From: Massilia oculi
Lineage (GTDB): Bacteria; Pseudomonadota; Gammaproteobacteria; Burkholderiales; Burkholderiaceae_D
NCBI RefSeq assembly: GCF_003143515.1
Contig: NZ_CP029343.1
Coordinates: 2,728,001 to 2,792,000, forward strand
Direction: 5' to 3'
Length of the DNA stretch: 64,000 bases
The notes beneath the pieces are model-generated. The model saw only the letters and a list, made by a program, of their open reading frames with translations. It ran no database searches and was not told the origin of the DNA. The position numbers and the translations under genes were made by a program. Below, piece by piece: positions 1 through 64,000 of this stretch. The number at the start of each line of letters is the position of its first letter. Position 1 is the stretch's first letter.

Positions 1-568
1 GAACGCCATCTGGTACAACTCACCGGTCACCAACGGCTTCCAGCTCAACACCGCGATCGCGACGAAGGAAAACAACGGCGGCGTCGCCGTGATCGGCCGC
101 GGCAGCGCCGGCGCGCCCCAGTATCCGGCCGGCGCCGAAGCCTCGGCCAATCCGTTCTCGGTCTCGGCCACCTACAACAACGGCCCCGCCGCCCTGATGG
201 CGGCCTATGAACGCAATGCGATCGAATCGAAGGTCTGGTCGGTCGGCGCCGCGGTCCAGGCGACTCCGGAACTCAAGCTCATGGGCACGTTCACCAGGCT
301 GGACGAAGACCATACCCGGGTCTTCAACAACGATACGACCTCGTGGGTGCTGGGCGCCAACTATGCGCTGGGCCCGGGCAGGTTCCTGGCGGGCTATGGC
401 CAGAAAGATACCGACGGCCTGGAGAAGGTCAGGCAGCTGTCGCTGGGCTATGAATACAGCCTGTCGAAGCGAACCTATCTGTACATCGACGCCTCGCGCA
501 AGAAGGGCCTGCTGACCAGGCCAGGCAGCGTCAACCAATACGACATCGGCATCAACCACGCGTTCTGA
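1..568 (+). CDS. Gram-negative porin, 3' end only
   Basis: The reading frame is open from the left edge (frame starting at base 2), so the signal peptide and first strands lie outside the window. The visible 188 residues alternate hydrophobic and polar positions as in outer-membrane beta strands. They contain the porin-typical phrases GYEYSLSKRTYLY and end in a C-terminal Phe (INHAF), the BamA recognition signal. This matches the 16-stranded trimeric general porins common in Burkholderiales, which pass small hydrophilic solutes across the outer membrane. A second full-length porin follows about 145 bases downstream. The two share the C-terminal strand pattern and may be diverged duplicates. 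Substrate selectivity cannot be read from this fragment. Confidence 0.88.
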   Translation, partial: NAIWYNSPVTNGFQLNTAIATKENNGGVAVIGRGSAGAPQYPAGAEASANPFSVSATYNNGPAALMAAYERNAIESKVWSVGAAVQATPELKLMGTFTRLDEDHTRVFNNDTTSWVLGANYALGPGRFLAGYGQKDTDGLEKVRQLSLGYEYSLSKRTYLYIDASRKKGLLTRPGSVNQYDIGINHAF

Positions 569-713
569 GCGCTCCTGTTCCATGTAGTGTTTTCACAACG
601 TCTGATCGTCCCCAGCGCATCCGCGAACGAGCGTTCTGTACAGTGCGCCATGGCAATGGCATATTGCTTGGGCGAGCGCACGCATCGCAATAAGAAAATA
701 ATATGGAGACACG

Positions 714-1994
714 ATGAAGAAAAGCCTGATCGCCGGCCTGCTCGGCGCGACGTTTGCATGCTCCGCCCTGGCCCAGACCAGTATCCAGATCTACGGCATC
801 GCCGATGCCGGCGTGATGTGGCAAAAGGGTGGCCCGACCAAGGTCTATAGCGGCGGCGCCGACGGCTCGCGCCTCGGCATCCGGGGTAGCGAAGACCTCG
901 GCAATGGCTACAAGGCCATCTTCAATCTCGAGGCCCGTGTCGAACTCGATAACGGTTCGCAGCAGCCGGCCCTGATGAACGACAATCCGGGCGTCTACCT
1001 GCTGCGCGGCATGAACCAGATTCCACAAGCCATCCGCGACCGCCTGCAGGCGGCGATCCAGCCGCCGGGCGCGCCGGCCGTCAACCAGGAAAAAGCCCTG
1101 TTCGACCGCACCTCGATGGTCGGCCTGATCACCCCGATCGGCGCCGTGATGCTGGGCCGCATGTACACCCCGGGCTACGAGGTGTTCAACATGGCCGACG
1201 CCTTCGAATCGGGCACCGCCGGCACCTGGGGCCACATCACCGGCGGCACCGCCGGCTTCACCGCGCTGGGCGCCGACATCCGCTCGCAGGAATCGGTCCA
1301 GTACCGCATCGCCCTGCCGAACGGCCTGGGCGGCTCGGTGATGTATGGCGCGCGCAATTCCGGCTATCTCGGCCGCTACAAGAAATTCCGCGGTGGCGCC
1401 ATCACCTACAAGGCCAATGGCTTCGACGTCGGCATCGGCTACAACCACGGTTACGACATGCAGAACCGTCCGAGCCTGCGCACCACGACGGTGGGCGGTT
1501 CCTACACCCTGGGCGAGCGCTGGAAATTCTTCGCCGGCTTCCACAGCCAGCGCAACCAGAATTCGGCGTTGCTGCCCGATTACCTGGACGGATGGAAGCA
1601 GGCCGTGGTGCCGGCGCTGATCGCGCAAGGCGTGCCCGAGGGCACCCGGAATGCCCTCCTCGGCATTTTCCAGACGAATATCAGGGCCAACACCCAGCAG
1701 GATGCCAACAGCTACCAGGTCGGCGCCCATTACAAGATCGGCAACGGCCGCATCGTGGCTTCGTACGCGCACCAGAACGACCGCACGGCATCCAACAGCG
1801 ACGCCAACCTGTATGCGGTGGGCTACAACTACTTCCTGTCCAAGCGCACCGACCTGTACACCGCGCTCGCCTTCATCAAGAACGACAACGAGGCGCAGTA
1901 TTCGCCGGGCACCTCGGGCAACCCGGGCGGCTTCACCGAAGCGCCGGGCGCCGATGGCCGCGCCCTGCAGCTGGGTGTCCGCCACCGCTTCTGA
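714..1994 (+). CDS. Gram-negative general porin
   Basis: This 426-residue protein begins with a clear Sec signal peptide (MKKSLIAGLLGATFACSALA, cleavage near residue 21). The mature start SIQIYGIADAGV is the first strand of the Burkholderiales porin family. It ends in LQLGVRHRF with the terminal Phe needed for outer-membrane assembly. A GGAGACACG sequence just before the ATG serves as ribosome binding site. The protein is longer than usual for this family. Two predicted helical, non-strand stretches account for the extra length: around residues 92-124 (LLRGMNQIPQAIRDRL and following) and around 286-325 (LDGWKQAVVPALIAQG and following). They probably form enlarged loops. An intrinsic terminator follows at once, so the gene is probably transcribed alone. 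Confidence 0.93.
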   Translation: MKKSLIAGLLGATFACSALAQTSIQIYGIADAGVMWQKGGPTKVYSGGADGSRLGIRGSEDLGNGYKAIFNLEARVELDNGSQQPALMNDNPGVYLLRGMNQIPQAIRDRLQAAIQPPGAPAVNQEKALFDRTSMVGLITPIGAVMLGRMYTPGYEVFNMADAFESGTAGTWGHITGGTAGFTALGADIRSQESVQYRIALPNGLGGSVMYGARNSGYLGRYKKFRGGAITYKANGFDVGIGYNHGYDMQNRPSLRTTTVGGSYTLGERWKFFAGFHSQRNQNSALLPDYLDGWKQAVVPALIAQGVPEGTRNALLGIFQTNIRANTQQDANSYQVGAHYKIGNGRIVASYAHQNDRTASNSDANLYAVGYNYFLSKRTDLYTALAFIKNDNEAQYSPGTSGNPGGFTEAPGADGRALQLGVRHRF

Positions 1995-2014
1995 CGCCTG
2001 CCAGCGCTCACCCC

Positions 2015-2038
2015 AAGACGCCTGCGGGCGTCTTTTTT
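2015..2038 (+). terminator. Intrinsic terminator after the porin
   Basis: A perfect 8-bp stem (AAGACGCC / GGCGTCTT) with a TGCG tetraloop is followed by a T run, 20 bases after the porin stop codon. It separates the porin from the DUF484-xerC unit. Confidence 0.85.
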
Positions 2039-2112
2039 CTTGCCTGCCAAAACGTCGACGCCATGCCCGCGTCGGGTAAAATGGTTTGATTCATTCCATC
2101 ACTCAATTCCCC

Positions 2113-2778
2113 ATGAGCATCGCACCACTGGACGCCAACGCTGTCGCGCAATACCTGATCGATCATCCGCAATTCTTCCAGGAGCACGCCGGCCTGCTGG
2201 GCGAAGTCAAGCTGTCGAGCCCCCTCACCGGCCGCGCCGTGTCGCTGCAGGAGCGGCAGATGGAAGTGATGCGCGATAAATTCCGCGCCCTCGAACTGCG
2301 CCTGTCCGACCTGTCGCGCCGCGCCGAAGAAAACGCCGGCATCGCCAACCGCTTCCACGCCTGGACCCAGGCCCTGCTGGTCTCAAAAGGCGGCGCCGCC
2401 ATGGCGCGCGACCTGGCCGACGGCCTGCGCACCCATTTCATCGTGCCGCAAGTCACCCTGCGTCTGTGGAACGTGGCGCCGGAACATGCCGGCGAATGGT
2501 TCGCCCAGGGCGTGTCGGACGACGCACGCATCTTCGCCAACAGCCTGCGCGCACCATATTGCGGCCCGAACAACGACTTCGAGGCGGTGCGCTGGCTGGA
2601 CGATGCGGAATCGATCCGCTCGACCGTCATGCTGCCGCTGGGTCAGCCGGGCCAGAGCTTTGGCCTGCTGGTGCTGGGCTCGCCCGATCCGGCGCGCTTC
2701 ACGACCGCGATGGCGACCGATTTCCTGGTCCACATCGCCGCCACCTCGACCACCGCGCTGGCGCCGCTGCGCGCCTGA
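2113..2778 (+). CDS. DUF484 family protein
   Basis: This 221-residue soluble protein has the DUF484 layout. An N-terminal helical part (YLIDHPQFFQEHAGLLG) and a coiled-coil segment near residues 45-80 precede a GAF-like domain at about 90-220 (TLRLWNVAPE, RSTVMLPLGQ, FGLLVLGSPD). I chose the ATG at 2113 because MSIAPLDANAVAQYLIDHP is the family's usual start. An upstream in-frame ATG at 2086 would add nine residues without a better binding site. DUF484 genes lie next to xerC in many proteobacteria, as here, with 10 bases between the stop codon and the xerC start. The biochemical role is not established. The GAF-like fold suggests ligand sensing. Confidence 0.87.
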   Translation: MSIAPLDANAVAQYLIDHPQFFQEHAGLLGEVKLSSPLTGRAVSLQERQMEVMRDKFRALELRLSDLSRRAEENAGIANRFHAWTQALLVSKGGAAMARDLADGLRTHFIVPQVTLRLWNVAPEHAGEWFAQGVSDDARIFANSLRAPYCGPNNDFEAVRWLDDAESIRSTVMLPLGQPGQSFGLLVLGSPDPARFTTAMATDFLVHIAATSTTALAPLRA

Positions 2779-2788
2779 GCCAGGAGCC

Positions 2789-3718
2789 ATGGACTGGGCC
2801 GCGCGCTACCTGGGTGAGCTGAGCACCCAGCGCCAGCTGTCGCCGCACACGGTCGGCGCCTACCGGCGCGACCTGGCCGAGCTGGCCGCACTGGCCGACG
2901 TGGCAACCCCGGCCGACTGGGCCCGGCTGACTCACTTCGACATCCGCCGCTACGCCGCCAAGATGCATGCCGGCGGCCAGTCGGCGCGCACGATCGCGCG
3001 CAAGCTGTCCGGCTGGCGCGGCTTCTTTGCCTGGCTGTCGGACCAGACCCCGCTGGCCGTCAACCCGGTCGACGGCGTGCACGCTCCGAAACGCTCGAAG
3101 AGCCTGCCCAAGGCGCTGGCCGTCGACGACGCCGTGCAGTTGATGGAAGCAAATACGCGCGGCCACGCCGAACCCTTCGAGCTGTGCAACCGCGCCATGT
3201 TCGAGCTGCTGTATTCGAGCGGCTTGCGGGTATCGGAACTGGCCGGCCTCGACGTCGCCTGGCAGGATGCACGCGCCGGCCAGCCGGCCTCGCTCGGCTG
3301 GCTCGACCTGCAGGCCGGCGAAGTGGTGGTCACCGGCAAGGGCAACAAGATGCGCCGGGTGCCGGTCGGCGGCCCGGCGCGCGAGGCGCTGGCGGCCTGG
3401 CTGGCGGTACGTCCCGCCGCGCGCGACGGCAGCGCCGCCCTGTTCCTGTCGGCGCGCGATACCCGCATCTCGCCGCGCGTCGTGCAGAACCGGCTCAAGC
3501 AGCACGCGCTGCGCGCCGGCACGCCGGTCCACGTGCATCCGCACGTGCTGCGCCACTCCTTCGCCTCGCACCTGCTGCAATCCTCGGGCGACCTGCGCGC
3601 GGTGCAGGAATTGCTCGGCCACGCCAGCATCACCTCGACCCAGATCTATACGGCGCTCGATTTCCAGCACCTGTCGAAGGTGTATGACGCGGCCCATCCG
3701 CGCGCCAAGGCCAAGTAG
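2789..3718 (+). CDS. xerC: Tyrosine recombinase XerC
   Basis: XerC acts with XerD at the dif site to resolve chromosome dimers before division. The 309-residue protein has an N-terminal SAM-like core-binding domain (about 1-90) and a C-terminal catalytic domain. The catalytic residues are visible: R147 in SGLRVSE, K184 in VTGKGNK, H252 and R255 in HPHVLRHSF, H278 in LLGHASI, and the nucleophile Y287 in TQIYT. The frame is open far upstream, but the ATG at 2789 follows a CAGGAG ribosome binding site ten bases after the DUF484 stop and gives the normal XerC N-terminus and length. It is co-transcribed with the DUF484 gene. Confidence 0.95.
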   Translation: MDWAARYLGELSTQRQLSPHTVGAYRRDLAELAALADVATPADWARLTHFDIRRYAAKMHAGGQSARTIARKLSGWRGFFAWLSDQTPLAVNPVDGVHAPKRSKSLPKALAVDDAVQLMEANTRGHAEPFELCNRAMFELLYSSGLRVSELAGLDVAWQDARAGQPASLGWLDLQAGEVVVTGKGNKMRRVPVGGPAREALAAWLAVRPAARDGSAALFLSARDTRISPRVVQNRLKQHALRAGTPVHVHPHVLRHSFASHLLQSSGDLRAVQELLGHASITSTQIYTALDFQHLSKVYDAAHPRAKAK

Positions 3719-3872
3719 CCGCCCGGCCGGCGCAGGCGCGCCTTTCCGGCCACATTCCCGGGTTGATGGTTTGAACTCGATCAAGCCCGGATACGGTTGA
3801 TGGTGAGCTTGCAGGAATTGCGGCATAATCCCCCGGTTCTTTTGTCCAATCCCCAACACGAGTAGCGAACCA

Positions 3873-4943
3873 ATGGACCTGATTCCCAGCACCATCCTGA
3901 CCGGCTTCCTCGGCGCGGGCAAGACCACCCTGCTCAACCGCATCCTGCAGGAAGAGCATGGCATGCGCATCGCCGTCATCGAGAACGAATTCGGCCAGGA
4001 AAATATTGACAACGAAATCCTGGTGCAGGATTCGAGCGAGCAGATCGTCGAGATGAACAACGGCTGCATCTGCTGCACCGTGCGCGGCGACCTGATCGTG
4101 GCCCTGACCAGCTTGGCGCAGAAGCGCGCCGCCGGAGAAATCAGTTTCGATCGGGTGGTGATCGAAACCACCGGCCTGGCCAATCCCGGTCCAGTCGCCC
4201 AGACCTTCTTCGTCGACGAAGAAGTAGGCGCCAACTACCTGCTCGACGCCGTGGTCACCGTGGTCGACGCCCGTCATGCGATGGACCAGCTGACCCAGAA
4301 CGAGGAAGCCCAGCGCCAGGTCGGTTTCGCCGACAAGATCCTGCTGTCCAAGACCGACCTGGTCGACGCCGCCGCCGTCGAGGCGCTGAAGGCGCGGCTG
4401 CACCGCATCAATCCGCGCGCGCCGATCGCGACCAGCGACTTCGGCCGGGCGCCGATTTCCGACGTGCTCGACCTGCGCGGCTTCAACCTGAACGACAAAC
4501 TGGAACTGGATCCGGACTTCCTGAAGGTCGAGGAAGGCCACGAGCATGACCATGACCATGAGCACGGACACGACCACGATCACTGCGGCCACGACCATGC
4601 GCATGGCGAAGCCTGCAGCCACGACCACCACCACGGCCACCACAGCGACGACATCGCCGCCTTCGTGTTCAAGAGCGAGCGCGCGTTTGACCCGGAACGC
4701 CTGGAACAATTCCTGGGCAGCCTGGTGCAGGTATTCGGTCCGCAAATGCTGCGCTATAAAGGCGTGCTGCGGATGGAGGGCGTCGACCGCAAGGTGGTGT
4801 TCCAGGGCGTGCACCAGATCATGGGCAGCGACGTGGGCCCGAAATGGGGCGAGAACGAGACGCCCGCGACCAAGATGGTCTTCATTGGTAAAAATTTACC
4901 AAAAGACGTATTTGTCCGCGGACTTGAACAATGTTTGGTATAA
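3873..4943 (+). CDS. CobW/COG0523 GTPase, probable zinc chaperone
   Basis: This G3E-family metallochaperone (356 residues) has a P-loop GFLGAGKTT at residues 11-19, the family's metal-binding CxCC motif (C65, C67, C68 in GCICC), a Walker B region near VVIETTGLANP, and a GTP-specificity motif SKTD. Between the GTPase and the C-terminal CobW_C domain lies a linker of about 35 residues (roughly 223-259) made almost wholly of His, Asp, Glu and Gly with two Cys. Such His-rich linkers are typical of zinc-handling members (ZigA, YeiR, ZNG1) rather than of true CobW. It probably delivers zinc to client enzymes under limitation. I saw no clear Zur box upstream, so regulation is unresolved. dksA follows downstream. 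Confidence 0.88.
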   Translation: MDLIPSTILTGFLGAGKTTLLNRILQEEHGMRIAVIENEFGQENIDNEILVQDSSEQIVEMNNGCICCTVRGDLIVALTSLAQKRAAGEISFDRVVIETTGLANPGPVAQTFFVDEEVGANYLLDAVVTVVDARHAMDQLTQNEEAQRQVGFADKILLSKTDLVDAAAVEALKARLHRINPRAPIATSDFGRAPISDVLDLRGFNLNDKLELDPDFLKVEEGHEHDHDHEHGHDHDHCGHDHAHGEACSHDHHHGHHSDDIAAFVFKSERAFDPERLEQFLGSLVQVFGPQMLRYKGVLRMEGVDRKVVFQGVHQIMGSDVGPKWGENETPATKMVFIGKNLPKDVFVRGLEQCLV

Positions 4944-5204
4944 ACTACATCGGTTTGACCGGCTGTTGAGGATCGCATGACGACCCGCCGCGACAGTTTG
5001 TCGCGGCCGACTCGCCGGACGGACCGGTGCGCTATATACTAGCCGCCAGCCTGCTGTAGCGAACTGTCCTTGCTGCATATGCGGCGCGGCCAGAGAAGGG
5101 ATGGCGCCAGGTCGCCATCAAGGCAGCTTGCCTCACGCACACCTTTATCGGGTAGAAAGTTGGCAAGCTGATAAAATGAAAACCTCTGTCGTATCGAAGG
5201 CATC
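4944..5204. promoter_or_regulatory. Leader region of dksA
   Basis: These 261 bases carry no supported gene. A possible -10 box TATACT lies at 5034-5039, but without a good -35. The length suggests a long 5' leader for dksA. There is no recognisable riboswitch or strong palindrome. Confidence 0.3.
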
Positions 5205-5654
5205 ATGACTAAAACAACGAAACCGAATACCGCCCAGCCCGAAGAACGCCTCCTGACGGAAGAAGAGATTCGGGCGATGAGCGATGACGACTACATGAAT
5301 CCGGCCCAGCTCGCGTTCTTCAAGAACCGTCTGCAGGAACTCGAGAAGGAACTGCTGAAGAACGCCGGCGAAACCACGGAACACCTGCGCGAAACCGTCC
5401 TGGTTCCCGACCCGGCCGATCGGGCGACGATCGAGGAAGAACACGCGCTGGAACTGCGCACCCGCGACCGCGAACGCAAGCTGCTCAAGAAAGTGCAGCA
5501 ATCGCTGCAGTCGATCGACAGCGGCGAGTACGGCTGGTGCGAAGAAACCGGCGAACCGATCGGCATCCCGCGCCTGATCGCCCGTCCGACCGCCACGCTG
5601 TCGCTGGAAGCCCAGCAGCGCCGTGAGCTGAAGCAAAAGCTGTACGGCGACTAA
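5205..5654 (+). CDS. dksA: RNA polymerase-binding transcription factor DksA (cysteine-poor type)
   Basis: DksA binds in the RNA polymerase secondary channel and, with ppGpp, reprogrammes transcription in the stringent response. The 149-residue protein has the coiled-coil arm (about 45-110) with the DPADRAT tip carrying the two functional Asp residues. It ends in the globular domain YGWCEETGEPIGIPRL. In E. coli four cysteines hold zinc there. Here the four positions read Cys, Thr, Ser and Ala, so the zinc site is absent, as in other betaproteobacterial DksA and in DksA2-type proteins known to work without zinc. This fits its position next to a zinc chaperone gene. An intrinsic terminator follows the stop codon. 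Confidence 0.95.
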   Translation: MTKTTKPNTAQPEERLLTEEEIRAMSDDDYMNPAQLAFFKNRLQELEKELLKNAGETTEHLRETVLVPDPADRATIEEEHALELRTRDRERKLLKKVQQSLQSIDSGEYGWCEETGEPIGIPRLIARPTATLSLEAQQRRELKQKLYGD

Positions 5655-5672
5655 TTTATCGCCGTAGTCATC

Positions 5673-5707
5673 AAAAAAAGCATGCGAGGTATCGCATGCT
5701 TTTTTTG
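5673..5707. terminator. Intrinsic terminator after dksA
   Basis: The 8-bp stem GCATGCGA / TCGCATGC with a GGTA loop is flanked by A7 on the left and T7 on the right, so it can terminate in both directions. Confidence 0.9.
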
Positions 5708-5865
5708 TTTGCGCGTCCGTTTTTGCATGCGCGCGCACGTTTCAGGCGCCATGCATATGCTATCGTTTCCCATCGGATACACTAGCCTGAGCAGCGTGTG
5801 CGCAGCACACAGGCCGGGGGTTCGTGCTATGGTCAGCACGTCTGGCCTAAATGACAACGGTGAGC

Positions 5866-7116
5866 ATGGGGCTTTTCTCCTTCCTGAAGAGAAAGAACGA
5901 CGATGCGGGGGTGCGCGACTGGCCGCCGCCCGAGTCACGCCTGCGCGGCGAACCGTCGCGCCTGGACACCGAGGCCGAGCGCGAACGCCAGCGCGAGATC
6001 GCGCGCGCCACCGCCGCCAAGATCGATGAGATCGAGCTCGCCTTCGCTTCCGACATGTTCGACGACGAGCCGGCCTGGGGCAGCAACGTACGGCGTCCGG
6101 CCCGCGGCGTCGCGCATCCGGAGCACGACGTCCCGGACCAGGCGGCGACGCCCGCCAGTGCGCCGGCGGTCGAGGAAAGCGCCATCCTGTACGCCAACGG
6201 CCAGCGCGACGACGCCGAGCAGCTCCTGCGTGCATCGCTGGCGACCCTCGGCCGCGCCGAGCGCCAGCCGTGGTGGATGCTGTTCGACCTGTACCAGGCC
6301 GACGGCCGTGAAGACGCCTTCGAAAGCATCGCCATCGACTACGCCAGCCATTTCGAGACCTCGCCGCCGGCATGGAAACCGCTGCCGGCGGCGCAGGACG
6401 CGGCCCGTCCCGGCGCCGGCCTGACCGCGGTCGAGACCTTCGGCCCCACAGTCGACGCCAGCGTCGCGGCGCGCTTGACCCGCGTGCTGGATGCGACGGC
6501 GCCGGTCGTGCGCCTGGACTTCGGCCGGGTGACGGCGATCGATGCCGACGGCGCCGCCTGCCTGCTGGCGGCGCTGCAAACATTACGCGGCGCCGGCCGC
6601 GAGCTGGTGCTGGCCGGCGCCGACACCCTGCTCGACACCTTGCGGCCGATGCTGGTCATCGGCCAACGCGGCGCCAGCCCGGCGCCGTGGCTGCTGCTGC
6701 TCGAGCTGCTGCTGCTCACCAACCGCGAAAAACAGTTCGAAGAAGCGGCGATGGATTATTGCGTCACCTACGAGGTGTCGCCGCCCTCGTTCGAGGCGCC
6801 GCTGCGCGTGTCCACCGCCGCGCCGGCGCCGGGCCATGGCGACCGCTTCATGTTGCCGTCCGTCGTGAGCGGTCCGGACAGCGCCCTGCTGGCGGCCATC
6901 GATGCCTATGCCCAGGAGCGCGAGACGCTGGTGCTGGATTGCTCCCGGCTGGCGCGCATAGATTATGCCGGCGCCGGCAGCCTGCTGGCGCGGCTGGATG
7001 CGCACGGCGCCGCCGGTCGCACGGTCGAGCTGCGCGAACTGAACCATCTCGTCACTACCCTGCTGCGCCTGCTCGGGGCGGGTGACGGCGTGCGGCTCTA
7101 TCCGCACCGTTACTAG
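5866..7116 (+). CDS. Duplicated helical/STAS-domain protein
   Basis: This soluble 416-residue protein has an internally duplicated design. After an amphipathic start (MGLFSFLKRK) and a charged helix near residues 30-55, a helical module (about 105-170: ILYANGQRDDAEQLL, PWWMLFDLYQ, DYASHFETSPP) is followed by a STAS domain (about 205-270: VRLDFGRVTAIDADGA). A second helical module (about 272-305: LLELLLLTNREKQF, DYCVTYEVSPP) then precedes a second STAS domain (about 350-415: LVLDCSRLARIDYAGAG). The helical modules resemble the TPR-like tail of FimV-type proteins. Both STAS domains have Asp, not Ser, at the usual phosphorylation site. No partner kinase is adjacent. An alternative start at 5851 adds five residues. 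A scaffolding role is only an inference. Confidence 0.72.
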   Translation: MGLFSFLKRKNDDAGVRDWPPPESRLRGEPSRLDTEAERERQREIARATAAKIDEIELAFASDMFDDEPAWGSNVRRPARGVAHPEHDVPDQAATPASAPAVEESAILYANGQRDDAEQLLRASLATLGRAERQPWWMLFDLYQADGREDAFESIAIDYASHFETSPPAWKPLPAAQDAARPGAGLTAVETFGPTVDASVAARLTRVLDATAPVVRLDFGRVTAIDADGAACLLAALQTLRGAGRELVLAGADTLLDTLRPMLVIGQRGASPAPWLLLLELLLLTNREKQFEEAAMDYCVTYEVSPPSFEAPLRVSTAAPAPGHGDRFMLPSVVSGPDSALLAAIDAYAQERETLVLDCSRLARIDYAGAGSLLARLDAHGAAGRTVELRELNHLVTTLLRLLGAGDGVRLYPHRY

Positions 7117-7127
7117 GTTTCAGGCGT

Positions 7128-7226
7128 TCAGAGCCAGCCCAGGGCCAGTAACAGCAGCAAGGTCACGACCAGCGACACCAGGATCGAGCCAAGACAGCCA
7201 AGCTTATTGGAAAAGAAGAGAAACAT
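7128..7226 (-). CDS. 32-residue single-pass membrane peptide
   Basis: On the minus strand an ATG opens a 32-residue frame with the soluble start MFLFFSNKLGCLGS and then one uninterrupted hydrophobic segment (about 14-32, rich in Leu and Val, ending GWL). The composition is exactly that of a bacterial small membrane protein, and the frame lies alone in the gap between the STAS protein and hslV, on the opposite strand. The ribosome binding site is weak (GGAA about 10 bases upstream). The Gly-Cys-Leu-Gly motif before the membrane helix looks designed rather than random. The function is unknown. It could instead be a chance hydrophobic frame. Confidence 0.5.
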   Translation of the reverse strand: MFLFFSNKLGCLGSILVSLVVTLLLLLALGWL

Positions 7227-7378
7227 CGTGTGCGGTTCCAGTCGTGAGCCTATCGACAGCGTACAGCCTGCTGTCAGCGCCAGGCGCACACTTATCCGAA
7301 TGCATTTAAGGCAGAGCTAATCTTGCAATCCCACGCACGATCCCCACTTGCTGTTGGCTAGAACATCACGAGGTCAAA

Positions 7379-7915
7379 ATGGAACAATTTCACGGTACAA
7401 CCATCGTCAGTGTGCGGCGCGGCAGCCAGGTCGCGCTGGGCGGCGATGGCCAGGTCACGCTGGGCAATGTCGTCATGAAGGGCTCGGCGCGCAAGGTGCG
7501 CAAGCTCTACCAGGGCAAGGTCCTGTGCGGATTCGCAGGCGGCACGGCCGACGCGTTCACCCTGCTGGACCGTTTCGAAGGCAAGCTGGAAAAACACCAG
7601 GGCAACCTGCTGCGCGCCTCGGTCGAGCTGGCCAAGGACTGGCGCACCGACCGCGTGCTGCGCCGCCTGGAAGCGATGCTGCTGGTGGCCGACCGCGAGT
7701 CGACCCTGATCATCACCGGCAACGGCGACGTGCTGGAGCCGGAAGACGGCATCGGCGCCATCGGTTCGGGCGGCGTCTATGCCCAGTCCGCCGCCAAGGC
7801 GCTGTACGAGAACACCGACATGCCGCCAGCCGAAGTCGTCAAGAAGGCGCTCACCATTGCCGGCGAGCTGTGCATCTACACGAATATGTCCCACATCATC
7901 GAGACCCTGGACTGA
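7379..7915 (+). CDS. hslV: ATP-dependent protease subunit HslV
   Basis: HslV is the proteolytic core of the HslUV (ClpQY) cytoplasmic protease, a double hexamer of proteasome beta-like fold. The 178-residue protein begins [14 protein letters not shown]. Removal of the first six residues exposes the catalytic Thr of TTIVSV. The family motifs [21 protein letters not shown] and GIGAIGSGG are present. The start follows CACGAGG. hslU begins two bases after the stop, so they form one operon. The upstream 150 bases carry a possible promoter, but a heat-shock -35/-10 pair cannot be called with confidence. Confidence 0.97.
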
Positions 7916-7916
7916 T

Positions 7917-9269
7917 ATGAGCAGCATCATGAACATGACCCCACCGGAAATCGTCTCCGAACTCGACAAGCACGTGGTCGGCCAGGGCAAGGCCAAGAAG
8001 GCAGTCGCCATCGCGCTGCGCAACCGCTGGCGGCGCCAGCAGGTCGACGAGAGCCTGCGTTATGAAATCACGCCCAAGAACATCCTCATGATCGGCCCGA
8101 CCGGCGTCGGCAAGACCGAGATCGCGCGCCGCCTGGCCAAGCTGGCCGACGCGCCCTTCATCAAGATCGAGGCGACCAAGTTCACCGAGGTGGGCTATGT
8201 CGGCCGCGACGTCGACACCATCATCCGCGACCTGATCGACATCGGCGTCAAACAGACCCGCGCCAGCGAAGCGAAAAAGGTGCGCCAGCGCGCCGAGGAC
8301 GCGGCCGAGGACCGCATCATCGACATCCTGGTGCCGCCGGCGCGCGACTTCGGCTTCAACACCAGCAACGGCGGTAGCGATTCGAAGGAAGGCGAAGCCA
8401 CGCGCCAGACCTTCCGCAAGCGCCTGCGCGAAGGCTCGCTCGACGACCGCGAGATCGAAATCGAAGTGGCCGATGCCGCGCCGCAGATGGAAATCATGGC
8501 GCCGCCGGGCATGGAAGAAATGACCGAGCAGATCAAGTCGATGTTCGCCGGCGTGGGCAATGCGCGCAAGAAGCCGCGCAAGCTCAAGATCAAGGATGCG
8601 ATGAAATTCCTGGTCGACGAAGAAGCCGGCAAGCTGCTCAACGAGGACGAACTGAAGCAGAAGGCGATCGCCAACGTCGAGCAGAACGGCATCGTGTTCC
8701 TGGACGAGATCGACAAGATCGCGACCCGCTCCGAACACGGCGGCGCCGACGTCTCGCGCGCCGGCGTGCAGCGCGACCTGCTGCCGCTGGTCGAGGGCAC
8801 GACGGTGAACACCAAGTACGGCATGATCAAGACCGACCACATCCTGTTCATCGCCTCGGGGGCCTTCCACCTGGCCAAGCCGTCGGACCTGATCCCGGAA
8901 CTGCAGGGCCGCTTCCCGATCCGCGTCGAACTCGAATCGCTGTCGATCGACGACTTCAAGAGCATCCTGACCTCGACCCACGCCAGCCTGACCAAGCAAT
9001 ACGAAGCGCTGCTGGCGACCGAGGGCGTCACGATCGAATTCGTGGACGAAGGCATCCACCGCCTGGCCGAGATCGCGTTTTCGGTCAACGAGCGCACCGA
9101 GAACATCGGCGCGCGCCGCCTGTACACGGTGATGGAAAAGCTGCTCGAAGAAATTTCGTTCAGCGCCGGGTCCCAGAAGGACCAGGTGGTGCGGATCGAC
9201 GCGGCCTATGTCAACGAGCGACTCGATGCGCTGGCGGTCAACGAAGACCTGTCGCGCTATGTATTGTAA
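7917..9269 (+). CDS. hslU: HslU ATPase subunit of HslUV protease
   Basis: HslU is the AAA+ unfoldase that feeds substrates into HslV. The 450-residue protein has Walker A GPTGVGKT at residues 60-67, Walker [11 protein letters not shown] near 260, the substrate-gripping I domain between them, and the C-terminal tail RYVL that inserts into HslV to activate it. The frame is open 46 codons upstream inside hslV. I chose the ATG at 7917 ([13 protein letters not shown]), just after the hslV stop, because it gives the standard length. A second possible ATG lies at 7929. Confidence 0.96.
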
Positions 9270-9302
9270 TCGGCGGCTGTAATCTTCCAGGAGACCTCCC
9301 GC

Positions 9303-9506
9303 ATGGCGAACAAGGCGTTGGCGACACGGCAGAAGATGCGGCTGCGGGTGGAACCCTCGCAGCAGTTCGGCAAGCCGCGCAACCCGATCGCGGCGCTGGC
9401 CAAGGCGCGCGCGGCCGGGCCGCATGCCAAGCCGCTGTCGAGCGAGCGGCATGAAGCCAAGCGGGCGCTCCGGAAGGTCAAGCTGGTGGCGGACGAGGAC
9501 GACTGA
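9303..9506 (+). CDS. Small basic protein downstream of hslU
   Basis: This 67-residue, Lys/Arg/Ala-rich protein (MANKALATRQKMRLRVEP) has a short acidic end (ADEDD). A strong CAGGAGA ribosome binding site lies 33 bases after hslU, and an intrinsic terminator follows its stop, so it is very likely the third gene of the hslVU transcript. I recognise no domain. The charge and lack of hydrophobic core suggest a disordered or nucleic-acid-binding protein. No function is assigned. Confidence 0.68.
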   Translation: MANKALATRQKMRLRVEPSQQFGKPRNPIAALAKARAAGPHAKPLSSERHEAKRALRKVKLVADEDD

Positions 9507-9538
9507 GCCTGCGCCAGCCCGATCAAGCATTTCTCCTT

Positions 9539-9565
9539 GCGGACACTTCGGTGTCCGCTTTTTTT
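9539..9565 (+). terminator. Intrinsic terminator of the hslVU operon
   Basis: The perfect 8-bp stem GCGGACAC / GTGTCCGC closes on a UUCG tetraloop and is followed by at least seven T residues. Confidence 0.92.
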
Positions 9566-9658
9566 CGTCCATCGGACCGGCGCGCCGTTCGTCGCATGCG
9601 TCTTGTCCCTGTCGCCGTTCAACGGTAGAGTCAAGCGTCGCCTTTCTTTACGGATACC

Positions 9659-10390
9659 ATGAGTTCACCCGACCTGATCCTCGACGCCCTGCGCGCCCGC
9701 CTGCGCGCGGCCGGCATCACCTACAAGCTGCTGGCCGAGCGCATCGGCGTGAGCGAATCGAGCGTGAAACGGATGTTTGGCCAGAAGGACATGGCGCTGT
9801 CGCGGCTGGCCGAGATTTGCCAGGCGACCGGCATCCCTCTCGAAGAATTGCTGCGTGGCGCGCTCGACACCCGGCCCCAGCTGGATGCCCTGAGCCTGCC
9901 GCAGGAGCGCTCGCTGGTGGCCAATCCGCGCCTGCTCCTGATGGCGATCTGCTGCCTCGGCCACTGGAATGTGGAACAGGTCATCGACACCTACAAGCTG
10001 AGCGAGGCCGAGTGCATCACCCTGCTCGCCGAACTCGACCGGCTGGGACTGATCGAACTCAAGCCGCTGAACCGTTACCAGCTGCGGGTGTCAAACGCAT
10101 TCCGCTGGCTGCCCGATGGGCCGGTGCAGCACTTCTTCCGCGAACATGTGGTGGAGGATTATTTTGCCGGGCACTTCGACGGCGCGGGCGAGGCGCTGAT
10201 GTGCCTGCCGGCGCGGCTGTCGCATGCCAGCGCTAAAGAGTTGTCGCTCAAGATCGAGCAGCTTGCGGCAGAACTGGCGCGGCTGCACCTGAACGACCGG
10301 CGCCTGCCGGCCGGGGAACGCGAGGGCTACACCTTGCTGCTGGGGTTCAGGTCGTGGGAACTGGCGGCATTTACCGCGCTGCGACGCTGA
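9659..10390 (+). CDS. Xre/Cro-type HTH transcriptional regulator
   Basis: This 243-residue regulator has an N-terminal helix-turn-helix at about 16-60 (YKLLAERIGVSESSVKRMF, then LSRLAEICQATGIPLEEL). The all-alpha C-terminal part (about 85-240) contains a second winged-helix-like stretch (NVEQVIDTYKLSEAE). It matches the widespread group of longer Xre regulators with an unassigned effector domain. It stands alone between the hslVU terminator and the convergent type II secretion operon, so its targets cannot be inferred from context. Confidence 0.83.
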   Translation: MSSPDLILDALRARLRAAGITYKLLAERIGVSESSVKRMFGQKDMALSRLAEICQATGIPLEELLRGALDTRPQLDALSLPQERSLVANPRLLLMAICCLGHWNVEQVIDTYKLSEAECITLLAELDRLGLIELKPLNRYQLRVSNAFRWLPDGPVQHFFREHVVEDYFAGHFDGAGEALMCLPARLSHASAKELSLKIEQLAAELARLHLNDRRLPAGEREGYTLLLGFRSWELAAFTALRR

Positions 10391-10425
10391 TGGACGCGGT
10401 GCGGTAAAGGGGCGAACGCCCCCGT

Positions 10426-11178
10426 TTACTGCGTGATCGGCTGCTGGGTCTGGTTCATCGGCGGCGCATTCGGCGGCATCTGCACGTTGTTGCGGCTCTG
10501 CTGGGTCGGATCGCCCTGCTCCGGCGGCGGATCCTGCGGCTCTTGCGGCGCCTGCTGGTCTTGCGGCGCCTGCTGCTCTTGCACCACTTGCGCATTCTCC
10601 GGGGTGGTCGGCGTACCCTGCGGACCGCCGCCAGGTGGCGGCACGCTGCGCATGGTGGGCGGCGGGTTGACCACGCCCGGCGCGGTCTGCGGTTCCATGG
10701 CCTGCGGTATCTGCTGCTGCATTTGCTGCTGCAGCATGCGCGGTTCCGGCGGCATGATCGACGTCGACTGGCCGGTGTCAAGCGCCAGTTCCACCCGCTT
10801 CATCACGCCGCCATCCGACAACATCACATAGCGCCGGTGCACTTCGGCCACGGTCACGCCCGGCGCGATCTCGCGGCCGATACGCACCGCCTTCGGGGGC
10901 TGGCCGTCGGCCACCAGGATGACCGCGCTGTCGGCGCCGGCCGACACCACGCCGGTGAGCTGGAAATTAGAAATCACCGCCGTCGGCTGGCCGCCGAACA
11001 GCGTTGCCGCCGCCTCGGGGCTCGGCGGCGGCTGGGTGGCGACCGGCGCCGCCGCCAGCGGCCGCTGCTCCGGCTTGTACAGCTGCAGCACCCAATAGGC
11101 GATCGAGGCCGCCAGCAGGATCAGGGCAAGCAGGCTGAAGAGAAGAGGCAAACGCTTGTTCATATTATTGACTGCCAT
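10426..11178 (-). CDS. gspC: Type II secretion inner-membrane protein GspC
   Basis: GspC links the inner-membrane platform to the secretin. This 250-residue protein has a short cytoplasmic start, one membrane helix (about 9-31, LFSLLALILLAASIAYWVLQL) and a periplasmic homology region (about 55-135: FGGQPTAVISNFQLTGVVS, APGVTVAEVHRRYVMLSDGG). No PDZ domain follows. Instead the last 110 residues are a low-complexity tail rich in Pro, Gln, Met and Asn. It is the last gene of the operon, starting five bases after gspF, which differs from the usual position of gspC at the head of gsp operons. Confidence 0.87.
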   Translation of the reverse strand: MAVNNMNKRLPLLFSLLALILLAASIAYWVLQLYKPEQRPLAAAPVATQPPPSPEAAATLFGGQPTAVISNFQLTGVVSAGADSAVILVADGQPPKAVRIGREIAPGVTVAEVHRRYVMLSDGGVMKRVELALDTGQSTSIMPPEPRMLQQQMQQQIPQAMEPQTAPGVVNPPPTMRSVPPPGGGPQGTPTTPENAQVVQEQQAPQDQQAPQEPQDPPPEQGDPTQQSRNNVQMPPNAPPMNQTQQPITQ

Positions 11179-11182
11179 TGTT

Positions 11183-12403
11183 TTACTGCACCAGCTGGTT
11201 GATTTCGATGATCGGCATCAGCACCGCCAGCACGATCAGCAGCACGACCAGGCCCATGGCCAGGATCAGCACCGGCTCGAGCAGGCCGGCGATGGTGAGC
11301 GTGCGGCGCTCGAGGTCGGCCTGCTGCGAATTGGCGGCGCGCTCGAGCATGGCCGGCAGTTCGCCGGTGATCTCGCCGGCGCGGATCATGTGCACCAGCA
11401 TCGGCGGGAAATGCTTTTGCGCCGATAGTGCGCGCGCCAGGCTCACGCCTTCGCGCACGCTGCCGGTGGCCTGCTCGACCAGTTCGCGCATCGCCACGTT
11501 GGACAGGGTTTCGCGGCTGGTGTCGAGCGCGCGCAGGATGGGCACGCCGGATCCGGTGGTGATCGCCAGGGTGCTGGCGAAGCGCGCGGTGTTAAGGCTG
11601 CGCTCGAACTTGCCATAGATGGGGGCCGTCAGCAGCCAGGTGTGCCAGCGCCGCTTGAGGTCGGGATTGCGCAGCGCGCGCCGCCACAGCCAGAACGCGC
11701 CGCCGATCAGGATCGCGCAATAGATGCCGTAGGCGCGCACGAAGTCGGACACTGCCAGCATGACCACGGTGAGGAAGGGCAGCTTCTGCTTGGTGTTGGC
11801 GAACACCGAGACGATCTGCGGCACGACATAGGTGAGCAGGAAGATCACGATCGCGAACGCGACCACGGTCACGATCGCCGGATAGGTGAAGGCCAGCCGC
11901 ACCTTCTGCACCAGGGCGTTGCGGCGCTCGATGTAGTCGGCCAGGCGCGACAGCACGCGCGACAATTGGCCGATCTGCTCGCCCGAGGCGACCAGCGCCC
12001 GGTAGATCTCGGCGAAGTCGCGCGGGTGGTGCGACAGCGCGGTGGAGAATGGCGAGCCGCCGATGACTTCGGAGCGGATCGAGGCGATCAGGTCGCGCAT
12101 ATAGGCGCGCTCGGCCTGCTCCAGCAGGGCGGTGAAGGCTTGCTCGAGCGGCAGGCCGGCTTCCAGCAGGCTGGCCAGCTGGCGCGTGAACAGGGCCAGC
12201 TCGTTCTGCGACAGGCGCTCGCCGATGCCGCGCGCGCGGGTGACGCCCGAGGCGTCGACCTGGGCGGCGATCGCTTCGACGCTCAAGGGCGTCAGGCCCT
12301 GCGCGCGCAGGTCGGCGCGCGCCGCGCGCGGGCTGTCGGCGTTGACCACGCCCTTGCGGGTGGCGCCGCCGGCGTCAACGGCTTCGTAGCGAAATGCCGG
12401 CAT
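11183..12403 (-). CDS. gspF: Type II secretion inner-membrane platform protein GspF
   Basis: GspF is the polytopic core of the type II secretion platform on which GspE acts. The 406-residue protein has the two tandem T2SSF helical domains (about 70-195 and 270-395), membrane helices near 170-190, 220-240 and 375-400, and the family phrase FTRQLASLLEAGLPLEQAF. The N-terminal MPAFRYEAVDAGG is typical. It follows gspE by 42 bases and is five bases before gspC. Confidence 0.95.
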   Translation of the reverse strand: MPAFRYEAVDAGGATRKGVVNADSPRAARADLRAQGLTPLSVEAIAAQVDASGVTRARGIGERLSQNELALFTRQLASLLEAGLPLEQAFTALLEQAERAYMRDLIASIRSEVIGGSPFSTALSHHPRDFAEIYRALVASGEQIGQLSRVLSRLADYIERRNALVQKVRLAFTYPAIVTVVAFAIVIFLLTYVVPQIVSVFANTKQKLPFLTVVMLAVSDFVRAYGIYCAILIGGAFWLWRRALRNPDLKRRWHTWLLTAPIYGKFERSLNTARFASTLAITTGSGVPILRALDTSRETLSNVAMRELVEQATGSVREGVSLARALSAQKHFPPMLVHMIRAGEITGELPAMLERAANSQQADLERRTLTIAGLLEPVLILAMGLVVLLIVLAVLMPIIEINQLVQ

Positions 12404-12445
12404 CAGTCAGTTCCCATCCTCGCGATTTCCATCTTGGTCGGCATC

Positions 12446-13867
12446 TTAATCCTTCGTCACCCGCACCAGTTCGGCGCGCGTGGTGGTGCCGTCCGCCAGC
12501 CAGCGTTCGCCGTCGTCGCGCATGGTCTTCATGCCGGTTGCCAGCGCCGCATCGCGGATCTCGGCCTCGGAGGCGCGGTTGTGGATCTGGGAGCGGATCT
12601 GCTCGGTGGTCTCGAGCAGCTCGTAGACACCGACCCGGCCGTGATAGCCCGTGTGGCCGCAGCGTTCGCAGCCGACCGCATGCCAGGTGGAACCGTCGAA
12701 GGTCTTGCATTGCGAGCAGAGCTTGCGCACCAGGCGCTGGGCCATCACGCCCAGTAGCGACGAGGACAGCAGGAACGGTTCGATGCCCATGTCCAGCAGG
12801 CGCGTGACCGCCGAAGCGGCGTCGTTGGTGTGCAGGGTGGCCAGCACCAGGTGGCCCGTGAGCGAGGCCTGCACCGCGATCTGCGCCGTCTCCAGGTCGC
12901 GGATCTCGCCGATCATGATCACGTCGGGGTCCTGGCGCAGGATGGCGCGCAGCGCTTTCGCGAACGTCATGTCGATGCGGGCATTGACCTGTGTTTGGCC
13001 GACGCCGTTCAGGTCGTACTCGATCGGGTCTTCCACCGTCATGATATTGGTGGTCGACGCGTTCAGGCGCGACAGCGCCGCGTACAGGGTGGTGGTCTTG
13101 CCGGAACCGGTCGGGCCGGTCACCAGCACGATCCCGTGCGGCTGGTTGATCAGGCGGTCGAACTGCGGCAGCATGTCTTCGGCCATGCCCAGGTGCGACA
13201 GGTCGAGGCGTCCCGCCTCTTTGTCGAGCAGACGCAGCACGGCGCGCTCGCCGTGGCCGGTGGGCAGGGTCGAGACGCGCACGTCGACCGGCTTGCCGCC
13301 CACGCGCAGGGTGATGCGGCCATCCTGCGGCAGGCGTTTCTCGGCGATGTCGAGCTGCGACATGATCTTGATACGCGAGATCAGCGAGGCGTGGATCGCC
13401 TTTTTCGGGCGCACGATATCGCGCAGCGCACCGTCGATGCGAAAGCGCACCACCGAGGTCTGCTCGAACGGCTCGATGTGGATGTCGGACGCGCCTTCGC
13501 GCAGCGATTGCGTGAGCAGCGCATTGATCATGCGGATCACCGGCGCATCGTCGGACGATTCCAGCAGGTCTTCGATGGCGGGCACGTCTTGCAGCAGCTT
13601 GGTCAGGTCGAGGTCGGCGTCGAATTCGTCGACCACCTGCGACGCATCGCCGCCGCCGCCGGCATAGGCGCCGGCGATGGCCGTGTCGAGCTCGTCGCGA
13701 TCGAGGCGGCGCAGCTGGATGCGGCCGAAACGGCGCGACACCTCGGCGATGGCGGCAGGCGCGGTGTTGCTGGACACCAGCACTTCGACGCTCTGGCCCG
13801 GTTCACCATTGCCGCGCGCCAGCACGCCGTGGTCGCGGGCAAAGGCATAGGGCAAGAGATTGTTCAT
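12446..13867 (-). CDS. gspE: Type II secretion ATPase GspE
   Basis: GspE is the cytoplasmic hexameric ATPase that drives pseudopilus assembly. The 473-residue protein has an N1E-like domain, the Asp box region SDIHIEPFE, Walker [11 protein letters not shown] at 251-260, Walker [13 protein letters not shown], the His box [14 protein letters not shown], and the four-cysteine zinc element CSQC...CERC near residues 390-405 that marks GspE over PilB. It is the first gene after gspD, with a three-base gap. Confidence 0.96.
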
Positions 13868-13870
13868 GAT

Positions 13871-16285
13871 TTACTCCCCGTTCGGTTGCTGCACCGGACG
13901 GGTTGGCGACGCGGGTACTGCCGCGCCGGGCATGACCGCGCCCGATCCTGGTTCAGACAGGCCCGCCCCCGGGGCGGTTCCCTGATGGCGCGATGGCGCG
14001 CCATCGTTGGACGCGCCCGGCGCCGCGTTCGGCGCAGGCTGGCGCTGGACCGGCATGGTCGCCATGCCGCCGCCGGCTGGCGGCTGGCCACCCACCAGCG
14101 GCGGCAGTTGCGGCGCGCCGAGGTCGCGCAGCAGCGGCGTCGATTCGAGCTGGGCCGCGGCGCCGGCCGCGCGCATGTAGTCGTAGCGGTCCATCGCGAT
14201 CGAATTCGAGGCTTCCTTGCTGCGCACCACCACCGGCCGCAGGAACACCATCAAGTTGGTCTTCACGCGGCTGCGGGTACGGTACTTGAACAGGTTGCCG
14301 ATCACCGGGATGTCGCCCAGGCCGCGCACTTTCTCTTCGCCATCGCCTTCGCTGTCCTCGATCAGGCCACCAAGCACGATGATCTGGCCGTCGTCGGCCA
14401 GCACATTGCTCTCGATCGCGCGCACGTTCGTGGTCAGGCCCGACTCGGCATTGCGGGTCGAGGCGTCCACGCTCGAGTTTTCGTGGTAGATCGCCATCTT
14501 GATGGTACCGCCTTCCGAGATCTGCGGCCGCACGCGCAGCAGCAGGCCCACGTCTTGCCGGTCGACGGTCTGGAACGGGTTGCCGCCGCCGGTGGTGCTG
14601 TTGGTCGCGAACGAACCGGTGATGATCGGCACGTTCTGGCCGACCTTGATGGTCGCCAGCTCGTTGTCGAGCGTGATCATGTTCGGCGTCGACAGGATGT
14701 TGGCGTTGCCGTCGGATTCCAGCGCGCGCGCCACCGCGCCCAGGCCGAGTTCGCCGCCGACCTGGCGGAACAGCCCGAAAGTCAGGCCGCTCGGGAGCGT
14801 CGGTATCGTGGTGCCATTGGTGCCGGTACTGCCGGCCTGGCTCGCCGCCAGCGCCAGGTTGACGATGCTGTTGCCCGAGCCGCCGCCGGTGAAGTTCTGC
14901 AGGCCGCCGAAACGGTATTTGCTGTCGGAATCGCCGGTGGCGCCGACCCACTGCACGCCGAATTCGGAGGCCTTGTTGGAGGTGACTTCGACCACCAGCG
15001 CCTCGATATAGACCTGGGCCCGGCGCACGTCGAGCTGGTCGATCACGGAGCGCAGGTTGCGGTACACCGCATCCGGCGCGGTGATGATCAGGCTGTTGGT
15101 CGAGGCGTCGGCCTGGATGAAGCCCGAGCCCTGGCCGCCGCCCTGGGCGCCTTGCTGGCCCTGCTGGGCGAAGGTGTTGCCGGTACCGCCGATGCCAGTG
15201 CTGCCCTGCAGCCCCCCCTGCCCGCCGAGGCCGCCCTGCCCGCCCTGGCCCGCCTGGCTGCCGGTGCCGGAGGTGATCGAGCTGCCTTGCGTGCCTTGCT
15301 GCTGCTGCGGCATCGCCGATGCATCCTGCGACACCACGGCGCGCAGGGTCTGGGCCACGCGCGTGGCTTCCGCATTCTTGAGGTAGACCACGTGGATATT
15401 GCCCTTGCTCGAGCTCTCTTGATCCAGGCGGGCGATCAGGCTCTTGGCCAGGTTGGCGCGCGCCTGCGACGGCGCGCGGATCACGACCGAGTTGGTGCGC
15501 GGATCGGCCAGCACCGTGACCCGGCCCGAGTCGCCGCCGGCAGCCGGTTCCATCAGGCGCGTGACAAGCTGGGCGATGTCGCTGGCGATCGCGTTGCGGA
15601 TCGGGATGACGTCGAGGTCGGCCGCCACCGGCGCGTCGAGCGCGGCGATGATGCGCGCCAGGCGGCGCAGGTTGTCGGCATAGTCGGTGACGACCAGCGT
15701 GTTGTTGCCCGGGTTCGCCATGATCGAGTTGTTGGGCGAAATCAGCGGACGCAGCACGGCGGTGAGGTTGGCGGCCGACTCGTAGGACAGATAAAACACC
15801 TGGGTCGCGATCTGGTCGCCGGTGGCCTTGCTGGAGCGCACGCCGCCGACCTGGGTGGGCGATGACTGCAGCTTGGCCTCGGCCTCGGGCACCACCTTGG
15901 CGTAGCCGTCGCCGCTGGTAACGACCGCGAAGCCCTGCAGGCGCAGGGTCGAGGTGAGCAGGCCGAAGGCTTCGCTCTTGCTCAGCGATTTCTCGGACAC
16001 CAGGGTGAGCGTGCCCTTGACGCGCGGGTCGATGATGAAGGTCATGCCGGTATAGTGGCCGATCGCCTTGATCACCGACTCGATGTCGGCATTGACGAAG
16101 CTCAAGGCAGCGGCGTTCGCGCTTTCTTGCGCCAGCGCGGGCAGCGGCAGCGGCAGCGCGACCAGGGTGGCGGCGCAGCACAGCATGGCGCCGGCGGCCA
16201 GGCGCTGGGCCCGCAACTGCAAGGCCGGCAGCTGCAGGGCCGGAAGTTTGGGGTGCGCGAAGGTGGAGCGGTCTGTTTTCTTCAT
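13871..16285 (-). CDS. gspD: Type II secretion outer-membrane secretin GspD
   Basis: GspD forms the 15-fold outer-membrane channel. The 804-residue protein has an N-terminal signal sequence ending near ALAQES (residue 54), the N0 domain (about 58-130, FVNADIESVIKAIGHYTGM), N1-N3 domains (130-450) and the C-terminal secretin domain (about 480-710, GQNVPIITGSF, VDRQDVGLLLRVRPQISEGG). N3 carries a Gly/Gln-rich insertion at about 345-390 (repeats of GGQGG, GLQGSTG). The last 90 residues are Pro/Ala/Gly-rich and have no S-domain pilotin helix that I recognise, and no pilotin gene lies nearby. The start overlaps the gspN stop by one base. Confidence 0.96.
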   Translation of the reverse strand: MKKTDRSTFAHPKLPALQLPALQLRAQRLAAGAMLCCAATLVALPLPLPALAQESANAAALSFVNADIESVIKAIGHYTGMTFIIDPRVKGTLTLVSEKSLSKSEAFGLLTSTLRLQGFAVVTSGDGYAKVVPEAEAKLQSSPTQVGGVRSSKATGDQIATQVFYLSYESAANLTAVLRPLISPNNSIMANPGNNTLVVTDYADNLRRLARIIAALDAPVAADLDVIPIRNAIASDIAQLVTRLMEPAAGGDSGRVTVLADPRTNSVVIRAPSQARANLAKSLIARLDQESSSKGNIHVVYLKNAEATRVAQTLRAVVSQDASAMPQQQQGTQGSSITSGTGSQAGQGGQGGLGGQGGLQGSTGIGGTGNTFAQQGQQGAQGGGQGSGFIQADASTNSLIITAPDAVYRNLRSVIDQLDVRRAQVYIEALVVEVTSNKASEFGVQWVGATGDSDSKYRFGGLQNFTGGGSGNSIVNLALAASQAGSTGTNGTTIPTLPSGLTFGLFRQVGGELGLGAVARALESDGNANILSTPNMITLDNELATIKVGQNVPIITGSFATNSTTGGGNPFQTVDRQDVGLLLRVRPQISEGGTIKMAIYHENSSVDASTRNAESGLTTNVRAIESNVLADDGQIIVLGGLIEDSEGDGEEKVRGLGDIPVIGNLFKYRTRSRVKTNLMVFLRPVVVRSKEASNSIAMDRYDYMRAAGAAAQLESTPLLRDLGAPQLPPLVGGQPPAGGGMATMPVQRQPAPNAAPGASNDGAPSRHQGTAPGAGLSEPGSGAVMPGAAVPASPTRPVQQPNGE

Positions 16286-17058
16286 TATCTGAACTCGAGT
16301 GCGATTACGTTTTTGCCGTTCACCATCCGGCGCTGGCCCAGCAGGTTCAACATGGTCCCGAGCTGGTCTTCATAGCCGTCGGCGGCGCTGGCCTGGCCCG
16401 AGAAGCGCAGGCGTCCATTTTGCAGTACACCCGCGCCCGACAGCAGCAAAGCGCCGCGCACGGTGCGCAGGGTCAAATCGGCCTGCGGTCCACGCCAGTC
16501 CATGATCATTTCATAACTGCCGAGCGGCTTGATGGGCGACATGCGCGAACCCATATCGCTCATCGACAGTACGGTGCGCCCCTGCAGCGTCACGGTATTC
16601 TGCTGGCGCAGCAGGTCGAGCGCGTTCCAGGACAGCCGGATGCGGCCGCTCGGCGCCAGCGTATTGAGCGGCGCACCCAGGCCCGACAGCCCCTCGGCCG
16701 GCAGCAGCAGCTCGCCGGCATTGACCTGCCACTGCGACCAGCTGCCTTCGACCCGCACCGGGTTGGCCAGCGCCTGGGGGTTTTCCAGGCTCATGCTGAC
16801 CTGGCCCAGCACCACCAGCGGCGACAAGGTCCAGGAAAAACGGCCCGGCAGCAAGGGGGTGACCGCCCCACCCGGCCCCGGCGCCCCGCCGATAAAGGCT
16901 GAGCCGCGCCAAAGCGTACCCTGCGCATCCCCCAGCGTCAATCGACCGCCGGTCTGGCGCTCGACCATCGGGCCGAGCCACGCCGCCGGCAGGAAAGCCA
17001 GCACCGTCGCGACCACCGCCAGGATGACCAGCAGGCCCCACGTCAGCGCCCGCCTCAT
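16285..17058 (-). CDS. gspN: Type II secretion protein GspN
   Basis: GspN is an accessory inner-membrane protein with a large periplasmic domain, present in only some type II systems. This 257-residue copy has one N-terminal membrane helix (about 7-27, LLVILAVVATVLAFLPAAWL) and the family features VERQTGGRLTLGDAQGTLWRGSA and WRGPQADLTLRTVRGALLLSG. It overlaps gspM upstream by four bases (ATGA) and gspD downstream by one base, indicating translational coupling. Confidence 0.88.
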   Translation of the reverse strand: MRRALTWGLLVILAVVATVLAFLPAAWLGPMVERQTGGRLTLGDAQGTLWRGSAFIGGAPGPGGAVTPLLPGRFSWTLSPLVVLGQVSMSLENPQALANPVRVEGSWSQWQVNAGELLLPAEGLSGLGAPLNTLAPSGRIRLSWNALDLLRQQNTVTLQGRTVLSMSDMGSRMSPIKPLGSYEMIMDWRGPQADLTLRTVRGALLLSGAGVLQNGRLRFSGQASAADGYEDQLGTMLNLLGQRRMVNGKNVIALEFR

Positions 17059-17573
17059 GAAGCCGGATCGCTGCGCTGGCGCAGCGTGAGCGTGGCGTCG
17101 ACCTGGCCCAGCGCGGTCTGGGCGGAAAATTGCGCGTCCTGCACCATCAGGCGGCTCTCGCGCCGCTGGGCGTCGAGCCAGGCCATCAGGTTGGCAAAGG
17201 AGACATTGTTGAGCTGAACCTTGGTGTACTCGCCGCTCACCGACAGCGAGGCCGGCTTGAGGCCGCGGCCCGCCATGCTGGCGGTAAGCGACTCATTGGT
17301 GACCGGGGTGACGACGGGCGCCGGCTCGCCGGCGGCGGCCCGGGCTTCGCCGGCCAGGGTCTCGAGCTGGGCGGCCTGCTGGCGCAGCTCGGGCAAGGAC
17401 CGGCGCAATTGTTCGCGGCCTTCGAGCGCCGGCTCGAGCAGGACGAGATAGAACAACGCCAGCGCGGCCACGGCGCCGCCGACGATCAGGAATTTGCGTT
17501 CCTGCTCGGTGCGCGCGATCCAGTAGGCGGTGGCGCGTTCGCGCAGCCCGCTGATTTTGCCGACGATGCTCAT
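17055..17573 (-). CDS. gspM: Type II secretion protein GspM
   Basis: GspM is a bitopic membrane protein that binds GspL. The 172 residues comprise a short cytoplasmic N-terminus, a membrane helix at about 29-47 (FLIVGGAVAALALFYLVLL), a coiled-coil segment (about 55-85) and a small ferredoxin-like periplasmic domain. It overlaps gspL and gspN by four bases each. Confidence 0.88.
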   Translation of the reverse strand: MSIVGKISGLRERATAYWIARTEQERKFLIVGGAVAALALFYLVLLEPALEGREQLRRSLPELRQQAAQLETLAGEARAAAGEPAPVVTPVTNESLTASMAGRGLKPASLSVSGEYTKVQLNNVSFANLMAWLDAQRRESRLMVQDAQFSAQTALGQVDATLTLRQRSDPAS

Positions 17574-18847
17574 TGCATGCCTCCCGATTGCGTCACTCCA
17601 GATTGCGATGCGCCCGATTGTGAGGCACCAGTGCTGCGGATCAACCAGGTGTTGGCGTCGGGCGCTTCCAGGCTGAGGTTGCGTGCCGCCAGGGCCGGGC
17701 GCAGCTGGTCGGCGGCGCCGGGATTGGCGGACTCGGGTTTGACGCGCACAGTGAGGGCGCGTTCGCGAAACTCCATTGATGCAATCGCAGGCGGCGCGCC
17801 GAGGCCGCCGATGGCTTCGCCAAGGGCCGCCGCCATCCAGGTGAATTCATCGCCGCCCACCTCGCCGCTGCCGGCCCTGGCGCGCGCGATGTTCTGCTGC
17901 ATCTGCGCCACCGGATCGATCGCCGGCTGGCCCGGATACACCGAGCGGAAGGTCTGGCTCATCTGCTGGCGCACGGCGTCGGCCTCGCGCTTCAGGCCCA
18001 GCCATTCGACGTTGAGGCCGATGACATTGACCGCCAGCGCCGCCAGGGCGAGCCGGATCGGCCAGCGCCAGCGGCGCCAGTCGCGCCGCGCCACGCCCGC
18101 CGTGCCCAGGCCGGGCACCAGGTCGAGCGCGGGACCGACCGCGCCGCCATTGCTGCTGCCGCGGGCGCCGGCGATCCAGTGCGCCCAGTTGTCGCTCTCG
18201 AGGGTGACGCCGGGGCCGGCCTCGGCCAGCAGCGCCTGGTATTCCCCCATCTGCTCGTGCTCGACGTACAGCACCAGCGGCGCATCGCCCGCCAGCGCAC
18301 GCGCCGTCTGCAGGGCCACCACCGGGGTGCCGTCGAGCGCCAGGCCGAGGCCTTCGTACTGGCTCTGGCGCAGGATCAATTCTCCCTTGCCGAAGGCGGC
18401 GCTCACGCTGCCTGGATGCAGGGGCAGGCACAATTGTTCGGGCACGGCCACCACCGCGCGCGCGCCCATCTCCAGCAGTTTGCGCACCAGCGGCTCGAGC
18501 CAGGCCTGCTGCACCACGGCCACCGGACGGCGGCCGTCGGCCATGGCCGGGCCGGCCACCAGCACGCAATCGAGCGGGTCACCCAGGATGTATTCTTCGA
18601 CCAGGGCCGGCAGCGCCGCGCGCAGGCGCGCGCCGGCCAGCGGCGGCGCCTGCACCGCCAGCAGGGTGACGTCGCTGGCGGCCAGGATCAGCACCACGCG
18701 CCGGCTGGCCGCGACCACGTCGCCCAGGTTGCGCAGCGCGCCTTCGCCCTGCTGTCCGATGGCGCCGTTGTCGCCGACCATCGCGAACCTGCACAAGGCG
18801 CCCTCGCCTTCGCTCCTGGCCGGATGCCGGATATAAAGAGTAGTCAA
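17570..18847 (-). CDS. gspL: Type II secretion protein GspL
   Basis: GspL recruits the GspE ATPase to the membrane. The 425-residue protein has a cytoplasmic actin-like domain (about 1-245), a single membrane helix near 265-290 (RWPIRLALAALAVNVIGLNV) and a periplasmic ferredoxin-like domain (about 330-415). It starts 16 bases after gspK and ends overlapping gspM by four bases. Confidence 0.9.
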   Translation of the reverse strand: MTTLYIRHPARSEGEGALCRFAMVGDNGAIGQQGEGALRNLGDVVAASRRVVLILAASDVTLLAVQAPPLAGARLRAALPALVEEYILGDPLDCVLVAGPAMADGRRPVAVVQQAWLEPLVRKLLEMGARAVVAVPEQLCLPLHPGSVSAAFGKGELILRQSQYEGLGLALDGTPVVALQTARALAGDAPLVLYVEHEQMGEYQALLAEAGPGVTLESDNWAHWIAGARGSSNGGAVGPALDLVPGLGTAGVARRDWRRWRWPIRLALAALAVNVIGLNVEWLGLKREADAVRQQMSQTFRSVYPGQPAIDPVAQMQQNIARARAGSGEVGGDEFTWMAAALGEAIGGLGAPPAIASMEFRERALTVRVKPESANPGAADQLRPALAARNLSLEAPDANTWLIRSTGASQSGASQSGVTQSGGMQ

Positions 18848-18863
18848 ACTGTCTCGCTTTCTT

Positions 18864-19859
18864 CTAGTTCTGGCGGGTCCAGATCACGTTTACGCCGCCA
18901 CCGGCGGCGCCAAGATTGGTCAGGCTGCCTTTCTGCACCAGCGATTCCGCGTCCAGCGCCGCGCGATCCAGCCGGATGCGGCTCTGCACCAGGAAATAAT
19001 TGCTGGTGATGCTGATCTTCAGCTCTCCCTGCGCACCACCCTGCTCATTGCCCCGGCACTGCAATTCGGTATTGAACTGCTGCACATCATTCCACGGCAC
19101 CCGCTTGCGCTGCTCGACCAGGGCGTTGGCCTGGGACATCGAACAGCCGGGCAATACCGCCGCCAGTACCTCGGCCGGCGCCGTGTTCACGTTGACCGTC
19201 GTCCCCTGCGCCGGCAGCACGATCACGAACGGGCGCAAGGCCTCGACCGTCTCGGGCTTGACGCCCGGCACCGCCAGCAAGTCGTCCACCCGCAGGATCG
19301 GCATCGGATTGCCCTTGCGCGGCGTCTGGGTGGTCGTGTCGGTCGCTGCGTCCGGATCCACCGTCAGCGCCTGCCCGGCGGCGACGAAATCGGCGATCGG
19401 CCGCGCCAGCCGCGGCTCTTGCCGCACATTGGTCAACAGGCGGCCGAGCACCCCGGTCTCTACGGGATCGCGCTTGCCGCCCGCCGCCAGGTTGTTCAGA
19501 TTGTAGCGCGCCGTGGCGTCGACTACCTGACCCGACAGGGATGCATTGAAATTTTCTCCCTGCACCCGCTCACGTTCGATGTATTGGTCGAGCCGGGTCT
19601 CGGCCAGCGGCGTGGCCCATATCTGCTCGAGCGAGATGCGCCCGCCGAAGGGCTGGCGCAGGATTACGCTGGCCCAGTCCAGGGCGCCGCGCTGGATCCA
19701 CTTGGTCTGCAGCTGCAGGCGCTGGTTTTCCATCGAGCGCACCTGCACCTGCTGCTGCCAGAACAGGCTGGCGACGATCGAGATCGCCAGCGTGGTCAGC
19801 AGCAGGGCCGTGACCACGGCGACGCCGCGCTGGCGGCGCGGAAGGGGCACTGGCCGCAT
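18864..19859 (-). CDS. gspK: Type II secretion minor pseudopilin GspK
   Basis: GspK caps the pseudopilus tip with GspI and GspJ. The 331-residue protein is much larger than the other pseudopilins, as is usual. It has a prepilin site RRQRG followed by VAVVTALLLTTLAIS. Position +5 is Thr rather than the conserved Glu, which is the known GspK exception. The inserted alpha domain (about 100-260) includes helix-hairpin-helix-like repeats (DDLLAVPGVKPETVEALRPF). It overlaps gspJ by one base. Confidence 0.93.
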   Translation of the reverse strand: MRPVPLPRRQRGVAVVTALLLTTLAISIVASLFWQQQVQVRSMENQRLQLQTKWIQRGALDWASVILRQPFGGRISLEQIWATPLAETRLDQYIERERVQGENFNASLSGQVVDATARYNLNNLAAGGKRDPVETGVLGRLLTNVRQEPRLARPIADFVAAGQALTVDPDAATDTTTQTPRKGNPMPILRVDDLLAVPGVKPETVEALRPFVIVLPAQGTTVNVNTAPAEVLAAVLPGCSMSQANALVEQRKRVPWNDVQQFNTELQCRGNEQGGAQGELKISITSNYFLVQSRIRLDRAALDAESLVQKGSLTNLGAAGGGVNVIWTRQN

Positions 19860-20521
19860 CAGGTGCCTCCCAGCAGGAAAGACTTGACCATCGGCTGGCC
19901 AAGGCCCTGCACGGTGAGCGCCACCTGCACGCCGGTCGGCTCGCGCGAGCGGGCCGGGCCCAGGGACGGATCGACCGGCGGGGATTGGCCCTCGCCATTG
20001 CCGCCGACCGCGGTCGGCTCATTACGCCAGGCATCGTTTTGCCAGCCCTGCACCTGCATGCCGGTCACGCCGACCTGCAGCGCGACCGACGGCGAATTCT
20101 CCGCCGGCGCATCGGAGGCGATCGCCTGCCACAGCTGGGCGATGTGGTCGAGGTCGCGCGTGCCGGGCGACTCGCGCCGCATCAGCTGGCCGTTGACCAC
20201 GCGGTAGCTGACCACCTGCAGGCGCGACGGCTCGTGTTCGACGAGGACCTTGCGCACCAGGGTCAGGCGGTCGGCGTCCCACAGCAAGGCCGGGCGGCCG
20301 CGCATGATGTCGTTGCCGGCCGCGTTCTCGCAATCGTTCTGCATCTGGGCGAAGGCCAGCTGCATGCCGCGCGTGATTTCCATCTCGTTGGTCAGCGCCA
20401 CGCGCGCGCGCACGATGCCGTCCAGCCCGCGCCAGCCGAGTACGGCCACCATGGCGAGGATGCCGATCGCCACCAGGAGTTCGACCAGCGTGAAGCCTGC
20501 ATGCCGGGACCGAGCGTTCAT
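19859..20521 (-). CDS. gspJ: Type II secretion minor pseudopilin GspJ
   Basis: This 220-residue pseudopilin has a short leader MNARSRHAG cut before FTLVELLVAIGILAMVAVLG, with Glu at +5. I chose the ATG at 20521, which overlaps the gspI stop by four bases. The open frame continues upstream inside gspI without a prepilin-like start. The body has the GspJ pattern (ALTNEMEITRGMQLAFAQMQNDCENA). It forms the tip complex with GspI and GspK. Confidence 0.94.
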   Translation of the reverse strand: MNARSRHAGFTLVELLVAIGILAMVAVLGWRGLDGIVRARVALTNEMEITRGMQLAFAQMQNDCENAAGNDIMRGRPALLWDADRLTLVRKVLVEHEPSRLQVVSYRVVNGQLMRRESPGTRDLDHIAQLWQAIASDAPAENSPSVALQVGVTGMQVQGWQNDAWRNEPTAVGGNGEGQSPPVDPSLGPARSREPTGVQVALTVQGLGQPMVKSFLLGGT

Positions 20522-20916
20522 ATCGGGGAAGGCCTCAAGACCAGTTGGATGAGTTTGACAATGCGGCGCCCCGGGTTGTCGGCGTCGAACACCGAGACTT
20601 CGATCCTGCGCAACAGCGGGTTGGGACTGACCAGCACTTCTTCTTCGCATATCAGGTTCAGGTCGCCTTGCGGGCAGGGAAAGCTGCGCTTGCCGATCTC
20701 GGGAAATTCGCGGCCCAGGCGGATCTGCACGAGCCGGTTCTCGGCCGACCAGGTCGCCATCATCGAGGCGCGCAGGCCGGCGCTGTTGGACGTCAGGCTG
20801 CCCACCGCGCGCAGGCCGGCGGCCAGCGCGGTGCCGACGATGACCAGCGCCACCAGCACTTCGAGCAGGGTGAATCCGGAAACTGGGCGAGACGGCATCA
20901 TGGTCCTGGACGTCAT
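20518..20916 (-). CDS. gspI: Type II secretion minor pseudopilin GspI
   Basis: This 132-residue pseudopilin has the prepilin site PVSG/FTLLEVLVALVIVGTALAAGL with Glu at +5. A pair of cysteines (PCPQGDLNLICEEE) lies in the globular domain. It nucleates the pseudopilus tip with GspJ and GspK. It overlaps gspH and gspJ by four bases each. Confidence 0.93.
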   Translation of the reverse strand: MTSRTMMPSRPVSGFTLLEVLVALVIVGTALAAGLRAVGSLTSNSAGLRASMMATWSAENRLVQIRLGREFPEIGKRSFPCPQGDLNLICEEEVLVSPNPLLRRIEVSVFDADNPGRRIVKLIQLVLRPSPI

Positions 20917-21404
20917 TCGACAGTGAAGTGGCCGACGCCGTCGGCGCGGATCGCGACCGCGTTGGCGCCCGAGGCCAGCGTCAGCACGAAGGGACGGTCG
21001 ACCGGCTCGCGGCCAAACGTGATGCGCAGCATGTCCGGACCGCCGCTTCCAGCTCCAGTTCCGGATGGCTCGAGCTGAAGGCGCAGCGGTGGATTCTTGA
21101 AGCTGCGCTCGCGCAGCAGGTCGTCGCGCGTGACCGGCTCCCAGCCGGTGTCGCCGCGCACCATGAAGCGGTAGCGCTCGCCGTTGGCGTCGAACGCGAC
21201 CAGGCGGTTACGCACGATGGCCTCGTCGCGCGCCAGCTGCAGCAGCAGCGCGATGCGCCTGGCCTCGTTCTCGAGGTCCTGGCGCGGGCTCGGGAGCGCG
21301 TTCAGCGTAGCCAGTCCCAGCGTGATGCCGATGATGACCATCACGACCAGCAGCTCCACCAGGGTGAAGCCGGAGGATGCGCCCCGCGCGCGCCAGGCCG
21401 GCAT
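20913..21404 (-). CDS. gspH: Type II secretion minor pseudopilin GspH
   Basis: This 163-residue pseudopilin has the leader MPAWRARGASSG and cleavage before FTLVELLVVMVIIGITLGLA. GspT/H family features follow (NEARRIALLLQLARDEAIVRN). It sits 12 bases after gspG and bridges the GspG shaft to the GspIJK tip. Confidence 0.93.
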   Translation of the reverse strand: MPAWRARGASSGFTLVELLVVMVIIGITLGLATLNALPSPRQDLENEARRIALLLQLARDEAIVRNRLVAFDANGERYRFMVRGDTGWEPVTRDDLLRERSFKNPPLRLQLEPSGTGAGSGGPDMLRITFGREPVDRPFVLTLASGANAVAIRADGVGHFTVE

Positions 21405-21416
21405 GGGAAGGATGTC

Positions 21417-21854
21417 TTACTGCCAGGAACCGACGTCGGCATCCTCGCCGTTGCCGCCCGGCTGGCCGTCGGCGCCGTAGGAGAACACGTCGATCTCGCC
21501 CTTTACGCCCGGCGACAGGTATTGGTAGGAATTGCCCCACGGGTCCTTCGGCAGCTTCTCGATGTAGCCGCCTTCTTTCCAGCCGTTGGCAGCCGGGCCG
21601 GAGGTCGGCTTGGCGATCAGGGCGTTCAGGCCCTGCTCGGTGGTCGGATAGCGCTGGTTGTCGAGCTTGTACAACTTGAGAGCCTGCATCATGGTGGCGA
21701 TGTCGACCTTGGCGGCAGTGACGCGCGACTCGCCCGTGCGGCCCAGCAATTTAGGCACGACCAGTGCGCCGAGGATGCCGATGATGACCACGACGACCAT
21801 GATCTCGACCAGGGTAAAGCCGCGGGCGCGACGTTGTGTACGTTGGAAATTCAT
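21417..21854 (-). CDS. gspG: Type II secretion major pseudopilin GspG
   Basis: GspG is the repeated subunit of the pseudopilus. The 145-residue protein has the prepilin site RRARG/FTLVEIMVVVVIIGILGALV with Glu at +5. The GspG signature is KVDIATMMQALKLYKLDNQRYPTTEQGLNAL, and the calcium-binding loop region is near the C-terminus. The start is the ATG at 21854 (MNFQRTQRRARG). An in-frame ATG at 21917 would give an improbable 22-residue extension. It is the first gene of the 12-gene gspGHIJKLMNDEFC operon. No prepilin peptidase (gspO) is in the window. Confidence 0.96.
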   Translation of the reverse strand: MNFQRTQRRARGFTLVEIMVVVVIIGILGALVVPKLLGRTGESRVTAAKVDIATMMQALKLYKLDNQRYPTTEQGLNALIAKPTSGPAANGWKEGGYIEKLPKDPWGNSYQYLSPGVKGEIDVFSYGADGQPGGNGEDADVGSWQ

Positions 21855-21894
21855 ATGCAGTGTGATTAGGCTGGTGAATCGGTGGAGCCGGGAC

Positions 21895-21922
21895 AGTATA
21901 CGGCCGAAATATGACAAGATAA
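21895..21922 (-). promoter_or_regulatory. Candidate promoter of the gsp operon
   Basis: On the minus strand TTATCT and TATACT are separated by 16 bases, ending about 40 bases upstream of the gspG start. The -10 matches the sigma-70 consensus in five of six bases. The -35 is weak. Confidence 0.4.
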
Positions 21923-22048
21923 TACTGCGGATGAATCTGCGTACAAAATTGTGCGAATGATTACATCGCTACCGGCGGCGGGTGTGCAATTGTAAGCTAC
22001 CTACGCTCGTCACGACACCTTGGATCCGTACCCTTAAGCCGCCCCTCA

Positions 22049-22819
22049 TCAAACCTCGTTCGGTCCGCTACTGCGCGTGGCGCATACCGGACAAGCGGCA
22101 TTGCGCGCCACCTTGACGCCAGTCCACTCCATGAATTTTCCGTCCAGCATGAGCAGGCGGCCGACCAGGGACTCGCCGATGCCCGCGATCAGCTTCATCG
22201 CTTCGGCGGCCTGGACCGCGCCGACGATGCCGACCAGCGGGGCGAACACCCCCATGGTGCTGCAGGCAACGTCCTCAAAGCCGCTGTCTTCAGGGAACAG
22301 GCAGGCATAGCACGGGGCATCGGGCTGGCGCGGGTCGAATACGGACAGCTGGCCGTCGAAGCGGATCGCCGCCCCCGACACCAGCGGCACGCCGGCCGCG
22401 ACGCAGGCGCGGTTGACCGCGTGACGGGTGGCGAAGTTGTCGCTGCAGTCGAGCACGACGGTGGCCGTGCGCGCCAGCGCCAGCAGGCGCTCGGGGCCGG
22501 CCCGTTCGTTCAGGGCGACCACCTCGATCTCGGGATTGATCGCCAGCAGGGCCGCGCGCCCGGACTCGACCTTCGGCTGGCCGATGCGCTCGGTCGTGTG
22601 CATGACCTGGCGCTGCAGATTGGTGAGGTCGACCGTGTCGTCGTCGACCAGGGTGATGCGGCCGATGCCGCCAGAGGCCAGGTAGAGGGCGGCCGGCGAG
22701 CCGAGCCCGCCGGCGCCGATCACCAGGGCATGGGCCGCGAGCAGGCGCTGCTGGCCTTCGATGCCGATGTCGTCGAGCAGGATGTGGCGCGAGTAGCGCA
22801 GGAGCTGGTTGTCGTTCAT
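22049..22819 (-). CDS. moeB: MoeB/ThiF/HesA-type adenylyltransferase
   Basis: This 256-residue E1-like enzyme adenylates the C-terminal glycine of a small sulfur-carrier protein (MoaD in molybdopterin synthesis, or ThiS). It has the ATP-binding GAGGLGS at 35-41, the Arg-containing DLTNLQRQV, catalytic Cys186 in VACSTMG, and the zinc pair motifs CYAC (170, 173) and CPVC (near 243-246). There is no rhodanese domain. It is the last gene of the gpmA-envC-ctp-moeB transcription unit. The sequence alone does not separate MoeB from ThiF. Confidence 0.88.
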   Translation of the reverse strand: MNDNQLLRYSRHILLDDIGIEGQQRLLAAHALVIGAGGLGSPAALYLASGGIGRITLVDDDTVDLTNLQRQVMHTTERIGQPKVESGRAALLAINPEIEVVALNERAGPERLLALARTATVVLDCSDNFATRHAVNRACVAAGVPLVSGAAIRFDGQLSVFDPRQPDAPCYACLFPEDSGFEDVACSTMGVFAPLVGIVGAVQAAEAMKLIAGIGESLVGRLLMLDGKFMEWTGVKVARNAACPVCATRSSGPNEV

Positions 22820-22855
22820 GTGGGTCGCCCCGACCTCATTTCGTCGGCGGCGCCT

Positions 22856-24304
22856 TCAATTCAGGCAATTTCTGCTCCGCCCCGGCAGCGGCGCCGGCGC
22901 GGGTTTGTCTTCGTCGGGCACGCCCTTGGCCAGCTGCACCGGCAAGCCCTTGAAATGCTTGATCGCCTGCGCCAATTGAAAATCGTCCTGGCCGCCGAAC
23001 TCGATCGGCTTGCGGTCCTTCAGCAGGGCCAGCGCGCGCTGCTGCTGCGCCAGGCTCGGGTTCTGGTCCTTGGGCGCCGCTTCCTTCTCGCCTTCGGCCG
23101 CCAGGTGGCGCTGCAAGTCCGCTTCGCGCACGCGCAGGGCGTTCAGCAGGTCGCCCTCGGCGCTTTCGTCGACCTGCATATCGGGTTCGATGCCGGTGGC
23201 CTGGATCGGCCGCCCTTTCGGCGTGTAGTAGCGCGCCGTGGTCAGCTTGATCGCGGTGTCTTCCGACAGTTGCCGCAAGGTCTGCACCGAGCCCTTGCCG
23301 AAGGTGCGGCTGCCCATCACGATCGCGCGCTGGTAATCCTGCAGGGCGCCGGCCACGATTTCGGAAGCCGATGCCGAGCCGCCATTGACCAGCACCACCA
23401 TCGGCACCGATTTGAGGCCGGCCGGCAAGCCCGCCAGCGGGTCGCCACGCTGGGCGTAGAATTCGCGCCGGCCATAGAAGTTCTGGTTCGAATCCGCGAT
23501 CTGGCCCTTGGTACTGACGATCACCTGGTCCGGCTGCGGCAGGAAGGCCGCCGAGACGCCGATCGCGCCCGGCAGCAGGCCGCCCGGGTCGTTGCGCAGG
23601 TCGAGCACCAGGCCCTTGATGTCGGGTTGTTCGGCGTACAGTTCTTTGGTTTTCTTGGCCAGCTCGTCCAGGGTGTTTTCCTGGAACTGGCTGATGCGCA
23701 GCCAGGCATAGCCGGGCTCGACCATCTTGGCCTTGACGCTGACGACCTTGATTTCCTGGCGCGCGATCGGCACCACCCAGGGCTTGTCTTCGCCGGGACG
23801 GGCGATGGTGAGCGTGACCTTGCTGCCGACCTTGCCGCGCATGCGCTTGATCGCCTCGTCGGACGACATATTGCGCACGGGGACGTTGTCGATGCGGGTG
23901 ATCAGGTCGCCCGGCTTGATGCCGGCCTTGAAGGCGGGCGTATCCTCGATCGGCGACACCACCTTGATATAGCCGTCCTCGTTCGAGATCTCGACGCCGA
24001 CGCCCACGAACTTGCCCTGCACCGCCTCGCGCATGTCGCGGAAGGCCTTCGGGTCGAGGTAGACCGAGTGCGGGTCGAGCGAGGCGACCATGCCGCCGAT
24101 CGCTTCCGACAGCAGCTTCTTGTCTTCCACCGGCTCGACGTAGTCGGTCTTGATCAGGCCATACACGTCGGCCAGCTGGCGCAGCTCGTCGAGCGGCAAG
24201 GGCGCGCCGGCCTTTTGCGCATGGGCCGAGAGCTGGAACGATGCCGCCACGCCAACCAGGACGCCCACGCCGACCAGCCCGAAATGCTTTGCTTTCATGC
24301 CCAT
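22856..24304 (-). CDS. C-terminal processing peptidase, S41 family
   Basis: This 482-residue periplasmic protease of the Prc/CtpA type has an N-terminal signal or anchor helix (about 8-28). A PDZ domain follows at about 95-180 (GVGVEISNEDGYIKVVSPIEDTPAFKAGIKPGD), and then the S41 catalytic domain. The Ser-Lys dyad is visible as S312 in GGSASASE and K337 in TFGKGS, with the family's 25-residue spacing. The C-terminal 70 residues are charged and Pro-rich. It is located directly after the EnvC-like gene. That pairing suggests a role in cell-wall hydrolase control. Confidence 0.93.
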   Translation of the reverse strand: MGMKAKHFGLVGVGVLVGVAASFQLSAHAQKAGAPLPLDELRQLADVYGLIKTDYVEPVEDKKLLSEAIGGMVASLDPHSVYLDPKAFRDMREAVQGKFVGVGVEISNEDGYIKVVSPIEDTPAFKAGIKPGDLITRIDNVPVRNMSSDEAIKRMRGKVGSKVTLTIARPGEDKPWVVPIARQEIKVVSVKAKMVEPGYAWLRISQFQENTLDELAKKTKELYAEQPDIKGLVLDLRNDPGGLLPGAIGVSAAFLPQPDQVIVSTKGQIADSNQNFYGRREFYAQRGDPLAGLPAGLKSVPMVVLVNGGSASASEIVAGALQDYQRAIVMGSRTFGKGSVQTLRQLSEDTAIKLTTARYYTPKGRPIQATGIEPDMQVDESAEGDLLNALRVREADLQRHLAAEGEKEAAPKDQNPSLAQQQRALALLKDRKPIEFGGQDDFQLAQAIKHFKGLPVQLAKGVPDEDKPAPAPLPGRSRNCLN

Positions 24305-24316
24305 GTTATGCCTTGT

Positions 24317-25786
24317 CTAGAACCTGACCCAGCCCGCCGGATCGATGGCCTTGCCGCGATGCCTGAGCTCAAAGTATAGCCCCGATTCCTCGTTGCCACC
24401 GGTATTGCCGGCACTGGCCACCGCCTCGCCGGCGCGCACGCTGTCGCCGGGACGCTTGAGCAGCGACTGGTTGTTGCCGTAGATCGACAGGTAGCCGTCG
24501 CCGTGGTCGATGATGATCAGGTTGCCGAAGCCGCGCATCCAGTCGGCATGCACCACCCGGCCCGGCGCCACGGCGCGCACCTCGGATCCTTCGGCGGCCT
24601 TGATGAAATTGCCCTTCCAGGTCGGGCCGTCGCCGCGGCGTCCGCCGAAACGGGCCGCGACCGTGCCGTTGACCGGGCTGGCCATGCGGCCCTTGAGCGC
24701 CGTGAACGAGCCGCTGGCTGCGGCCGGCCCCAGGATCGGCGGCGGCGGCTCGCTCGGACCGGGGTCTTCCTGGTCCGGCTCCTGGGCCAGGATCGGCGCC
24801 TCCTTGATCGGTTCGGGCATCGGCTTGGGCTTGGCGCCCGGCCTGGCGTTCTCGCGCGCGATGCGCTCGCGTTCGCGGTCACGCTCGGCCTTCTCGGCCG
24901 CCGCTTTCGCGCGCGCGGCCGCCAGCGCCTTCGCCTTGGCCTCGGCCGCGGCCTTGGCCTTGGCGCGTTTCGCCGCCAGGGCGGCCTGGCGCTTGCGCTC
25001 GGCTTCTTCCTGCTCGCGGATCAGGCGTTCGAGGCGGGTGACCAGGCCCGACATGCGTTCTTCGTCCTGCTCAAGGCGATCGGCCTGCTTGCGCTGGTCG
25101 GCCAGGCGGGTCGACAAGGTGTTGAGCAGCGCCGCCCGCTTGGCTTTTTCCGTCTCCAGCAGCGCCTTCTGGTCGAGCTGCTCCTGGGCGATTTCTTCCA
25201 GCTCTTGCTGGGCGTTCTCGACCTGGTCGCGGTTGGCCTCGACTTGCGCCAGGTTGCCGCGCAGCGAGCCGAGCAGGCGCGCCTGGGCCTGGGAGACATA
25301 GGCCATCAATTGCAGGTCGCGGCTGATGCGGTTCGGGTTGTCGCCCGATAGCAGCAGCTTGATCCGGTCTTCGTTGCCAGCCACATAGTGCTCGCGCAAC
25401 AGCTTGGCCAGCTGCTTTTGCTGGGCGGCGATGGTCTGGTTCAGCTGTTCCTGCTGCGCGGCCAGGTCTTGCAGGCGCGTATTGGTGGCGCCCTGCTCTT
25501 CCTGCAGGTCGCGCAGCGCCCGGTTGGCGTTGGAAATGGCGGCCTCGGACTCGGCCAGCGTGTCGGCCGCGTCTTCCTTGGCGCTTTCGGTCTGGCTGAT
25601 GTCGCGCTTGATCGCCTGCAGCTTTTGCTGGATGCCGGCGCGCTGCTTCTCGGCCGCCGCTTTCTGGCGGCTGCGCTCGGTCTGGCGCTGGGCCCAGGCG
25701 TCGGTAGAAAACGCGCCGGACAGCGCGACCGCCAGCAGCGTACTCATGAGTACGCTGCCGGCTCCCTTCGTGAATGGCAAATGCAA
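24317..25786 (-). CDS. envC: EnvC-like murein hydrolase activator with degenerate M23 domain
   Basis: This 489-residue periplasmic protein has a signal peptide (about 1-32, ending DAWAQ), two long coiled coils (about 33-275), an Ala/Lys/Glu-rich and then Pro-rich linker (275-365), and a C-terminal LytM/M23 domain (about 370-489). The zinc ligands of active M23 peptidases are missing. The HxxxD position reads WKGNF, the Y-x-H position reads YGNN, and the HLHFE motif reads LYFEL. This is the EnvC pattern, where the domain activates AmiA/AmiB amidases at the septum. It sits between gpmA and the S41 protease, three bases from gpmA. Confidence 0.9.
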   Translation of the reverse strand: MHLPFTKGAGSVLMSTLLAVALSGAFSTDAWAQRQTERSRQKAAAEKQRAGIQQKLQAIKRDISQTESAKEDAADTLAESEAAISNANRALRDLQEEQGATNTRLQDLAAQQEQLNQTIAAQQKQLAKLLREHYVAGNEDRIKLLLSGDNPNRISRDLQLMAYVSQAQARLLGSLRGNLAQVEANRDQVENAQQELEEIAQEQLDQKALLETEKAKRAALLNTLSTRLADQRKQADRLEQDEERMSGLVTRLERLIREQEEAERKRQAALAAKRAKAKAAAEAKAKALAAARAKAAAEKAERDRERERIARENARPGAKPKPMPEPIKEAPILAQEPDQEDPGPSEPPPPILGPAAASGSFTALKGRMASPVNGTVAARFGGRRGDGPTWKGNFIKAAEGSEVRAVAPGRVVHADWMRGFGNLIIIDHGDGYLSIYGNNQSLLKRPGDSVRAGEAVASAGNTGGNEESGLYFELRHRGKAIDPAGWVRF

Positions 25787-25789
25787 GAC

Positions 25790-26536
25790 TTACTTTGCCT
25801 TCCCTTGGTTGGCCACGGCCGCCATGGCGGCGGCGATCGCTTCCTGGTCGCCCAGGTAGTAGTGCTTGATCGGCTTCAGGTCGGCGTCCAGCTCATACAC
25901 CAGCGGCTGGCCGTTGGGGATGTTCAGGCCGACGATGTCGGCGTCGCTGATGTTGTCCAGCATCTTGATGATGGCGCGCAGGCTGTTGCCGTGGGCCGAG
26001 ATCAGGATCTTCTTGCCGGCGCGGATCGCGGGAGCGATCTCGTCGTTCCAGGCCGGCATCACGCGCGCCACGGTGTCCTTCAGGCATTCGGTCAGCGGGA
26101 TCTGGTCTTCCCTCAGGCCCGCATAGCGCGGATCGCCGAACGAGGTGCGCTCGTCGTCCTTCTCGAGCGCCGGCGGCGGGGTGTCGTAGCTGCGGCGCCA
26201 GACCAGCACCTGCTCGTCGCCGAACTTGGCGGCGGTCTCGGCCTTGTCCAGGCCCTGGAGGGCGCCGTAGTGGCGTTCGTTCAGGCGCCAGTCGTTCTTG
26301 ACGGGCAGGTACATCATGTCCATCTCGTCCATCGCCAGCCACAGGGTGCGGATGGCACGCTTGAGCACCGAGGTGTAGGCCACGTCGAAGGTGAAGCCGG
26401 CTTCCTTGAGCACGCGGCCGGCGGCTTTCGCCTCGGCCACGCCTTTTTCGGTCAGGTCGACGTCGGTCCAGCCGGTGAAGCGGTTTTCCAGGTTCCAGGT
26501 GGATTCGCCGTGGCGCATGAATACGATCTTGTACAT
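25790..26536 (-). CDS. gpmA: 2,3-bisphosphoglycerate-dependent phosphoglycerate mutase
   Basis: GpmA interconverts 3- and 2-phosphoglycerate in glycolysis and gluconeogenesis. The 248-residue protein has the phosphohistidine motif RHGESTWN at 8-15, [24 protein letters not shown] with the catalytic Glu, and the second catalytic His in SAHGNSLRA. The length is standard. It is the first gene of the minus-strand unit and is divergent from the rhodanese gene. Confidence 0.97.
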
Positions 26537-26564
26537 TAGTCTCTTCTTCTCGAAAAAATTCTGG

Positions 26565-26595
26565 TTGAAGTCCGGTCCGGCATCTATTTTATAAT
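26565..26595 (+). promoter_or_regulatory. Candidate promoter of the rhodanese-grxC-secB side
   Basis: A consensus -10 TATAAT (26590-26595) lies 32 bases upstream of the GTG start of the rhodanese gene. The nearest -35-like element TTGAAG is 19 bases away, somewhat longer than ideal. Confidence 0.5.
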
Positions 26596-26627
26596 GCCCC
26601 GATTCAGTTCAACCAATCGGAACCCTT

Positions 26628-27029
26628 GTGAATTTCTTACTCGATAATATCTTCGTTGTTGCGATCGCCGTGATTTCGGGTGTCGCCCTGCTGTGGCCGG
26701 CATTGGCGCCGCGCGGAAAACGCGCGACGCCGCTGCAGGTGACGCAGATGATCAACCGCGGCAAGACCACCGTGGTCGACGTACGCAGCGCGGAAGAATT
26801 CGCGGCAGGCCACCTGCGCGACGCGAAACACATCCCGCTGGCAGACTTGGGCAATCGCATCGGCGAACTGGACAAGTCGAAGAACCGTACCGTCGTGGTG
26901 GTGTGCCAGACCGGCGCCCGTGGCGACAAGGCCGCACGCCAGTTGCAGGCGGCCGGCTTCGAAGACGTCCACAGCCTGGAAGGCGGCCTGACGGCCTGGA
27001 CGGCTGCGGGACTGCCGGTCACGAAGTAA
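26628..27029 (+). CDS. Membrane-anchored single-domain rhodanese
   Basis: This 133-residue protein has an N-terminal membrane helix (about 5-24) followed by one rhodanese domain (about 32-130). The active-site loop is C93-QTGARGD, the expected six-residue loop of sulfurtransferases that act on sulfur rather than on phosphate. The start is GTG at 26628. No ATG gives the conserved anchor. The gene order with grxC and secB is common in Burkholderiales. The role is persulfide handling at the inner membrane, with the acceptor unknown. Confidence 0.9.
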   Translation: MNFLLDNIFVVAIAVISGVALLWPALAPRGKRATPLQVTQMINRGKTTVVDVRSAEEFAAGHLRDAKHIPLADLGNRIGELDKSKNRTVVVVCQTGARGDKAARQLQAAGFEDVHSLEGGLTAWTAAGLPVTK

Positions 27030-27030
27030 A

Positions 27031-27148
27031 GGGCCCTCGAAAAACCGTCGCGAGCGGCAGCAGTTTCGGTCGAGAAGCGCAACCGTACGGGCGTACGGTG
27101 AGCATCGCAGACTGAAACTGCAACGCGCAGCAGGTTTTTCGAGGTCCC
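27031..27148. repeat. 118-bp imperfect palindrome, REP/MITE-like
   Basis: Between the rhodanese stop and grxC the two halves pair along their length. CCTCGAAAAACC matches GGTTTTTCGAGG at the ends, GCAGTTTC...GTC matches GAC...GAAACTGC inside, and CCGTAC-GGGC-GTACGG forms the apex. Transcribed, it would fold into one long stem. It has no coding potential. Confidence 0.78.
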
Positions 27149-27197
27149 AAAACCCGCCGGCCCGGTGTTCGGGCCGGCAGACACGAAAGGATTCAGC

Positions 27198-27461
27198 ATG
27201 ACAGCCCACGTCGTTCTCTACCACACCGCAGCCTGCCCCTATTGCGTGCGCGCCGAGCGCCTGCTCGAAGCCAAGGGCGTGCATGACATCGAACGCATCC
27301 GCGTCGACCTCGACCCGGAACAGCGCCAGATCATGATGCAGCGCACCGGCCGCCGCACCGTGCCGCAGATCTATGTTGGCGACATCCACGTCGGCGGTTT
27401 CGACGATTTGTATGCGCTGGACCAGGCCGGACGCCTGGACCCGATGCTCAAGGGCGAGTAA
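27198..27461 (+). CDS. grxC: Glutaredoxin 3
   Basis: This 87-residue dithiol glutaredoxin has the CPYC active site (residues 12-15), the cis-Pro region RTVPQIY and the glutathione-binding GGFDD. It reduces protein disulfides and mixed glutathione disulfides in the cytoplasm. I chose the ATG at 27198, preceded by AAAGGA, over a frame opening 33 bases earlier inside the repeat's flank. SecB follows 149 bases later. Confidence 0.95.
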   Translation: MTAHVVLYHTAACPYCVRAERLLEAKGVHDIERIRVDLDPEQRQIMMQRTGRRTVPQIYVGDIHVGGFDDLYALDQAGRLDPMLKGE

Positions 27462-27610
27462 GCTAATTGGGCTGAACGCGGCGGCGGGCGGCAAAGCCGC
27501 TATTGCTTCCAAGTTGGTTTTGCTACAATTGTCGTCGCGTTTGACCCAAGCACCCCGGAGCGGCCTGCCAAACTGGCGATCTGCTTCCCACTATTATTAG
27601 AAAGCGTTCC

Positions 27611-28069
27611 ATGTCTGACGAAACTCTGCAACCAGTATTCCAAATCCAACGCGTCTACCTGAAAGACATGTCGCTGGAGCAACCGAATTCGCCATCGATC
27701 TTCCTGGAACAGGAAGCGCCGGCAATCGAAGTGTCGCTCGACGTCGGCGCCGAAAGCATCGCCGAAGGCATCTACGAGTCGACCGTGACGATCACCGTCA
27801 CCGCCAAGGTCAAGGACAAGGTTGCGTTCCTGGTGGAAGGCAAGCAGGCTGGCATCTTCGAAGCCCGCAACATCCCTGCCGAGCAGATGGATCCGCTGCT
27901 GGGCATCGGCTGCCCGAACATCATCTACCCATACCTGCGCGCGAACATCGCCGACGTGATCAGCCGTGCCGGCTTCCCGCCAGTGCACCTGGCCGAGATC
28001 AACTTCGAAGCGTTCTACCAGCAGCGCGCCGCGGCCATGGCCGAAGCAGCTGCCGCACCGGCAAACTAA
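27611..28069 (+). CDS. secB: Protein-export chaperone SecB
   Basis: SecB is a homotetrameric chaperone that keeps preproteins unfolded and delivers them to SecA. The 152-residue protein has the conserved [16 protein letters not shown] segment, the glycine-rich turn and the C-terminal [15 protein letters not shown] -10-like TACAAT at 27524-27529 may be its promoter. The standard length supports the ATG at 27611. Confidence 0.97.
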
Positions 28070-28152
28070 GTGTCACCAAGACGGACGCGGCCCAGGTCGC
28101 GTCCGTGCCAGCCCTTCGGCGTCGCGGTTCCACCTACAACCCCAGGCCCGCC

Positions 28153-28608
28153 ATGCTCCCTTCCCGACTTCGTGCAGCTGCTCCACTGTTGGCAATGACA
28201 GTGCTGGCCACGCCAAGCGCTCACGCCTTCGATTTCAAGACGGTCGGCACCGCCCCGGCGATCCTGTACGAGACGCCATCGGCCAAGGGAAACAAACTCT
28301 ATCTGGCGCCGCCCGGCATGCCGCTGCAGGTCATGATCGCCTATGGCAACTGGGTCAAGGTGCGCGACATGAACGGCGACGTGGCCTGGACGCCGGCGAA
28401 TTCGCTGGCCGCGCGACGCAATGTGCTGGTACGCACGCCCGGTGGCCGGGTCCATTCCGGCCCCGATGAAACCTCGGCGGTCCTGATGACGGCCGACAAG
28501 GGCGTTTTACTTGAACTGGTCGATCCCCATGCCCTCGTCTGGGCGCGCGTGCGCCATCGCGACGGCATCATCGGCTATATCAAGGTCTCGGAGATCTGGG
28601 GCCTGTAA
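28153..28608 (+). CDS. Exported protein with tandem SH3-like domains
   Basis: This 151-residue protein has a signal peptide (about 1-29, cleaved after AHA) and two bacterial SH3-like units (about 33-92 and 98-150). Each contains the pattern of small beta strands seen in GTAPAILYETPSAKGNKL and WVKVRDMNGDVAWTPANSL. Such domains bind cell-wall peptides or partner proteins in the periplasm. I chose the ATG at 28153. An earlier in-frame start at 28105 would bury the signal sequence. It lies 18 bases before gpsA and is probably co-transcribed with secB and gpsA. Confidence 0.82.
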   Translation: MLPSRLRAAAPLLAMTVLATPSAHAFDFKTVGTAPAILYETPSAKGNKLYLAPPGMPLQVMIAYGNWVKVRDMNGDVAWTPANSLAARRNVLVRTPGGRVHSGPDETSAVLMTADKGVLLELVDPHALVWARVRHRDGIIGYIKVSEIWGL

Positions 28609-28626
28609 ATCCACTCCAGGAGTTCC

Positions 28627-29658
28627 ATGCAACAGAACAAACCCAATACCAAGATCACCGTCCTCGGCGCCGGCGCCTGGGGCACCGCCGTCGCCATCGC
28701 GCTGGCCGCGCGCCACGACGTGCTGCTGTGGGGCCGCAATCCCCAGCAGATGGCGGATACCGATGCCGCGCGCGACAACCTGGCCTATCTGCCGGGCCAT
28801 CCGCTGCCGCCCGCCTTGCGCGTGAGCGCCGACTTCGAGGCGGCGATCGCCCATGTGGCCTCCGGCCGCGAAGAAGACGCGCCGCTGCTGATCCTGGCCT
28901 GCCCGGTGGCCGGCCTGCGCCCGCTGCTGGAACAGTTGCGCGGCCGCCCGATCCCGAACGTCGTCTGGCTGTGCAAGGGCTTCGAGGCCGGCACCGGCCT
29001 GCTGCCGCACCAGGTGGTGGCGCAGGTGCTCGGCGACAGCGTGCCGGGTGCGGCGCTGTCCGGCCCCTCGTTCGCCCAGGAAGTGGCGCGCGGCCTGCCG
29101 TGCGCGCTGACCGTGGCGTCTTCGAATGCCGAACTGCGCGAGCGGGTGGTGGCGGCGGCCCACGGCGACAACCTGCGCGTCTACTCGCACGACGACCTGG
29201 TTGGCGTGGAAGTGGGCGGCGCGGTCAAGAACGTGATGGCGATCGCCACCGGCGCCGCCGATGGCCTGGGCCTGGGCCTGAATGCCAGAGCCGCCCTGAT
29301 CACGCGCGGCCTGGCCGAGATCACCCGCCTGGGGCTGGCGCTCGGCGCGCAGCCGGGCACCTTCATGGGTCTGTCGGGAATGGGCGACCTGATCCTGACC
29401 TGCACCGGCGACCTGTCGCGCAACCGTCGCGTGGGGCTGGCGCTGGCCGAAGGCAAGGCGCTGGACACGATCGTGACGGAACTGGGCCACGTGGCCGAAG
29501 GCGTGCCGTGCGCGAAGGCGGTGCGCGAACTGGCGCGCCGGATGGAAGTCGACATGCCGATCACCGAGGCGGTGGCCAGCGTGCTGTTCGACGGCGTGGA
29601 TGCGGCGCAGATGGCGGCGCAGTTGCTGGCGCGGGATCCGCGGGAGGAATTGGCGTAG
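28627..29658 (+). CDS. gpsA: Glycerol-3-phosphate dehydrogenase [NAD(P)+]
   Basis: GpsA makes sn-glycerol-3-phosphate from dihydroxyacetone phosphate for phospholipid synthesis. The 343-residue protein has the Rossmann motif [10 protein letters not shown] at 14-23, [14 protein letters not shown], the catalytic Lys in [13 protein letters not shown], and the signature [20 protein letters not shown]. It ends in a terminator stem that starts inside its last codons. Confidence 0.97.
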
Positions 29659-29690
29659 GGTGGACGGCTCGCCGTCCACCCTACGCCTTT
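29652..29690. terminator. Bidirectional terminator between gpsA and the cupin gene
   Basis: A perfect 17-bp inverted repeat (arms 29652-29668 and 29671-29687) with a two-base centre overlaps the gpsA stop codon and is followed by TTT. It can serve the convergent genes on both sides. Confidence 0.85.
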
Positions 29691-30024
29691 AACGCTGCGG
29701 CGCCATCAAAATGGTCATCAGCGCCACCGCATCCGACACGGCGCGGATCGTGTGCGGCACGCCGCCCGCCAGATAAACCATCTCGCTCGGTTGCAGGTTG
29801 GTGGTCTTGTCGTGCGCATCGACCGCGATCTCGCCTTCCAGGCACACGATGGTCACTTCGCCGTCGACCCGGTGCTCGGGGATCGGCCGTTCGACCGGCA
29901 GCACCAGCCGGATCAGTTCCATGTGCTCGGTCTTGACCAGGGCGACCGAGGTGAAATAGGCGATGTCGTCGTCGCCGCGTTGCAAAGCAATCTTTTCGCC
30001 GGATACTGCGTGATGCAAGGCCAT
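29689..30024 (-). CDS. Small cupin-domain protein
   Basis: This 111-residue single-domain cupin has recognisable motif 1 (PEHRVDGEVTIVCLEGEI) and motif 2 (YLAGGVPHTIRAVSDA). The metal-binding His set is incomplete in motif 1, where only one His is visible. Metal binding is therefore uncertain. The start ATG at 30024 follows a strong GAGGAGGGCG ribosome binding site. It is 11 bases after the DUF2461 gene and likely in its operon. The substrate is unknown. Confidence 0.8.
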   Translation of the reverse strand: MALHHAVSGEKIALQRGDDDIAYFTSVALVKTEHMELIRLVLPVERPIPEHRVDGEVTIVCLEGEIAVDAHDKTTNLQPSEMVYLAGGVPHTIRAVSDAVALMTILMAPQR

Positions 30025-30035
30025 GTCGCCCTCCT

Positions 30036-30734
30036 CTATGCGTTTGTCGCTTCCTCTTGCGGTTCCGGCACGCTGCGCAGCCAGCTGACCAGCGCATAGG
30101 CGTCCTGGAATCCTTGCGCCAACCGCGGCACCAGTTGATCCGGTGCGTTCAGGTCCAGTTTCACCTCGGTCCACACAAAGAAGCTTTTCAGTTTCAGGTA
30201 ATCGACATGCGGGTGATCGGGATCGAAGCCCTTGGGAGGACGCTGCAACTTGTCCTCTTCCAGCATGTCGTTATAGGTGGCGTGAAGATTCTTATTCTTC
30301 AATACTTTGGCGAAACCCGTCGCATCGTTGACCACGTGCTCGCGGATCGCCTTCAGGCGCGGCGCCGGCGGCAGGTACTCGCCCACGCCGAAGCCCAGCG
30401 TGCCATCGCGTTCGATATGAAAATAATAGGTCGAGCCGCCGCCCGCGCTCGGGCGGCGCTTGTCGTGCGGGGTGATGCCGGCCGAGAACCGGGTTTTATA
30501 GGGCGTCTTGTCCTTCGAGAAGCGGGTGTCGCGGTGGATGCGGAACATCGCCTTCTTGGGATTGCAGGCCGCCACCTGCTTGTCGAATCTGGTCAGGGCC
30601 TTGATCAGTTCGGTGACCGTTTCCTCGAATTCGGTGCGCAGGATGTCATAGCGCGGCTTATTCCAGAGGAACCAGGGCCGGTTATTGTTTTCGCTCAGTT
30701 CGGTGAGAAATTGCGTCAGGTCGCGCAGATGCAT
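30036..30734 (-). CDS. DUF2461 (TIGR02453) family protein
   Basis: This 232-residue cytoplasmic protein has the family signature at the N-terminus (DLTQFLTELSENNNRPWFLWNK), followed by RIHRDTRFSKDKTPYKTRF and SAGGGSTYYFHIERDG. The family is widespread and uncharacterised. It lies between the cupin gene and the DegS-like protease gene on the minus strand. Confidence 0.9.
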   Translation of the reverse strand: MHLRDLTQFLTELSENNNRPWFLWNKPRYDILRTEFEETVTELIKALTRFDKQVAACNPKKAMFRIHRDTRFSKDKTPYKTRFSAGITPHDKRRPSAGGGSTYYFHIERDGTLGFGVGEYLPPAPRLKAIREHVVNDATGFAKVLKNKNLHATYNDMLEEDKLQRPPKGFDPDHPHVDYLKLKSFFVWTEVKLDLNAPDQLVPRLAQGFQDAYALVSWLRSVPEPQEEATNA

Positions 30735-30761
30735 GGTGGTCCGGGGTATCGATAGAAAAGT

Positions 30762-31961
30762 TCAGGGCGCCTGGCGCGGCCGGCGGCCCACGGTCACGTC
30801 GACCGTGGCTTCGCGCCGCTTGCGCAGGATCGTCATTTGCGTCCTGGCGCTAGGCGCGAGCTTGGCGATCAGGTTCAGCATCTCGCTGGTGTCCGCGATC
30901 GGCTCGCCGGCCACCGCCACCAGGATATCGCCCGGCACGATGCCGGCGCGGTCGGCCGGCCCGCCGCGCACCACGCCGGCGATGATGGCGCCGCTGCGCT
31001 TGGCCAGACCAAAACTGTCGGCCAGCTCGGGCGTGATGTCCTGCGATTCGATGCCGATCCAGCCGCGCACCACGCTGCCATGCTTAACGATCGAATCGAG
31101 CACGGTCTTGGCGGTGGACACGGGAATGGCGAAGCCGATCCCGACCGAGCCGCCGGTCTGCGAGTAAATGGCCGCATTAATGCCCAGCAAATGACCTTCA
31201 GTATCGACCAAGGCCCCGCCCGAGTTGCCGAAATTGATCGCGGCATCGGTCTGGATGAAATTCTCGAAGTGGTTGATGTGCAGGTTGTTGCGACCCAGCG
31301 CCGAGATGATGCCCAGGGTGACGGTCTGGCCGACGCCGAACGGGTTACCGATCGCCAGCACCACATCGCCCACGCGCGCGCCCTCGGGGTCGCCCAGCAC
31401 CATCACCGGCAGGTTGCGCTCGCTGATGCGGATCACGGCCAGGTCGGTTTCGGGATCGGTGCCGACCAGGCGCGCCGCGGCCTTGCGGCCATCAGCAAGA
31501 CCGACCTCGATCGCGTCGGCGCCGTCGATCACGTGGAAATTGGTCAGGATATAGCCGTCGCTGCTGACGATGACGCCGGATCCGAGGCTGGCCAGCTGCT
31601 CGTCGGGCGGCGCGCGATCGCCGAAGAAACGGCGGAAGAACGGATCTTTCAACAAGGGATGCGACTGGCGCGAAGCCTTGCTGGTATAGATATTGACCAC
31701 CGCCGGCATCGCCTTGGCGGCGGCGTCGCGGAAGCTGCCGGCCGCCGCCCGCGGCGGCGCCTGCAGCATCGGCACCGGGTTGCCCGGGTTGCCGACCGCG
31801 ACACTATCTGGCCTGTCGAGCCATTCTGGCCGCAGGGCGGCCACCACGAACCAGGCCGCCAGCGCAATCGTTACCGCTTGCGCGAACAGCAGCCAGAGAC
31901 GCGTCAGAAGCGGCCGCTTCGGCTTCGCACGCCGTAATTCGTGGACGGTATCGTCGTTCAC
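30762..31961 (-). CDS. Membrane-anchored S1C serine protease (DegS/AlgW-like)
   Basis: This 399-residue protein has a cytoplasmic start, one membrane anchor (about 22-43), a trypsin-like domain with triad H143 (LTNFHVIDG), D173 (ETDLAVIRI) and S247 (NFGNSGGAL), and one PDZ domain (about 290-385, [18 protein letters not shown]). A single PDZ with a membrane anchor is the DegS layout, which starts regulated proteolysis of RseA in the sigma-E pathway. No RseA is nearby. Its ATG overlaps the mscL stop by four bases (ATGA). Confidence 0.92.
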
Positions 31962-32377
31962 TTTTTGAGGGAGTCCCGGATTTCGCGCAACAGCACGATG
32001 TCTTCCGGCGTCACCGGCGCCGCTGCCTTGGCTTCCTCGGCCGGGCCGCGCAGGCGATTGATCAGCCGGACCATCTGGAAGATGATGAAGGCAAGAATGA
32101 TGAAGTTGAGCAGGATGGTCAGAAAATTACCGTATGCCAACACAGCTCCAGCTTTCTGCGCCTCTGCCAAGGGGAGGTTATAGCCCTGGTTGTTGAGAGG
32201 AATATAATAATTGGCGAAATCGAGGCCGCCCAGCAGCGCGCCGATCGGCGGCATGACGATGTCCTTGACCAGTGAATCGGTGATCCGCGCAAAGGCGCCG
32301 CCGATGATCACGCCAACGGCAAGGTCAATGACATTGCCACGCATCGCAAATTTCTTGAATTCTTCCATCATCGCCAT
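31958..32377 (-). CDS. mscL: Large-conductance mechanosensitive channel
   Basis: MscL is a homopentameric safety valve opened by membrane tension. The 139-residue protein has the N-terminal amphipathic helix [22 protein letters not shown]1 ([17 protein letters not shown]), a periplasmic loop and TM2 (about 70-95). A charged C-terminal helical bundle ends [13 protein letters not shown] chose the ATG at 32377 because GAGGGGA lies ahead of it. An in-frame start 30 bases earlier is weaker. Confidence 0.96.
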
Positions 32378-32407
32378 TTGTGATTCCCCTCGTTGTTGTT
32401 GATACAA

Positions 32408-32601
32408 GCCTTTGCATGATACCTGAACGCTCCGGAGGCTGTCTTACAGCCAAATGCTGCAAGAGCACAAAAGACCATTCTGCCAAAGCGTGTAGCCCAG
32501 ACAATTTTTTTCCCTTAGGTATTGCCGTTCACATATAATTTTGGATGCTGGAAGCTCGCTATTAATTCTTAAAATTCGTATATTCACGGAGTGGGGTTGG
32601 T
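32408..32601 (+). promoter_or_regulatory. mscL/petA divergent promoter region
   Basis: This region holds a consensus -10 TATAAT at 32534-32539 reading toward petA, with no good -35 (a T-rich stretch lies there). No other gene is visible. Confidence 0.45.
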
Positions 32602-33216
32602 ATGAGTAATGAAAAGCAGGTCGATCCGGGCCGACGCGGATTGCTGGTCGCGACGTGCGCGGCCGGTGGCGTCGTCGGCGTGTCCACGGCGGGAGCCCTG
32701 GTCAGCACCTTCCAGCCTTCCGAGCGCGCAAAAGCGGCGGGAGCCCCGGTTGAAGTCGACATCTCCGACGTCGCTCCGGGTGAAATGAAAGTCGTCGAAT
32801 GGCGCGGCAAGCCGGTCTGGATCCTGCGCCGCACCCCCGCAATGATGGCCACGCTCGAGAAGGACCAGGGCGAACTGGCCGATCCCGCCTCCGACAATGT
32901 GTTCCAGCTGCCGATGCCGGAATACGCCAAGAATCCGTTCCGCTCGCGCGCAGAGCACAAGGAGGTGCTGGTCACGGTCGGCATCTGCTCCCACCTGGGC
33001 TGCTCGCCCTCCTCCCGCCTGGCCTCCGGCCCGCAGCCCAACCTGCCCGACAATTGGCCGGGCGGCTTCCTGTGCCCCTGCCACGGCTCGACCTTCGACC
33101 TTTCGGCGCGCGTGTTCAAGAACAAGCCGGCGCCGACGAATATGGATGTCCCCCCATACATGTATCTGTCCGATAACAAGCTCGTGATCGGCAAAGACGA
33201 GAAAGGCGAGGCATAA
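32602..33216 (+). CDS. petA: Ubiquinol-cytochrome c reductase Rieske iron-sulfur subunit
   Basis: This 204-residue protein has a twin-arginine-type N-terminal anchor (GRRGLLVATCAAGGVVG) and a C-terminal Rieske fold. The [2Fe-2S] ligands are visible in CSHLGC (C129, H131) and CPCHGS (C158, H161), with C134 and C160 as the disulfide pair. It passes electrons from ubiquinol to cytochrome c1. petB begins three bases after its stop. Confidence 0.97.
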   Translation: MSNEKQVDPGRRGLLVATCAAGGVVGVSTAGALVSTFQPSERAKAAGAPVEVDISDVAPGEMKVVEWRGKPVWILRRTPAMMATLEKDQGELADPASDNVFQLPMPEYAKNPFRSRAEHKEVLVTVGICSHLGCSPSSRLASGPQPNLPDNWPGGFLCPCHGSTFDLSARVFKNKPAPTNMDVPPYMYLSDNKLVIGKDEKGEA

Positions 33217-33219
33217 CAA

Positions 33220-34631
33220 ATGGGTGCATTCAAGGAGACCAAGCTGCCGGCCGACGCACCGGTGCACGAGAAAGCCCTGGCCTGGGTCGATGACCGCTTC
33301 CCCGCATCGAAGCTGTGGAACGATCAATGGGGCAAGTACTACGCCCCAAGAATTTCAACGTCTGGTATCTGTTCGGTTCGCTGTCGGCCCTGGTGCTGGT
33401 GCTGCAGATCGTCACCGGCATCTTCCTGACGATGCACTACAAGCCGGACGCCGCGCTGGCCTTCGGCTCCGTCGAATACATCATGCGTGAAGTCCCGTGG
33501 GGCTGGCTGGTGCGCTACCTGCACTCGACCGGCGCCTCGGCGTTCTTCATCGTGGTCTACCTGCACATGGCGCGCGGGCTGATGTACGGCTCCTACCGCA
33601 AGCCGCGCGAGCTGGTGTGGCTGTTCGGCTTCGGCATCTTCCTGTGCCTGATGGCCGAGGCCTTCTTTGGCTACCTGCTGCCATGGGGGCAGATGTCGTA
33701 CTGGGGCGCCCAGGTGATCGTCAACCTGTTCGGCGCGATCCCCGTGATCGGCGAAGACCTGTCGCTGTGGATCCGCGGCGACTATGTGGTCTCCGACGCC
33801 ACCCTGAACCGCTTCTTCGCGTTCCACGTGATCGCGCTGCCGCTGGTGATCCTGGGCCTGGTGGCCGCCCACCTGACGGCGCTGCACGAAGTGGGCTCGA
33901 ACAACCCGGACGGCGTCGAGATCAAGGAAAACCTGGGCCCGGACGGCCATCCGCTGGACGGCATCCCGTCGCACCCCTACTACACCACCAAGGACTTGTT
34001 CGGCGTGTCGGTGTTCCTGCTGCTGTTCTCGGCGGTCGTGTTCTTCGCACCCGAGATGGGCGGCTACTTCCTGGAGTACAACAACTTCCTGCCGGCCGAC
34101 TCGATGAAGACGCCGCCGCACATCGCGCCGACCTGGTATTTCACGCCGTTCTACTCGGTGCTGCGCGCGACCACGGCCGACTTCATGTACGTGCTGATGA
34201 TCGGCATCGCCCTGTACGTGGCCTTCATCTGGCTGAAATCGCGCCTGCACTTCCGCACCAAGGCGATCGTCGCCGTGGTCGGCCTGCTGCTGGTGATCGG
34301 CATGCTGCCGCAGGTGCTGGACGCGAAATTCTGGGGCGTGGTGCTGTTCGGCTCGTCGGTGATGATCATCGCCGGCCTGCCATGGCTCGACCACTCGCCA
34401 GCGAAATCGCTGCGCTACCGTCCGAGCTGGCACAAATGGGTGTACGCCCTCTTTGCGCTCGTGTTCGTGACCCTGGGCTACCTGGGCACCCAGCTGCCGA
34501 CCCCGGCCTTCACCATCCTGTCGCAAGTGTGCACGCTGGCCTACTTTGCGTTCTTCCTCCTGATGCCATGGTGGAGCACGATGGGCACCTTCAAGCCGGT
34601 GCCGACCCGTGTCACCTTCACCCCGCATTGA
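33220..34631 (+). pseudogene. petB: Cytochrome b subunit of bc1 complex, apparent frameshift
   Basis: The true N-terminus starts at the ATG at 33220 (MGAFKETKLPADAPVHEKAL...GKYYAP). After the C run at 33344-33347 the homologous sequence continues in another frame (KNFNVWYLFGSLSAL...). One missing C (CCCC for CCCCC) explains it exactly. Restored, the protein is about 470 residues. It would have the four heme-ligand histidines (H in LHSTGAS and YLHMARG, FHVIAL and AAHLTAL), at least eight membrane helices and the Qo motif, which reads PTWY rather than PEWY. I mark it pseudogene only because the frame is broken. A sequencing error is more likely, since both neighbours are intact. Confidence 0.85.
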
Positions 34632-34659
34632 TCACCGGACAAGAGCACAAGGACACGAC

Positions 34660-35424
34660 ATGAAATTGTTTGCAAAGAAACTGATTGCAGTCCTGGCGCT
34701 GGTGCCGGGACTGGCTTTCGCCGCCGAAGGCGGCGTCCCACTGGACCGCGCACCGGACCGCAACGACATGGCGTCGCTGCAGAATGGCGCGAAAATCTTC
34801 GTCAATTATTGCCTCAATTGCCACTCGGCAGCCTCGATGCGCTACAACCGCCTGCGCGACCTGGGCCTGTCGGAAGACCAGATTCGTGACAATCTGTTGT
34901 TTTCTGCCGACAAAGTTGGCGACATGATGACGACGGCGATGCGCCCGAAAGATGCGGCGGCCTGGTTTGGCGCGGTGCCGCCGGACCTGTCGGTGATCGC
35001 GCGCGCAAAGGCCTCCCCGGCCGGCTCGGGCGCCGACTACCTGTACACCTATCTGCGCAGCTTCTACCAGGACGAAACCCGCCCGACCGGATGGAATAAT
35101 ATGGTGGTGCCGAATGTTGCGATGCCGCATGCAATGTGGCAGCAGCAGGGGATTCGCACCGCCAAGTTCGCCGAAGAGGCCGATCCGCATGAGCCGCGCA
35201 AGATGGTCCACAAGTTCGCCGGCTTCGAGCAAGTATCGCCTGGCACCATGAGCCAGCAGGAGTTCGACGCAGCCACCGCCGACCTGGTCGCGTATATGGT
35301 CTGGATGGCCGAACCAGCCCAGGCGACCCGCAAAAAGCTGGGCGTGATCGTGCTGCTGTTCCTGACCGTATTCGTGTTTTTGACCTGGCGTTTGAACGAA
35401 TCGTACTGGAAACAGGTGAAGTAA
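34660..35424 (+). CDS. petC: Cytochrome c1
   Basis: This 254-residue protein has a signal peptide (cleaved near AFAAEG, residue 20), the heme-c attachment site CLNCH at about residues 50-54, the cytochrome c1 signature RYNRLRDLGLS, and a C-terminal membrane anchor (about 225-245) ending RLNESYWKQVK. It receives electrons from the Rieske protein. I chose the ATG at 34660, preceded by AAGGACACG. An upstream in-frame start lies inside petB. It completes the petABC operon. Confidence 0.96.
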   Translation: MKLFAKKLIAVLALVPGLAFAAEGGVPLDRAPDRNDMASLQNGAKIFVNYCLNCHSAASMRYNRLRDLGLSEDQIRDNLLFSADKVGDMMTTAMRPKDAAAWFGAVPPDLSVIARAKASPAGSGADYLYTYLRSFYQDETRPTGWNNMVVPNVAMPHAMWQQQGIRTAKFAEEADPHEPRKMVHKFAGFEQVSPGTMSQQEFDAATADLVAYMVWMAEPAQATRKKLGVIVLLFLTVFVFLTWRLNESYWKQVK

Positions 35425-35433
35425 TTCGCTTTC

Positions 35434-35462
35434 ATTGCCCGGTTGGCTATAATACGGGCAAT
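35434..35462 (+). promoter_or_regulatory. Hairpin with -10 box in its loop, petC-sspA gap
   Basis: A perfect 8-bp inverted repeat (ATTGCCCG / CGGGCAAT) encloses TATAAT at 35448-35453. There is no T run after it, so it is a poor terminator. The -10 could start the sspAB transcript, with a weak TTCGCT 17 bases upstream. Confidence 0.45.
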
Positions 35463-35522
35463 CATTTCTCTGGGGTGAGTGCTCTGCGCTACACCCCTTT
35501 GTTTCTTAAGGAACTATAAACC

Positions 35523-36134
35523 ATGATGGTTCTCTACTCCGGCACCACGTGCCCGTTCTCCCAACGCTGCCGCCTCGTCCTGTTCGAAAAGGGCATGGAC
35601 TTCGAAGTGCGCGACGTCGACCTGTTCAATAAGCCGGAAGATATTTCGACGATGAACCCATACGGCCAGGTACCGATCCTGGTCGAGCGCGAACTCATCC
35701 TGTACGAATCGAACATCATCAATGAGTACATCGACGAGCGCTTCCCGCACCCGCAGCTGATGCCGGCCGATCCGCTGATGCGCGCCCGCGCCCGCCTGAT
35801 GCTGTTCAACTTCGAGAAAGAGCTGTTCGTCCACGTGCACACGCTGGAAAGCGAGCGCAACAAGGCGAACGACAAGAACCACGACAAGGCGCGTGCGGAA
35901 ATCCGCGATCGCCTGACCACGCTGGCTCCGCTGTTCCTGAAGAACAAGTACATGCTGGGTGACGAGTTCTCGATGCTGGACGTGGCGATCGCCCCGCTGC
36001 TCTGGCGCCTGGACCACTACGGCATCGAGCTGTCGAAGACCGCGGCGCCGCTGATGAAGTACGCCGAGCGTATCTTCTCGCGTCCGGCCTATATCGAGGC
36101 GCTGACCCCGTCCGAGAAAGTGATGCGTCGTTGA
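35523..36134 (+). CDS. sspA: Stringent starvation protein A
   Basis: This 203-residue protein of glutathione S-transferase fold binds sigma-70 RNA polymerase. It has an N-terminal thioredoxin-like half (MVLYSGTTCPFSQRCRLVLFEKG) and a C-terminal helical half. The surface-pocket motif FPHPQLMP that is required for SspA function is kept. A second ATG one codon later (35526) is an equal start choice. It lies in the conserved petABC-sspA-sspB order. Confidence 0.95.
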   Translation: MMVLYSGTTCPFSQRCRLVLFEKGMDFEVRDVDLFNKPEDISTMNPYGQVPILVERELILYESNIINEYIDERFPHPQLMPADPLMRARARLMLFNFEKELFVHVHTLESERNKANDKNHDKARAEIRDRLTTLAPLFLKNKYMLGDEFSMLDVAIAPLLWRLDHYGIELSKTAAPLMKYAERIFSRPAYIEALTPSEKVMRR

Positions 36135-36266
36135 TGTGTTCTGGGGTGGGACGCCTTCGCGTTTCGCCCCTGTTCGCTGTATCGCTTCACACGCGCCGGT
36201 TTTGGACGTCCGTCGGACGATTCCGGTAAACTGGCGCAAACGCCTGTATTTCTACACAACATCACC

Positions 36267-36767
36267 ATGGCAGAGATCTCCACCAAACCCTACCTGCTGC
36301 GCGCCATCTACGAATGGTGCACGGACAGCGGCTTCACGCCCTATATCGCCGTCAAGGTCGATGGCGGGACGACCGTGCCGATGGAATATGTTCGCAAGGG
36401 CGAGATCATCCTGAACATCAGCTACGGCGCCACGTCGGGGCTGAAGATGGACAATGACGCGATCCACTTTCGTGCGCGCTTCAATGGCGTATCGCGGGAG
36501 ATTTATATCCCTGTGCACAATGTGTTGGCGATTTATGCCAATGAGAATGGACAGGGGATGGCGTTCGAGGTGGGGGCTGCGCCTGAGGCTGATGAACAGT
36601 CGTCGGGTGCTTCCGTCGACAGTGCGCCGACCGCGCCGGCCTTGTCGGCCGTGCCGTCGACCGGTGTGGATTCGCCGGTGGTGGCGGATGCACCGCCCAC
36701 TGTGCCTGGCGGGGATGACGAGCCGCCCAAGAAGGGTGGACGTCCGACCTTGACCCGGATCAAATAG
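36267..36767 (+). CDS. sspB: ClpXP protease specificity-enhancing factor SspB
   Basis: This 166-residue adaptor delivers ssrA-tagged proteins to ClpXP. The tag-binding domain spans about 1-105 (STKPYLLRAIYEWCTDSGFTPYI, EYVRKGEIILNISYGAT, NVLAIYANENGQGM). A disordered Ala/Pro/Asp-rich linker leads to the C-terminal ClpX-binding module (KKGGRPTLTRIK). The tRNA-Thr promoter overlaps its 3' end. Confidence 0.95.
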   Translation: MAEISTKPYLLRAIYEWCTDSGFTPYIAVKVDGGTTVPMEYVRKGEIILNISYGATSGLKMDNDAIHFRARFNGVSREIYIPVHNVLAIYANENGQGMAFEVGAAPEADEQSSGASVDSAPTAPALSAVPSTGVDSPVVADAPPTVPGGDDEPPKKGGRPTLTRIK

Positions 36768-36775
36768 CGTATAAT
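36750..36775 (+). promoter_or_regulatory. Candidate promoter of tRNA-Thr
   Basis: A consensus -10 TATAAT at 36770-36775 lies 17 bases before the tRNA. TTGACC at 36750-36755 is a -35-like element, but with a short 14-base spacer. It sits across the sspB stop codon. Confidence 0.45.
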
Positions 36776-36792
36776 CGTTGTCTTAAGGTCAT

Positions 36793-36868
36793 GCCGACTT
36801 AGCTCATCAGGTAGAGCAGTTGATTTGTAATCATCAGGTGGCGGGTTCGAGTCCTGCAGTCGGCACCA
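36793..36868 (+). tRNA. tRNA-Thr (anticodon TGT)
   Basis: This 76-base tRNA folds into a full cloverleaf. The 7-bp acceptor is GCCGACT / AGTCGGC, the D stem is GCTC / GAGC, the anticodon loop TTTGTAA carries TGT, the T arm has GTTCGAGTC, and CCA is encoded at the 3' end. There is one T-T mismatch at the second pair of the anticodon stem. It marks the boundary between core genome and the accessory island to its right. Confidence 0.95.
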
Positions 36869-36884
36869 ATCAAATCAAGCACTT

Positions 36885-36911
36885 AGCCCAGCATTTAGCG
36901 TTGGGCTTTTT
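36885..36911 (+). terminator. Terminator after tRNA-Thr
   Basis: AGCCCA pairs with TGGGCT around an 11-base loop with an inner GC/GC pair, followed by TTTTT. Confidence 0.75.
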
Positions 36912-37107
36912 GCTTTCTGAGTCTAATGTAACCGCCATGTAACCCAGCCGTGCTCACTTGACGGCTCTGCGTTCAACTTCCCGCCGTCTACATGGCTGTA
37001 TTCGTACACAACAACCCTTTGCATCTAGCTCGTCAGACAAGCGCCTAGTCATGCTCGCGAAATTGTCGGTTAGTGCTGACGTCTGTAGAGTCGTGCTTAG
37101 GCATCCC

Positions 37108-37127
37108 ATTTGGCAAAAATGGCAAAT
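37108..37127. repeat. 20-bp site, copy 1 (ATTTGGCA..CAAAT)
   Basis: ATTTGGCAAAAATGGCAAAT has palindromic ends (ATTTG/CAAAT). It matches copy 2 at 37215-37234 in 18 of 20 positions, 107 bases away. It lies in the 390-base gene-poor stretch (36912-37300) left of the Xre gene and could be an operator. Confidence 0.5.
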
Positions 37128-37214
37128 CGGATGATCTTTTCGTAAATGCAATGCCAGATACACGCAGTCTGCTGGCTGTTCTCAAGAGGCAGTGTAGAAA
37201 ATTTCTCTTTCCTC

Positions 37215-37234
37215 ATTTGGCAAAATTGACAAAT
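37215..37234. repeat. 20-bp site, copy 2
   Basis: ATTTGGCAAAATTGACAAAT is the second copy of the site at 37108-37127. It lies 67 bases beyond the 3' end of the minus-strand Xre gene. Nothing else is supported in this stretch. Confidence 0.5.
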
Positions 37235-37300
37235 GGGAAGCTGGTCGTTGCGAGCCAACTTGCTTGTCCGCAGGCTAACGATCCGCTGTAGCTGCCGGAT

Positions 37301-37543
37301 TTATAGGCAGGCTTGTCGAAACAGCTCAGCCAAGGATACATCCAACGCACGCGCTATTCGATGGAGCGTAAGGATTGCCACGTTGTTATCGCCGCGCTCT
37401 ACTCTGCCTAGATAACTCCTGTCCACGCCAGCGATGAGCGCCAGATCCTCTTGAGAGATCTTCTTGCTCATACGGAAGCTCTTGATCGCAGCTCCAAGCG
37501 CGACTAGCTCACTGGTCTGACGATGTTGGGAGAGGTTTGGCAC
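37301..37543 (-). CDS. Short Xre-family regulator
   Basis: This 80-residue protein is essentially one helix-turn-helix domain (about 13-70: LGAAIKSFRMSKKISQEDLA, GVDRSYLGRVERGDNNVAIL). It resembles the small Xre repressors of restriction-modification control and of mobile elements. It is divergent from the zinc-finger fusion gene, with 135 bases between the starts. It may control that intergenic promoter and, possibly, the two 20-bp sites to its left. Confidence 0.85.
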   Translation of the reverse strand: MPNLSQHRQTSELVALGAAIKSFRMSKKISQEDLALIAGVDRSYLGRVERGDNNVAILTLHRIARALDVSLAELFRQACL

Positions 37544-37678
37544 AGCCGAATGATCTAGCTATAATCCAACACAGGCGACGGTACATGTACCTCAATGCCG
37601 TGCAGGAAGGCATCTGTGCATGCGTGTCTTAGCTAATTTTTCACTGTGCTTCCTTTTTGGAAGAGAGAGAACGCATCA

Positions 37679-38323
37679 ATGACAAAGAAGATAACCATCC
37701 TCGTTGAGATCACCCCAGCGGTAGAAGATTTTGCCAAGCGTCATGGCGCTTACTTCGATAAGGGTCTACAAGAATGGGTGGTCGAGGGCGAGGTGCCGCC
37801 AGAGCTTGAATCCTTCGTTCAGAAAGCTAAACGGATGCGGGATTACGTAGCGGAACGAGTGCCGCAGTGCAGCATGTGCGGTTCTCGGATGATACTCCGG
37901 CCCTCAGCCAGAGGAGAATTTTGGGGTTGTACAGCTTTCCCTCGTTGCAAAGGCAGACGCTCCTTGGAAGAGGAAGATTACGAGTCGCAAGATCCACATA
38001 AAGAGGGGTTGCATCTAGATAAAGAAGAGTTTGGCGAATTCGAGCACGAACCTCAGCCGCTCTTTTCATCTGTAGCGACGCCCGTCTCGTCACAGGCAGA
38101 TGCTCGCACATCAGCTGGCGAGGACCCAGGAACGCTAACGCGCGCACAAGCCATCTACGATCGTGCAACGCAACTTTTTGGCGATCGCCATGCCGCAGCC
38201 ACTTGGCTGAAGAGCCCTAAGGTTGGCCTAGGCCACGAGAGGCCTGTTGATGTCATTCAAACTGCAGAAGGTTGTAACTTAGTTGAGAAGTTGCTTGAAG
38301 AACGTTTTGAGCAGGCTGATTGA
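37679..38323 (+). CDS. DUF5710 / topoisomerase-type zinc finger / DUF2384-like fusion
   Basis: This 214-residue protein has three parts. The first is an N-terminal DUF5710-like motif (about 10-40, HGAYFDKGLQEWVVEG). The second is a C4 zinc finger of the topoisomerase I type (about 63-95: CSMCG, then CTAFPRC). The third is a C-terminal region (about 150-214: LTRAQAIYDRATQLFGDRHAA, WLKSPKVGLGHERPVDVI) that resembles the DUF2384 domain of MbcA/ParS/Xre antitoxins. An acidic linker lies between. I chose the ATG at 37679 after AGAGAGA. DUF2384 normally binds a RES toxin. No RES gene is adjacent. The function is unknown. Confidence 0.7.
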   Translation: MTKKITILVEITPAVEDFAKRHGAYFDKGLQEWVVEGEVPPELESFVQKAKRMRDYVAERVPQCSMCGSRMILRPSARGEFWGCTAFPRCKGRRSLEEEDYESQDPHKEGLHLDKEEFGEFEHEPQPLFSSVATPVSSQADARTSAGEDPGTLTRAQAIYDRATQLFGDRHAAATWLKSPKVGLGHERPVDVIQTAEGCNLVEKLLEERFEQAD

Positions 38324-38347
38324 CGTGCTCCGCGTCTTTTCAATCTA

Positions 38348-38614
38348 TTGAGCTTGTCATACGTGCTCATCACATTGTTTTGCAACCCTGTAAACGATAT
38401 AGAGATCAATCCGTTGGACGAGTTTGATACATTTAAATCTGTGCATCGGTACGGTGGATGGCATGGACCGATGCCTCGCCTGCCTGATCCACCAGAGCCA
38501 GAACCGGGACTCAAGTTTTTTGACCTTGTTCGTTGGCATGTACGCGAGTACTTCCGCCCCAAATCTAAACAAGAGCGCCTTCTCATCAGGCTAGCTAAGC
38601 GACAACGGGATTGA
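38348..38614 (+). CDS. Short hypothetical ORF
   Basis: This 88-residue frame opens with TTG (alternative GTG at 38363). The C-terminal half looks protein-like (LPDPPEPEPGLKFFDLVRWHVREYF), with a basic tail. There is no clear ribosome binding site and no recognised domain. It follows the zinc-finger fusion by 24 bases. Confidence 0.3.
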   Translation: MSLSYVLITLFCNPVNDIEINPLDEFDTFKSVHRYGGWHGPMPRLPDPPEPEPGLKFFDLVRWHVREYFRPKSKQERLLIRLAKRQRD

Positions 38615-38987
38615 TCGAGCGCAACCCAGCAGATGTGTCTGCTTGGACCATGGCAACGTTATTGCCGCGTATACGATGAATAGCCTTAGAGCGCCTGACA
38701 AAACCTTCTAGTTGCTCAGCAGTTAACAGCCGAGTGCACCGAGCCGTGCCGACCGTCCGCTATCGGCCATAGGCGGACGTTAAACGAACTGGCTCATCCG
38801 ACCATGACCTCCTTCAGCGCCTACCATAAGTGACGTGTGACGTTTTCAAGTTAGACGCTGGCGTCGACTGCAGCACGTATTTGCTCTTTCATCATGTACC
38901 GGCGCCTCGAAGAACTCAAAGTCAAGGCTGGGGCTTGCACTCCAGGAACTGATCAATGAAGGTGCGTTCGATGTTCACGCTCCAGCA
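38615..38987. other. Gene-free stretch with a hairpin repeat
   Basis: No coding frame is supported here. The only structure is the hairpin at 38754-38779 (CGTCCGC / GCGGACG, 12-base loop, with TAT/ATA extending it). Confidence 0.5.
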
Positions 38988-40223
38988 CTACCCATTTGCG
39001 CGTTCACGAACAAACGCTTCGAGCCGGAATCGGAAAGCGTTGACCATGGCATTCGTTTGCAGGGCCAAGTACGCGATCAGCTGTAGCCGTTCTGCTGGAT
39101 CATCGATTTTCCGACAAGCTATTGGTGGTGCCATGATGATGATCTTGCCGCCCGGCTGACGTTCCCATGTCAATCCTGGTACGACACGCTCAATTTCCTC
39201 TCGCTCCTCGTAGAGGCGCTCGTACCAGTCATGCGCCTCCAAAAAAATTTTACTGAAACTGAGGAAGACCCCAGCTCTTCCTTGGGATTGAGCCACAAAC
39301 GCTGTGATCCAGACACAGCCTGAACCAGGCGGCAAATAGAGGTAGATGTTGGTGGTCTTGGCAGGGCGCGCAGGCGGTGGCTGCTGCATGTCGTCAAGGC
39401 GCAGCACGGCGAGATATTCAGCCCAAAAGCGCTCCCACTGTTCAGCCTGCGCAGCATTCTTTGCTGCATTGGCAGTGATCTCGGCCGCGTCTTCATCTGC
39501 ATCGTCGACACCTCCAGCAGCTGCGCTGGGCTGCGCCAGCAGCACCGACCGCACCAAGAGTTCTGTCTTGGCAAGGACCCTTGGCTGGAGAAGAAGCGAA
39601 TCGTCAAGACCGCGGTAGCTTGCAATCTCGACCAGCGCTAGCTGGAAGCGCAAGTGGCCATAGCGCTCAAGGAATGAGACGAGCGCCTGGGCGCCAGACT
39701 GGATGCCGTCGCCAGCAATCACCAAGATAAAATCCCCTACTGCCAGGCTGCGATTGATGCCATCGACAAAGGCGGCCTCGTCCAGGTTCGCATGCACGGC
39801 GCGGACTGCGTCAAGAAGGTGGCCGGGGCCATGTCCGGTGGCCTGCGCCGCTTCGCGACTTAAATCTTCGTACGACCAGCTAGACAGTTCCTTCGCGTAA
39901 TCGAGAATCTGCGCGACGACAGTGCGGCGGGCTTCTGGATTCCGCCACAACTTTGTTTCGACAAGAACGATCTGACCGGTTCGCGTGACATACAGAATGT
40001 CCGCTGGTCCGGCGCTGGTCTGCAGCTCCATGCAAACCGGGATCAATGCCCCGGCGTGAGGGTCGATCTCACGGATCGGCAGAGACTTAGGATGCTCGAA
40101 GAGCAGCTGCTGGAGCCATGCCTCGCTGTACTGTCCATCGGCGCTGCGGCCCATCGGCACCCGCTGCAGTGGAGTAGTAGTGCCGTTCTGGGATATGTGA
40201 ATAAGGTTGGTGTAAGAGGTCAT
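38988..40223 (-). CDS. Predicted PD-(D/E)XK nuclease family protein
   Basis: This 411-residue protein has an N-terminal endonuclease-like domain with the NucS/PD-(D/E)XK pattern. E34 is in YSEAWLQQLLFEHP, D75 in GPADILYV, and E89-T-K91 in GQIVLVETKLW, then a downstream QILDYA helix. The C-terminal half (about 240-411) contains an Ala/Asp/Glu-rich linker and a mixed domain (YLYLPPGSGCVWITAFV, EEREEIERVVPGL), unassigned. Related proteins are scattered in accessory regions. A role in DNA or plasmid restriction is an inference. It stands alone, convergent with the genes to its left and divergent from the recombinases. Confidence 0.72.
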   Translation of the reverse strand: MTSYTNLIHISQNGTTTPLQRVPMGRSADGQYSEAWLQQLLFEHPKSLPIREIDPHAGALIPVCMELQTSAGPADILYVTRTGQIVLVETKLWRNPEARRTVVAQILDYAKELSSWSYEDLSREAAQATGHGPGHLLDAVRAVHANLDEAAFVDGINRSLAVGDFILVIAGDGIQSGAQALVSFLERYGHLRFQLALVEIASYRGLDDSLLLQPRVLAKTELLVRSVLLAQPSAAAGGVDDADEDAAEITANAAKNAAQAEQWERFWAEYLAVLRLDDMQQPPPARPAKTTNIYLYLPPGSGCVWITAFVAQSQGRAGVFLSFSKIFLEAHDWYERLYEEREEIERVVPGLTWERQPGGKIIIMAPPIACRKIDDPAERLQLIAYLALQTNAMVNAFRFRLEAFVRERANG

Positions 40224-41090
40224 CGGCGATCCATGGTCAAGCTGGCAATTTTACATGCTGCCGATTGTTATCGAACACTTGAGGCGACGCGATATCTCCC
40301 TGCGACGCTACTGGAATGCTAGCGTTGTCGCGCGAGGTCCGCTTTGGGTCGAAAGCGGTTCTTAACGGCTTTGACGTTACGTACTCGGGCCACACTCACT
40401 GAAGCATCAATGCGTCACTGACGCGTCGGTTAGCCTTTTCAGCCAAGGCTCGATACTCGCTCTGCTGGTTTTGGAGTACGGCTGCGAGGGTTGTGATTGA
40501 GGATCCCGACGGAAGCGTCAGGCACGCTACGGCTGTTGGCGCAAGGGTGTCGCACCGGCTGAGAGAAGCGCTGGCAGAGTCAGATTGAGCGCGGATGATC
40601 TGATCACGAGAATTCGCATTTGAGTGCGTGGTTTAGTTGAGTGGTCCAATCTTGCTCGCGCCGGCGCGCAAGATCCTTGAAGGTCGCCAGTTGGACGTCG
40701 CGCTGCGCGATGTCGGCCCAGCGTGCTGCATCCAGCCGTTAGAGGCTCGGCCAGCAGCACTTGCAACAACTCGGTAGCGGCTTGGCATGTCGAAACCACA
40801 TCTGCCTGCACGTAGGCGGGCGCGGTATTAGACAATACGGCATGGTATGTAACGTACATGCTGCCGGTCAGCATGACGGCTGTGTCAGCAATTCACACGC
40901 CACTTCTATCGAGACCCCAGCATCATGAAGAAACGCTGCCGCAAAGTGGACTCCGTGAATCCGGTACAGTGCAATTGCCGTGGCTAGAATCATAGGGCTC
41001 ACATCAATTTTCGTAGTATCGTTGCTCATCCTCGTATAGTCTTCGCAAATACCTGAGGCATATTGCGCCATATCAAACACTGGAGGCTTT
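40224..41090. other. Decayed stretch left of the recombinases
   Basis: This stretch has no intact gene that I can support strongly. A hairpin repeat lies at 40339-40358 (CCGCTTT / AAAGCGG). On the minus strand between about 40640 and 40874 the translation is protein-like in two frames (SNTAPAYVQADVVSTCQAA, then LDAARWADIAQRDVQLATF). This is suggestive of a frameshifted phage Rz-like lysis gene. Confidence 0.3.
40868..41029 (-). CDS. Small hypothetical protein
   Basis: This is a 53-residue frame from the ATG at 41029 (MSNDTTKIDVSPMILATAIA), or 70 residues from 41080. It is moderately hydrophobic with no clear membrane helix. It overlaps the start of the decayed frame to its left by seven bases. 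The ribosome binding site is poor (GAGG touches the ATG). No family is recognised. Confidence 0.3.
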   Translation of the reverse strand: MSNDTTKIDVSPMILATAIALYRIHGVHFAAAFLHDAGVSIEVACELLTQPSC

Positions 41091-42620
41091 ATGGTCCACT
41101 ATGCTGCAAGTCGTGCTGTCATGTACGTCCGCATGTCGACCGAGAGCCAGGACTACTCGACGGATCACCAGCGCGCTAGGATCCGAGAATACGCAGCGGC
41201 GCGCGACATTGAGATCATTCGAGAGTACGTCGACGACGGCAAGAGCGGTTTGGACATCCGACGGCGTTCAGGATTGCTCGCTCTCATGCGTGACGTTCAG
41301 TCAGCGGCGCCCGACTTCAGCCAAATTCTTGTATTTGACATCAGCCGATGGGGAAGATTCCAAGACATCGATGAGGCTGCCTACCACGAGCACACCTGCA
41401 GGCGTGCTGGCATAGAAGTCATCTATTGCGGCGAACGCTTCGCCGACGACTCAGGACCGTATGCCTCGCTGCTCAAAAGCATGAAGCGCGTCATGGCGGC
41501 GGAGTACAGCCGCGACCTATCCGAAAAGGTGTTCGCAGCCCAGGCCAGGTTCATCGCGATGGGCTTTAAGCAAGGTGGGCACGCTGGGTACGGTCTTCGG
41601 CGCCTAGCGCTAAAGGCATGCGGTACGCCGCGTGCCATTCTCGAATATGGCGAATCGAAGATATCCGCAACGGACCGAGTTGTGCTGGTCTGGGGCCCTG
41701 AGCACGAAGTGGAGACGGTGCGGCGCGTGTACTCCCTCTACCTTGAGCAAGGCTCCAGTGAAGCAGGGCTTGCACGCTTACTCAACAGCGAAGAGGTGCT
41801 AAGCGAGTTTGGCCGGCCATGGACTCAGGCGATGATCAACTCGTTACTGACCAACGTGAAGTATTGCGGTGCCCTCGCCTATAACCGGCGCTCGTGCAAA
41901 CTTTCTACTCGTCGAACTCGCAACGCTGCCGACCAATGGATCGTGAATCAAGAGGCGATCGCTCCGATCATCGATGCCCGGGTCTTCGATCAAGTCCAGG
42001 AAGAGCGCGCGCGTCGGCTGAGGCGTCGTACTCGGGATGAGTTGGTCCCCCTCCTTCAGTCCTGTCACGACCGGCATGGGACAGTGAATGCGAAGATTAT
42101 TGCAGCCGATTCGCTGATGCCGGATCCGCAATTGTTAGTGCGCACGTTCGGCTCCCTCATGAGTGCTTACCAAGCCGCCGGTCTGCCAAATTCTCCGAAG
42201 CATGCATTTGTGACGACGAAACGATTGATCGCCGCGGCACGCGCCGCCCTCCAGCAGGAGGTCGAAACTCTCGCCGTGGCCGCTGGCGGCACCACCGACC
42301 TGATAGACGACCGGAGCACAGTTCTGATAAATGGGCGCCTCCGGGTCCTGATCGAGATCGCCGTTCCGAGAAACCCTCGCCGTGGCCAGCAGAACTGGAA
42401 AATTCGCGGCAGCCCAAATGCCGACTTCACTATCGTAGGCCGGATGGAACCGATCACAGGGGTCATAGCAGACTACTTCCTTTTCAGCCAGGACGACTTG
42501 GCGCCAGGAGCGATCTATTTGAAGGATTCAAATCTCGACCAGTTCGCTTGCATGCGATATCCGACTGCGGGCGCGATGTTTGGTCTCGACTGCCCCGGCT
42601 TGCTGGAGGCCTCGTGCTGA
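41091..42620 (+). CDS. Large serine recombinase, first of a tandem pair
   Basis: This 509-residue recombinase has a resolvase-type catalytic domain (about 8-150). The nucleophile is S16 in YVRMSTESQ, with the conserved DISRWGRF and AAEYSRDLSEKV. A recombinase DNA-binding domain follows (about 165-300, GFKQGGHAGYGLRRL, ARLLNSEEV). The C-terminal 200 residues lack the zinc-ribbon cysteines usual in phage integrases. The start has a GGAGG site six bases upstream. Its 3' end overlaps the second recombinase by seven bases. It probably moves the element that it lies in. Confidence 0.92.
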   Translation: MVHYAASRAVMYVRMSTESQDYSTDHQRARIREYAAARDIEIIREYVDDGKSGLDIRRRSGLLALMRDVQSAAPDFSQILVFDISRWGRFQDIDEAAYHEHTCRRAGIEVIYCGERFADDSGPYASLLKSMKRVMAAEYSRDLSEKVFAAQARFIAMGFKQGGHAGYGLRRLALKACGTPRAILEYGESKISATDRVVLVWGPEHEVETVRRVYSLYLEQGSSEAGLARLLNSEEVLSEFGRPWTQAMINSLLTNVKYCGALAYNRRSCKLSTRRTRNAADQWIVNQEAIAPIIDARVFDQVQEERARRLRRRTRDELVPLLQSCHDRHGTVNAKIIAADSLMPDPQLLVRTFGSLMSAYQAAGLPNSPKHAFVTTKRLIAAARAALQQEVETLAVAAGGTTDLIDDRSTVLINGRLRVLIEIAVPRNPRRGQQNWKIRGSPNADFTIVGRMEPITGVIADYFLFSQDDLAPGAIYLKDSNLDQFACMRYPTAGAMFGLDCPGLLEASC

Positions 42621-44113
42621 AGGCATACGCTGACCGGGCTGCGCTATATCTAAGAGCCTCAACGGAGCACCAGAACTACTCAACCGAGCATCAAGAGGCA
42701 GCACTGCAGGAGTACGCTGCGGCGCATGGCTTCGCGATCGTAAGGGTATATCGCGATAAGGGGCGCAGCGGGCTTACTTTGGATGGGCGGGCGGGTCTAC
42801 TCGAGCTGCTCACCGATATTCAAGCCGGCCGTGCCGACTTTAAAGTTGTCCTAGTATACGACGTGAGCCGCTGGGGTCGCTTCCAAGACGTTGATGAGAG
42901 TGCCTACTACGAATATGCATGCCGCCGGGCCGGCATCGCAGTGTCGTACTGCGCCGAGCCTTTCACAAACGACGGATCACCGCTCGCGGCCGTGCTCAAG
43001 GGCCTCAAACGAGCCATGGCTGCCGAGTATAGTCGCGAACTGTCAGCGAAGGTATTTCGAGCGCAATGCCGCCTTACCAAAGCCGGATTCAAGCAAGGCG
43101 GCCTGGCTGGCTACGGGCTCCGCCGCATCGTGATCTCTGCGGCTGGTCAGCCGAAGGGCCTCCTGGGCGTCGGCGAACGCAAGCCCATGCCAACTGATCG
43201 CGTCAGTTACACCAGAGGGCCGGAAGACGAAGTAGCCGTGATTCACCGCATCTACGAAATGTATCTTGGCGAGCGCATGTCGGACACTGGTATTGCGCGC
43301 CGCCTCAATGGCGAGGGGATCGCGAACGAGTTCGGCCGTACTTGGTCACCGTACCATGTAAAGCAAATTCTCACGAACGACAAGTATGCTGGCACCTTGG
43401 TGTTCAACCGGAGCACCCAGCGCCTGAAAAGCTCACGTCGCGCGAATGCACGGGCAACTTGGGTGAAAGTAGACGACGCTTTTGACGCAATTGTGTCACG
43501 CGATAAGCTCGAGGCCGCACGCGGCGTACGAGAACACCGCCGCCGGCAGTGGTCAGATGACGAAATGCTCGATTCACTACGCCAGATATTCGTCGAGCAC
43601 GGTAAGGTCACTCTGGACCTGATCAACGCCAGCGGCGGGCCAGCGGTGAAATCATATGCTGCGCGCTTCAACGGCATTACATCGGCAATGGGTCTCGCTG
43701 GCGTGAGCTGGCCATCTCTCACCCGAAGCACCATCACCCGGTACCGGATGAGGTGTATTAGCCGTGACATGACGATCGAGCTCGAGCGATGCGCGGTCGC
43801 GGCAAACGCCCAAGTCGAGAAGCTCAGTCCACGCACCTATCGACTGAACGGTGTAACCGCCCGCTTGCTGTGCACTCGGTGTCGGTACGAGCGAAGCCAT
43901 CCTTGCTGGAAGGTCGCGCTGGCGCATAAGCCAGCGGTCGACTTCATCATCTGGGTCCGCGCCGATCCATCGAACGAGCATATTGCAGCTTTCTATCTCA
44001 TTCCAGTGGCAGACTTCCCAGACAATCTCTACATCTGGCCGTCTGTGCGAACGCTGAGCAAGTATGCGCGCTATACCCACGGTTCTCTGGCTGCGATTTT
44101 CGGTCTTGAGTGA
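42614..44113 (+). CDS. Large serine recombinase, second of a tandem pair
   Basis: This 499-residue recombinase has the same architecture as its neighbour. S16 is in YLRASTEHQ, DVSRWGRF and AAEYSREL are kept, and a recombinase domain follows (about 160-290). The GTG at 42614 is the better start: GGAGG lies at 42605-42609 and the overlap with the first gene is seven bases. An ATG at 42548 would begin deep inside the first gene. The C-terminal part has a single CTRC pair. The two proteins are clearly homologous but diverged, so both have been kept under selection and may act together. Confidence 0.92.
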   Translation: MLKAYADRAALYLRASTEHQNYSTEHQEAALQEYAAAHGFAIVRVYRDKGRSGLTLDGRAGLLELLTDIQAGRADFKVVLVYDVSRWGRFQDVDESAYYEYACRRAGIAVSYCAEPFTNDGSPLAAVLKGLKRAMAAEYSRELSAKVFRAQCRLTKAGFKQGGLAGYGLRRIVISAAGQPKGLLGVGERKPMPTDRVSYTRGPEDEVAVIHRIYEMYLGERMSDTGIARRLNGEGIANEFGRTWSPYHVKQILTNDKYAGTLVFNRSTQRLKSSRRANARATWVKVDDAFDAIVSRDKLEAARGVREHRRRQWSDDEMLDSLRQIFVEHGKVTLDLINASGGPAVKSYAARFNGITSAMGLAGVSWPSLTRSTITRYRMRCISRDMTIELERCAVAANAQVEKLSPRTYRLNGVTARLLCTRCRYERSHPCWKVALAHKPAVDFIIWVRADPSNEHIAAFYLIPVADFPDNLYIWPSVRTLSKYARYTHGSLAAIFGLE

Positions 44114-44254
44114 GCCGCTTCGCCCAAGTATTAGCCTAGCCTAAGTCAAAAGCATAAGTGACTTTTGGCGAGATTCCTTGGGTCGGACCCGCCTGTCGTG
44201 ACAGTCTGTGACCTTTGCAAGTCAGCAACCTGCTAACCTGTGCCGATCGGCTGA

Positions 44255-44276
44255 AAATGGCTAATTGCAGCCATTT
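44255..44276. promoter_or_regulatory. Palindrome upstream of the giant nuclease-like gene
   Basis: AAATGGCT and AGCCATTT form a perfect 8-bp inverted repeat with a 6-base centre, 62 bases before the start at 44338. It is a candidate operator or hairpin. Confidence 0.4.
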
Positions 44277-44281
44277 AACTC

Positions 44282-44300
44282 TCCCAGGTAGCACCTGGGA
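44282..44300. promoter_or_regulatory. Second palindrome upstream of the giant nuclease-like gene
   Basis: TCCCAGGT and ACCTGGGA form a perfect 8-bp inverted repeat with a 3-base centre, 37 bases before the start. It is an operator or leader hairpin candidate. Confidence 0.4.
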
Positions 44301-44337
44301 CCGAACGCCTGCGGCGAAGGCAAAACGCAAGGGATAT

Positions 44338-47300
44338 ATGGGAAAGAAGTCGCGCGAGAAGCGTGAACGTCGAGAGAGCGCTGACGGTAGGAATGCCTCA
44401 ACGTCCCTACTTGAACAGATGCAGGACTTCCTTGGTAGATCAGAGCAACAGGTGCAGGTCGACCTGCACTTCCAGCGTGACGTAGCGGCTGTAGAGGCAG
44501 TTCTGCGCAGGTACGTGCGCTTTGATGCCGCTGTAGCAGTGGCCGTATCAGACCTTTGGCAGCCGAATGTGGCCAGTCCGATCAAGCACCTGTTTGCCTG
44601 GACAGTGCTCTTGGGTCTTCAAAGCGACTCGAACGACGCACAGGCAATCCAGACTTACGAAGACTTTGCCCTCTTTCTGACCGAGCTCTACGCGGCCTGG
44701 CCCGAGTTCCCGACGCTAGAGGACTGCCACATCGAAGCAGATTGGGGCCAAGTTCGTGCCCCCCTTGGTGATAGCTACGTGCCGATGTTCTACGGCAGTT
44801 GCATCGAGCGGCTTCCCGACTTTGTACAGGCATTCCGCATCACGCATGACGGCAACCAGGCAGCCCTGGCCGACATGGACTTCGCTATCGCTCTGCACGC
44901 TGACCTGATTGAGGCAGTTCCGAACCCGGCCGGCGCTGTACTCCCGGAGCCTAGTTACGGTCACGTGGAGGTGCCGCTCGAGAATTTCTGGACCTCGTGC
45001 CGTGTCGCGCTCCTAAGTACAGGCGCTAGGGTCGCCAAATGGCGAGCCAACGCAAGCGCCAAGCTGGTCGCTTCCATGGGCGCGTATAAGGCGCCACTGA
45101 CTTGGGCGACGTTTGGGGATGCTGTCCTCACGGGCGGAGCCCTGCCGTTTCTGGGTGTAGCGCAAGGCGAAACGTGGGTTCCAATCTCGTTGCGGAGTGG
45201 GCCAGGGGTCATCATCGACCGCTGGGCTAAAGTTGGGACGCTAGGTGGCACCGCGCAAACCCATAAGGCTATCGGCCGCTATGTTGCCGCCCGGCTGCGG
45301 CATGTGATGGTCGGCCCGATGAAGCTACTGGTCAGCCGGCAAGAATTTCCCGCGCTGACTGTCAGCTGCACCATCACTGGAGGCTCACTGGTACATCTGT
45401 TCTGCACCTGCGACCATCGGTCACTTGCGGCCGCTGGCGCCGCGGCTTCCGCAGTCTATGCAGCTCTTCGCAGTGGGGGTGTTCTGCACCTGCGAATGGA
45501 CGACGGACGGGGTTTAGCTTTCGGCCAAGGTGAGCAGAGCGGTCCCGGGGCTGACGATGTGCAGATCGTTATCGTCCTGACACAGTCCGGTACTGGTCTC
45601 AACATGCTTGACGCGCCTAAGCGGCCCACGAGGATCATCCCCTTGGCTGACTTGGTCAGCATCGTAGATGGCCTCGAGGACATACGGGAGCTTGAGCAGT
45701 TCTGGAGTTTTGCGGATACACAGCGGGGAACGCTATCGCCGTTTTCCCGCGCGCTTGCTGACCTCTTCGGCACGTTCAAGGATACGCACGGGGTGCTCGT
45801 AGAGGGAGCCATTAACCCGACGATGATTGCCCTAGATCCGCACTGGGGCAGCGGGTGGCGCTTCAATACCCTGACCGAGTTCTGGGCGTCGGCGCCGCCG
45901 CGTTTCCCGGACGGGTCGTCTGGATGGCACGTGAAGCGCACCGCCAAGGGGGTTGTTGAGCTTCGCTCGCGTCACCATACTGCGATGGCTTACTCCACCC
46001 AGGTCGGCTCCTGCACCGTCCAAGCAACGGTGACGGTGGAGCCCGGGCTGGAGGTCGAAGACGCTAAGATGGCGGACATGTTCGCGCAGATGGTCATCGA
46101 CGCGCTTCATGAGTGTGCAGGCGATTTCCAGTTGGAAGCGCTATTTCAACGGCAGCAGCTGGTCTTCGCCTGCCGCCTCGCCGATCAGGGGCGTGTTGAC
46201 CGAGAGCAGTCCCCGGCGCCTCTGGAGAGCTTCGAGAAAATAGTGCTGTCTGCCACCGGAAGCGTGGGGAACCCAGCTCGCGTTGAAATGAAGCTTCATG
46301 CAACCGCGATACAGGCTGGTCTGAATGGGGCACGAAACGCAGCCTTCGAGGCCCGCTGCCTTCAAGAAACATTCTTCGCCTGCACAGCGTCACTCGGCAT
46401 TACTGCCCCGCAGAACCTCGTAACCCGATTGGCGGGCCTCGCGGCACGCCCCGCGCGGTACCATCTGCAGGTGCTGGAGCGGACGATAGACGTGCCCGAC
46501 TTTGCTGACCCAGTCGTTCCGACACCAACAGAGTACAAGCTCGCGCGCAAGGCACTGGCCGTCGTGATGAAGGAAAGTGACCTAGAGCCTGGTCGCTACG
46601 AGCTGCACGAGGCAAAGGTGCGCATCGACACGGCTCGAGAACGCTTTCGCCTTCAACTCGAAAAGCGGCTTGCGCCGCTGGACAGGGAGATGCTGGCCAT
46701 CGCCTGCGTCGAGCAGCACGACAGCTTACTTCTTGCCAGACGCATCCGCGAGACCCGAGTGCACCAGAGCCGCGCCCACCAAGTCGACTACAACCGCTTG
46801 GAAGCTCTTTCCGAAGCTCGGAAGGAGTTTGAAAGCACCGCTCGCAACTACCGGTACCTGCTGGAGAAGGCGGTCAGCTCTACCACGAGTGGGCAGGAGC
46901 GAATCACGCCGCAGCTCTTGCGAGAACTCATCGGACTGGTTGACTGGTACATGGTTCTTGCGGGGGCCAGCGACGTTCTGCACAACCAGGTTGACGTAAG
47001 CGGCGTGGACATCGACGACCAGTTCGTCCCGGAGGTCTTCTACTCCCAGACTTGGCAGGAACGAGAGGAAGAGTATGCGCACGAGTTGGCGAGAATCAGG
47101 CTAGGCGAGGGAATCAAAAACGACGACGCTGTGGAGGGGGCAGTCGCGGAGCTTCTGGTGAGCGAAAATCTCCAGAAGGCATTCAAGGCTGACGTGGGGT
47201 TCGAGCTACAGAAACTCCTGCAGGCCCTAACGGTTTTCACCCAGCCGGTGCGCCATGGCCTGGCGGACGACTTGGCTCTGTTTTATCTGGGGGAGCCAGA

Positions 47301-48141
47301 CCACCTTGCCCATGCCATCGTGCAGGGTTTCGAGGAAATCACGCCGGCCGAGGCTACTGCAATCGTGTCGTTCCTGACGCTTTCGGGACCCAACATCAGG
47401 CGCTTGTCCGGCAAGACAATCGACGAAAGCGATGTCCCGTTCTGGGAGCACAGCAAGCGTCTTCATCGCTATGCCATCCGGCCTCTTGTCCCAGTCGGAA
47501 AGCAGGTCGTCTGGGGAGCCGAGAGCGCTAGTCGGTCTCAGCTGATATGGCTGTCAGCCGTTCGAGATGGCGTTCTTCCGGCTGACTTCCAGTGGCCAAA
47601 CGTCCAAGCAGTCGTCAAGTCCATCAAGAAGCTCATTGAGGATGCGCTTGAGGTCCGCGCCGTGGAGATTCTCAAGCGCCACACCCCGTACGTTGAAGGC
47701 GGCGCGGATTTCTTCCGGCGGTTTCGCAAGGAGGGCTTCGCGGACGTCGGGGACTACGATGTGTTCGCCTACTGGCCAGCTACGAATACTGTCCTTTATG
47801 CGGAATGCAAATACAATCAAACGGCGCACTCAATAAAGGATTCCCGGCGGCTGAGAGACCGCATGTTCGGCATGAGTGACGCGGACAAAAACGGCCAATA
47901 CAGCCGAATTCGCGGACGTCGAGAGTTTCTTGCCAAGAACCGAGACAAGATGTTTGACCTCTTAAAGTGGCCTAAGCCCGCGGAAGTGCCTCCCAGAGAT
48001 GTGGAGGTTTATGTCAGCCGCGAGCTTCACTATTGGATGGTGCACACGCCGTATGAGGTTCCCACCAAGTTCATCCGAGTGGACGCATTGGATGCCTGGG
48101 TAAACGATGGAATGAGAACAGGGAAGTACGAGGCGAAGTGA
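44338..48141 (+). CDS. 1,267-residue protein with C-terminal PD-(D/E)XK nuclease signature
   Basis: I do not recognise this protein as a whole. It starts with a basic, charged stretch (MGKKSREKRERRES) after an AAGGGA site. An upstream in-frame start at 44215 is less likely. The body is long, mixed alpha/beta and then helical, with no Walker A, helicase or signal sequence. The last 130 residues contain GDYDVFAYWP (D1139, D1141) and, after a strand, LYAECKYNQ (E1156, K1158). That is the D...E-x-K arrangement of restriction-endonuclease folds, like NERD or Mrr domains. It follows the two recombinases by about 225 bases. A defence or element-protection role is inferred from fold and place only. 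Confidence 0.7.
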   Translation: MGKKSREKRERRESADGRNASTSLLEQMQDFLGRSEQQVQVDLHFQRDVAAVEAVLRRYVRFDAAVAVAVSDLWQPNVASPIKHLFAWTVLLGLQSDSNDAQAIQTYEDFALFLTELYAAWPEFPTLEDCHIEADWGQVRAPLGDSYVPMFYGSCIERLPDFVQAFRITHDGNQAALADMDFAIALHADLIEAVPNPAGAVLPEPSYGHVEVPLENFWTSCRVALLSTGARVAKWRANASAKLVASMGAYKAPLTWATFGDAVLTGGALPFLGVAQGETWVPISLRSGPGVIIDRWAKVGTLGGTAQTHKAIGRYVAARLRHVMVGPMKLLVSRQEFPALTVSCTITGGSLVHLFCTCDHRSLAAAGAAASAVYAALRSGGVLHLRMDDGRGLAFGQGEQSGPGADDVQIVIVLTQSGTGLNMLDAPKRPTRIIPLADLVSIVDGLEDIRELEQFWSFADTQRGTLSPFSRALADLFGTFKDTHGVLVEGAINPTMIALDPHWGSGWRFNTLTEFWASAPPRFPDGSSGWHVKRTAKGVVELRSRHHTAMAYSTQVGSCTVQATVTVEPGLEVEDAKMADMFAQMVIDALHECAGDFQLEALFQRQQLVFACRLADQGRVDREQSPAPLESFEKIVLSATGSVGNPARVEMKLHATAIQAGLNGARNAAFEARCLQETFFACTASLGITAPQNLVTRLAGLAARPARYHLQVLERTIDVPDFADPVVPTPTEYKLARKALAVVMKESDLEPGRYELHEAKVRIDTARERFRLQLEKRLAPLDREMLAIACVEQHDSLLLARRIRETRVHQSRAHQVDYNRLEALSEARKEFESTARNYRYLLEKAVSSTTSGQERITPQLLRELIGLVDWYMVLAGASDVLHNQVDVSGVDIDDQFVPEVFYSQTWQEREEEYAHELARIRLGEGIKNDDAVEGAVAELLVSENLQKAFKADVGFELQKLLQALTVFTQPVRHGLADDLALFYLGEPDHLAHAIVQGFEEITPAEATAIVSFLTLSGPNIRRLSGKTIDESDVPFWEHSKRLHRYAIRPLVPVGKQVVWGAESASRSQLIWLSAVRDGVLPADFQWPNVQAVVKSIKKLIEDALEVRAVEILKRHTPYVEGGADFFRRFRKEGFADVGDYDVFAYWPATNTVLYAECKYNQTAHSIKDSRRLRDRMFGMSDADKNGQYSRIRGRREFLAKNRDKMFDLLKWPKPAEVPPRDVEVYVSRELHYWMVHTPYEVPTKFIRVDALDAWVNDGMRTGKYEAK

Positions 48142-48257
48142 ATTGAGGAGCTCAAGCACTTTTGCACGCCTGAGGACGAGAATCATAGAAGATATCGGCT
48201 TGAGTAGGCAATAATTCCACAGGAACGCGGCGCGAGGCGCGATCCGCATGGATGAAG

Positions 48258-48764
48258 TCAGCCTTTCTGCCGTGCCTTGCCACGGCACCACAGGCTGATG
48301 CCTTGGATCGAAGGCGCGGCGTGCGAACCCGTTCGGTCCGCAGTTACGAACGTCACCCGCATCTCATCGTGCTGGCGCAGGCTGCCGATCCAGAGACCGG
48401 TGTCGCGGACCGGAAAGCTGAGATTACTTCGTCCCGTTCGGCCTTCGGGCCAGCCATAGAAGGTCAAGGTGCCGACCCGTACACCCCTCGGCTGACCGTC
48501 CTCCCCCAATCCGGTTTCGCCCAGAAAGATGTGAACGGGAGGCTCATCTTCGCTTTCAGCCCGCAAGCCGCTGATGACGAGCCACAGCGCCGTGCATCTC
48601 CGGATAGCTGCATGCGGGTCGCGCACCGTGGGACTGAGCGGCAACTGGAGGGTTCGGTCGAGGCCGGCCTCGCCCTTCCATTCGCCGATCCGCTCGGTTT
48701 TGCGCTCGGCTGCGGCAACCTGGGCGGCGACAGACATGATCAGGACGACAATTGCGACTTTCAT
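48258..48764 (-). CDS. Small secreted protein resembling the tyrosinase C-terminal domain
   Basis: This 168-residue protein has a signal peptide (about 1-20, VAIVVLIMSVAAQVAAAE). I chose the ATG at 48764 after GGAGGGTCCC. The mature part shows LVISGLRAES...PVHIFLG...VGTLTFYG...GRSNLSFPV...MRVTFV...IQGISL. The tyrosinase gene just upstream ends with a domain of the same order: LKMEGLSADR...YDVHLAA...VGTINFFG...GRSVSFQL...YVTFVPL...IRQILV. I infer a stand-alone copy of that beta domain, comparable to the C-terminal domain of plant polyphenol oxidases. It is the last gene of the exported cluster, 76 bases after the tyrosinase stop. Confidence 0.65.
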   Translation of the reverse strand: MKVAIVVLIMSVAAQVAAAERKTERIGEWKGEAGLDRTLQLPLSPTVRDPHAAIRRCTALWLVISGLRAESEDEPPVHIFLGETGLGEDGQPRGVRVGTLTFYGWPEGRTGRSNLSFPVRDTGLWIGSLRQHDEMRVTFVTADRTGSHAAPSIQGISLWCRGKARQKG

Positions 48765-48840
48765 GGGACCCTCCACGTGTCGGGAAATCCAAAATACCAT
48801 GGAAGCGCGGGCGAGAACCGAAGATCGCGCAACGGCCTGC

Positions 48841-50361
48841 TCAGCTGCCCGACACCAGAATTTGGCGGATTCTTGGCTTGGCGTCTTTGGCCCCGCCCGA
48901 AAGTGGTACGAAGGTGACATACGGCGCCAGTCCCGATTGGCTGAGCTGTTGTTTAAGTGCCTTACTAAGTTGAAAACTGACGGAACGCCCGGCCGCGCCT
49001 GCGGCAGCGCTTCCCTCATCCTGGCCGCCACCGTGGCCTGCACTGTGGCCACCGCCATGCGCGTCGCCCTGGCCGGAATGCGCCGACTCCGCGCCGAAGA
49101 AGTTGATCGTGCCAACATAGCTCGGCGCGCTGCGCCGCTTGGTGACGGACGACATGGCGGCCAAGTGCACATCATAAGCCGGCGCCCCGCGGTCGGCCGA
49201 CAGACCCTCCATCTTCAGGTAGGCCGGCTTCTCCGGGTCGATTTTCAGCGGCGCGGCAACCAGCGTGGGACGATCCCCCACTTGGGTTGCGCCGGATTCA
49301 AGCTTGACCTGGCGCGTCGCCGTGGACAGGTTAATGTCGCGAGCGCTGGCGCGGGCCACTGCGCGGTTGGTCACCAGCAACGGCTTGGTTGCGGGGATCG
49401 GATCCGCGCCAATGTAGAAGTCGTACTGGTAGTCCTGCATCTGCACCGCTTCGCCTGCCTTGCGGCGCAGCGGCTCGCCGGTTGGACCTGCGAAAGTGAA
49501 TTCTTCGTTCAGGAACTGCGGGTCCGTGGGATTGACGCCGCCTGCCCTGTTCCAGCTCGCCCAAGCCCGGTCGATATTGCAGTGATGGACCCAGAAGATG
49601 GGGTCGTCGGCTGCCCACGCCACCCTACCCATGCCGATCCGGTTGCCCACGTTCGTGTGCACGGCCCCATGCAAGGTGCCGTCGATATTCGCGCAGAATC
49701 CGGCGTCCTCCTCGGATTCGTTGTAGTCGACCGACTTCATGAAGTCCAGGGATAGCGGGGCGCGGCTGCCGGCCGGCTGGTCGATCGGCTGTCCCTGGTT
49801 CACTCCGGGATTGCGGTTGGGCCGGAACAGGTGCTTTAAGATTGGGTGCTTGGGTGACCGGAATGCTTCCGGCAAGGCGCGTCGGCTGAGATCGGGGTCC
49901 GTATAGTCCCAATATGGCAGGGCAAAATCGGCCCGGCCACTCACCACCCGCACGATGTCCTCGAAGGCCAGCAGGTACAGACGGTGCCAGGGCAGGAAGA
50001 AGGGTTCGCGGCGGGCGTCCAGATGGGCCTCGCAGGTATTCCACATGAGCTTGGCGAGCTCGCGGTGGGTGCCGTTGGCGCTGTAGATGCGCTGCAGTTC
50101 GGCATCCTTCGTGCGGTCGCCGCGGACCATGTGGGTGTACCACTGGAAGGTCCAGGAACGCGGATCGCCTTCAGGGTACTTGGACGAGTCCATCATCGCG
50201 CCGACGGCCTTCGCATAGATTATCAGCATCTCCCGTCCGGCGGCGGTATGCAATGCCGGGCGCGTGACCACCCGCGCCTGGGCCTTCGCGGCGGGCATCA
50301 GGGCGGCCAGGGCGCATCCGGCCGATCCGTTCAGGAAGGTGCGGCGGTGTGCGTCAAACAT
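48841..50361 (-). CDS. Tat-exported tyrosinase / polyphenol oxidase
   Basis: This 506-residue type-3 copper enzyme oxidises phenols to quinones. It has a twin-arginine signal (HRRTFLNGSAGCALAALMPAA). The copper A histidines are H77, H113 and H126 (FFLPWHRLYL), with C110 three residues before H113 as a possible thioether partner. The copper B histidines are H231, H235 and H260 (DDPIFWVHHCNIDRAW). After the catalytic domain (to about 330) come a linker, a C-terminal beta domain (about 385-506) and a Gly/His-rich spacer (about 440-455). In plant enzymes such a domain shields the active site until cut. The upstream protease genes fit that. Physiological substrates are unknown. Confidence 0.92.
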   Translation of the reverse strand: MFDAHRRTFLNGSAGCALAALMPAAKAQARVVTRPALHTAAGREMLIIYAKAVGAMMDSSKYPEGDPRSWTFQWYTHMVRGDRTKDAELQRIYSANGTHRELAKLMWNTCEAHLDARREPFFLPWHRLYLLAFEDIVRVVSGRADFALPYWDYTDPDLSRRALPEAFRSPKHPILKHLFRPNRNPGVNQGQPIDQPAGSRAPLSLDFMKSVDYNESEEDAGFCANIDGTLHGAVHTNVGNRIGMGRVAWAADDPIFWVHHCNIDRAWASWNRAGGVNPTDPQFLNEEFTFAGPTGEPLRRKAGEAVQMQDYQYDFYIGADPIPATKPLLVTNRAVARASARDINLSTATRQVKLESGATQVGDRPTLVAAPLKIDPEKPAYLKMEGLSADRGAPAYDVHLAAMSSVTKRRSAPSYVGTINFFGAESAHSGQGDAHGGGHSAGHGGGQDEGSAAAGAAGRSVSFQLSKALKQQLSQSGLAPYVTFVPLSGGAKDAKPRIRQILVSGS

Positions 50362-50413
50362 GGGGAGTGTCCTCGTGATAAAAGGGGAAATGGGATCGGT
50401 AGAAGGGATGGGA

Positions 50414-52585
50414 TCAGCGGCTGGCCCGGATCAGGACCTCGATCTTGTCGAGCGGCACGTCGTGGACCTTGCCGTCAGCCTCCACAAACGTGATGCGGCT
50501 GTCCGACACCGGACAGTACTGAGGCTCGACTAGCGACCCATCCATTCCCTTCGGCAGGACACGCAGCTGTGTGACGCCGCCCTCGATGCGCGTGCGCAGC
50601 GAGAACAGCCTGGCTGGCTCGAGCACCCGGTCATCGGCACAGGCCTTGAAGTCGTCGAACGGATCGAAGTGCCATTTGCCGTACAGGTCGGCCGACGCGC
50701 CGCGTACGCGCAGCACGTCTTCGTAGACGCGCAGGGCCCGCTCGACGTTGAGAACGATGCCGCCGAAGCGCGTATAGCCCTGGGCCGCCGGGACGTGATC
50801 GGCCGACGCGATGATGCGCGCCTTCACGTCCGACATCTTTCGCACACCCAGCGCATGAACGGCCGCGGCAGTGAACGACACCAGCGGTGCCGCCAGGGAC
50901 GTTCCATGAAGCCATTGAGTTGGACTGCTGTCCCACTGGAACGGGATGCGGCAGCCCGGCGCCAGCAGGTCGACCCGGTCAGGACTAAAATTCGTGAACC
51001 GGGCCGGCGCACCGTTGGGCCCGCTGGCGCCCACCGCGATAAGCCAGGACGCCGGGACCTCAGCTCCGCTGTACGAAGCGGGATAGGTTAGCTTGCCAAG
51101 GACGATGTCCTTCCCATCGTTTCCGGCGGCGACAACAGTTAGGACATTCCCCTGCGCGGCTTCGCGTAAACCCTTGGCCAGCAAGGTCGTCGACTGTACG
51201 TTCGTGGTACCCACGCTGAGGTTGATCACGCGCGGCTTCGGATGGGAAGGAACTTCCCCTATCGACTTAGCCAGCGTCGCATCATCGACCAGAACCGTGT
51301 CCTGCACCCTCATGAAGACCTTGGCCATGCTCAGCTTGACCAGCTGGTACACATCGGGGTAAGCGCTGCGCAATGCGTAGCCGCCAAGGGCGACGTCGGC
51401 GACCTGGGTTCCGTGCATGGCGTATTTGTCGTTCTTCTCCGGCTCCACGTCGCCACTCTCGCGCACGCCAAAACCGTAGTAATCGCCCCAGAGGCCATTT
51501 TGGTCGCTGTCGACCAGCGGGCTGGCCTTCTCCGCGGCGTTTACGGCCAGCGCCTGCATGGGAAAATACGAGGATAGGCCGCGTGCGCCGGTGTCGACCA
51601 CGCGCACCACTGCTGGCAAGAGCGCAAGGCCCTGCTTCGCGGCCGCTGCGCGGCTAGACTCGATAGCGGCAATCACAGCGGTCTGATTGATCGGCCAATC
51701 GGGCGTGAGCGTGCTGCCCGCAGGGTCGCAAGACGTGCCGCTCAGCACCGGGGCATCCTCAGCCAGCGGCTTGATCAATTCCATGCCGCCACCTTCATGC
51801 GCGCTAGTAAAGACTTGAGGACCCTCGGGCTGCACCCGGAAGCCAGCTACGCCCTTGAGCGAGCCAGCTGACTTGATGACCTTCAGGCCATTGAATGCGC
51901 CGCCCAGGTTGGCAGAATGGCGGCTCATGTACCGCTTCTGCAGTTCCCGCAGACGCTTGAGCGCGTCTTCTGACTTGATGCCCGGCTTGAGAATAATCGT
52001 GCTGGGCAGGACCTTCCACGGCAATGAAACGGCACGGTTCGGATCCAACGGCTTGTCAAGCCCAGCCTGCTCGCCGCCGTTACGCACCGCGACCTTCTCC
52101 ACCGCCATTACATTGCAGTCGGAACGGCGGTCGTTCGGTTCGCAGGGCGACACCTGGGCTCCTGGCTCTACCCCGAGGTGGCGCTTCAGGAAGGCCTGCC
52201 AGTCTTCGCCAGGCAAGGGCTGCGCCACTACATTGGTATCGATCTGTACGCACGCGGGCAGGCGCAGTTTGCGGTCTTCCTTGGCGGGTCCGAATATAAA
52301 GCCCGGGTTGTCGCGGATGGCCAGCTGGTAGTAATCGTTGGTGTACGAACCACCGCAATGCGCACGCAACAGGCGTAGCGGGTCCTCACCACCCGGGACG
52401 GTGCGCTCGGCCAGTGCGCCGAGGTCTGCCAGCAGCCATTGTGCGTCGGCGGGAAGCGGGCCGGCCGGCATGATGGTGATGATCTGCGGAGTGGCCGGCA
52501 TAGTATTGGCCGAGGCGGCCACCGGCAGGGCGAGCGAAACCAGGAGTGCGGTCCGGCGCATGATCATGGGCGGGCGGGACGGCAA
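50414..52585 (-). CDS. Exported subtilisin-like (S8) serine protease
   Basis: This 723-residue protein has a signal peptide (cleaved near residue 26), a long N-terminal region (about 30-315) of unknown fold with several Cys, and an S8 catalytic domain with D331 (VRVVDTGARG), H391 (AMHGTQVADV), oxyanion N489 (VAAGNDG) and S563 (HGTSLAAPLV). The prodomain-like N-terminus is much longer than in classical subtilases. Its start lies inside the trypsin-like gene (22-base overlap). The tyrosinase gene starts 52 bases downstream. It may act on the exported tyrosinase or on itself. Confidence 0.9.
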   Translation of the reverse strand: MPSRPPMIMRRTALLVSLALPVAASANTMPATPQIITIMPAGPLPADAQWLLADLGALAERTVPGGEDPLRLLRAHCGGSYTNDYYQLAIRDNPGFIFGPAKEDRKLRLPACVQIDTNVVAQPLPGEDWQAFLKRHLGVEPGAQVSPCEPNDRRSDCNVMAVEKVAVRNGGEQAGLDKPLDPNRAVSLPWKVLPSTIILKPGIKSEDALKRLRELQKRYMSRHSANLGGAFNGLKVIKSAGSLKGVAGFRVQPEGPQVFTSAHEGGGMELIKPLAEDAPVLSGTSCDPAGSTLTPDWPINQTAVIAAIESSRAAAAKQGLALLPAVVRVVDTGARGLSSYFPMQALAVNAAEKASPLVDSDQNGLWGDYYGFGVRESGDVEPEKNDKYAMHGTQVADVALGGYALRSAYPDVYQLVKLSMAKVFMRVQDTVLVDDATLAKSIGEVPSHPKPRVINLSVGTTNVQSTTLLAKGLREAAQGNVLTVVAAGNDGKDIVLGKLTYPASYSGAEVPASWLIAVGASGPNGAPARFTNFSPDRVDLLAPGCRIPFQWDSSPTQWLHGTSLAAPLVSFTAAAVHALGVRKMSDVKARIIASADHVPAAQGYTRFGGIVLNVERALRVYEDVLRVRGASADLYGKWHFDPFDDFKACADDRVLEPARLFSLRTRIEGGVTQLRVLPKGMDGSLVEPQYCPVSDSRITFVEADGKVHDVPLDKIEVLIRASR

Positions 52586-53457
52586 TTGGGTACCAGCGGG
52601 TCGATGCCGCAGACCGGCTGTTTGGCTTCAGCCAGCCAGTTCGTGATGAACTTCTGAGCCTTGCTGGACGAAAGAGACGTTAGGTACGACACCTTGTAGG
52701 TATCCAGTTTGGGGTTGGCCTGGACCGCCGAAACGACCGCGACGACACCACGCTTTCCGTTCTTGACCCGATAGACCGCGCCGCCGCTGTCACCCCGGCA
52801 TACAAAAGCAGTGTTGGCGCTGGTGCCGGGTTTTGTCGCGAGATAGCCGGGCCCCCAGGTCAGGCCGCCCGGCGGCACATCCACAAAAAAGGATCCCACC
52901 CAAAACTCCGGCGGCTTTGCGACTGTCATTGTCTCGAGGTCCGTGCAGCCGTAACCGCCCGCGATCAGTTCATCGTGCCGTGCCACGGCCAGGTTCAAGG
53001 CGACCCACTCATATTCCAAGTGCGGCTCTATGACTTCCTTATCCATCAGGCACAGGGCCAGGTCGTGGCTGGGTTCAACGAGTGACCACGTGGATTCACG
53101 CTTGCATTTCCCTCCGTATGCCGCGCCACTAGGCAACGTGATGCTGATCCGTTTGTCGTGGCCGACGCAATGCGCCGCGGTCAACAGTACACGCGGCCCA
53201 ATCAGTGTCGCAGTACAGGTGCCGCCGTCGAATCTGGCCACGAAAGACGCCGGCCACAGCTTGGTGTTGACGCGTTGGGCGTTGCCCATCTTGGGTATCG
53301 CACCTGAATCCTGTGTCAAGCTTGCGACAGAAACGAACTCTAATGTGCCATCGTTGGTGCTGAATTCCAAATCCTGAGCTGCGGCTGTTGAACCGTAGGT
53401 GCAGGCCAGGAGAGACGCGCATCCAAGCCAGCGGCGGATCAAGCGCGAACGTGCCAT
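52564..53457 (-). CDS. Exported trypsin-like (S1) serine protease
   Basis: This 297-residue protein has a signal peptide (about 1-27, ending STAAA). I chose the ATG at 53457 after AGGGGAAG. A start 45 bases earlier would bury the signal. The triad is H96 in LTAAHCVGH, D132 in SHDLALC and S224 in CRGDSGGAV. Cysteine pairs are consistent with periplasmic or secreted folding. It overlaps the S8 gene by 22 bases, and the lipoprotein gene ends 13 bases before it, so all are co-transcribed. Confidence 0.9.
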   Translation of the reverse strand: MARSRLIRRWLGCASLLACTYGSTAAAQDLEFSTNDGTLEFVSVASLTQDSGAIPKMGNAQRVNTKLWPASFVARFDGGTCTATLIGPRVLLTAAHCVGHDKRISITLPSGAAYGGKCKRESTWSLVEPSHDLALCLMDKEVIEPHLEYEWVALNLAVARHDELIAGGYGCTDLETMTVAKPPEFWVGSFFVDVPPGGLTWGPGYLATKPGTSANTAFVCRGDSGGAVYRVKNGKRGVVAVVSAVQANPKLDTYKVSYLTSLSSSKAQKFITNWLAEAKQPVCGIDPLVPNCRPARP

Positions 53458-53470
53458 ATCGCTTCCCCTT

Positions 53471-54922
53471 TTATTGGCACGTTCCGACGACGATGCCGTC
53501 AACGTCTTTCACATCCTTCTGCGCGTCGAGGCAGGCTTTAATGGCCTTGTTAAGCTCAGCCACGTCCTTCGCTTGGTTCAGCTGGCGATCGGCGGCGCGC
53601 TCGGCCGCGTCGTCGATCAGCTTCTGGCGTGCCTCTCGGTGAGCCGTGTAGGCGTCCAGGTTGGTATTGAGGGTGCCCGCAGCCTTATCCACGAGAGCGC
53701 TATCCTTGAAGCCGATTTTGTCTAGCGAACCATCAGCGCCGAGCGACACGTTCAGGGTCTGCTCTGCGAAGACACGGTTTTTTAGCGGCACGATGACGTA
53801 ATCACCAAGCTGCGGCACGATGACCCGGACAGGAGTGAGCAGCGAGGTGTCGTCCTCGCTGTTGCCCATGCACGTGTTCTGGCAAGCGCGCACCACGCCG
53901 TAGGCGGGCTGGCGAACGACGAAACCCGGAAAGCTGCCGTTGTCGGTGGGATCAGACACCAAAGGAACGTCGGTGCGGACCTGGACGACCGTACGCAGAG
54001 TCGGCAGTTGGTGGTAGACCTTGGTACCTTCGTTCTCTGTTAGAGCGTCGAGGAGTTTGAGCCCTTCCTCCGTGAGCCATTTACCGCTCTCCACCTGGGG
54101 GGGATATATGGCGATACTGACGCCGTCCGTGTCAAGGTCCTTCTTGGTTGGCGTCCATCGGCGGATGACGCGTGCGCGCAATTTCTGGCGTGCGGCCTCG
54201 AGCGCAGGATCCTCTCCCTTCTTCTCGGCCGCCGCTGTTTGAGTCCCTCCAGCATCCGCCTGCGCAGGCTTGGCCATGTTGTCTGCTTTCCGCGAAACGG
54301 CTGGCTGTGCGGCCACACCTGGCACTTGCGCCGTTTTAGCCGCCTTGCCTAGCTCCTCTTTGGCTGCAGCCTGCGCGTTAGCCTTAGCCTTAGCCTCTGC
54401 CTTCGCCTTCGCCTTCGCCAGCATTTGGAGGGCCTCGATCACATGGTCTGTACAGACCTTTGGCGGGGCAAGCGCGTCCCTTGCCATGGCAAGCATCCCG
54501 CCCTGCAGCCCCGCAATGCGAAGAACCGTGCCGACCGCCCCGGTAAGGGCCGGCCCCGTCTTATCACTAATGGTTGTCGACACGCTCTTCAAGGTCGATC
54601 CCGGATGGGATTCGACGGAAAACTCGGTATCCTTGAACACGTTTCGCAACGATTCATAAGGCACCACAAAGCGTTCACCGCGCGTGGTCTCCGCCGTAAT
54701 GGCCACCTTCTTAGCGACGTCGAAAAAAACTTGCCCGTCTTTATTGGTCTCACAACGCTCGATTTCGTAATCCACTGTCACGACCAAAGTCGTGGCCGGC
54801 AGCGTGTACGGCACGCCTTCGATGACGCCGCCAGTGTGGCGCCGCACCTCGAGCTGGGTGCAACCGGACAGCAGGAGCATGGGGAGAAAGAACAGTACCG
54901 AAGCTTGCCGACGGTTTAGCAT
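53471..54922 (-). CDS. Lipoprotein of unknown function heading the tyrosinase cluster
   Basis: This 483-residue protein has a lipoprotein signal peptide with lipobox LLLSGC (Cys21). An N-terminal domain (about 30-165, starting GVIEGVPYTLPATTLVVTV) resembles in pattern uncharacterised DUF4831-type domains. A low-complexity Ala/Lys/Glu stretch follows (about 170-205), probably a helical rod, and then a C-terminal domain (about 240-420) and a helical tail. It is the first gene of the cluster on the minus strand. It could anchor the other exported products at the cell surface. Confidence 0.7.
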   Translation of the reverse strand: MLNRRQASVLFFLPMLLLSGCTQLEVRRHTGGVIEGVPYTLPATTLVVTVDYEIERCETNKDGQVFFDVAKKVAITAETTRGERFVVPYESLRNVFKDTEFSVESHPGSTLKSVSTTISDKTGPALTGAVGTVLRIAGLQGGMLAMARDALAPPKVCTDHVIEALQMLAKAKAKAEAKAKANAQAAAKEELGKAAKTAQVPGVAAQPAVSRKADNMAKPAQADAGGTQTAAAEKKGEDPALEAARQKLRARVIRRWTPTKKDLDTDGVSIAIYPPQVESGKWLTEEGLKLLDALTENEGTKVYHQLPTLRTVVQVRTDVPLVSDPTDNGSFPGFVVRQPAYGVVRACQNTCMGNSEDDTSLLTPVRVIVPQLGDYVIVPLKNRVFAEQTLNVSLGADGSLDKIGFKDSALVDKAAGTLNTNLDAYTAHREARQKLIDDAAERAADRQLNQAKDVAELNKAIKACLDAQKDVKDVDGIVVGTCQ

Positions 54923-55141
54923 GATTAGGACTGGAATTTAAAGTGTGGTGAATGTTCTTCCTTAACCATAGTTACAAAACTTTACCAAAAAGTCACTCTT
55001 TTATTTCCATAAAGGTTGTTGTTGCGCAAACACGACGGGATCTCTATGAGCAGGAGTGAATCGCCACGAGTTTCCTAGACACTCGCGAGCCGCTGGAAAT
55101 ACTGCTTTGATCCGCTTGGATTCCATGGACACTTTGAACCT

Positions 55142-55551
55142 GAGGATCTGGTCGATGAGCGTAGGCTTCCACTGGTAGCTCAAATCTCGGGTGCCCAAGT
55201 ACACGACTCGCGTTTCCTCGTCCCGTTGGTAGAGTCAATCTCGGCAAGGAAAAGGGCTGTCTGGCCATGCCCGCAAACGTCAAGATAAGTTGAATGCTGA
55301 CCGAGCCTATGCTTCGAGAGCCCATCGGGCTTGGCTTCGCAGTCGAGGCATCGCGCTCGTATCGCGCGCTACGATGTAGAGTCGCGCGAAAGGCTTGGAC
55401 AGTGGCGTTGGGCCGTCGAGCGAACCTTGTGTTGGCTACACCGCCCCGTAGATTGCGCATCCGGTACGAACGGCGAGCAGACATTCATCAGGCATTCCTG
55501 TCGCTTGCCTGCTCGATCATCTGTTGGCGGTATGTCGAGAGGTTTTGTTAG
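55142..55551 (+). pseudogene. IS5-family transposase remnant
   Basis: The plus strand reads as the second half of an IS5-family DDE transposase, broken into at least four frames. These are LVAQISGAQVHDSRFL (from about 55150), then ARKRQDKLNADRAYASRAH (55269), then ARYDVESRERLGQWRWAVER (about 55358), and finally RYERRADIHQAFLSLACSI ending at 55551. The N-terminal half is missing. It is dead. Confidence 0.82.
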
Positions 55552-55681
55552 GCGCTCTTAATGAGTAAGCGACGATCTTGCACTAACCGTCGCGCTAACT
55601 AGCGCTCACTAACTTTGAAGATGCAATCTTTCTGAATCGTCCCGAATTCTGAGCTGCTCCATTGCTCAGGGGAATAGAGTC

Positions 55682-55843
55682 ATGAAGACGCAACTCAAGT
55701 ATTCGCCCGAAGTCATCCAACGCGCCGTGTGCATGGTCAGCGAGACCGCCAACGAGTACAGCTCGCAGTGGACTGCGATCGAATCCATCGCAGACTAAAT
55801 CGGCTGCGTACCTGAAACGGTGCGTCGCTGGGTATGCCAGTAA
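55682..55843 (+). pseudogene. IS3-family OrfA remnant
   Basis: The frame from the ATG at 55682 reads KYSPEVIQRAVCMV and SSQWTAIESIAD, then an in-frame stop at 55796, then IGCVPETVRRWVCQ and another stop. This is the helix-turn-helix start of IS3-family OrfA (IS407/IS51 type). OrfB is absent. Confidence 0.8.
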
Positions 55844-56134
55844 GGGTGACGTTTGTGCTACAACGCTTGGCATTACCAAGGGCAGCAACGAACCACGTGC
55901 AGCGCTCGATAGCTTTTCGCCAGTACTTGTAATGTACTGCGGCCGCCAACTCGGACCAGTGCGCGCGCCCGCGTGAGGGCGATTACCGAAGTGGCACTGG
56001 CATCCCGCTGCGGCGCAGGCATACAAGCTGTCTTATACAGCGGATCTGGGGCAAGAATGGGGATGTCGAGGATTTGCTAGATCAGCTTGAGACGGTTGTA
56101 GAGCAAAGCCGCACACACACACCCTAAAGAAACC
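55844..56134. other. Intergenic debris
   Basis: No supported gene is present. Short protein-like phrases occur in several frames, consistent with further decayed insertion sequences next to the two transposase remnants. Confidence 0.35.
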
Positions 56135-56725
56135 TCAAGTAGGAACATCTGCAGTATTGGCCGGCTTTACTATCCGCATGACGCTAGCCCTAGAAATACC
56201 AAAGGTGCGCGCCAGGGCGCTGATCGAAGCGCCGGCCTGGTGTTGTCTCGCCATTGCAGAGCGCTGCTCGTCGGTAGTGCTGGCTGGGCGCCCCAGCGTC
56301 TTCCCTTCTGCTTTTGCCCGGGCCAAGCCAGACTGGGTTCGCTCAACCAGCAGGTCGCGCTCCATTTCAGCCACAGCCGCGAGCATAGTTAGCATCAACT
56401 TGCCCGCAGCGCTGGTAAGGTCCAGCTTCCCTAGTTGCAGGACGATGACCTGGATGCGGCGCGCTGTTAGGGCCTTGATCGTGGCGCCGACGTCCTGAGC
56501 ATCACGGCCAAGGCGATCCAGCTTTGTCACTACTAGGGTCTCATCGTCTCGGATCTGTCCGAGCATCTTGGCGAACTGCGGACGCAGTAGCGCTGAGACC
56601 TTCCCCGACACGCCCTCGTCAGCATACCAGTAATTAACCTCATAGCCGGCCGTCTCAATCTCACGTCGCTGATTCTCTGTCGTCTGTTCTTTGGTGCTGA
56701 CTCGCCCATAGCCAAAAATTGCCAT
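56135..56725 (-). CDS. Small serine resolvase/invertase
   Basis: This 196-residue protein has a catalytic domain with S10 in YGRVSTKEQ, TKLDRLGRD and AEMERDLLVERTQSG, plus a C-terminal helix-turn-helix (about 155-188, SISALARTFGISRASVMRI). It is a Tn3-type resolvase or DNA invertase, not a large integrase. It has no transposase partner here. Inverted GAACATG boxes upstream could be its recombination site. Confidence 0.92.
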   Translation of the reverse strand: MAIFGYGRVSTKEQTTENQRREIETAGYEVNYWYADEGVSGKVSALLRPQFAKMLGQIRDDETLVVTKLDRLGRDAQDVGATIKALTARRIQVIVLQLGKLDLTSAAGKLMLTMLAAVAEMERDLLVERTQSGLARAKAEGKTLGRPASTTDEQRSAMARQHQAGASISALARTFGISRASVMRIVKPANTADVPT

Positions 56726-56785
56726 CTTCCCATCTCTCCGTTATGCAACAGTGCTCGATCCTGTTCAATAACGCTAATTTTACAT

Positions 56786-56855
56786 TTGAACATGCTCAAA
56801 AATCAAACCCCTATTTTATGGACATCTCAGCATGGGATCGTTGTACCATGTTCAA
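56786..56855. promoter_or_regulatory. Inverted boxes upstream of the resolvase
   Basis: TTGAACATG (56786-56794) and CATGTTCAA (56847-56855) are perfect inverted copies 52 bases apart, 61 bases upstream of the resolvase start. A res or inversion site, or an operator, is possible. No transposase accompanies it. Confidence 0.4.
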
Positions 56856-56978
56856 AAACGGTCGTTTCCGAACAGTATAAGCCTCAGACATTCACCCTTG
56901 GCGTCCAAGGTCGGTCAATATGATGGCCGACTGTGTCTTGCTTCGGGTAAACTATAACTGGCCGTTCCCCTGCTATTA

Positions 56979-59387
56979 TTGAAAATTATTATCAAAATTG
57001 TGAACCTCTATACCGACCTGCAGAACGCGAGAAGCGAAGAAGATGTCAAAGATGCCTATATCAAAGCTCTTGGCTTGAAAGGCTATACGAAAGGTTTAAT
57101 CGATATCCAAACCAAGGAGATTTGGTTCGAGGCAAAAGATACTGGCAAACATTCTAGCTATGAAATGTTCACCCAGCTATTGCATTACGTTCAGGTTTCA
57201 ATGGATCGTGGCGAAACAGTTCCGCCGTTACTTGCAGTAATCGATACTGAAAAAGCAGCGTTAATGAAAAGCGTTGACGTACTGCCATTCTTAAAGAGAA
57301 AAACGGTAAAGTGGGGAAAGTCTGCAAGTCAATACACCCAGGAGGCCTTAGACGAAATTTCTGCGCACATTGGCACGCACTTCGTTTCCTTCAAGATTTC
57401 GACCCATGAAGAAGAATTCATCAGCACAGTTAAAGCGGCTATTAAGTGTGGCGACATAATTAGGACCCAGATTACGCCCGATAACCTAAAGCAGGTTTTC
57501 GACAAATGGGTTTCAATGATTGGACGCGAAATTTCTGGTGTGGACGATGAGCAATATGCACTTCTATTCTTTGCAGACATCATGCACGACGGCACAGTAT
57601 CTACTCATAACAATCTGCCGGCAGAGCTACTGCACAAAAACGGATCACCGATTTTTAGCCTAAACGGAAAAATGTTTGAGCTAGGCAATAAGGACGGCTA
57701 TAGACGGTTCTGGGCAATTTATCATAGACCGCCAAATGTCAGCTACCGCGATTACATGCTTGAACGTCGTGACAATCTTATTCCGGTAAATGAGCGTATT
57801 TTTAAAGGCGCGTATTACACTCCGCTCAAAGTCGTTGATAAGGCCTATGATAAGCTCGTCGAAACACTCGGCAAAGACTGGCAAAAAGAATATATTGTAT
57901 GGGATATGTGCTGTGGGGTTGGAAACTTAGAGGTCAAGCACAGTAATCATCGAAATATTTATATGTCAACCTTGGATCAAGCAGACATTGATATGATGAA
58001 AGCTACAAAAACATGTGTTTCTGCTCATCGTTTTCAATACGATTATCTAAACGACGACATTGATGAGAACGGAAAAATTAATTATGACCTCACGAATAAG
58101 ATTCCACAATCCTTAAGATTGGCAATTGCACAAGGGAAGAAAATCCTTATTTTAATTAATCCGCCTTACGCAGAAGCAGGTAGTGCAGACACCGTGACGG
58201 GAGGAGAACATAAAACTTCTGTAGCGACAACAAGGATGTCCCGATCAATGCCTGATTACGGATATGCTACTCGTGAGCTGTTCACACAATTTCTAGCACG
58301 AATTGCTCAAGAAATGCCTACAGCAACTCTCGCTATTTTCAGCAAGATTAAGTACGTCAATGCTCCAAATTTTGAACAGTTTAGAAAACTATGGAATGCT
58401 AATTACCTCGGCGGTTTCGTCGTTCATAGCAAATCGTTTGACGGTTTGAAAGGGGATTTTCCCATTGGTTTTCTTATCTGGAAAACTGACCAAAATGGTC
58501 CTAAGACCCCTATTACTGAAATTTCCGCTGAAGTCCTTGATAAAAACGCCCTTCCAAGAGGAGAAAAGAAATTTTACAATTTACCAAACTCAACTTTTCT
58601 GAGCGAATGGATTGTTCGTCCTAGAGGCAATGGGAAAGACTGCGTGCCTTTAAAAAACGCTATAACACCGGCAACAGTCACGAAAGATCTACGCGGAACA
58701 AAATGGGCGGAAAAAGGCATAGGCAGTATGTTATGCAATAGCAATATGCTTCAAAATGCTGGAAAATTGACAGCACTGTTCTCATCAGGCTTTGGCAGTG
58801 CTGGTGCATTTTTTGTTACTGAAGAAAATGTTGACAAGGCAGCAGTTGTTTTTGCGGTCCGACGATTAATAAAGCAAACATGGTTGAATGACCGCGATCA
58901 GTTTTTGCAGCCGGTAGAACCACTCGGTGATGAGTTCATTAATGATTGTTTAATCTGGATGCTTTTCAATGGAAGCAATCTGACTGCTGGCGCAGATGAT
59001 TTAGAGTGGAACGGAAAGAAATGGTCTCTTACTAATCACTTCATTCCATTTTCAGAAGACGAAGTTGGTGCACCTGATAGATTCGAGTCCGATTTTATGA
59101 AAGAACATTTATCTAAAAAGATACTGTCAGATGAAGCACTATCGGTTCTTGAGTCCGGCAGGATACTTTGGGAAGCCTACTTCGCATACACTGACGTTCG
59201 TAACGTTAGGGATAAATTCAAATTAAATCGGCCAGACGTTGGTTGGCATCAAGTGCGAAATGCCCTTGTGGAACGCGGCGCCAGTGGCGACACTCAAGCA
59301 GTCTCATTTAGTACTTTCGAGAGCAACTATACGGTGTTGAGTGAGAAATTGCGGCCGCAAGTTTTTACTTTAGGTTTTTTAAGGTAA
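56979..59387 (+). CDS. Fused restriction endonuclease / N6-adenine methyltransferase (type IIG-like)
   Basis: This 802-residue protein has an N-terminal nuclease-like segment with D42 and E51-x-K53 (IDIQTKEIWFEAK). It then has a methyltransferase with motif X (FKGAYYTPLKVV, about 276-287), SAM motif I (VWDMCCGVGN, 308-317) and catalytic motif IV NPPY at 394-397. A C-terminal target-recognition-like region (about 560-790) follows. One protein thus holds both activities, as in type IIG enzymes. The start is uncertain: TTG at 56979 or GTG at 57000, neither with a clear ribosome binding site. The gene is conspicuously AT-rich compared with the core, which marks recent transfer. Confidence 0.85.
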   Translation: MKIIIKIVNLYTDLQNARSEEDVKDAYIKALGLKGYTKGLIDIQTKEIWFEAKDTGKHSSYEMFTQLLHYVQVSMDRGETVPPLLAVIDTEKAALMKSVDVLPFLKRKTVKWGKSASQYTQEALDEISAHIGTHFVSFKISTHEEEFISTVKAAIKCGDIIRTQITPDNLKQVFDKWVSMIGREISGVDDEQYALLFFADIMHDGTVSTHNNLPAELLHKNGSPIFSLNGKMFELGNKDGYRRFWAIYHRPPNVSYRDYMLERRDNLIPVNERIFKGAYYTPLKVVDKAYDKLVETLGKDWQKEYIVWDMCCGVGNLEVKHSNHRNIYMSTLDQADIDMMKATKTCVSAHRFQYDYLNDDIDENGKINYDLTNKIPQSLRLAIAQGKKILILINPPYAEAGSADTVTGGEHKTSVATTRMSRSMPDYGYATRELFTQFLARIAQEMPTATLAIFSKIKYVNAPNFEQFRKLWNANYLGGFVVHSKSFDGLKGDFPIGFLIWKTDQNGPKTPITEISAEVLDKNALPRGEKKFYNLPNSTFLSEWIVRPRGNGKDCVPLKNAITPATVTKDLRGTKWAEKGIGSMLCNSNMLQNAGKLTALFSSGFGSAGAFFVTEENVDKAAVVFAVRRLIKQTWLNDRDQFLQPVEPLGDEFINDCLIWMLFNGSNLTAGADDLEWNGKKWSLTNHFIPFSEDEVGAPDRFESDFMKEHLSKKILSDEALSVLESGRILWEAYFAYTDVRNVRDKFKLNRPDVGWHQVRNALVERGASGDTQAVSFSTFESNYTVLSEKLRPQVFTLGFLR

Positions 59388-59444
59388 ATCTCTCCCGTGG
59401 TAGGGATGCACGGGAGCTGCACTGGTCATCTCCTGTGAATCGCG

Positions 59445-59615
59445 CCTAGGGAAGCACTGATTTATTCGGGCGCGCTGGAATCGGTCACAAAAAATGTGCC
59501 CAGCAAGGCGCAAACCACAGCGATACCGCGTGGTATCGCGAGGATTTGAAACGCCGCTGGGCGCATTTTCTCGTGGCCGAAGCCGCCGCTATGAATAAAT
59601 CAGTGCTTCCCTAGG
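59445..59615. mobile_element. 171-bp palindromic MITE-like element
   Basis: Perfect 22-bp terminal inverted repeats (59445-59466 and 59594-59615) begin CCTAGGGAAGCACTGATT. Inner arms pair again: AAAATG-GCCCAGC on one side, GCTGGGC-CATTTT on the other, and GCGATACC/GGTATCGC at the apex. CTAG at both outer ends may be a 4-bp target duplication. There is no coding content. Confidence 0.82.
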
Positions 59616-59678
59616 ATACTTGTCTGATTGTGGTCAAAATCGTAGGTTTTTTTAAGTGACTCAAAGGGTTAAGCTCAG

Positions 59679-62222
59679 CTAACCAAGTAAAACTTCTACT
59701 TCTTTCGCCTCTATGGCCACATCGATCTCCGCGCATAAATCAATGTCATGTCCGGGCGCCGATATTGAGATTACCAGTGCATACCTTGCTTTGTCGGTTA
59801 CGCGCTTCTGGCCTGTATGTGATTTCCACCATCCCCCAACTGGATAGACTGCGATTGCATCATGTCCAGCAAGGTCAATCGCTCTTCCTCGCCAAAGATC
59901 GCAATGAAGTGACCCTGCCTGTATCGCTTTTGGCCCCAGCAACCAGTAGCTTGTCTCGTCGTCCATTTCACCAGAATCTTTGGACTGACTTGCAGTGAGC
60001 CTGCTGCGAAAACGCAAATCCGATTCGCCTCTTTTTTTCATATCGAAGCGCAGCCCGAAGGAACGATACGTATCAGGACGGGTCGCGGCCTTTCCTGTCA
60101 AATTAGGCTCCACAAAATATGAGAGAGTCACTTTCATCGTCACAATCTCATTTTCAAGCTTTTCTAATGCTCGACGCGGCCAAGGCAGATCGTAAAAATG
60201 CATCTCATTGAAAACGCCGGACTTTCCATCTGCGCCAAGTGCAAACGGCTGAATTTCCGACTGCGCGATTAAAGTAGCGTCGTTCTGAGCTGAAAAGATC
60301 GCGCGCTCTATGTCAGGTACGCCATACCCATATTCACGAAGTAACTGCTGTTTCTTACTCTTGCTTCCACCTTTCCAATGGGCCCCGGTCCCGACGAAAT
60401 TTTTACGTATCGGCTCTGGCCAACGAGCTGAATCGACAATTAGTGCACGGTGAGTTTCCGGCCACAAAGTAGGAAGTGCTGCCTGCAAACGCCCCACAAA
60501 GTTACCAGCAACCCCAGTCGCGGCGCTCGTTGCCCAAAAAGGTACAAGCGGCTCTGCGACCACGTCCGATCCTGTTGCTAGAAGCGACATCGACGGATCC
60601 CACCCACAGAAACCTCCTTCATCCGACGCCATGTTCCCGGCTTCAAATAAGACCTCTGGCTTTATTGGTGTCAGATCATTAGGAAGAGCCTGTGACCCAC
60701 GGCTAAATGGGCTACGGTGGTTAGCTGGCACGGCAGAGTATAGTGAAGCCGGGCCCGCTGGTGGCTGTTCTTTGCGAGTGAACCCACCGATCGTTAAAGC
60801 ATTCCAACTTTGTGAAGGATCTTCTAGTGACTGCAGAGGTAAAACGTCTAGGGCCAAACCTCCAGAAACATTTCCTGTAGCAACCAACAGCAACCGCTTC
60901 GGACGCTGTCGCGCCGGGACATTTTCGCTAATATCGCCCACCATGCTGCCGGAGGCGATTTGATCAAGCGCCCCGCTCCACGTTGATGGCCGATTAGGAG
61001 GAAAGTCCGTTGTCGAGGTCGCGAGACAGAAAGTACGTAGGGCCTCTGGTCTTTCCAACTCAACTAAAGCTACCGCACCCTGCGTAACGATGCCGTAGTT
61101 AGGTGGTTTAGTCGGTGGGAATCCACGTGGCGGCAACAGTTTGACTGACTCCGCGCCATGAGTCAGCGTCACTGACCGGGTATCATTCATGAGCGGCTCA
61201 AGGTCACCATATAGGACGAGCCCAGCAAGCGGAGTACCGTGACCTCCGCCAGGATAATGATCGTCAGCTCCCCATGCTTGATCATACGCCCAAGCACCTT
61301 GCAGACCAGGTGCAATCAGCGGATGCGCTGCAGCAATGCCCGTATCAAGGATACAAACGACCGGGGCACCGTCAGGCGGAGAAGCAACACGTCCCGCAAG
61401 TTCGGCAACCCAATCGTGCTGGGAAAGCCCGCTTTCCCCACGGTCGAGGATTGGCTCGATAGTGCCGGTAGCACGGCGGATCTCCGTTATTGAGCCTGGC
61501 ACCTTCGTCGCAAATGAAATCAAAGCCTTCGCAGCAGCATGGACGAAGATTACTGCAGTGTCAGGGAATAAAAGCCGCTCGGAGTGAACATCAAGATTCG
61601 CATTCTTTGCCGCATCGACCAACCGATCTGCCGAAATGACTGGTTGACGCACCCAGATCTCCCACCACAGAATTTCTGGGGAATCAAAAGCTATGTCCAT
61701 AGTGAACAATGAGCGGGCATCTGCCGCGCGGACATTCTCAACAACCTCAAAACGCTCTAAGTCTGGTCGGCGGACACCACTCGGATTCTTTCCATATTCA
61801 GCGATTCGCTTCCGCAGATATTCCCTTGCCGCGTCAGGAATGAATAGCAATGCACTTTCAGAACAATCATCGTTCCGTTTTGAACGTAATACCGTTATAT
61901 CTTGGGTGGGGAAATCTAAAGCTGCTGGGATCTTAGTTGCTTTACTGCGGGAACCTTCAGCAGGAGGACAAGTCGTTACTTCAACAATTGTTCCTGCCTT
62001 GAGACCCCTAATTGCTAGGCGACCGTCACTTGTTGGAGCTGGAAGAGGTCCTAGCGCTGTTCTAAGTTCACTGAGTAAATGAGCTGCATGTGCAGCATAG
62101 TCACCACGAAGTGGCTTACGTTTCCGGTCTCGCGATGGGACTACATATGCCGACTCATCTCTAAAAAGATCAATCGAAATATGAGGACGGTTTCTCTTAT
62201 TAAAATTGTTAGACTCCGCCAT
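59679..62222 (-). CDS. Cytoplasmic subtilisin-like (S8) protease paired with an AAA+ ATPase
   Basis: This 847-residue protein has no signal peptide. An N-terminal region (about 1-280) of unassigned fold precedes an S8 domain with D293 (VCILDTGIAAAHP), H328 (GGGHGTPLAG), oxyanion N451 (VATGN) and S566 (WATSAATGVAG). A beta-rich C-terminal region (about 680-847) follows. It starts 51 bases after the AAA+ gene, on the same strand. Such AAA+/subtilase pairs recur in accessory regions, and the ATPase presumably delivers or licenses substrates. A defence role is inferred. The composition is lower in GC than the core. Confidence 0.85.
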   Translation of the reverse strand: MAESNNFNKRNRPHISIDLFRDESAYVVPSRDRKRKPLRGDYAAHAAHLLSELRTALGPLPAPTSDGRLAIRGLKAGTIVEVTTCPPAEGSRSKATKIPAALDFPTQDITVLRSKRNDDCSESALLFIPDAAREYLRKRIAEYGKNPSGVRRPDLERFEVVENVRAADARSLFTMDIAFDSPEILWWEIWVRQPVISADRLVDAAKNANLDVHSERLLFPDTAVIFVHAAAKALISFATKVPGSITEIRRATGTIEPILDRGESGLSQHDWVAELAGRVASPPDGAPVVCILDTGIAAAHPLIAPGLQGAWAYDQAWGADDHYPGGGHGTPLAGLVLYGDLEPLMNDTRSVTLTHGAESVKLLPPRGFPPTKPPNYGIVTQGAVALVELERPEALRTFCLATSTTDFPPNRPSTWSGALDQIASGSMVGDISENVPARQRPKRLLLVATGNVSGGLALDVLPLQSLEDPSQSWNALTIGGFTRKEQPPAGPASLYSAVPANHRSPFSRGSQALPNDLTPIKPEVLFEAGNMASDEGGFCGWDPSMSLLATGSDVVAEPLVPFWATSAATGVAGNFVGRLQAALPTLWPETHRALIVDSARWPEPIRKNFVGTGAHWKGGSKSKKQQLLREYGYGVPDIERAIFSAQNDATLIAQSEIQPFALGADGKSGVFNEMHFYDLPWPRRALEKLENEIVTMKVTLSYFVEPNLTGKAATRPDTYRSFGLRFDMKKRGESDLRFRSRLTASQSKDSGEMDDETSYWLLGPKAIQAGSLHCDLWRGRAIDLAGHDAIAVYPVGGWWKSHTGQKRVTDKARYALVISISAPGHDIDLCAEIDVAIEAKEVEVLLG

Positions 62223-62273
62223 AAGCTCCTTAAGAAGTTTACTTTTTCGGTTTACGCAAATTACCTAAACCGC

Positions 62274-63272
62274 TCAGCGCCGAAACTTGCTTTTTAGTGT
62301 TTGCCGATTCTCCAGGGCTTCGCGAAGGGCTGTTGGTGAAACTTTGGAGGCGCCCTCAAGAATAGCATCCTTTACAACGGCGTCAGCTGCTCTCACTAGC
62401 TCTCCTGGGCTCAAACCTTCGAGCGTTGGCGCCATGGCGCCCCAAGATTTAGCTGTGAACTTAAATTTTCCAAGTCTACGCTCTAGAATAGCTCTAACAG
62501 CATCGACATCAGGAAGGTTATATTCGATTAGCTCATCAAAACGCCGAGCCAAAGCTTCATCCAATATCGACACATGATTTGTTGCAGCGAGCACAACACT
62601 ATCAGTAGAGTTGGGCTCCTCCATAAATGAGAGAACTGAATTCAGCACACGGCGGATTTCGCCAACGTCGTTAGAATCCCCTCTGCGAGCACCAATAGCA
62701 TCAAACTCATCAAGTAGGTAGACGCCTCTCGTCTGAGAAATTTGATCAAAAAGCAGACGTAGCTTTCCAGCTGTCTCGCCGAAGAATCTACTAAATAGCG
62801 ATTCTAATCGGACAGTGAATAACGGTAGGCGAAGTTCTCCAGCAATAGCTGATGCAGTCATCGTCTTCCCTGTACCAGGTGGCCCAACAAGCAGCAGATG
62901 AGAAGTTGGTGTTTGACCGTGCTCACGCAAAATAAGTCGTTGTTGCTGCTGTCGAACCACACGCGATAGCCGTTTGGATACCTCATCCGACAATACCATG
63001 TCAGATAGACTAATTCTTGGATATGTACTTTCAACCAATCCTTGAAGTTCACCTCTTGGACGGGCCAATGGGATCGGGGTTTGTCCTCCTGGACTTCCTA
63101 TACTCGGACGTTGATCTCGAGCTTTTTGAACAAGCCGCTTAAGTTTATCTGCGTCATCTGGTCTACCCTGACGCGCCTCTTGCGCGGCTATCTGCAATGC
63201 AATCGACAGAAGTTGTTCCTCATCTCCATCGATATGAGAATTAAGGAGTGCGAGAACTTGTTTAGCTGACAT
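62274..63272 (-). CDS. AAA+ ATPase partner of the S8 protease
   Basis: This 332-residue protein has an N-terminal helical part (about 1-90) and an AAA+ core. Walker A is GPPGTGKT at 130-137, Walker B is YLLDEFDAIG near 185-194, sensor 1 is ATN (230-232) and the arginine-finger region is ARRFDE (242-247). A C-terminal helical lid follows. It is the first secure gene of the AAA+/S8 unit. A short Cys-rich frame overlaps its start by 11 bases. Confidence 0.92.
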   Translation of the reverse strand: MSAKQVLALLNSHIDGDEEQLLSIALQIAAQEARQGRPDDADKLKRLVQKARDQRPSIGSPGGQTPIPLARPRGELQGLVESTYPRISLSDMVLSDEVSKRLSRVVRQQQQRLILREHGQTPTSHLLLVGPPGTGKTMTASAIAGELRLPLFTVRLESLFSRFFGETAGKLRLLFDQISQTRGVYLLDEFDAIGARRGDSNDVGEIRRVLNSVLSFMEEPNSTDSVVLAATNHVSILDEALARRFDELIEYNLPDVDAVRAILERRLGKFKFTAKSWGAMAPTLEGLSPGELVRAADAVVKDAILEGASKVSPTALREALENRQTLKSKFRR

Positions 63273-63483
63273 TATCGCGTCCTCGAATAGTTGTAGTCAG
63301 AAGATTGCATTTGCAGCAACTTACTGTAAAGCACCCATGAAGAGGCATAACCTCTGCGCCGCGTCGATAGAACCGAGCAGCCACTGAACCGGCAGCCTGG
63401 CACTTTTGTGAACCTATCATCATAACATCCAGTATAGCGTGGGGACAGATAGCATCAAAGTACAACCTTGAATGCCTCATCAT
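63262..63483 (-). CDS. Possible small Cys-rich protein upstream of the AAA+ gene
   Basis: This 73-residue frame (MMRHSRLYFDAICPH) has Cys at four places, two of them in SCCKCN near residue 57. That could form a zinc ribbon. It overlaps the AAA+ start by 11 bases, as coupled genes do. The ribosome binding site is poor and no family is recognised. It may be chance. Confidence 0.35.
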   Translation of the reverse strand: MMRHSRLYFDAICPHAILDVMMIGSQKCQAAGSVAARFYRRGAEVMPLHGCFTVSCCKCNLLTTTIRGRDNVS

Positions 63484-63503
63484 CCTGCAGCATCACTGAG
63501 ACT

Positions 63504-63519
63504 GTTGCATTTATGCAAC
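63504..63519. promoter_or_regulatory. Palindrome upstream of the AAA+/S8 unit
   Basis: GTTGCAT and ATGCAAC form a perfect inverted repeat with a 2-base centre, flanked by AGACT and AGTCT that also pair with small offsets. It is a candidate operator for the minus-strand unit. Confidence 0.45.
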
Positions 63520-63592
63520 CCCAGTCTACAGTCATAGTGGAAAGTTCAACACTACGACAGCAGCATGCTGCCGGCCTGTTTCAAACATTCAG

Positions 63593-64000
63593 TCAGGCGA
63601 CAAATGGGGTGCCTTGGCCGAACATTGAAGCGAACTTGACCTGACTGCGCGCTCCACCGAAGACCACTCCTAAGCTTTCAGCCAAAGGCAATGGATCTTC
63701 TCGAAAAGGCTTTAAAATGGTCTCGATCTGTTTTCCAGTCAGCCAGCGGCCTTCCGACAAGAAATCAGCGCAGCGCTGCAACAGGCCTTTACGCTGAGCA
63801 GATGCCAGCTTAACTCTCGATCGGCGCCGCCTGAGACCGTATTTTCTTCCTACGACTTCATAGAATGAGTCCAGTCGAGCCACCATTACTGATTTATTGC
63901 CATAAACTTTTTTCGCAGTAAGCACCCCTTTAAATAAAGGAATTAAGAGAACATGGCAATGTGGGTGGCCTTGATCAAGATGTATTACCGAACTCAATAT
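63593..64000 (-). CDS. Plasmid mobilisation/recombination (Pre/MobV) protein, 3' part
   Basis: The frame is open to the right edge, so the N-terminus is outside. The visible part carries the MOBV relaxase signature: HLDQGHPHCHVLLIPL with the metal-binding His pair, followed by GVLTAKKVYGN and RLDSFYEVVGRKYGLRR. The C-terminal part (about 90 residues) is unassigned and shorter than in typical Mob proteins. It suggests an integrated mobilisable element, or a remnant of one. No origin of transfer can be seen. Confidence 0.65.
   Translation of the reverse strand: MLSSVIHLDQGHPHCHVLLIPLFKGVLTAKKVYGNKSVMVARLDSFYEVVGRKYGLRRRRSRVKLASAQRKGLLQRCADFLSEGRWLTGKQIETILKPFREDPLPLAESLGVVFGGARSQVKFASMFGQGTPFVA

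Follow-up and report, generated by a model that had tools for sequence, protein, structure and literature searches.

A mobile operon of Massilia oculi may well encode a latent, plant-type polyphenol oxidase (PPO) together with parts that control this enzyme outside the cytoplasm, a reading to which we give a probability of about one half. The operon occupies positions 48258-54922 of the window, the whole 64,000-nucleotide stretch of DNA that was analysed.

Gene content of the operon and its island

All five minus-strand genes with export signals that the first-pass annotation had placed here were found, the signals being judged by eye without a predictor. The first gene of the operon encodes a 483-residue lipoprotein (53471..54922; lipobox LLSGC), followed by a predicted exported S1 (trypsin-fold) protease (52564..53457), a predicted exported S8 (subtilisin-fold) protease (50414..52567), a 506-residue tyrosinase/polyphenol oxidase with a Tat-type signal (48841..50361), and a 168-residue free-standing PPO lid protein with a Sec-type signal (48258..48764). 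The 13-base gap between the lipoprotein and S1 genes holds with the likely S1 start at ATG 53457, instead of the TTG 53502 of its open-reading frame, and the 52- and 76-base gaps are correct. The S1 and S8 genes do overlap, but probably by 4 bases, the likely S8 start (ATG 52567) and the S1 stop sharing ATGA, rather than by the 22 bases obtained from TTG 52585. Promoter-like and terminator-like sites in the operon numbered 3 and 4, against 1.9 and 7.0 expected by shuffling, with none at an informative position. Family matches in the whole genome of 5.84 Mb number one for tyrosinase, seven for S8, and five for the trypsin family, and because these are so few, the grouping of tyrosinase, S8, and S1 is more than chance. 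The 16S sequence of the genome reaches at most 91.4% similarity to Burkholderia and Cupriavidus replicons in the plasmid collection, which points to probable membership of the Burkholderiales.

The operon sits in a 30.7-kb island with defence-like genes. A tRNA-Thr (TGT) gene on the plus strand (36793..36868) forms the left end of the island, and its 3′ 47 bases (36822-36868) are repeated 30,707 bases on, outside the window, at genome coordinates C1:2795529-2795575.

The tyrosinase has a type-3 copper catalytic domain (Pfam Tyrosinase, 104.4 bits) in which the six histidine ligands, assigned by motif, are H77, H113, H126, H231, H235, and H259 or H260, with C110 at the position of the thioether cysteine; its export motif, RRTFLNG, is Tat-like. 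Residues 330-501 form a C-terminal lid of the PPO kind, matching DUF7868 at 26.3 bits (cut-off 25), while PPO1_KFDV gave no Pfam match to the protein at E 0.01. The tyrosinase was matched by a first lid profile that excluded the free lid of the window (E 2.1e-11) and by the model that included it (E 4.4e-24), and it matches the lidded structure 8b74 over 385 residues. Residue F422 aligns with Phe397 of HcTyr1, described as the placeholder over the copper site (PMC11609597), and, judged from a lid with this residue, the window enzyme is probably latent. The earlier description of a self-contained exported phenol-oxidation module is supported, as an operon with a latent-type (lidded) tyrosinase.

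The catalytic triads reported for both proteases are also present, as are the copper-ligand histidines, all located by sequence. The S8 protease (Peptidase_S8, 75.2 bits) carries D331/H391/S563, numbered from TTG 52585, and a long N-terminal part that matches no Pfam family; the S1 protease (Trypsin, 39.7 bits) carries H111/D147/S239, in the numbering of the frame 52564-53502, and matches only Trypsin and Trypsin_2 at E 0.01.

The lipoprotein matched no Pfam family at E 0.01. It contains a Lys/Ala-rich stretch at about residues 169-188, and quinone-lysine coupling is established chemistry, as would suit a cross-linking device in which the proteases expose this lipoprotein and surface proteins and quinones then cross-link them for adhesion or a protective coat. 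Such a device is highly improbable, as no homologue of the lipoprotein was found in 148 other genomes, the viral contigs, or the plasmids, and thus no conserved substrate speaks for it.

A free-standing lid as partner of the tyrosinase

The last gene product, previously listed as a small secreted protein and left undefined, was found with its Sec-type signal and proved to be a PPO lid without a catalytic domain, as indicated by profile, fold, and alignment; no Pfam family matched it at E 0.01. Its Tyr103 falls, by alignment, in the placeholder column, which is aromatic in 27 of 27 lone lids, and the plug residue is nearly always Phe in cis lids and often Tyr in lone lids. The lone lid gene adjoins a tyrosinase gene on the same strand in all 27 cases and within 300 bp in 25 (the L108 lid being scored downstream only because the L108 tyrosinase frame is over-long). 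The partner tyrosinases have a lid of their own as well in 25/27 cases and an RR motif in 24/27; by the same simple rules, lone lid and enzyme usually have separate export signals. In the nearest well-supported tyrosinase clade, the lone lid is a commoner partner than the proteases (22 of 41), and in the best 80 of 211 relatives, 24 lone lids were near the tyrosinase and none far (2.5-kb limit). At the least, the lone lid is not incidental as a tyrosinase partner. The free lid of the window is divergent, sharing 11-26% identity with the 25 lone lids aligned with it, and a tblastn search with it gave no match in the plasmids; since plasmids do hold lone lids (L054), a single-sequence search misses them.

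Fold comparison showed that the lids resemble carbohydrate-binding modules, a likeness also remarked in PMC10526336, and the tyrosinase's own lid has a low-confidence loop (residues 424-456) with four histidines. Both features would suit a free lid that has kept the fold as a copper-loading or substrate-anchoring module, the proteases being incidental. We consider this unlikely, given that neither copper loading nor sugar binding has an obvious need for the invariably aromatic placeholder. Because lid and enzyme usually have export signals of their own, it is likewise unlikely that the free lid acts in the cytosol as a copper chaperone, as MelC1 does.

Proteases beside related tyrosinases

The first-pass annotation proposed that the tyrosinase comes with its own proteases, and named its occurrence without protease genes in nearly all relatives as the finding that would count against this. 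In the same clade, 36 of the 41 loci had no S8 or S1, either fused to the tyrosinase or encoded up to 2.5 kb away; in 8 of the 41, the sequence ended before 2.5 kb on at least one side. Two of these 36 carry, in place of S8 or S1, a gene for an M4 metallopeptidase, assigned by Pfam in L055 and as a cluster homologue of that one in L104. The linkage is thus no fixed property of the family, but it does recur above the flanking background. In the best 80 of 211 relatives, S8 occurred 7 times within 2.5 kb and never beyond, near sequence making up 29% of the total, and none was present at the 40 control loci around tyrosinases of kin. Single-chain fusions of protease and tyrosinase are of three kinds, in three lineages. 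Inheritance of S8/S1 with the tyrosinase was rejected, as their presence changes at least 13 times on a quick tree with weak deep branches; the proteases are an optional addition, acquired or lost repeatedly. The paired S8-versus-S1 test comprises three starred pairs only. Since the seeds of the S8/S1 profiles were proteases linked to tyrosinases plus the IetS-like protease of the window, the counts may miss flanking proteases that are unlinked and divergent. The hand-picked plasmid loci L104 and L054 hold S8/S1 genes at 8.0 and 5.3 kb.

The S1 protease had one match in 72,556 plasmid records, in another tyrosinase locus, and end-to-end kin of the S8 protease adjoin tyrosinases in R. rhizogenes, S. 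americanum, and S. medicae; among 398 genomes of the phylum, no full-length S8 besides that of the window was found, only four partial domain matches. In the alignment, the catalytic Ser motif is missing from the S1 protein of L099. The linker between catalytic domain and cis lid (about residues 318-334) contains Arg residues, and was considered as a trypsin site for the S1 protease of the window. This reading is not adopted, since Phe, and not Asp, stands six residues ahead of the catalytic Ser, and trypsin-like cutting after the Arg residues of the linker is therefore not indicated.

Mobile islands and symbiosis plasmids may simply gather secreted enzymes, and the adjacency of tyrosinase and proteases could be an accident of such cargo. 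The tRNA-Thr island with its defence-like genes is in keeping with this, as are the plasmid location of several protease-linked tyrosinase loci, the EAD1 or EAD5 domains on some trypsins near tyrosinases, and the patchy association on the tree. We regard accidental cargo as distinctly unlikely, however, given the confinement of S8 and of lone lids to the near sequence, the control loci, and the fusions. Tyrosinases were also found in viral contigs, at three distant loci.

It is somewhat less unlikely that tyrosinase and proteases form a secreted attack mixture, acting together on external proteins, phenolics, or competitors and not on each other. The proteases would open substrates, quinones would cross-link or poison, and the free lid would only keep the enzyme quiet until outside the cell. 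A mixed secreted toolkit would predict the three protease classes seen beside these tyrosinases (S8, S1, and M4) and the cytochrome-like CxxCH protein of seven protease-bearing loci (L054, L055, L056, L099, L104, L132, and L141), a partner that is not among the five genes of the operon. The one-chain fusions and the tight S1-S8-tyrosinase spacing better fit action on the enzyme, though neither is proof.

Proposed control of the enzyme and comparison with known systems

In the preferred reading, control of a latent PPO outside the cytoplasm, the Tat motif suggests that the tyrosinase would be exported folded with its own lid, Phe422 lying over the copper site at the known placeholder position, by alignment, and presumably keeping it latent. 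The second, free lid would be exported separately through its Sec-type signal, bringing Tyr103 to the placeholder position. The S1 and S8 proteases may cut the linker to the cis lid, after which the free lid could occupy the now accessible active site, either stabilising the enzyme or plugging it reversibly. Oxidation of Tyr103, of the kind reported for the caddie protein of Streptomyces, might then release the lid once the enzyme is competent; judged from its family, the active enzyme would convert phenols to quinones, either at the cell surface or outside. Most close relatives show no S8 or S1 gene, so these proteases cannot be a general requirement. According to PMC11609597, HcTyr1 is capable of self-cleavage, and HcTyr2 depends on its lid both to be active and to be stable. 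Both count against this explanation, as do the Phe of the S1 protease, the lid divergence, the profile seeding, and the distant plasmid S8/S1 genes. Cleavage of vsTyr by added trypsin is described in PMC10526336.

Tentatively, and with more doubt than belief, the enzyme could be a two-lid PPO, in which S1, S8, or M4 proteases remove the cis lid and a trans lid with an oxidisable Tyr serves as a self-expiring stopper; this has proteases in several mobile lineages, sometimes in one chain with the enzyme. If true, this would make it the first known case of a plant-type PPO whose activation cascade is genetically encoded, and a trans-acting lid would offer a practical means of inhibiting browning enzymes reversibly. 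In the literature searched (titles and abstract starts), neither free-standing PPO lids nor protease genes linked to tyrosinases appeared among the matches listed. Proteases beside or inside lidded-PPO genes and a recurrent separate lid make PPO switch-on testable with few proteins. Since plants are proposed to have acquired PPO from bacteria (PMC4707469), the bacterial partners bear on the origin of lid control.

The proposed activation of a zymogen-type phenol oxidase by serine proteases is functionally analogous to the arthropod prophenoloxidase cascade, whose activators are clip-domain proteases. The insect shielding domain is described as N-terminal (PMC11608171), and, unlike that cascade, the operon shows neither such a domain nor a clip domain. 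The Verrucomicrobium spinosum pro-tyrosinase, as described, differs from the window system in being without a partner lid or dedicated protease. As in Streptomyces MelC1/MelC2, a separate small gene adjoins the tyrosinase, and Tyr98 of the caddie protein, placed at the active site in PMC10526336, may have a counterpart in Tyr103, which falls in the placeholder column of the lid alignment. PF06236 (MelC1) nevertheless had no match in the window lid (E 0.01) or in seven other lids (E 1), and no MelC1 chain was among the matches listed for the fold of the lid model. Unlike in MelC1/MelC2, the Tat motif of the window system is on the tyrosinase, which also has a lid of its own, and the free lid has a plain hydrophobic Sec-type signal. 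The window enzyme resembles the latent PPOs MdPPO1 (apple), cgAUS1 (aurone synthase), Ralstonia TYR (7xio), and Hahella HcTyr1 (8b74), with which it has in common the DUF7868/KFDV-kind C-terminal lid, six copper histidines, thioether Cys, and placeholder aromatic, and to which the window operon adds a separate exported lid copy and two exported proteases.

Gene content and genomic setting of the tyrosinase operon

The five minus-strand genes at 48258-54922, annotated in the first pass as encoding a lipoprotein, an S1 protease, an S8 protease, a tyrosinase and a small protein, were borne out by a check of the open reading frames, as was their tight order, and the sequences of both proteases agree with the export and intact catalytic triads claimed for them. 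Pfam matches comprised Tyrosinase with DUF7868, Peptidase_S8 and Trypsin, while the lipoprotein and the small protein matched no Pfam family at E 0.01. The best start of the S1 protein is the ATG at 53457 and that of the S8 protein the ATG at 52567, where start and S1 stop share the bases ATGA, an arrangement typical of coupled translation. The 5.84-Mb genome has a single tyrosinase match, alongside seven to S8 and five to the trypsin family. Judged by its sequence, the tyrosinase (48841-50361, minus strand) is a polyphenol oxidase (PPO) with a C-terminal lid and a plug residue, and the small protein (48258-48764, 168 residues) is a second lid, exported on its own and bearing an aromatic residue at the plug column. 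A low-confidence His/Gly loop directly follows the placeholder in the tyrosinase lid (residues 424-456) and recurs at loci L060, L098 and L129; lid regions with seven or more His occur in 10 of 128 tyrosinases. Type II secretion genes GspF and GspD (11183-16285, minus strand), within the window but outside the island described below, are a possible outward route for the operon products.

The 3′ 47 bases (36822-36868) of a tRNA-Thr gene (36793-36868) are repeated exactly 30,707 bases downstream, at genome coordinates 2795529-2795575, and this direct repeat bounds a 30.7-kb island. A 442-residue protein just inside its right end reads, by eye, like a tyrosine integrase. Eleven sibling loci were fetched with the right-flank gene and 1.5 kb on each side; in three the tRNA is whole and the island absent, with the tRNA directly upstream of the right-flank gene in L199 and L201 and ~0.8 kb upstream in L208, while in the other eight, uninformative on the island, the stretch fetched does not contain it. 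The repeat, the integrase-like protein and the island-free siblings together indicate that the operon is cargo of an integrated island, which also carries, about 9 kb from the tyrosinase, an S8 protease and AAA ATPase (59679-63272, minus strand) resembling the anti-phage pair IetS/IetA (IetA 236.8 bits in PADLOC, below the NCBIfam cut-off). A large serine recombinase (42548-44113, plus strand) and a small resolvase (56135-56725, minus strand) also lie inside the island. Two further plus-strand genes encode a 1308-residue protein convergent to the operon (44215-48141), unmatched at E 0.01 in Pfam, NCBIfam and PADLOC, and an 802-residue protein (56979-59387), part of which resembles type II adenine methyltransferases in NCBIfam/PADLOC scans.

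Free-standing lids beside tyrosinases

Among the best 80 loci of 211 tyrosinase relatives, 24 free-standing lids were found within 2.5 kb of the tyrosinase, in 23 loci, and none farther out. With plasmid and control loci included, the total was 27, all on the same strand as the tyrosinase, 25 within 300 bp of it, 19 scored as upstream and 8 as downstream; 25 of the 27 partnered tyrosinases have their own lid as well. One of 40 control loci (L072) has such a lid. When 398 genomes of the phylum were scanned, with at most nine candidates scored per genome, lids turned up at 13 places in 10 of them, including two of the window itself, whose lid is in the model; tyrosinase is present in 27 of the 398. 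All 13 places lie in or adjoin a tyrosinase match (printed coordinates compared by eye), one (G395) next to a tyrosinase frame interrupted by a stop codon and another (G298) being a further free-standing lid adjoining a lidded tyrosinase. By simple rules, a twin-arginine motif is present on 24 of the 27 partner tyrosinases and a hydrophobic stretch on 23 of the 27 lids (L072 just at the threshold, the start of L170 unsure), with neither export sign on either partner in three pairs, so that export, too, fits with the lid link. In Chromobacterium sphagni (L106:6976-9217) the PPO is split into a catalytic-only tyrosinase and a lid 5 bases on, neither with an export signal by simple rules; the third gene falls in the neighbour family that includes DUF2182 proteins.

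Proteases near tyrosinases

In the same best 80 of 211 loci, S8 genes were near the tyrosinase seven times and far from it never (binomial p 0.00018), and S1 genes near six times and far three times (p 0.022), both values by position alone and uncorrected for kinship; L138, with an S8 within the tyrosinase's own chain, is additional to the seven. Because the S8 and S1 profiles were seeded from linked members together with the window's IetS-like protease, they could miss divergent proteases farther out. No S8 or S1 gene was found within ~7 kb on each side of the 40 control tyrosinases, which come from the same genus, family and order. Fusions include S8-tyrosinase on Sinorhizobium americanum and S. 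medicae plasmids, a predicted 1631-residue Aquabacterium terrae frame (L138:6491-11386) of S8, peptidoglycan-binding, OmpA-like, tyrosinase, DWL and lid regions, and a predicted tyrosinase-DWL-lid-trypsin polypeptide of a Rhodobacteraceae MAG (L150:6371-12973) adjoining a separate S1 and S8 in a row. Twelve plasmid loci were picked by hand from 124 records with a tyrosinase match. The closest plasmid arrangement is found on Rhizobium rhizogenes pColt5.8a: the S1 and S8 genes overlap there in the same way as in the window, next to a divergent tyrosinase gene. This locus was the one plasmid record of 72,556 matched by the window S1, and, of 52 records matched by the window S8, the one with at least 80% coverage. 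An S8 or S1 lay at a distance in L104 (8.0 kb) and L054 (5.3 kb), and none was found in the hand-picked loci L058, L101, L103 and L105.

The first-pass annotation had called these the tyrosinase's own proteases. Their linkage does recur, with S8 or S1 adjoining or fused in 12 of the 80 loci and fusions elsewhere, but the bond is not a fixed one: protease state changes at least 13 times on the tyrosinase tree, and S8 or S1 occurs in 5 of the 41 rows of the window's clade (window, L131, L054, L132, L138), eight rows of which have a flank <2.5 kb. The proteases are thus an optional, repeatedly acquired layer over a commoner core of tyrosinase and free-standing lid (22 of 41 rows). An M4 gene occurs in two further rows, L055 and L104. 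A CxxCH (cytochrome-like) protein of ~390-450 residues recurs near the tyrosinases of L054, L055, L056 (split over two frames), L099, L104, L132 and L141, each of these loci also having an S8 or M4 gene, and the L055 M4 peptidase ends in a cytochrome domain. Effector-associated EAD1 or EAD5 domains lie near tyrosinases at L142:14588-15694, L143:15749-16798 and L176:13630-14844, those of L142 and L176 being part of trypsins. Among the trypsins near Paracoccus and Puniceibacterium tyrosinases, some bear EAD domains and may belong to other systems.

The plug residue and a possible mechanism

In Hahella HcTyr1, Phe397 is the residue that acts as placeholder above the copper site (PMC11609597). Its aligned counterpart in the window tyrosinase is F422, in a column invariant across 46 aligned enzymes. 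In 128 tyrosinase lids the plug is Phe in 125, with one Tyr, one Leu and one gap, and the 27 free-standing lids divide into 15 with Phe and 12 with Tyr, including Tyr103 of the window by alignment; when free-standing lids at least 60% identical were merged, Tyr was present in 9 of 22 groups.

What can be read from these genes is a lidded PPO, a second exported lid and two exported proteases, encoded in tight order and in a mobile setting; the association recurs elsewhere, in places as fusions. The operon PPO would be latent, with its own lid removed by the operon proteases, the free-standing lid capping the enzyme in trans and release coming through oxidation of Tyr103. The purpose could be phenol detoxification, melanin or competition, which these data do not distinguish. 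Among the papers listed by full-text literature searches, which take in few subscription papers, none dealt with free-standing PPO lids or tyrosinase-linked protease genes, which is weak evidence of novelty.

The Streptomyces caddie protein offers a Tyr at the copper site that becomes oxidised (PMC11608171, PMC10526336), which suggests that a lid with a Tyr plug might act as a stopper open to consumption by its own enzyme.
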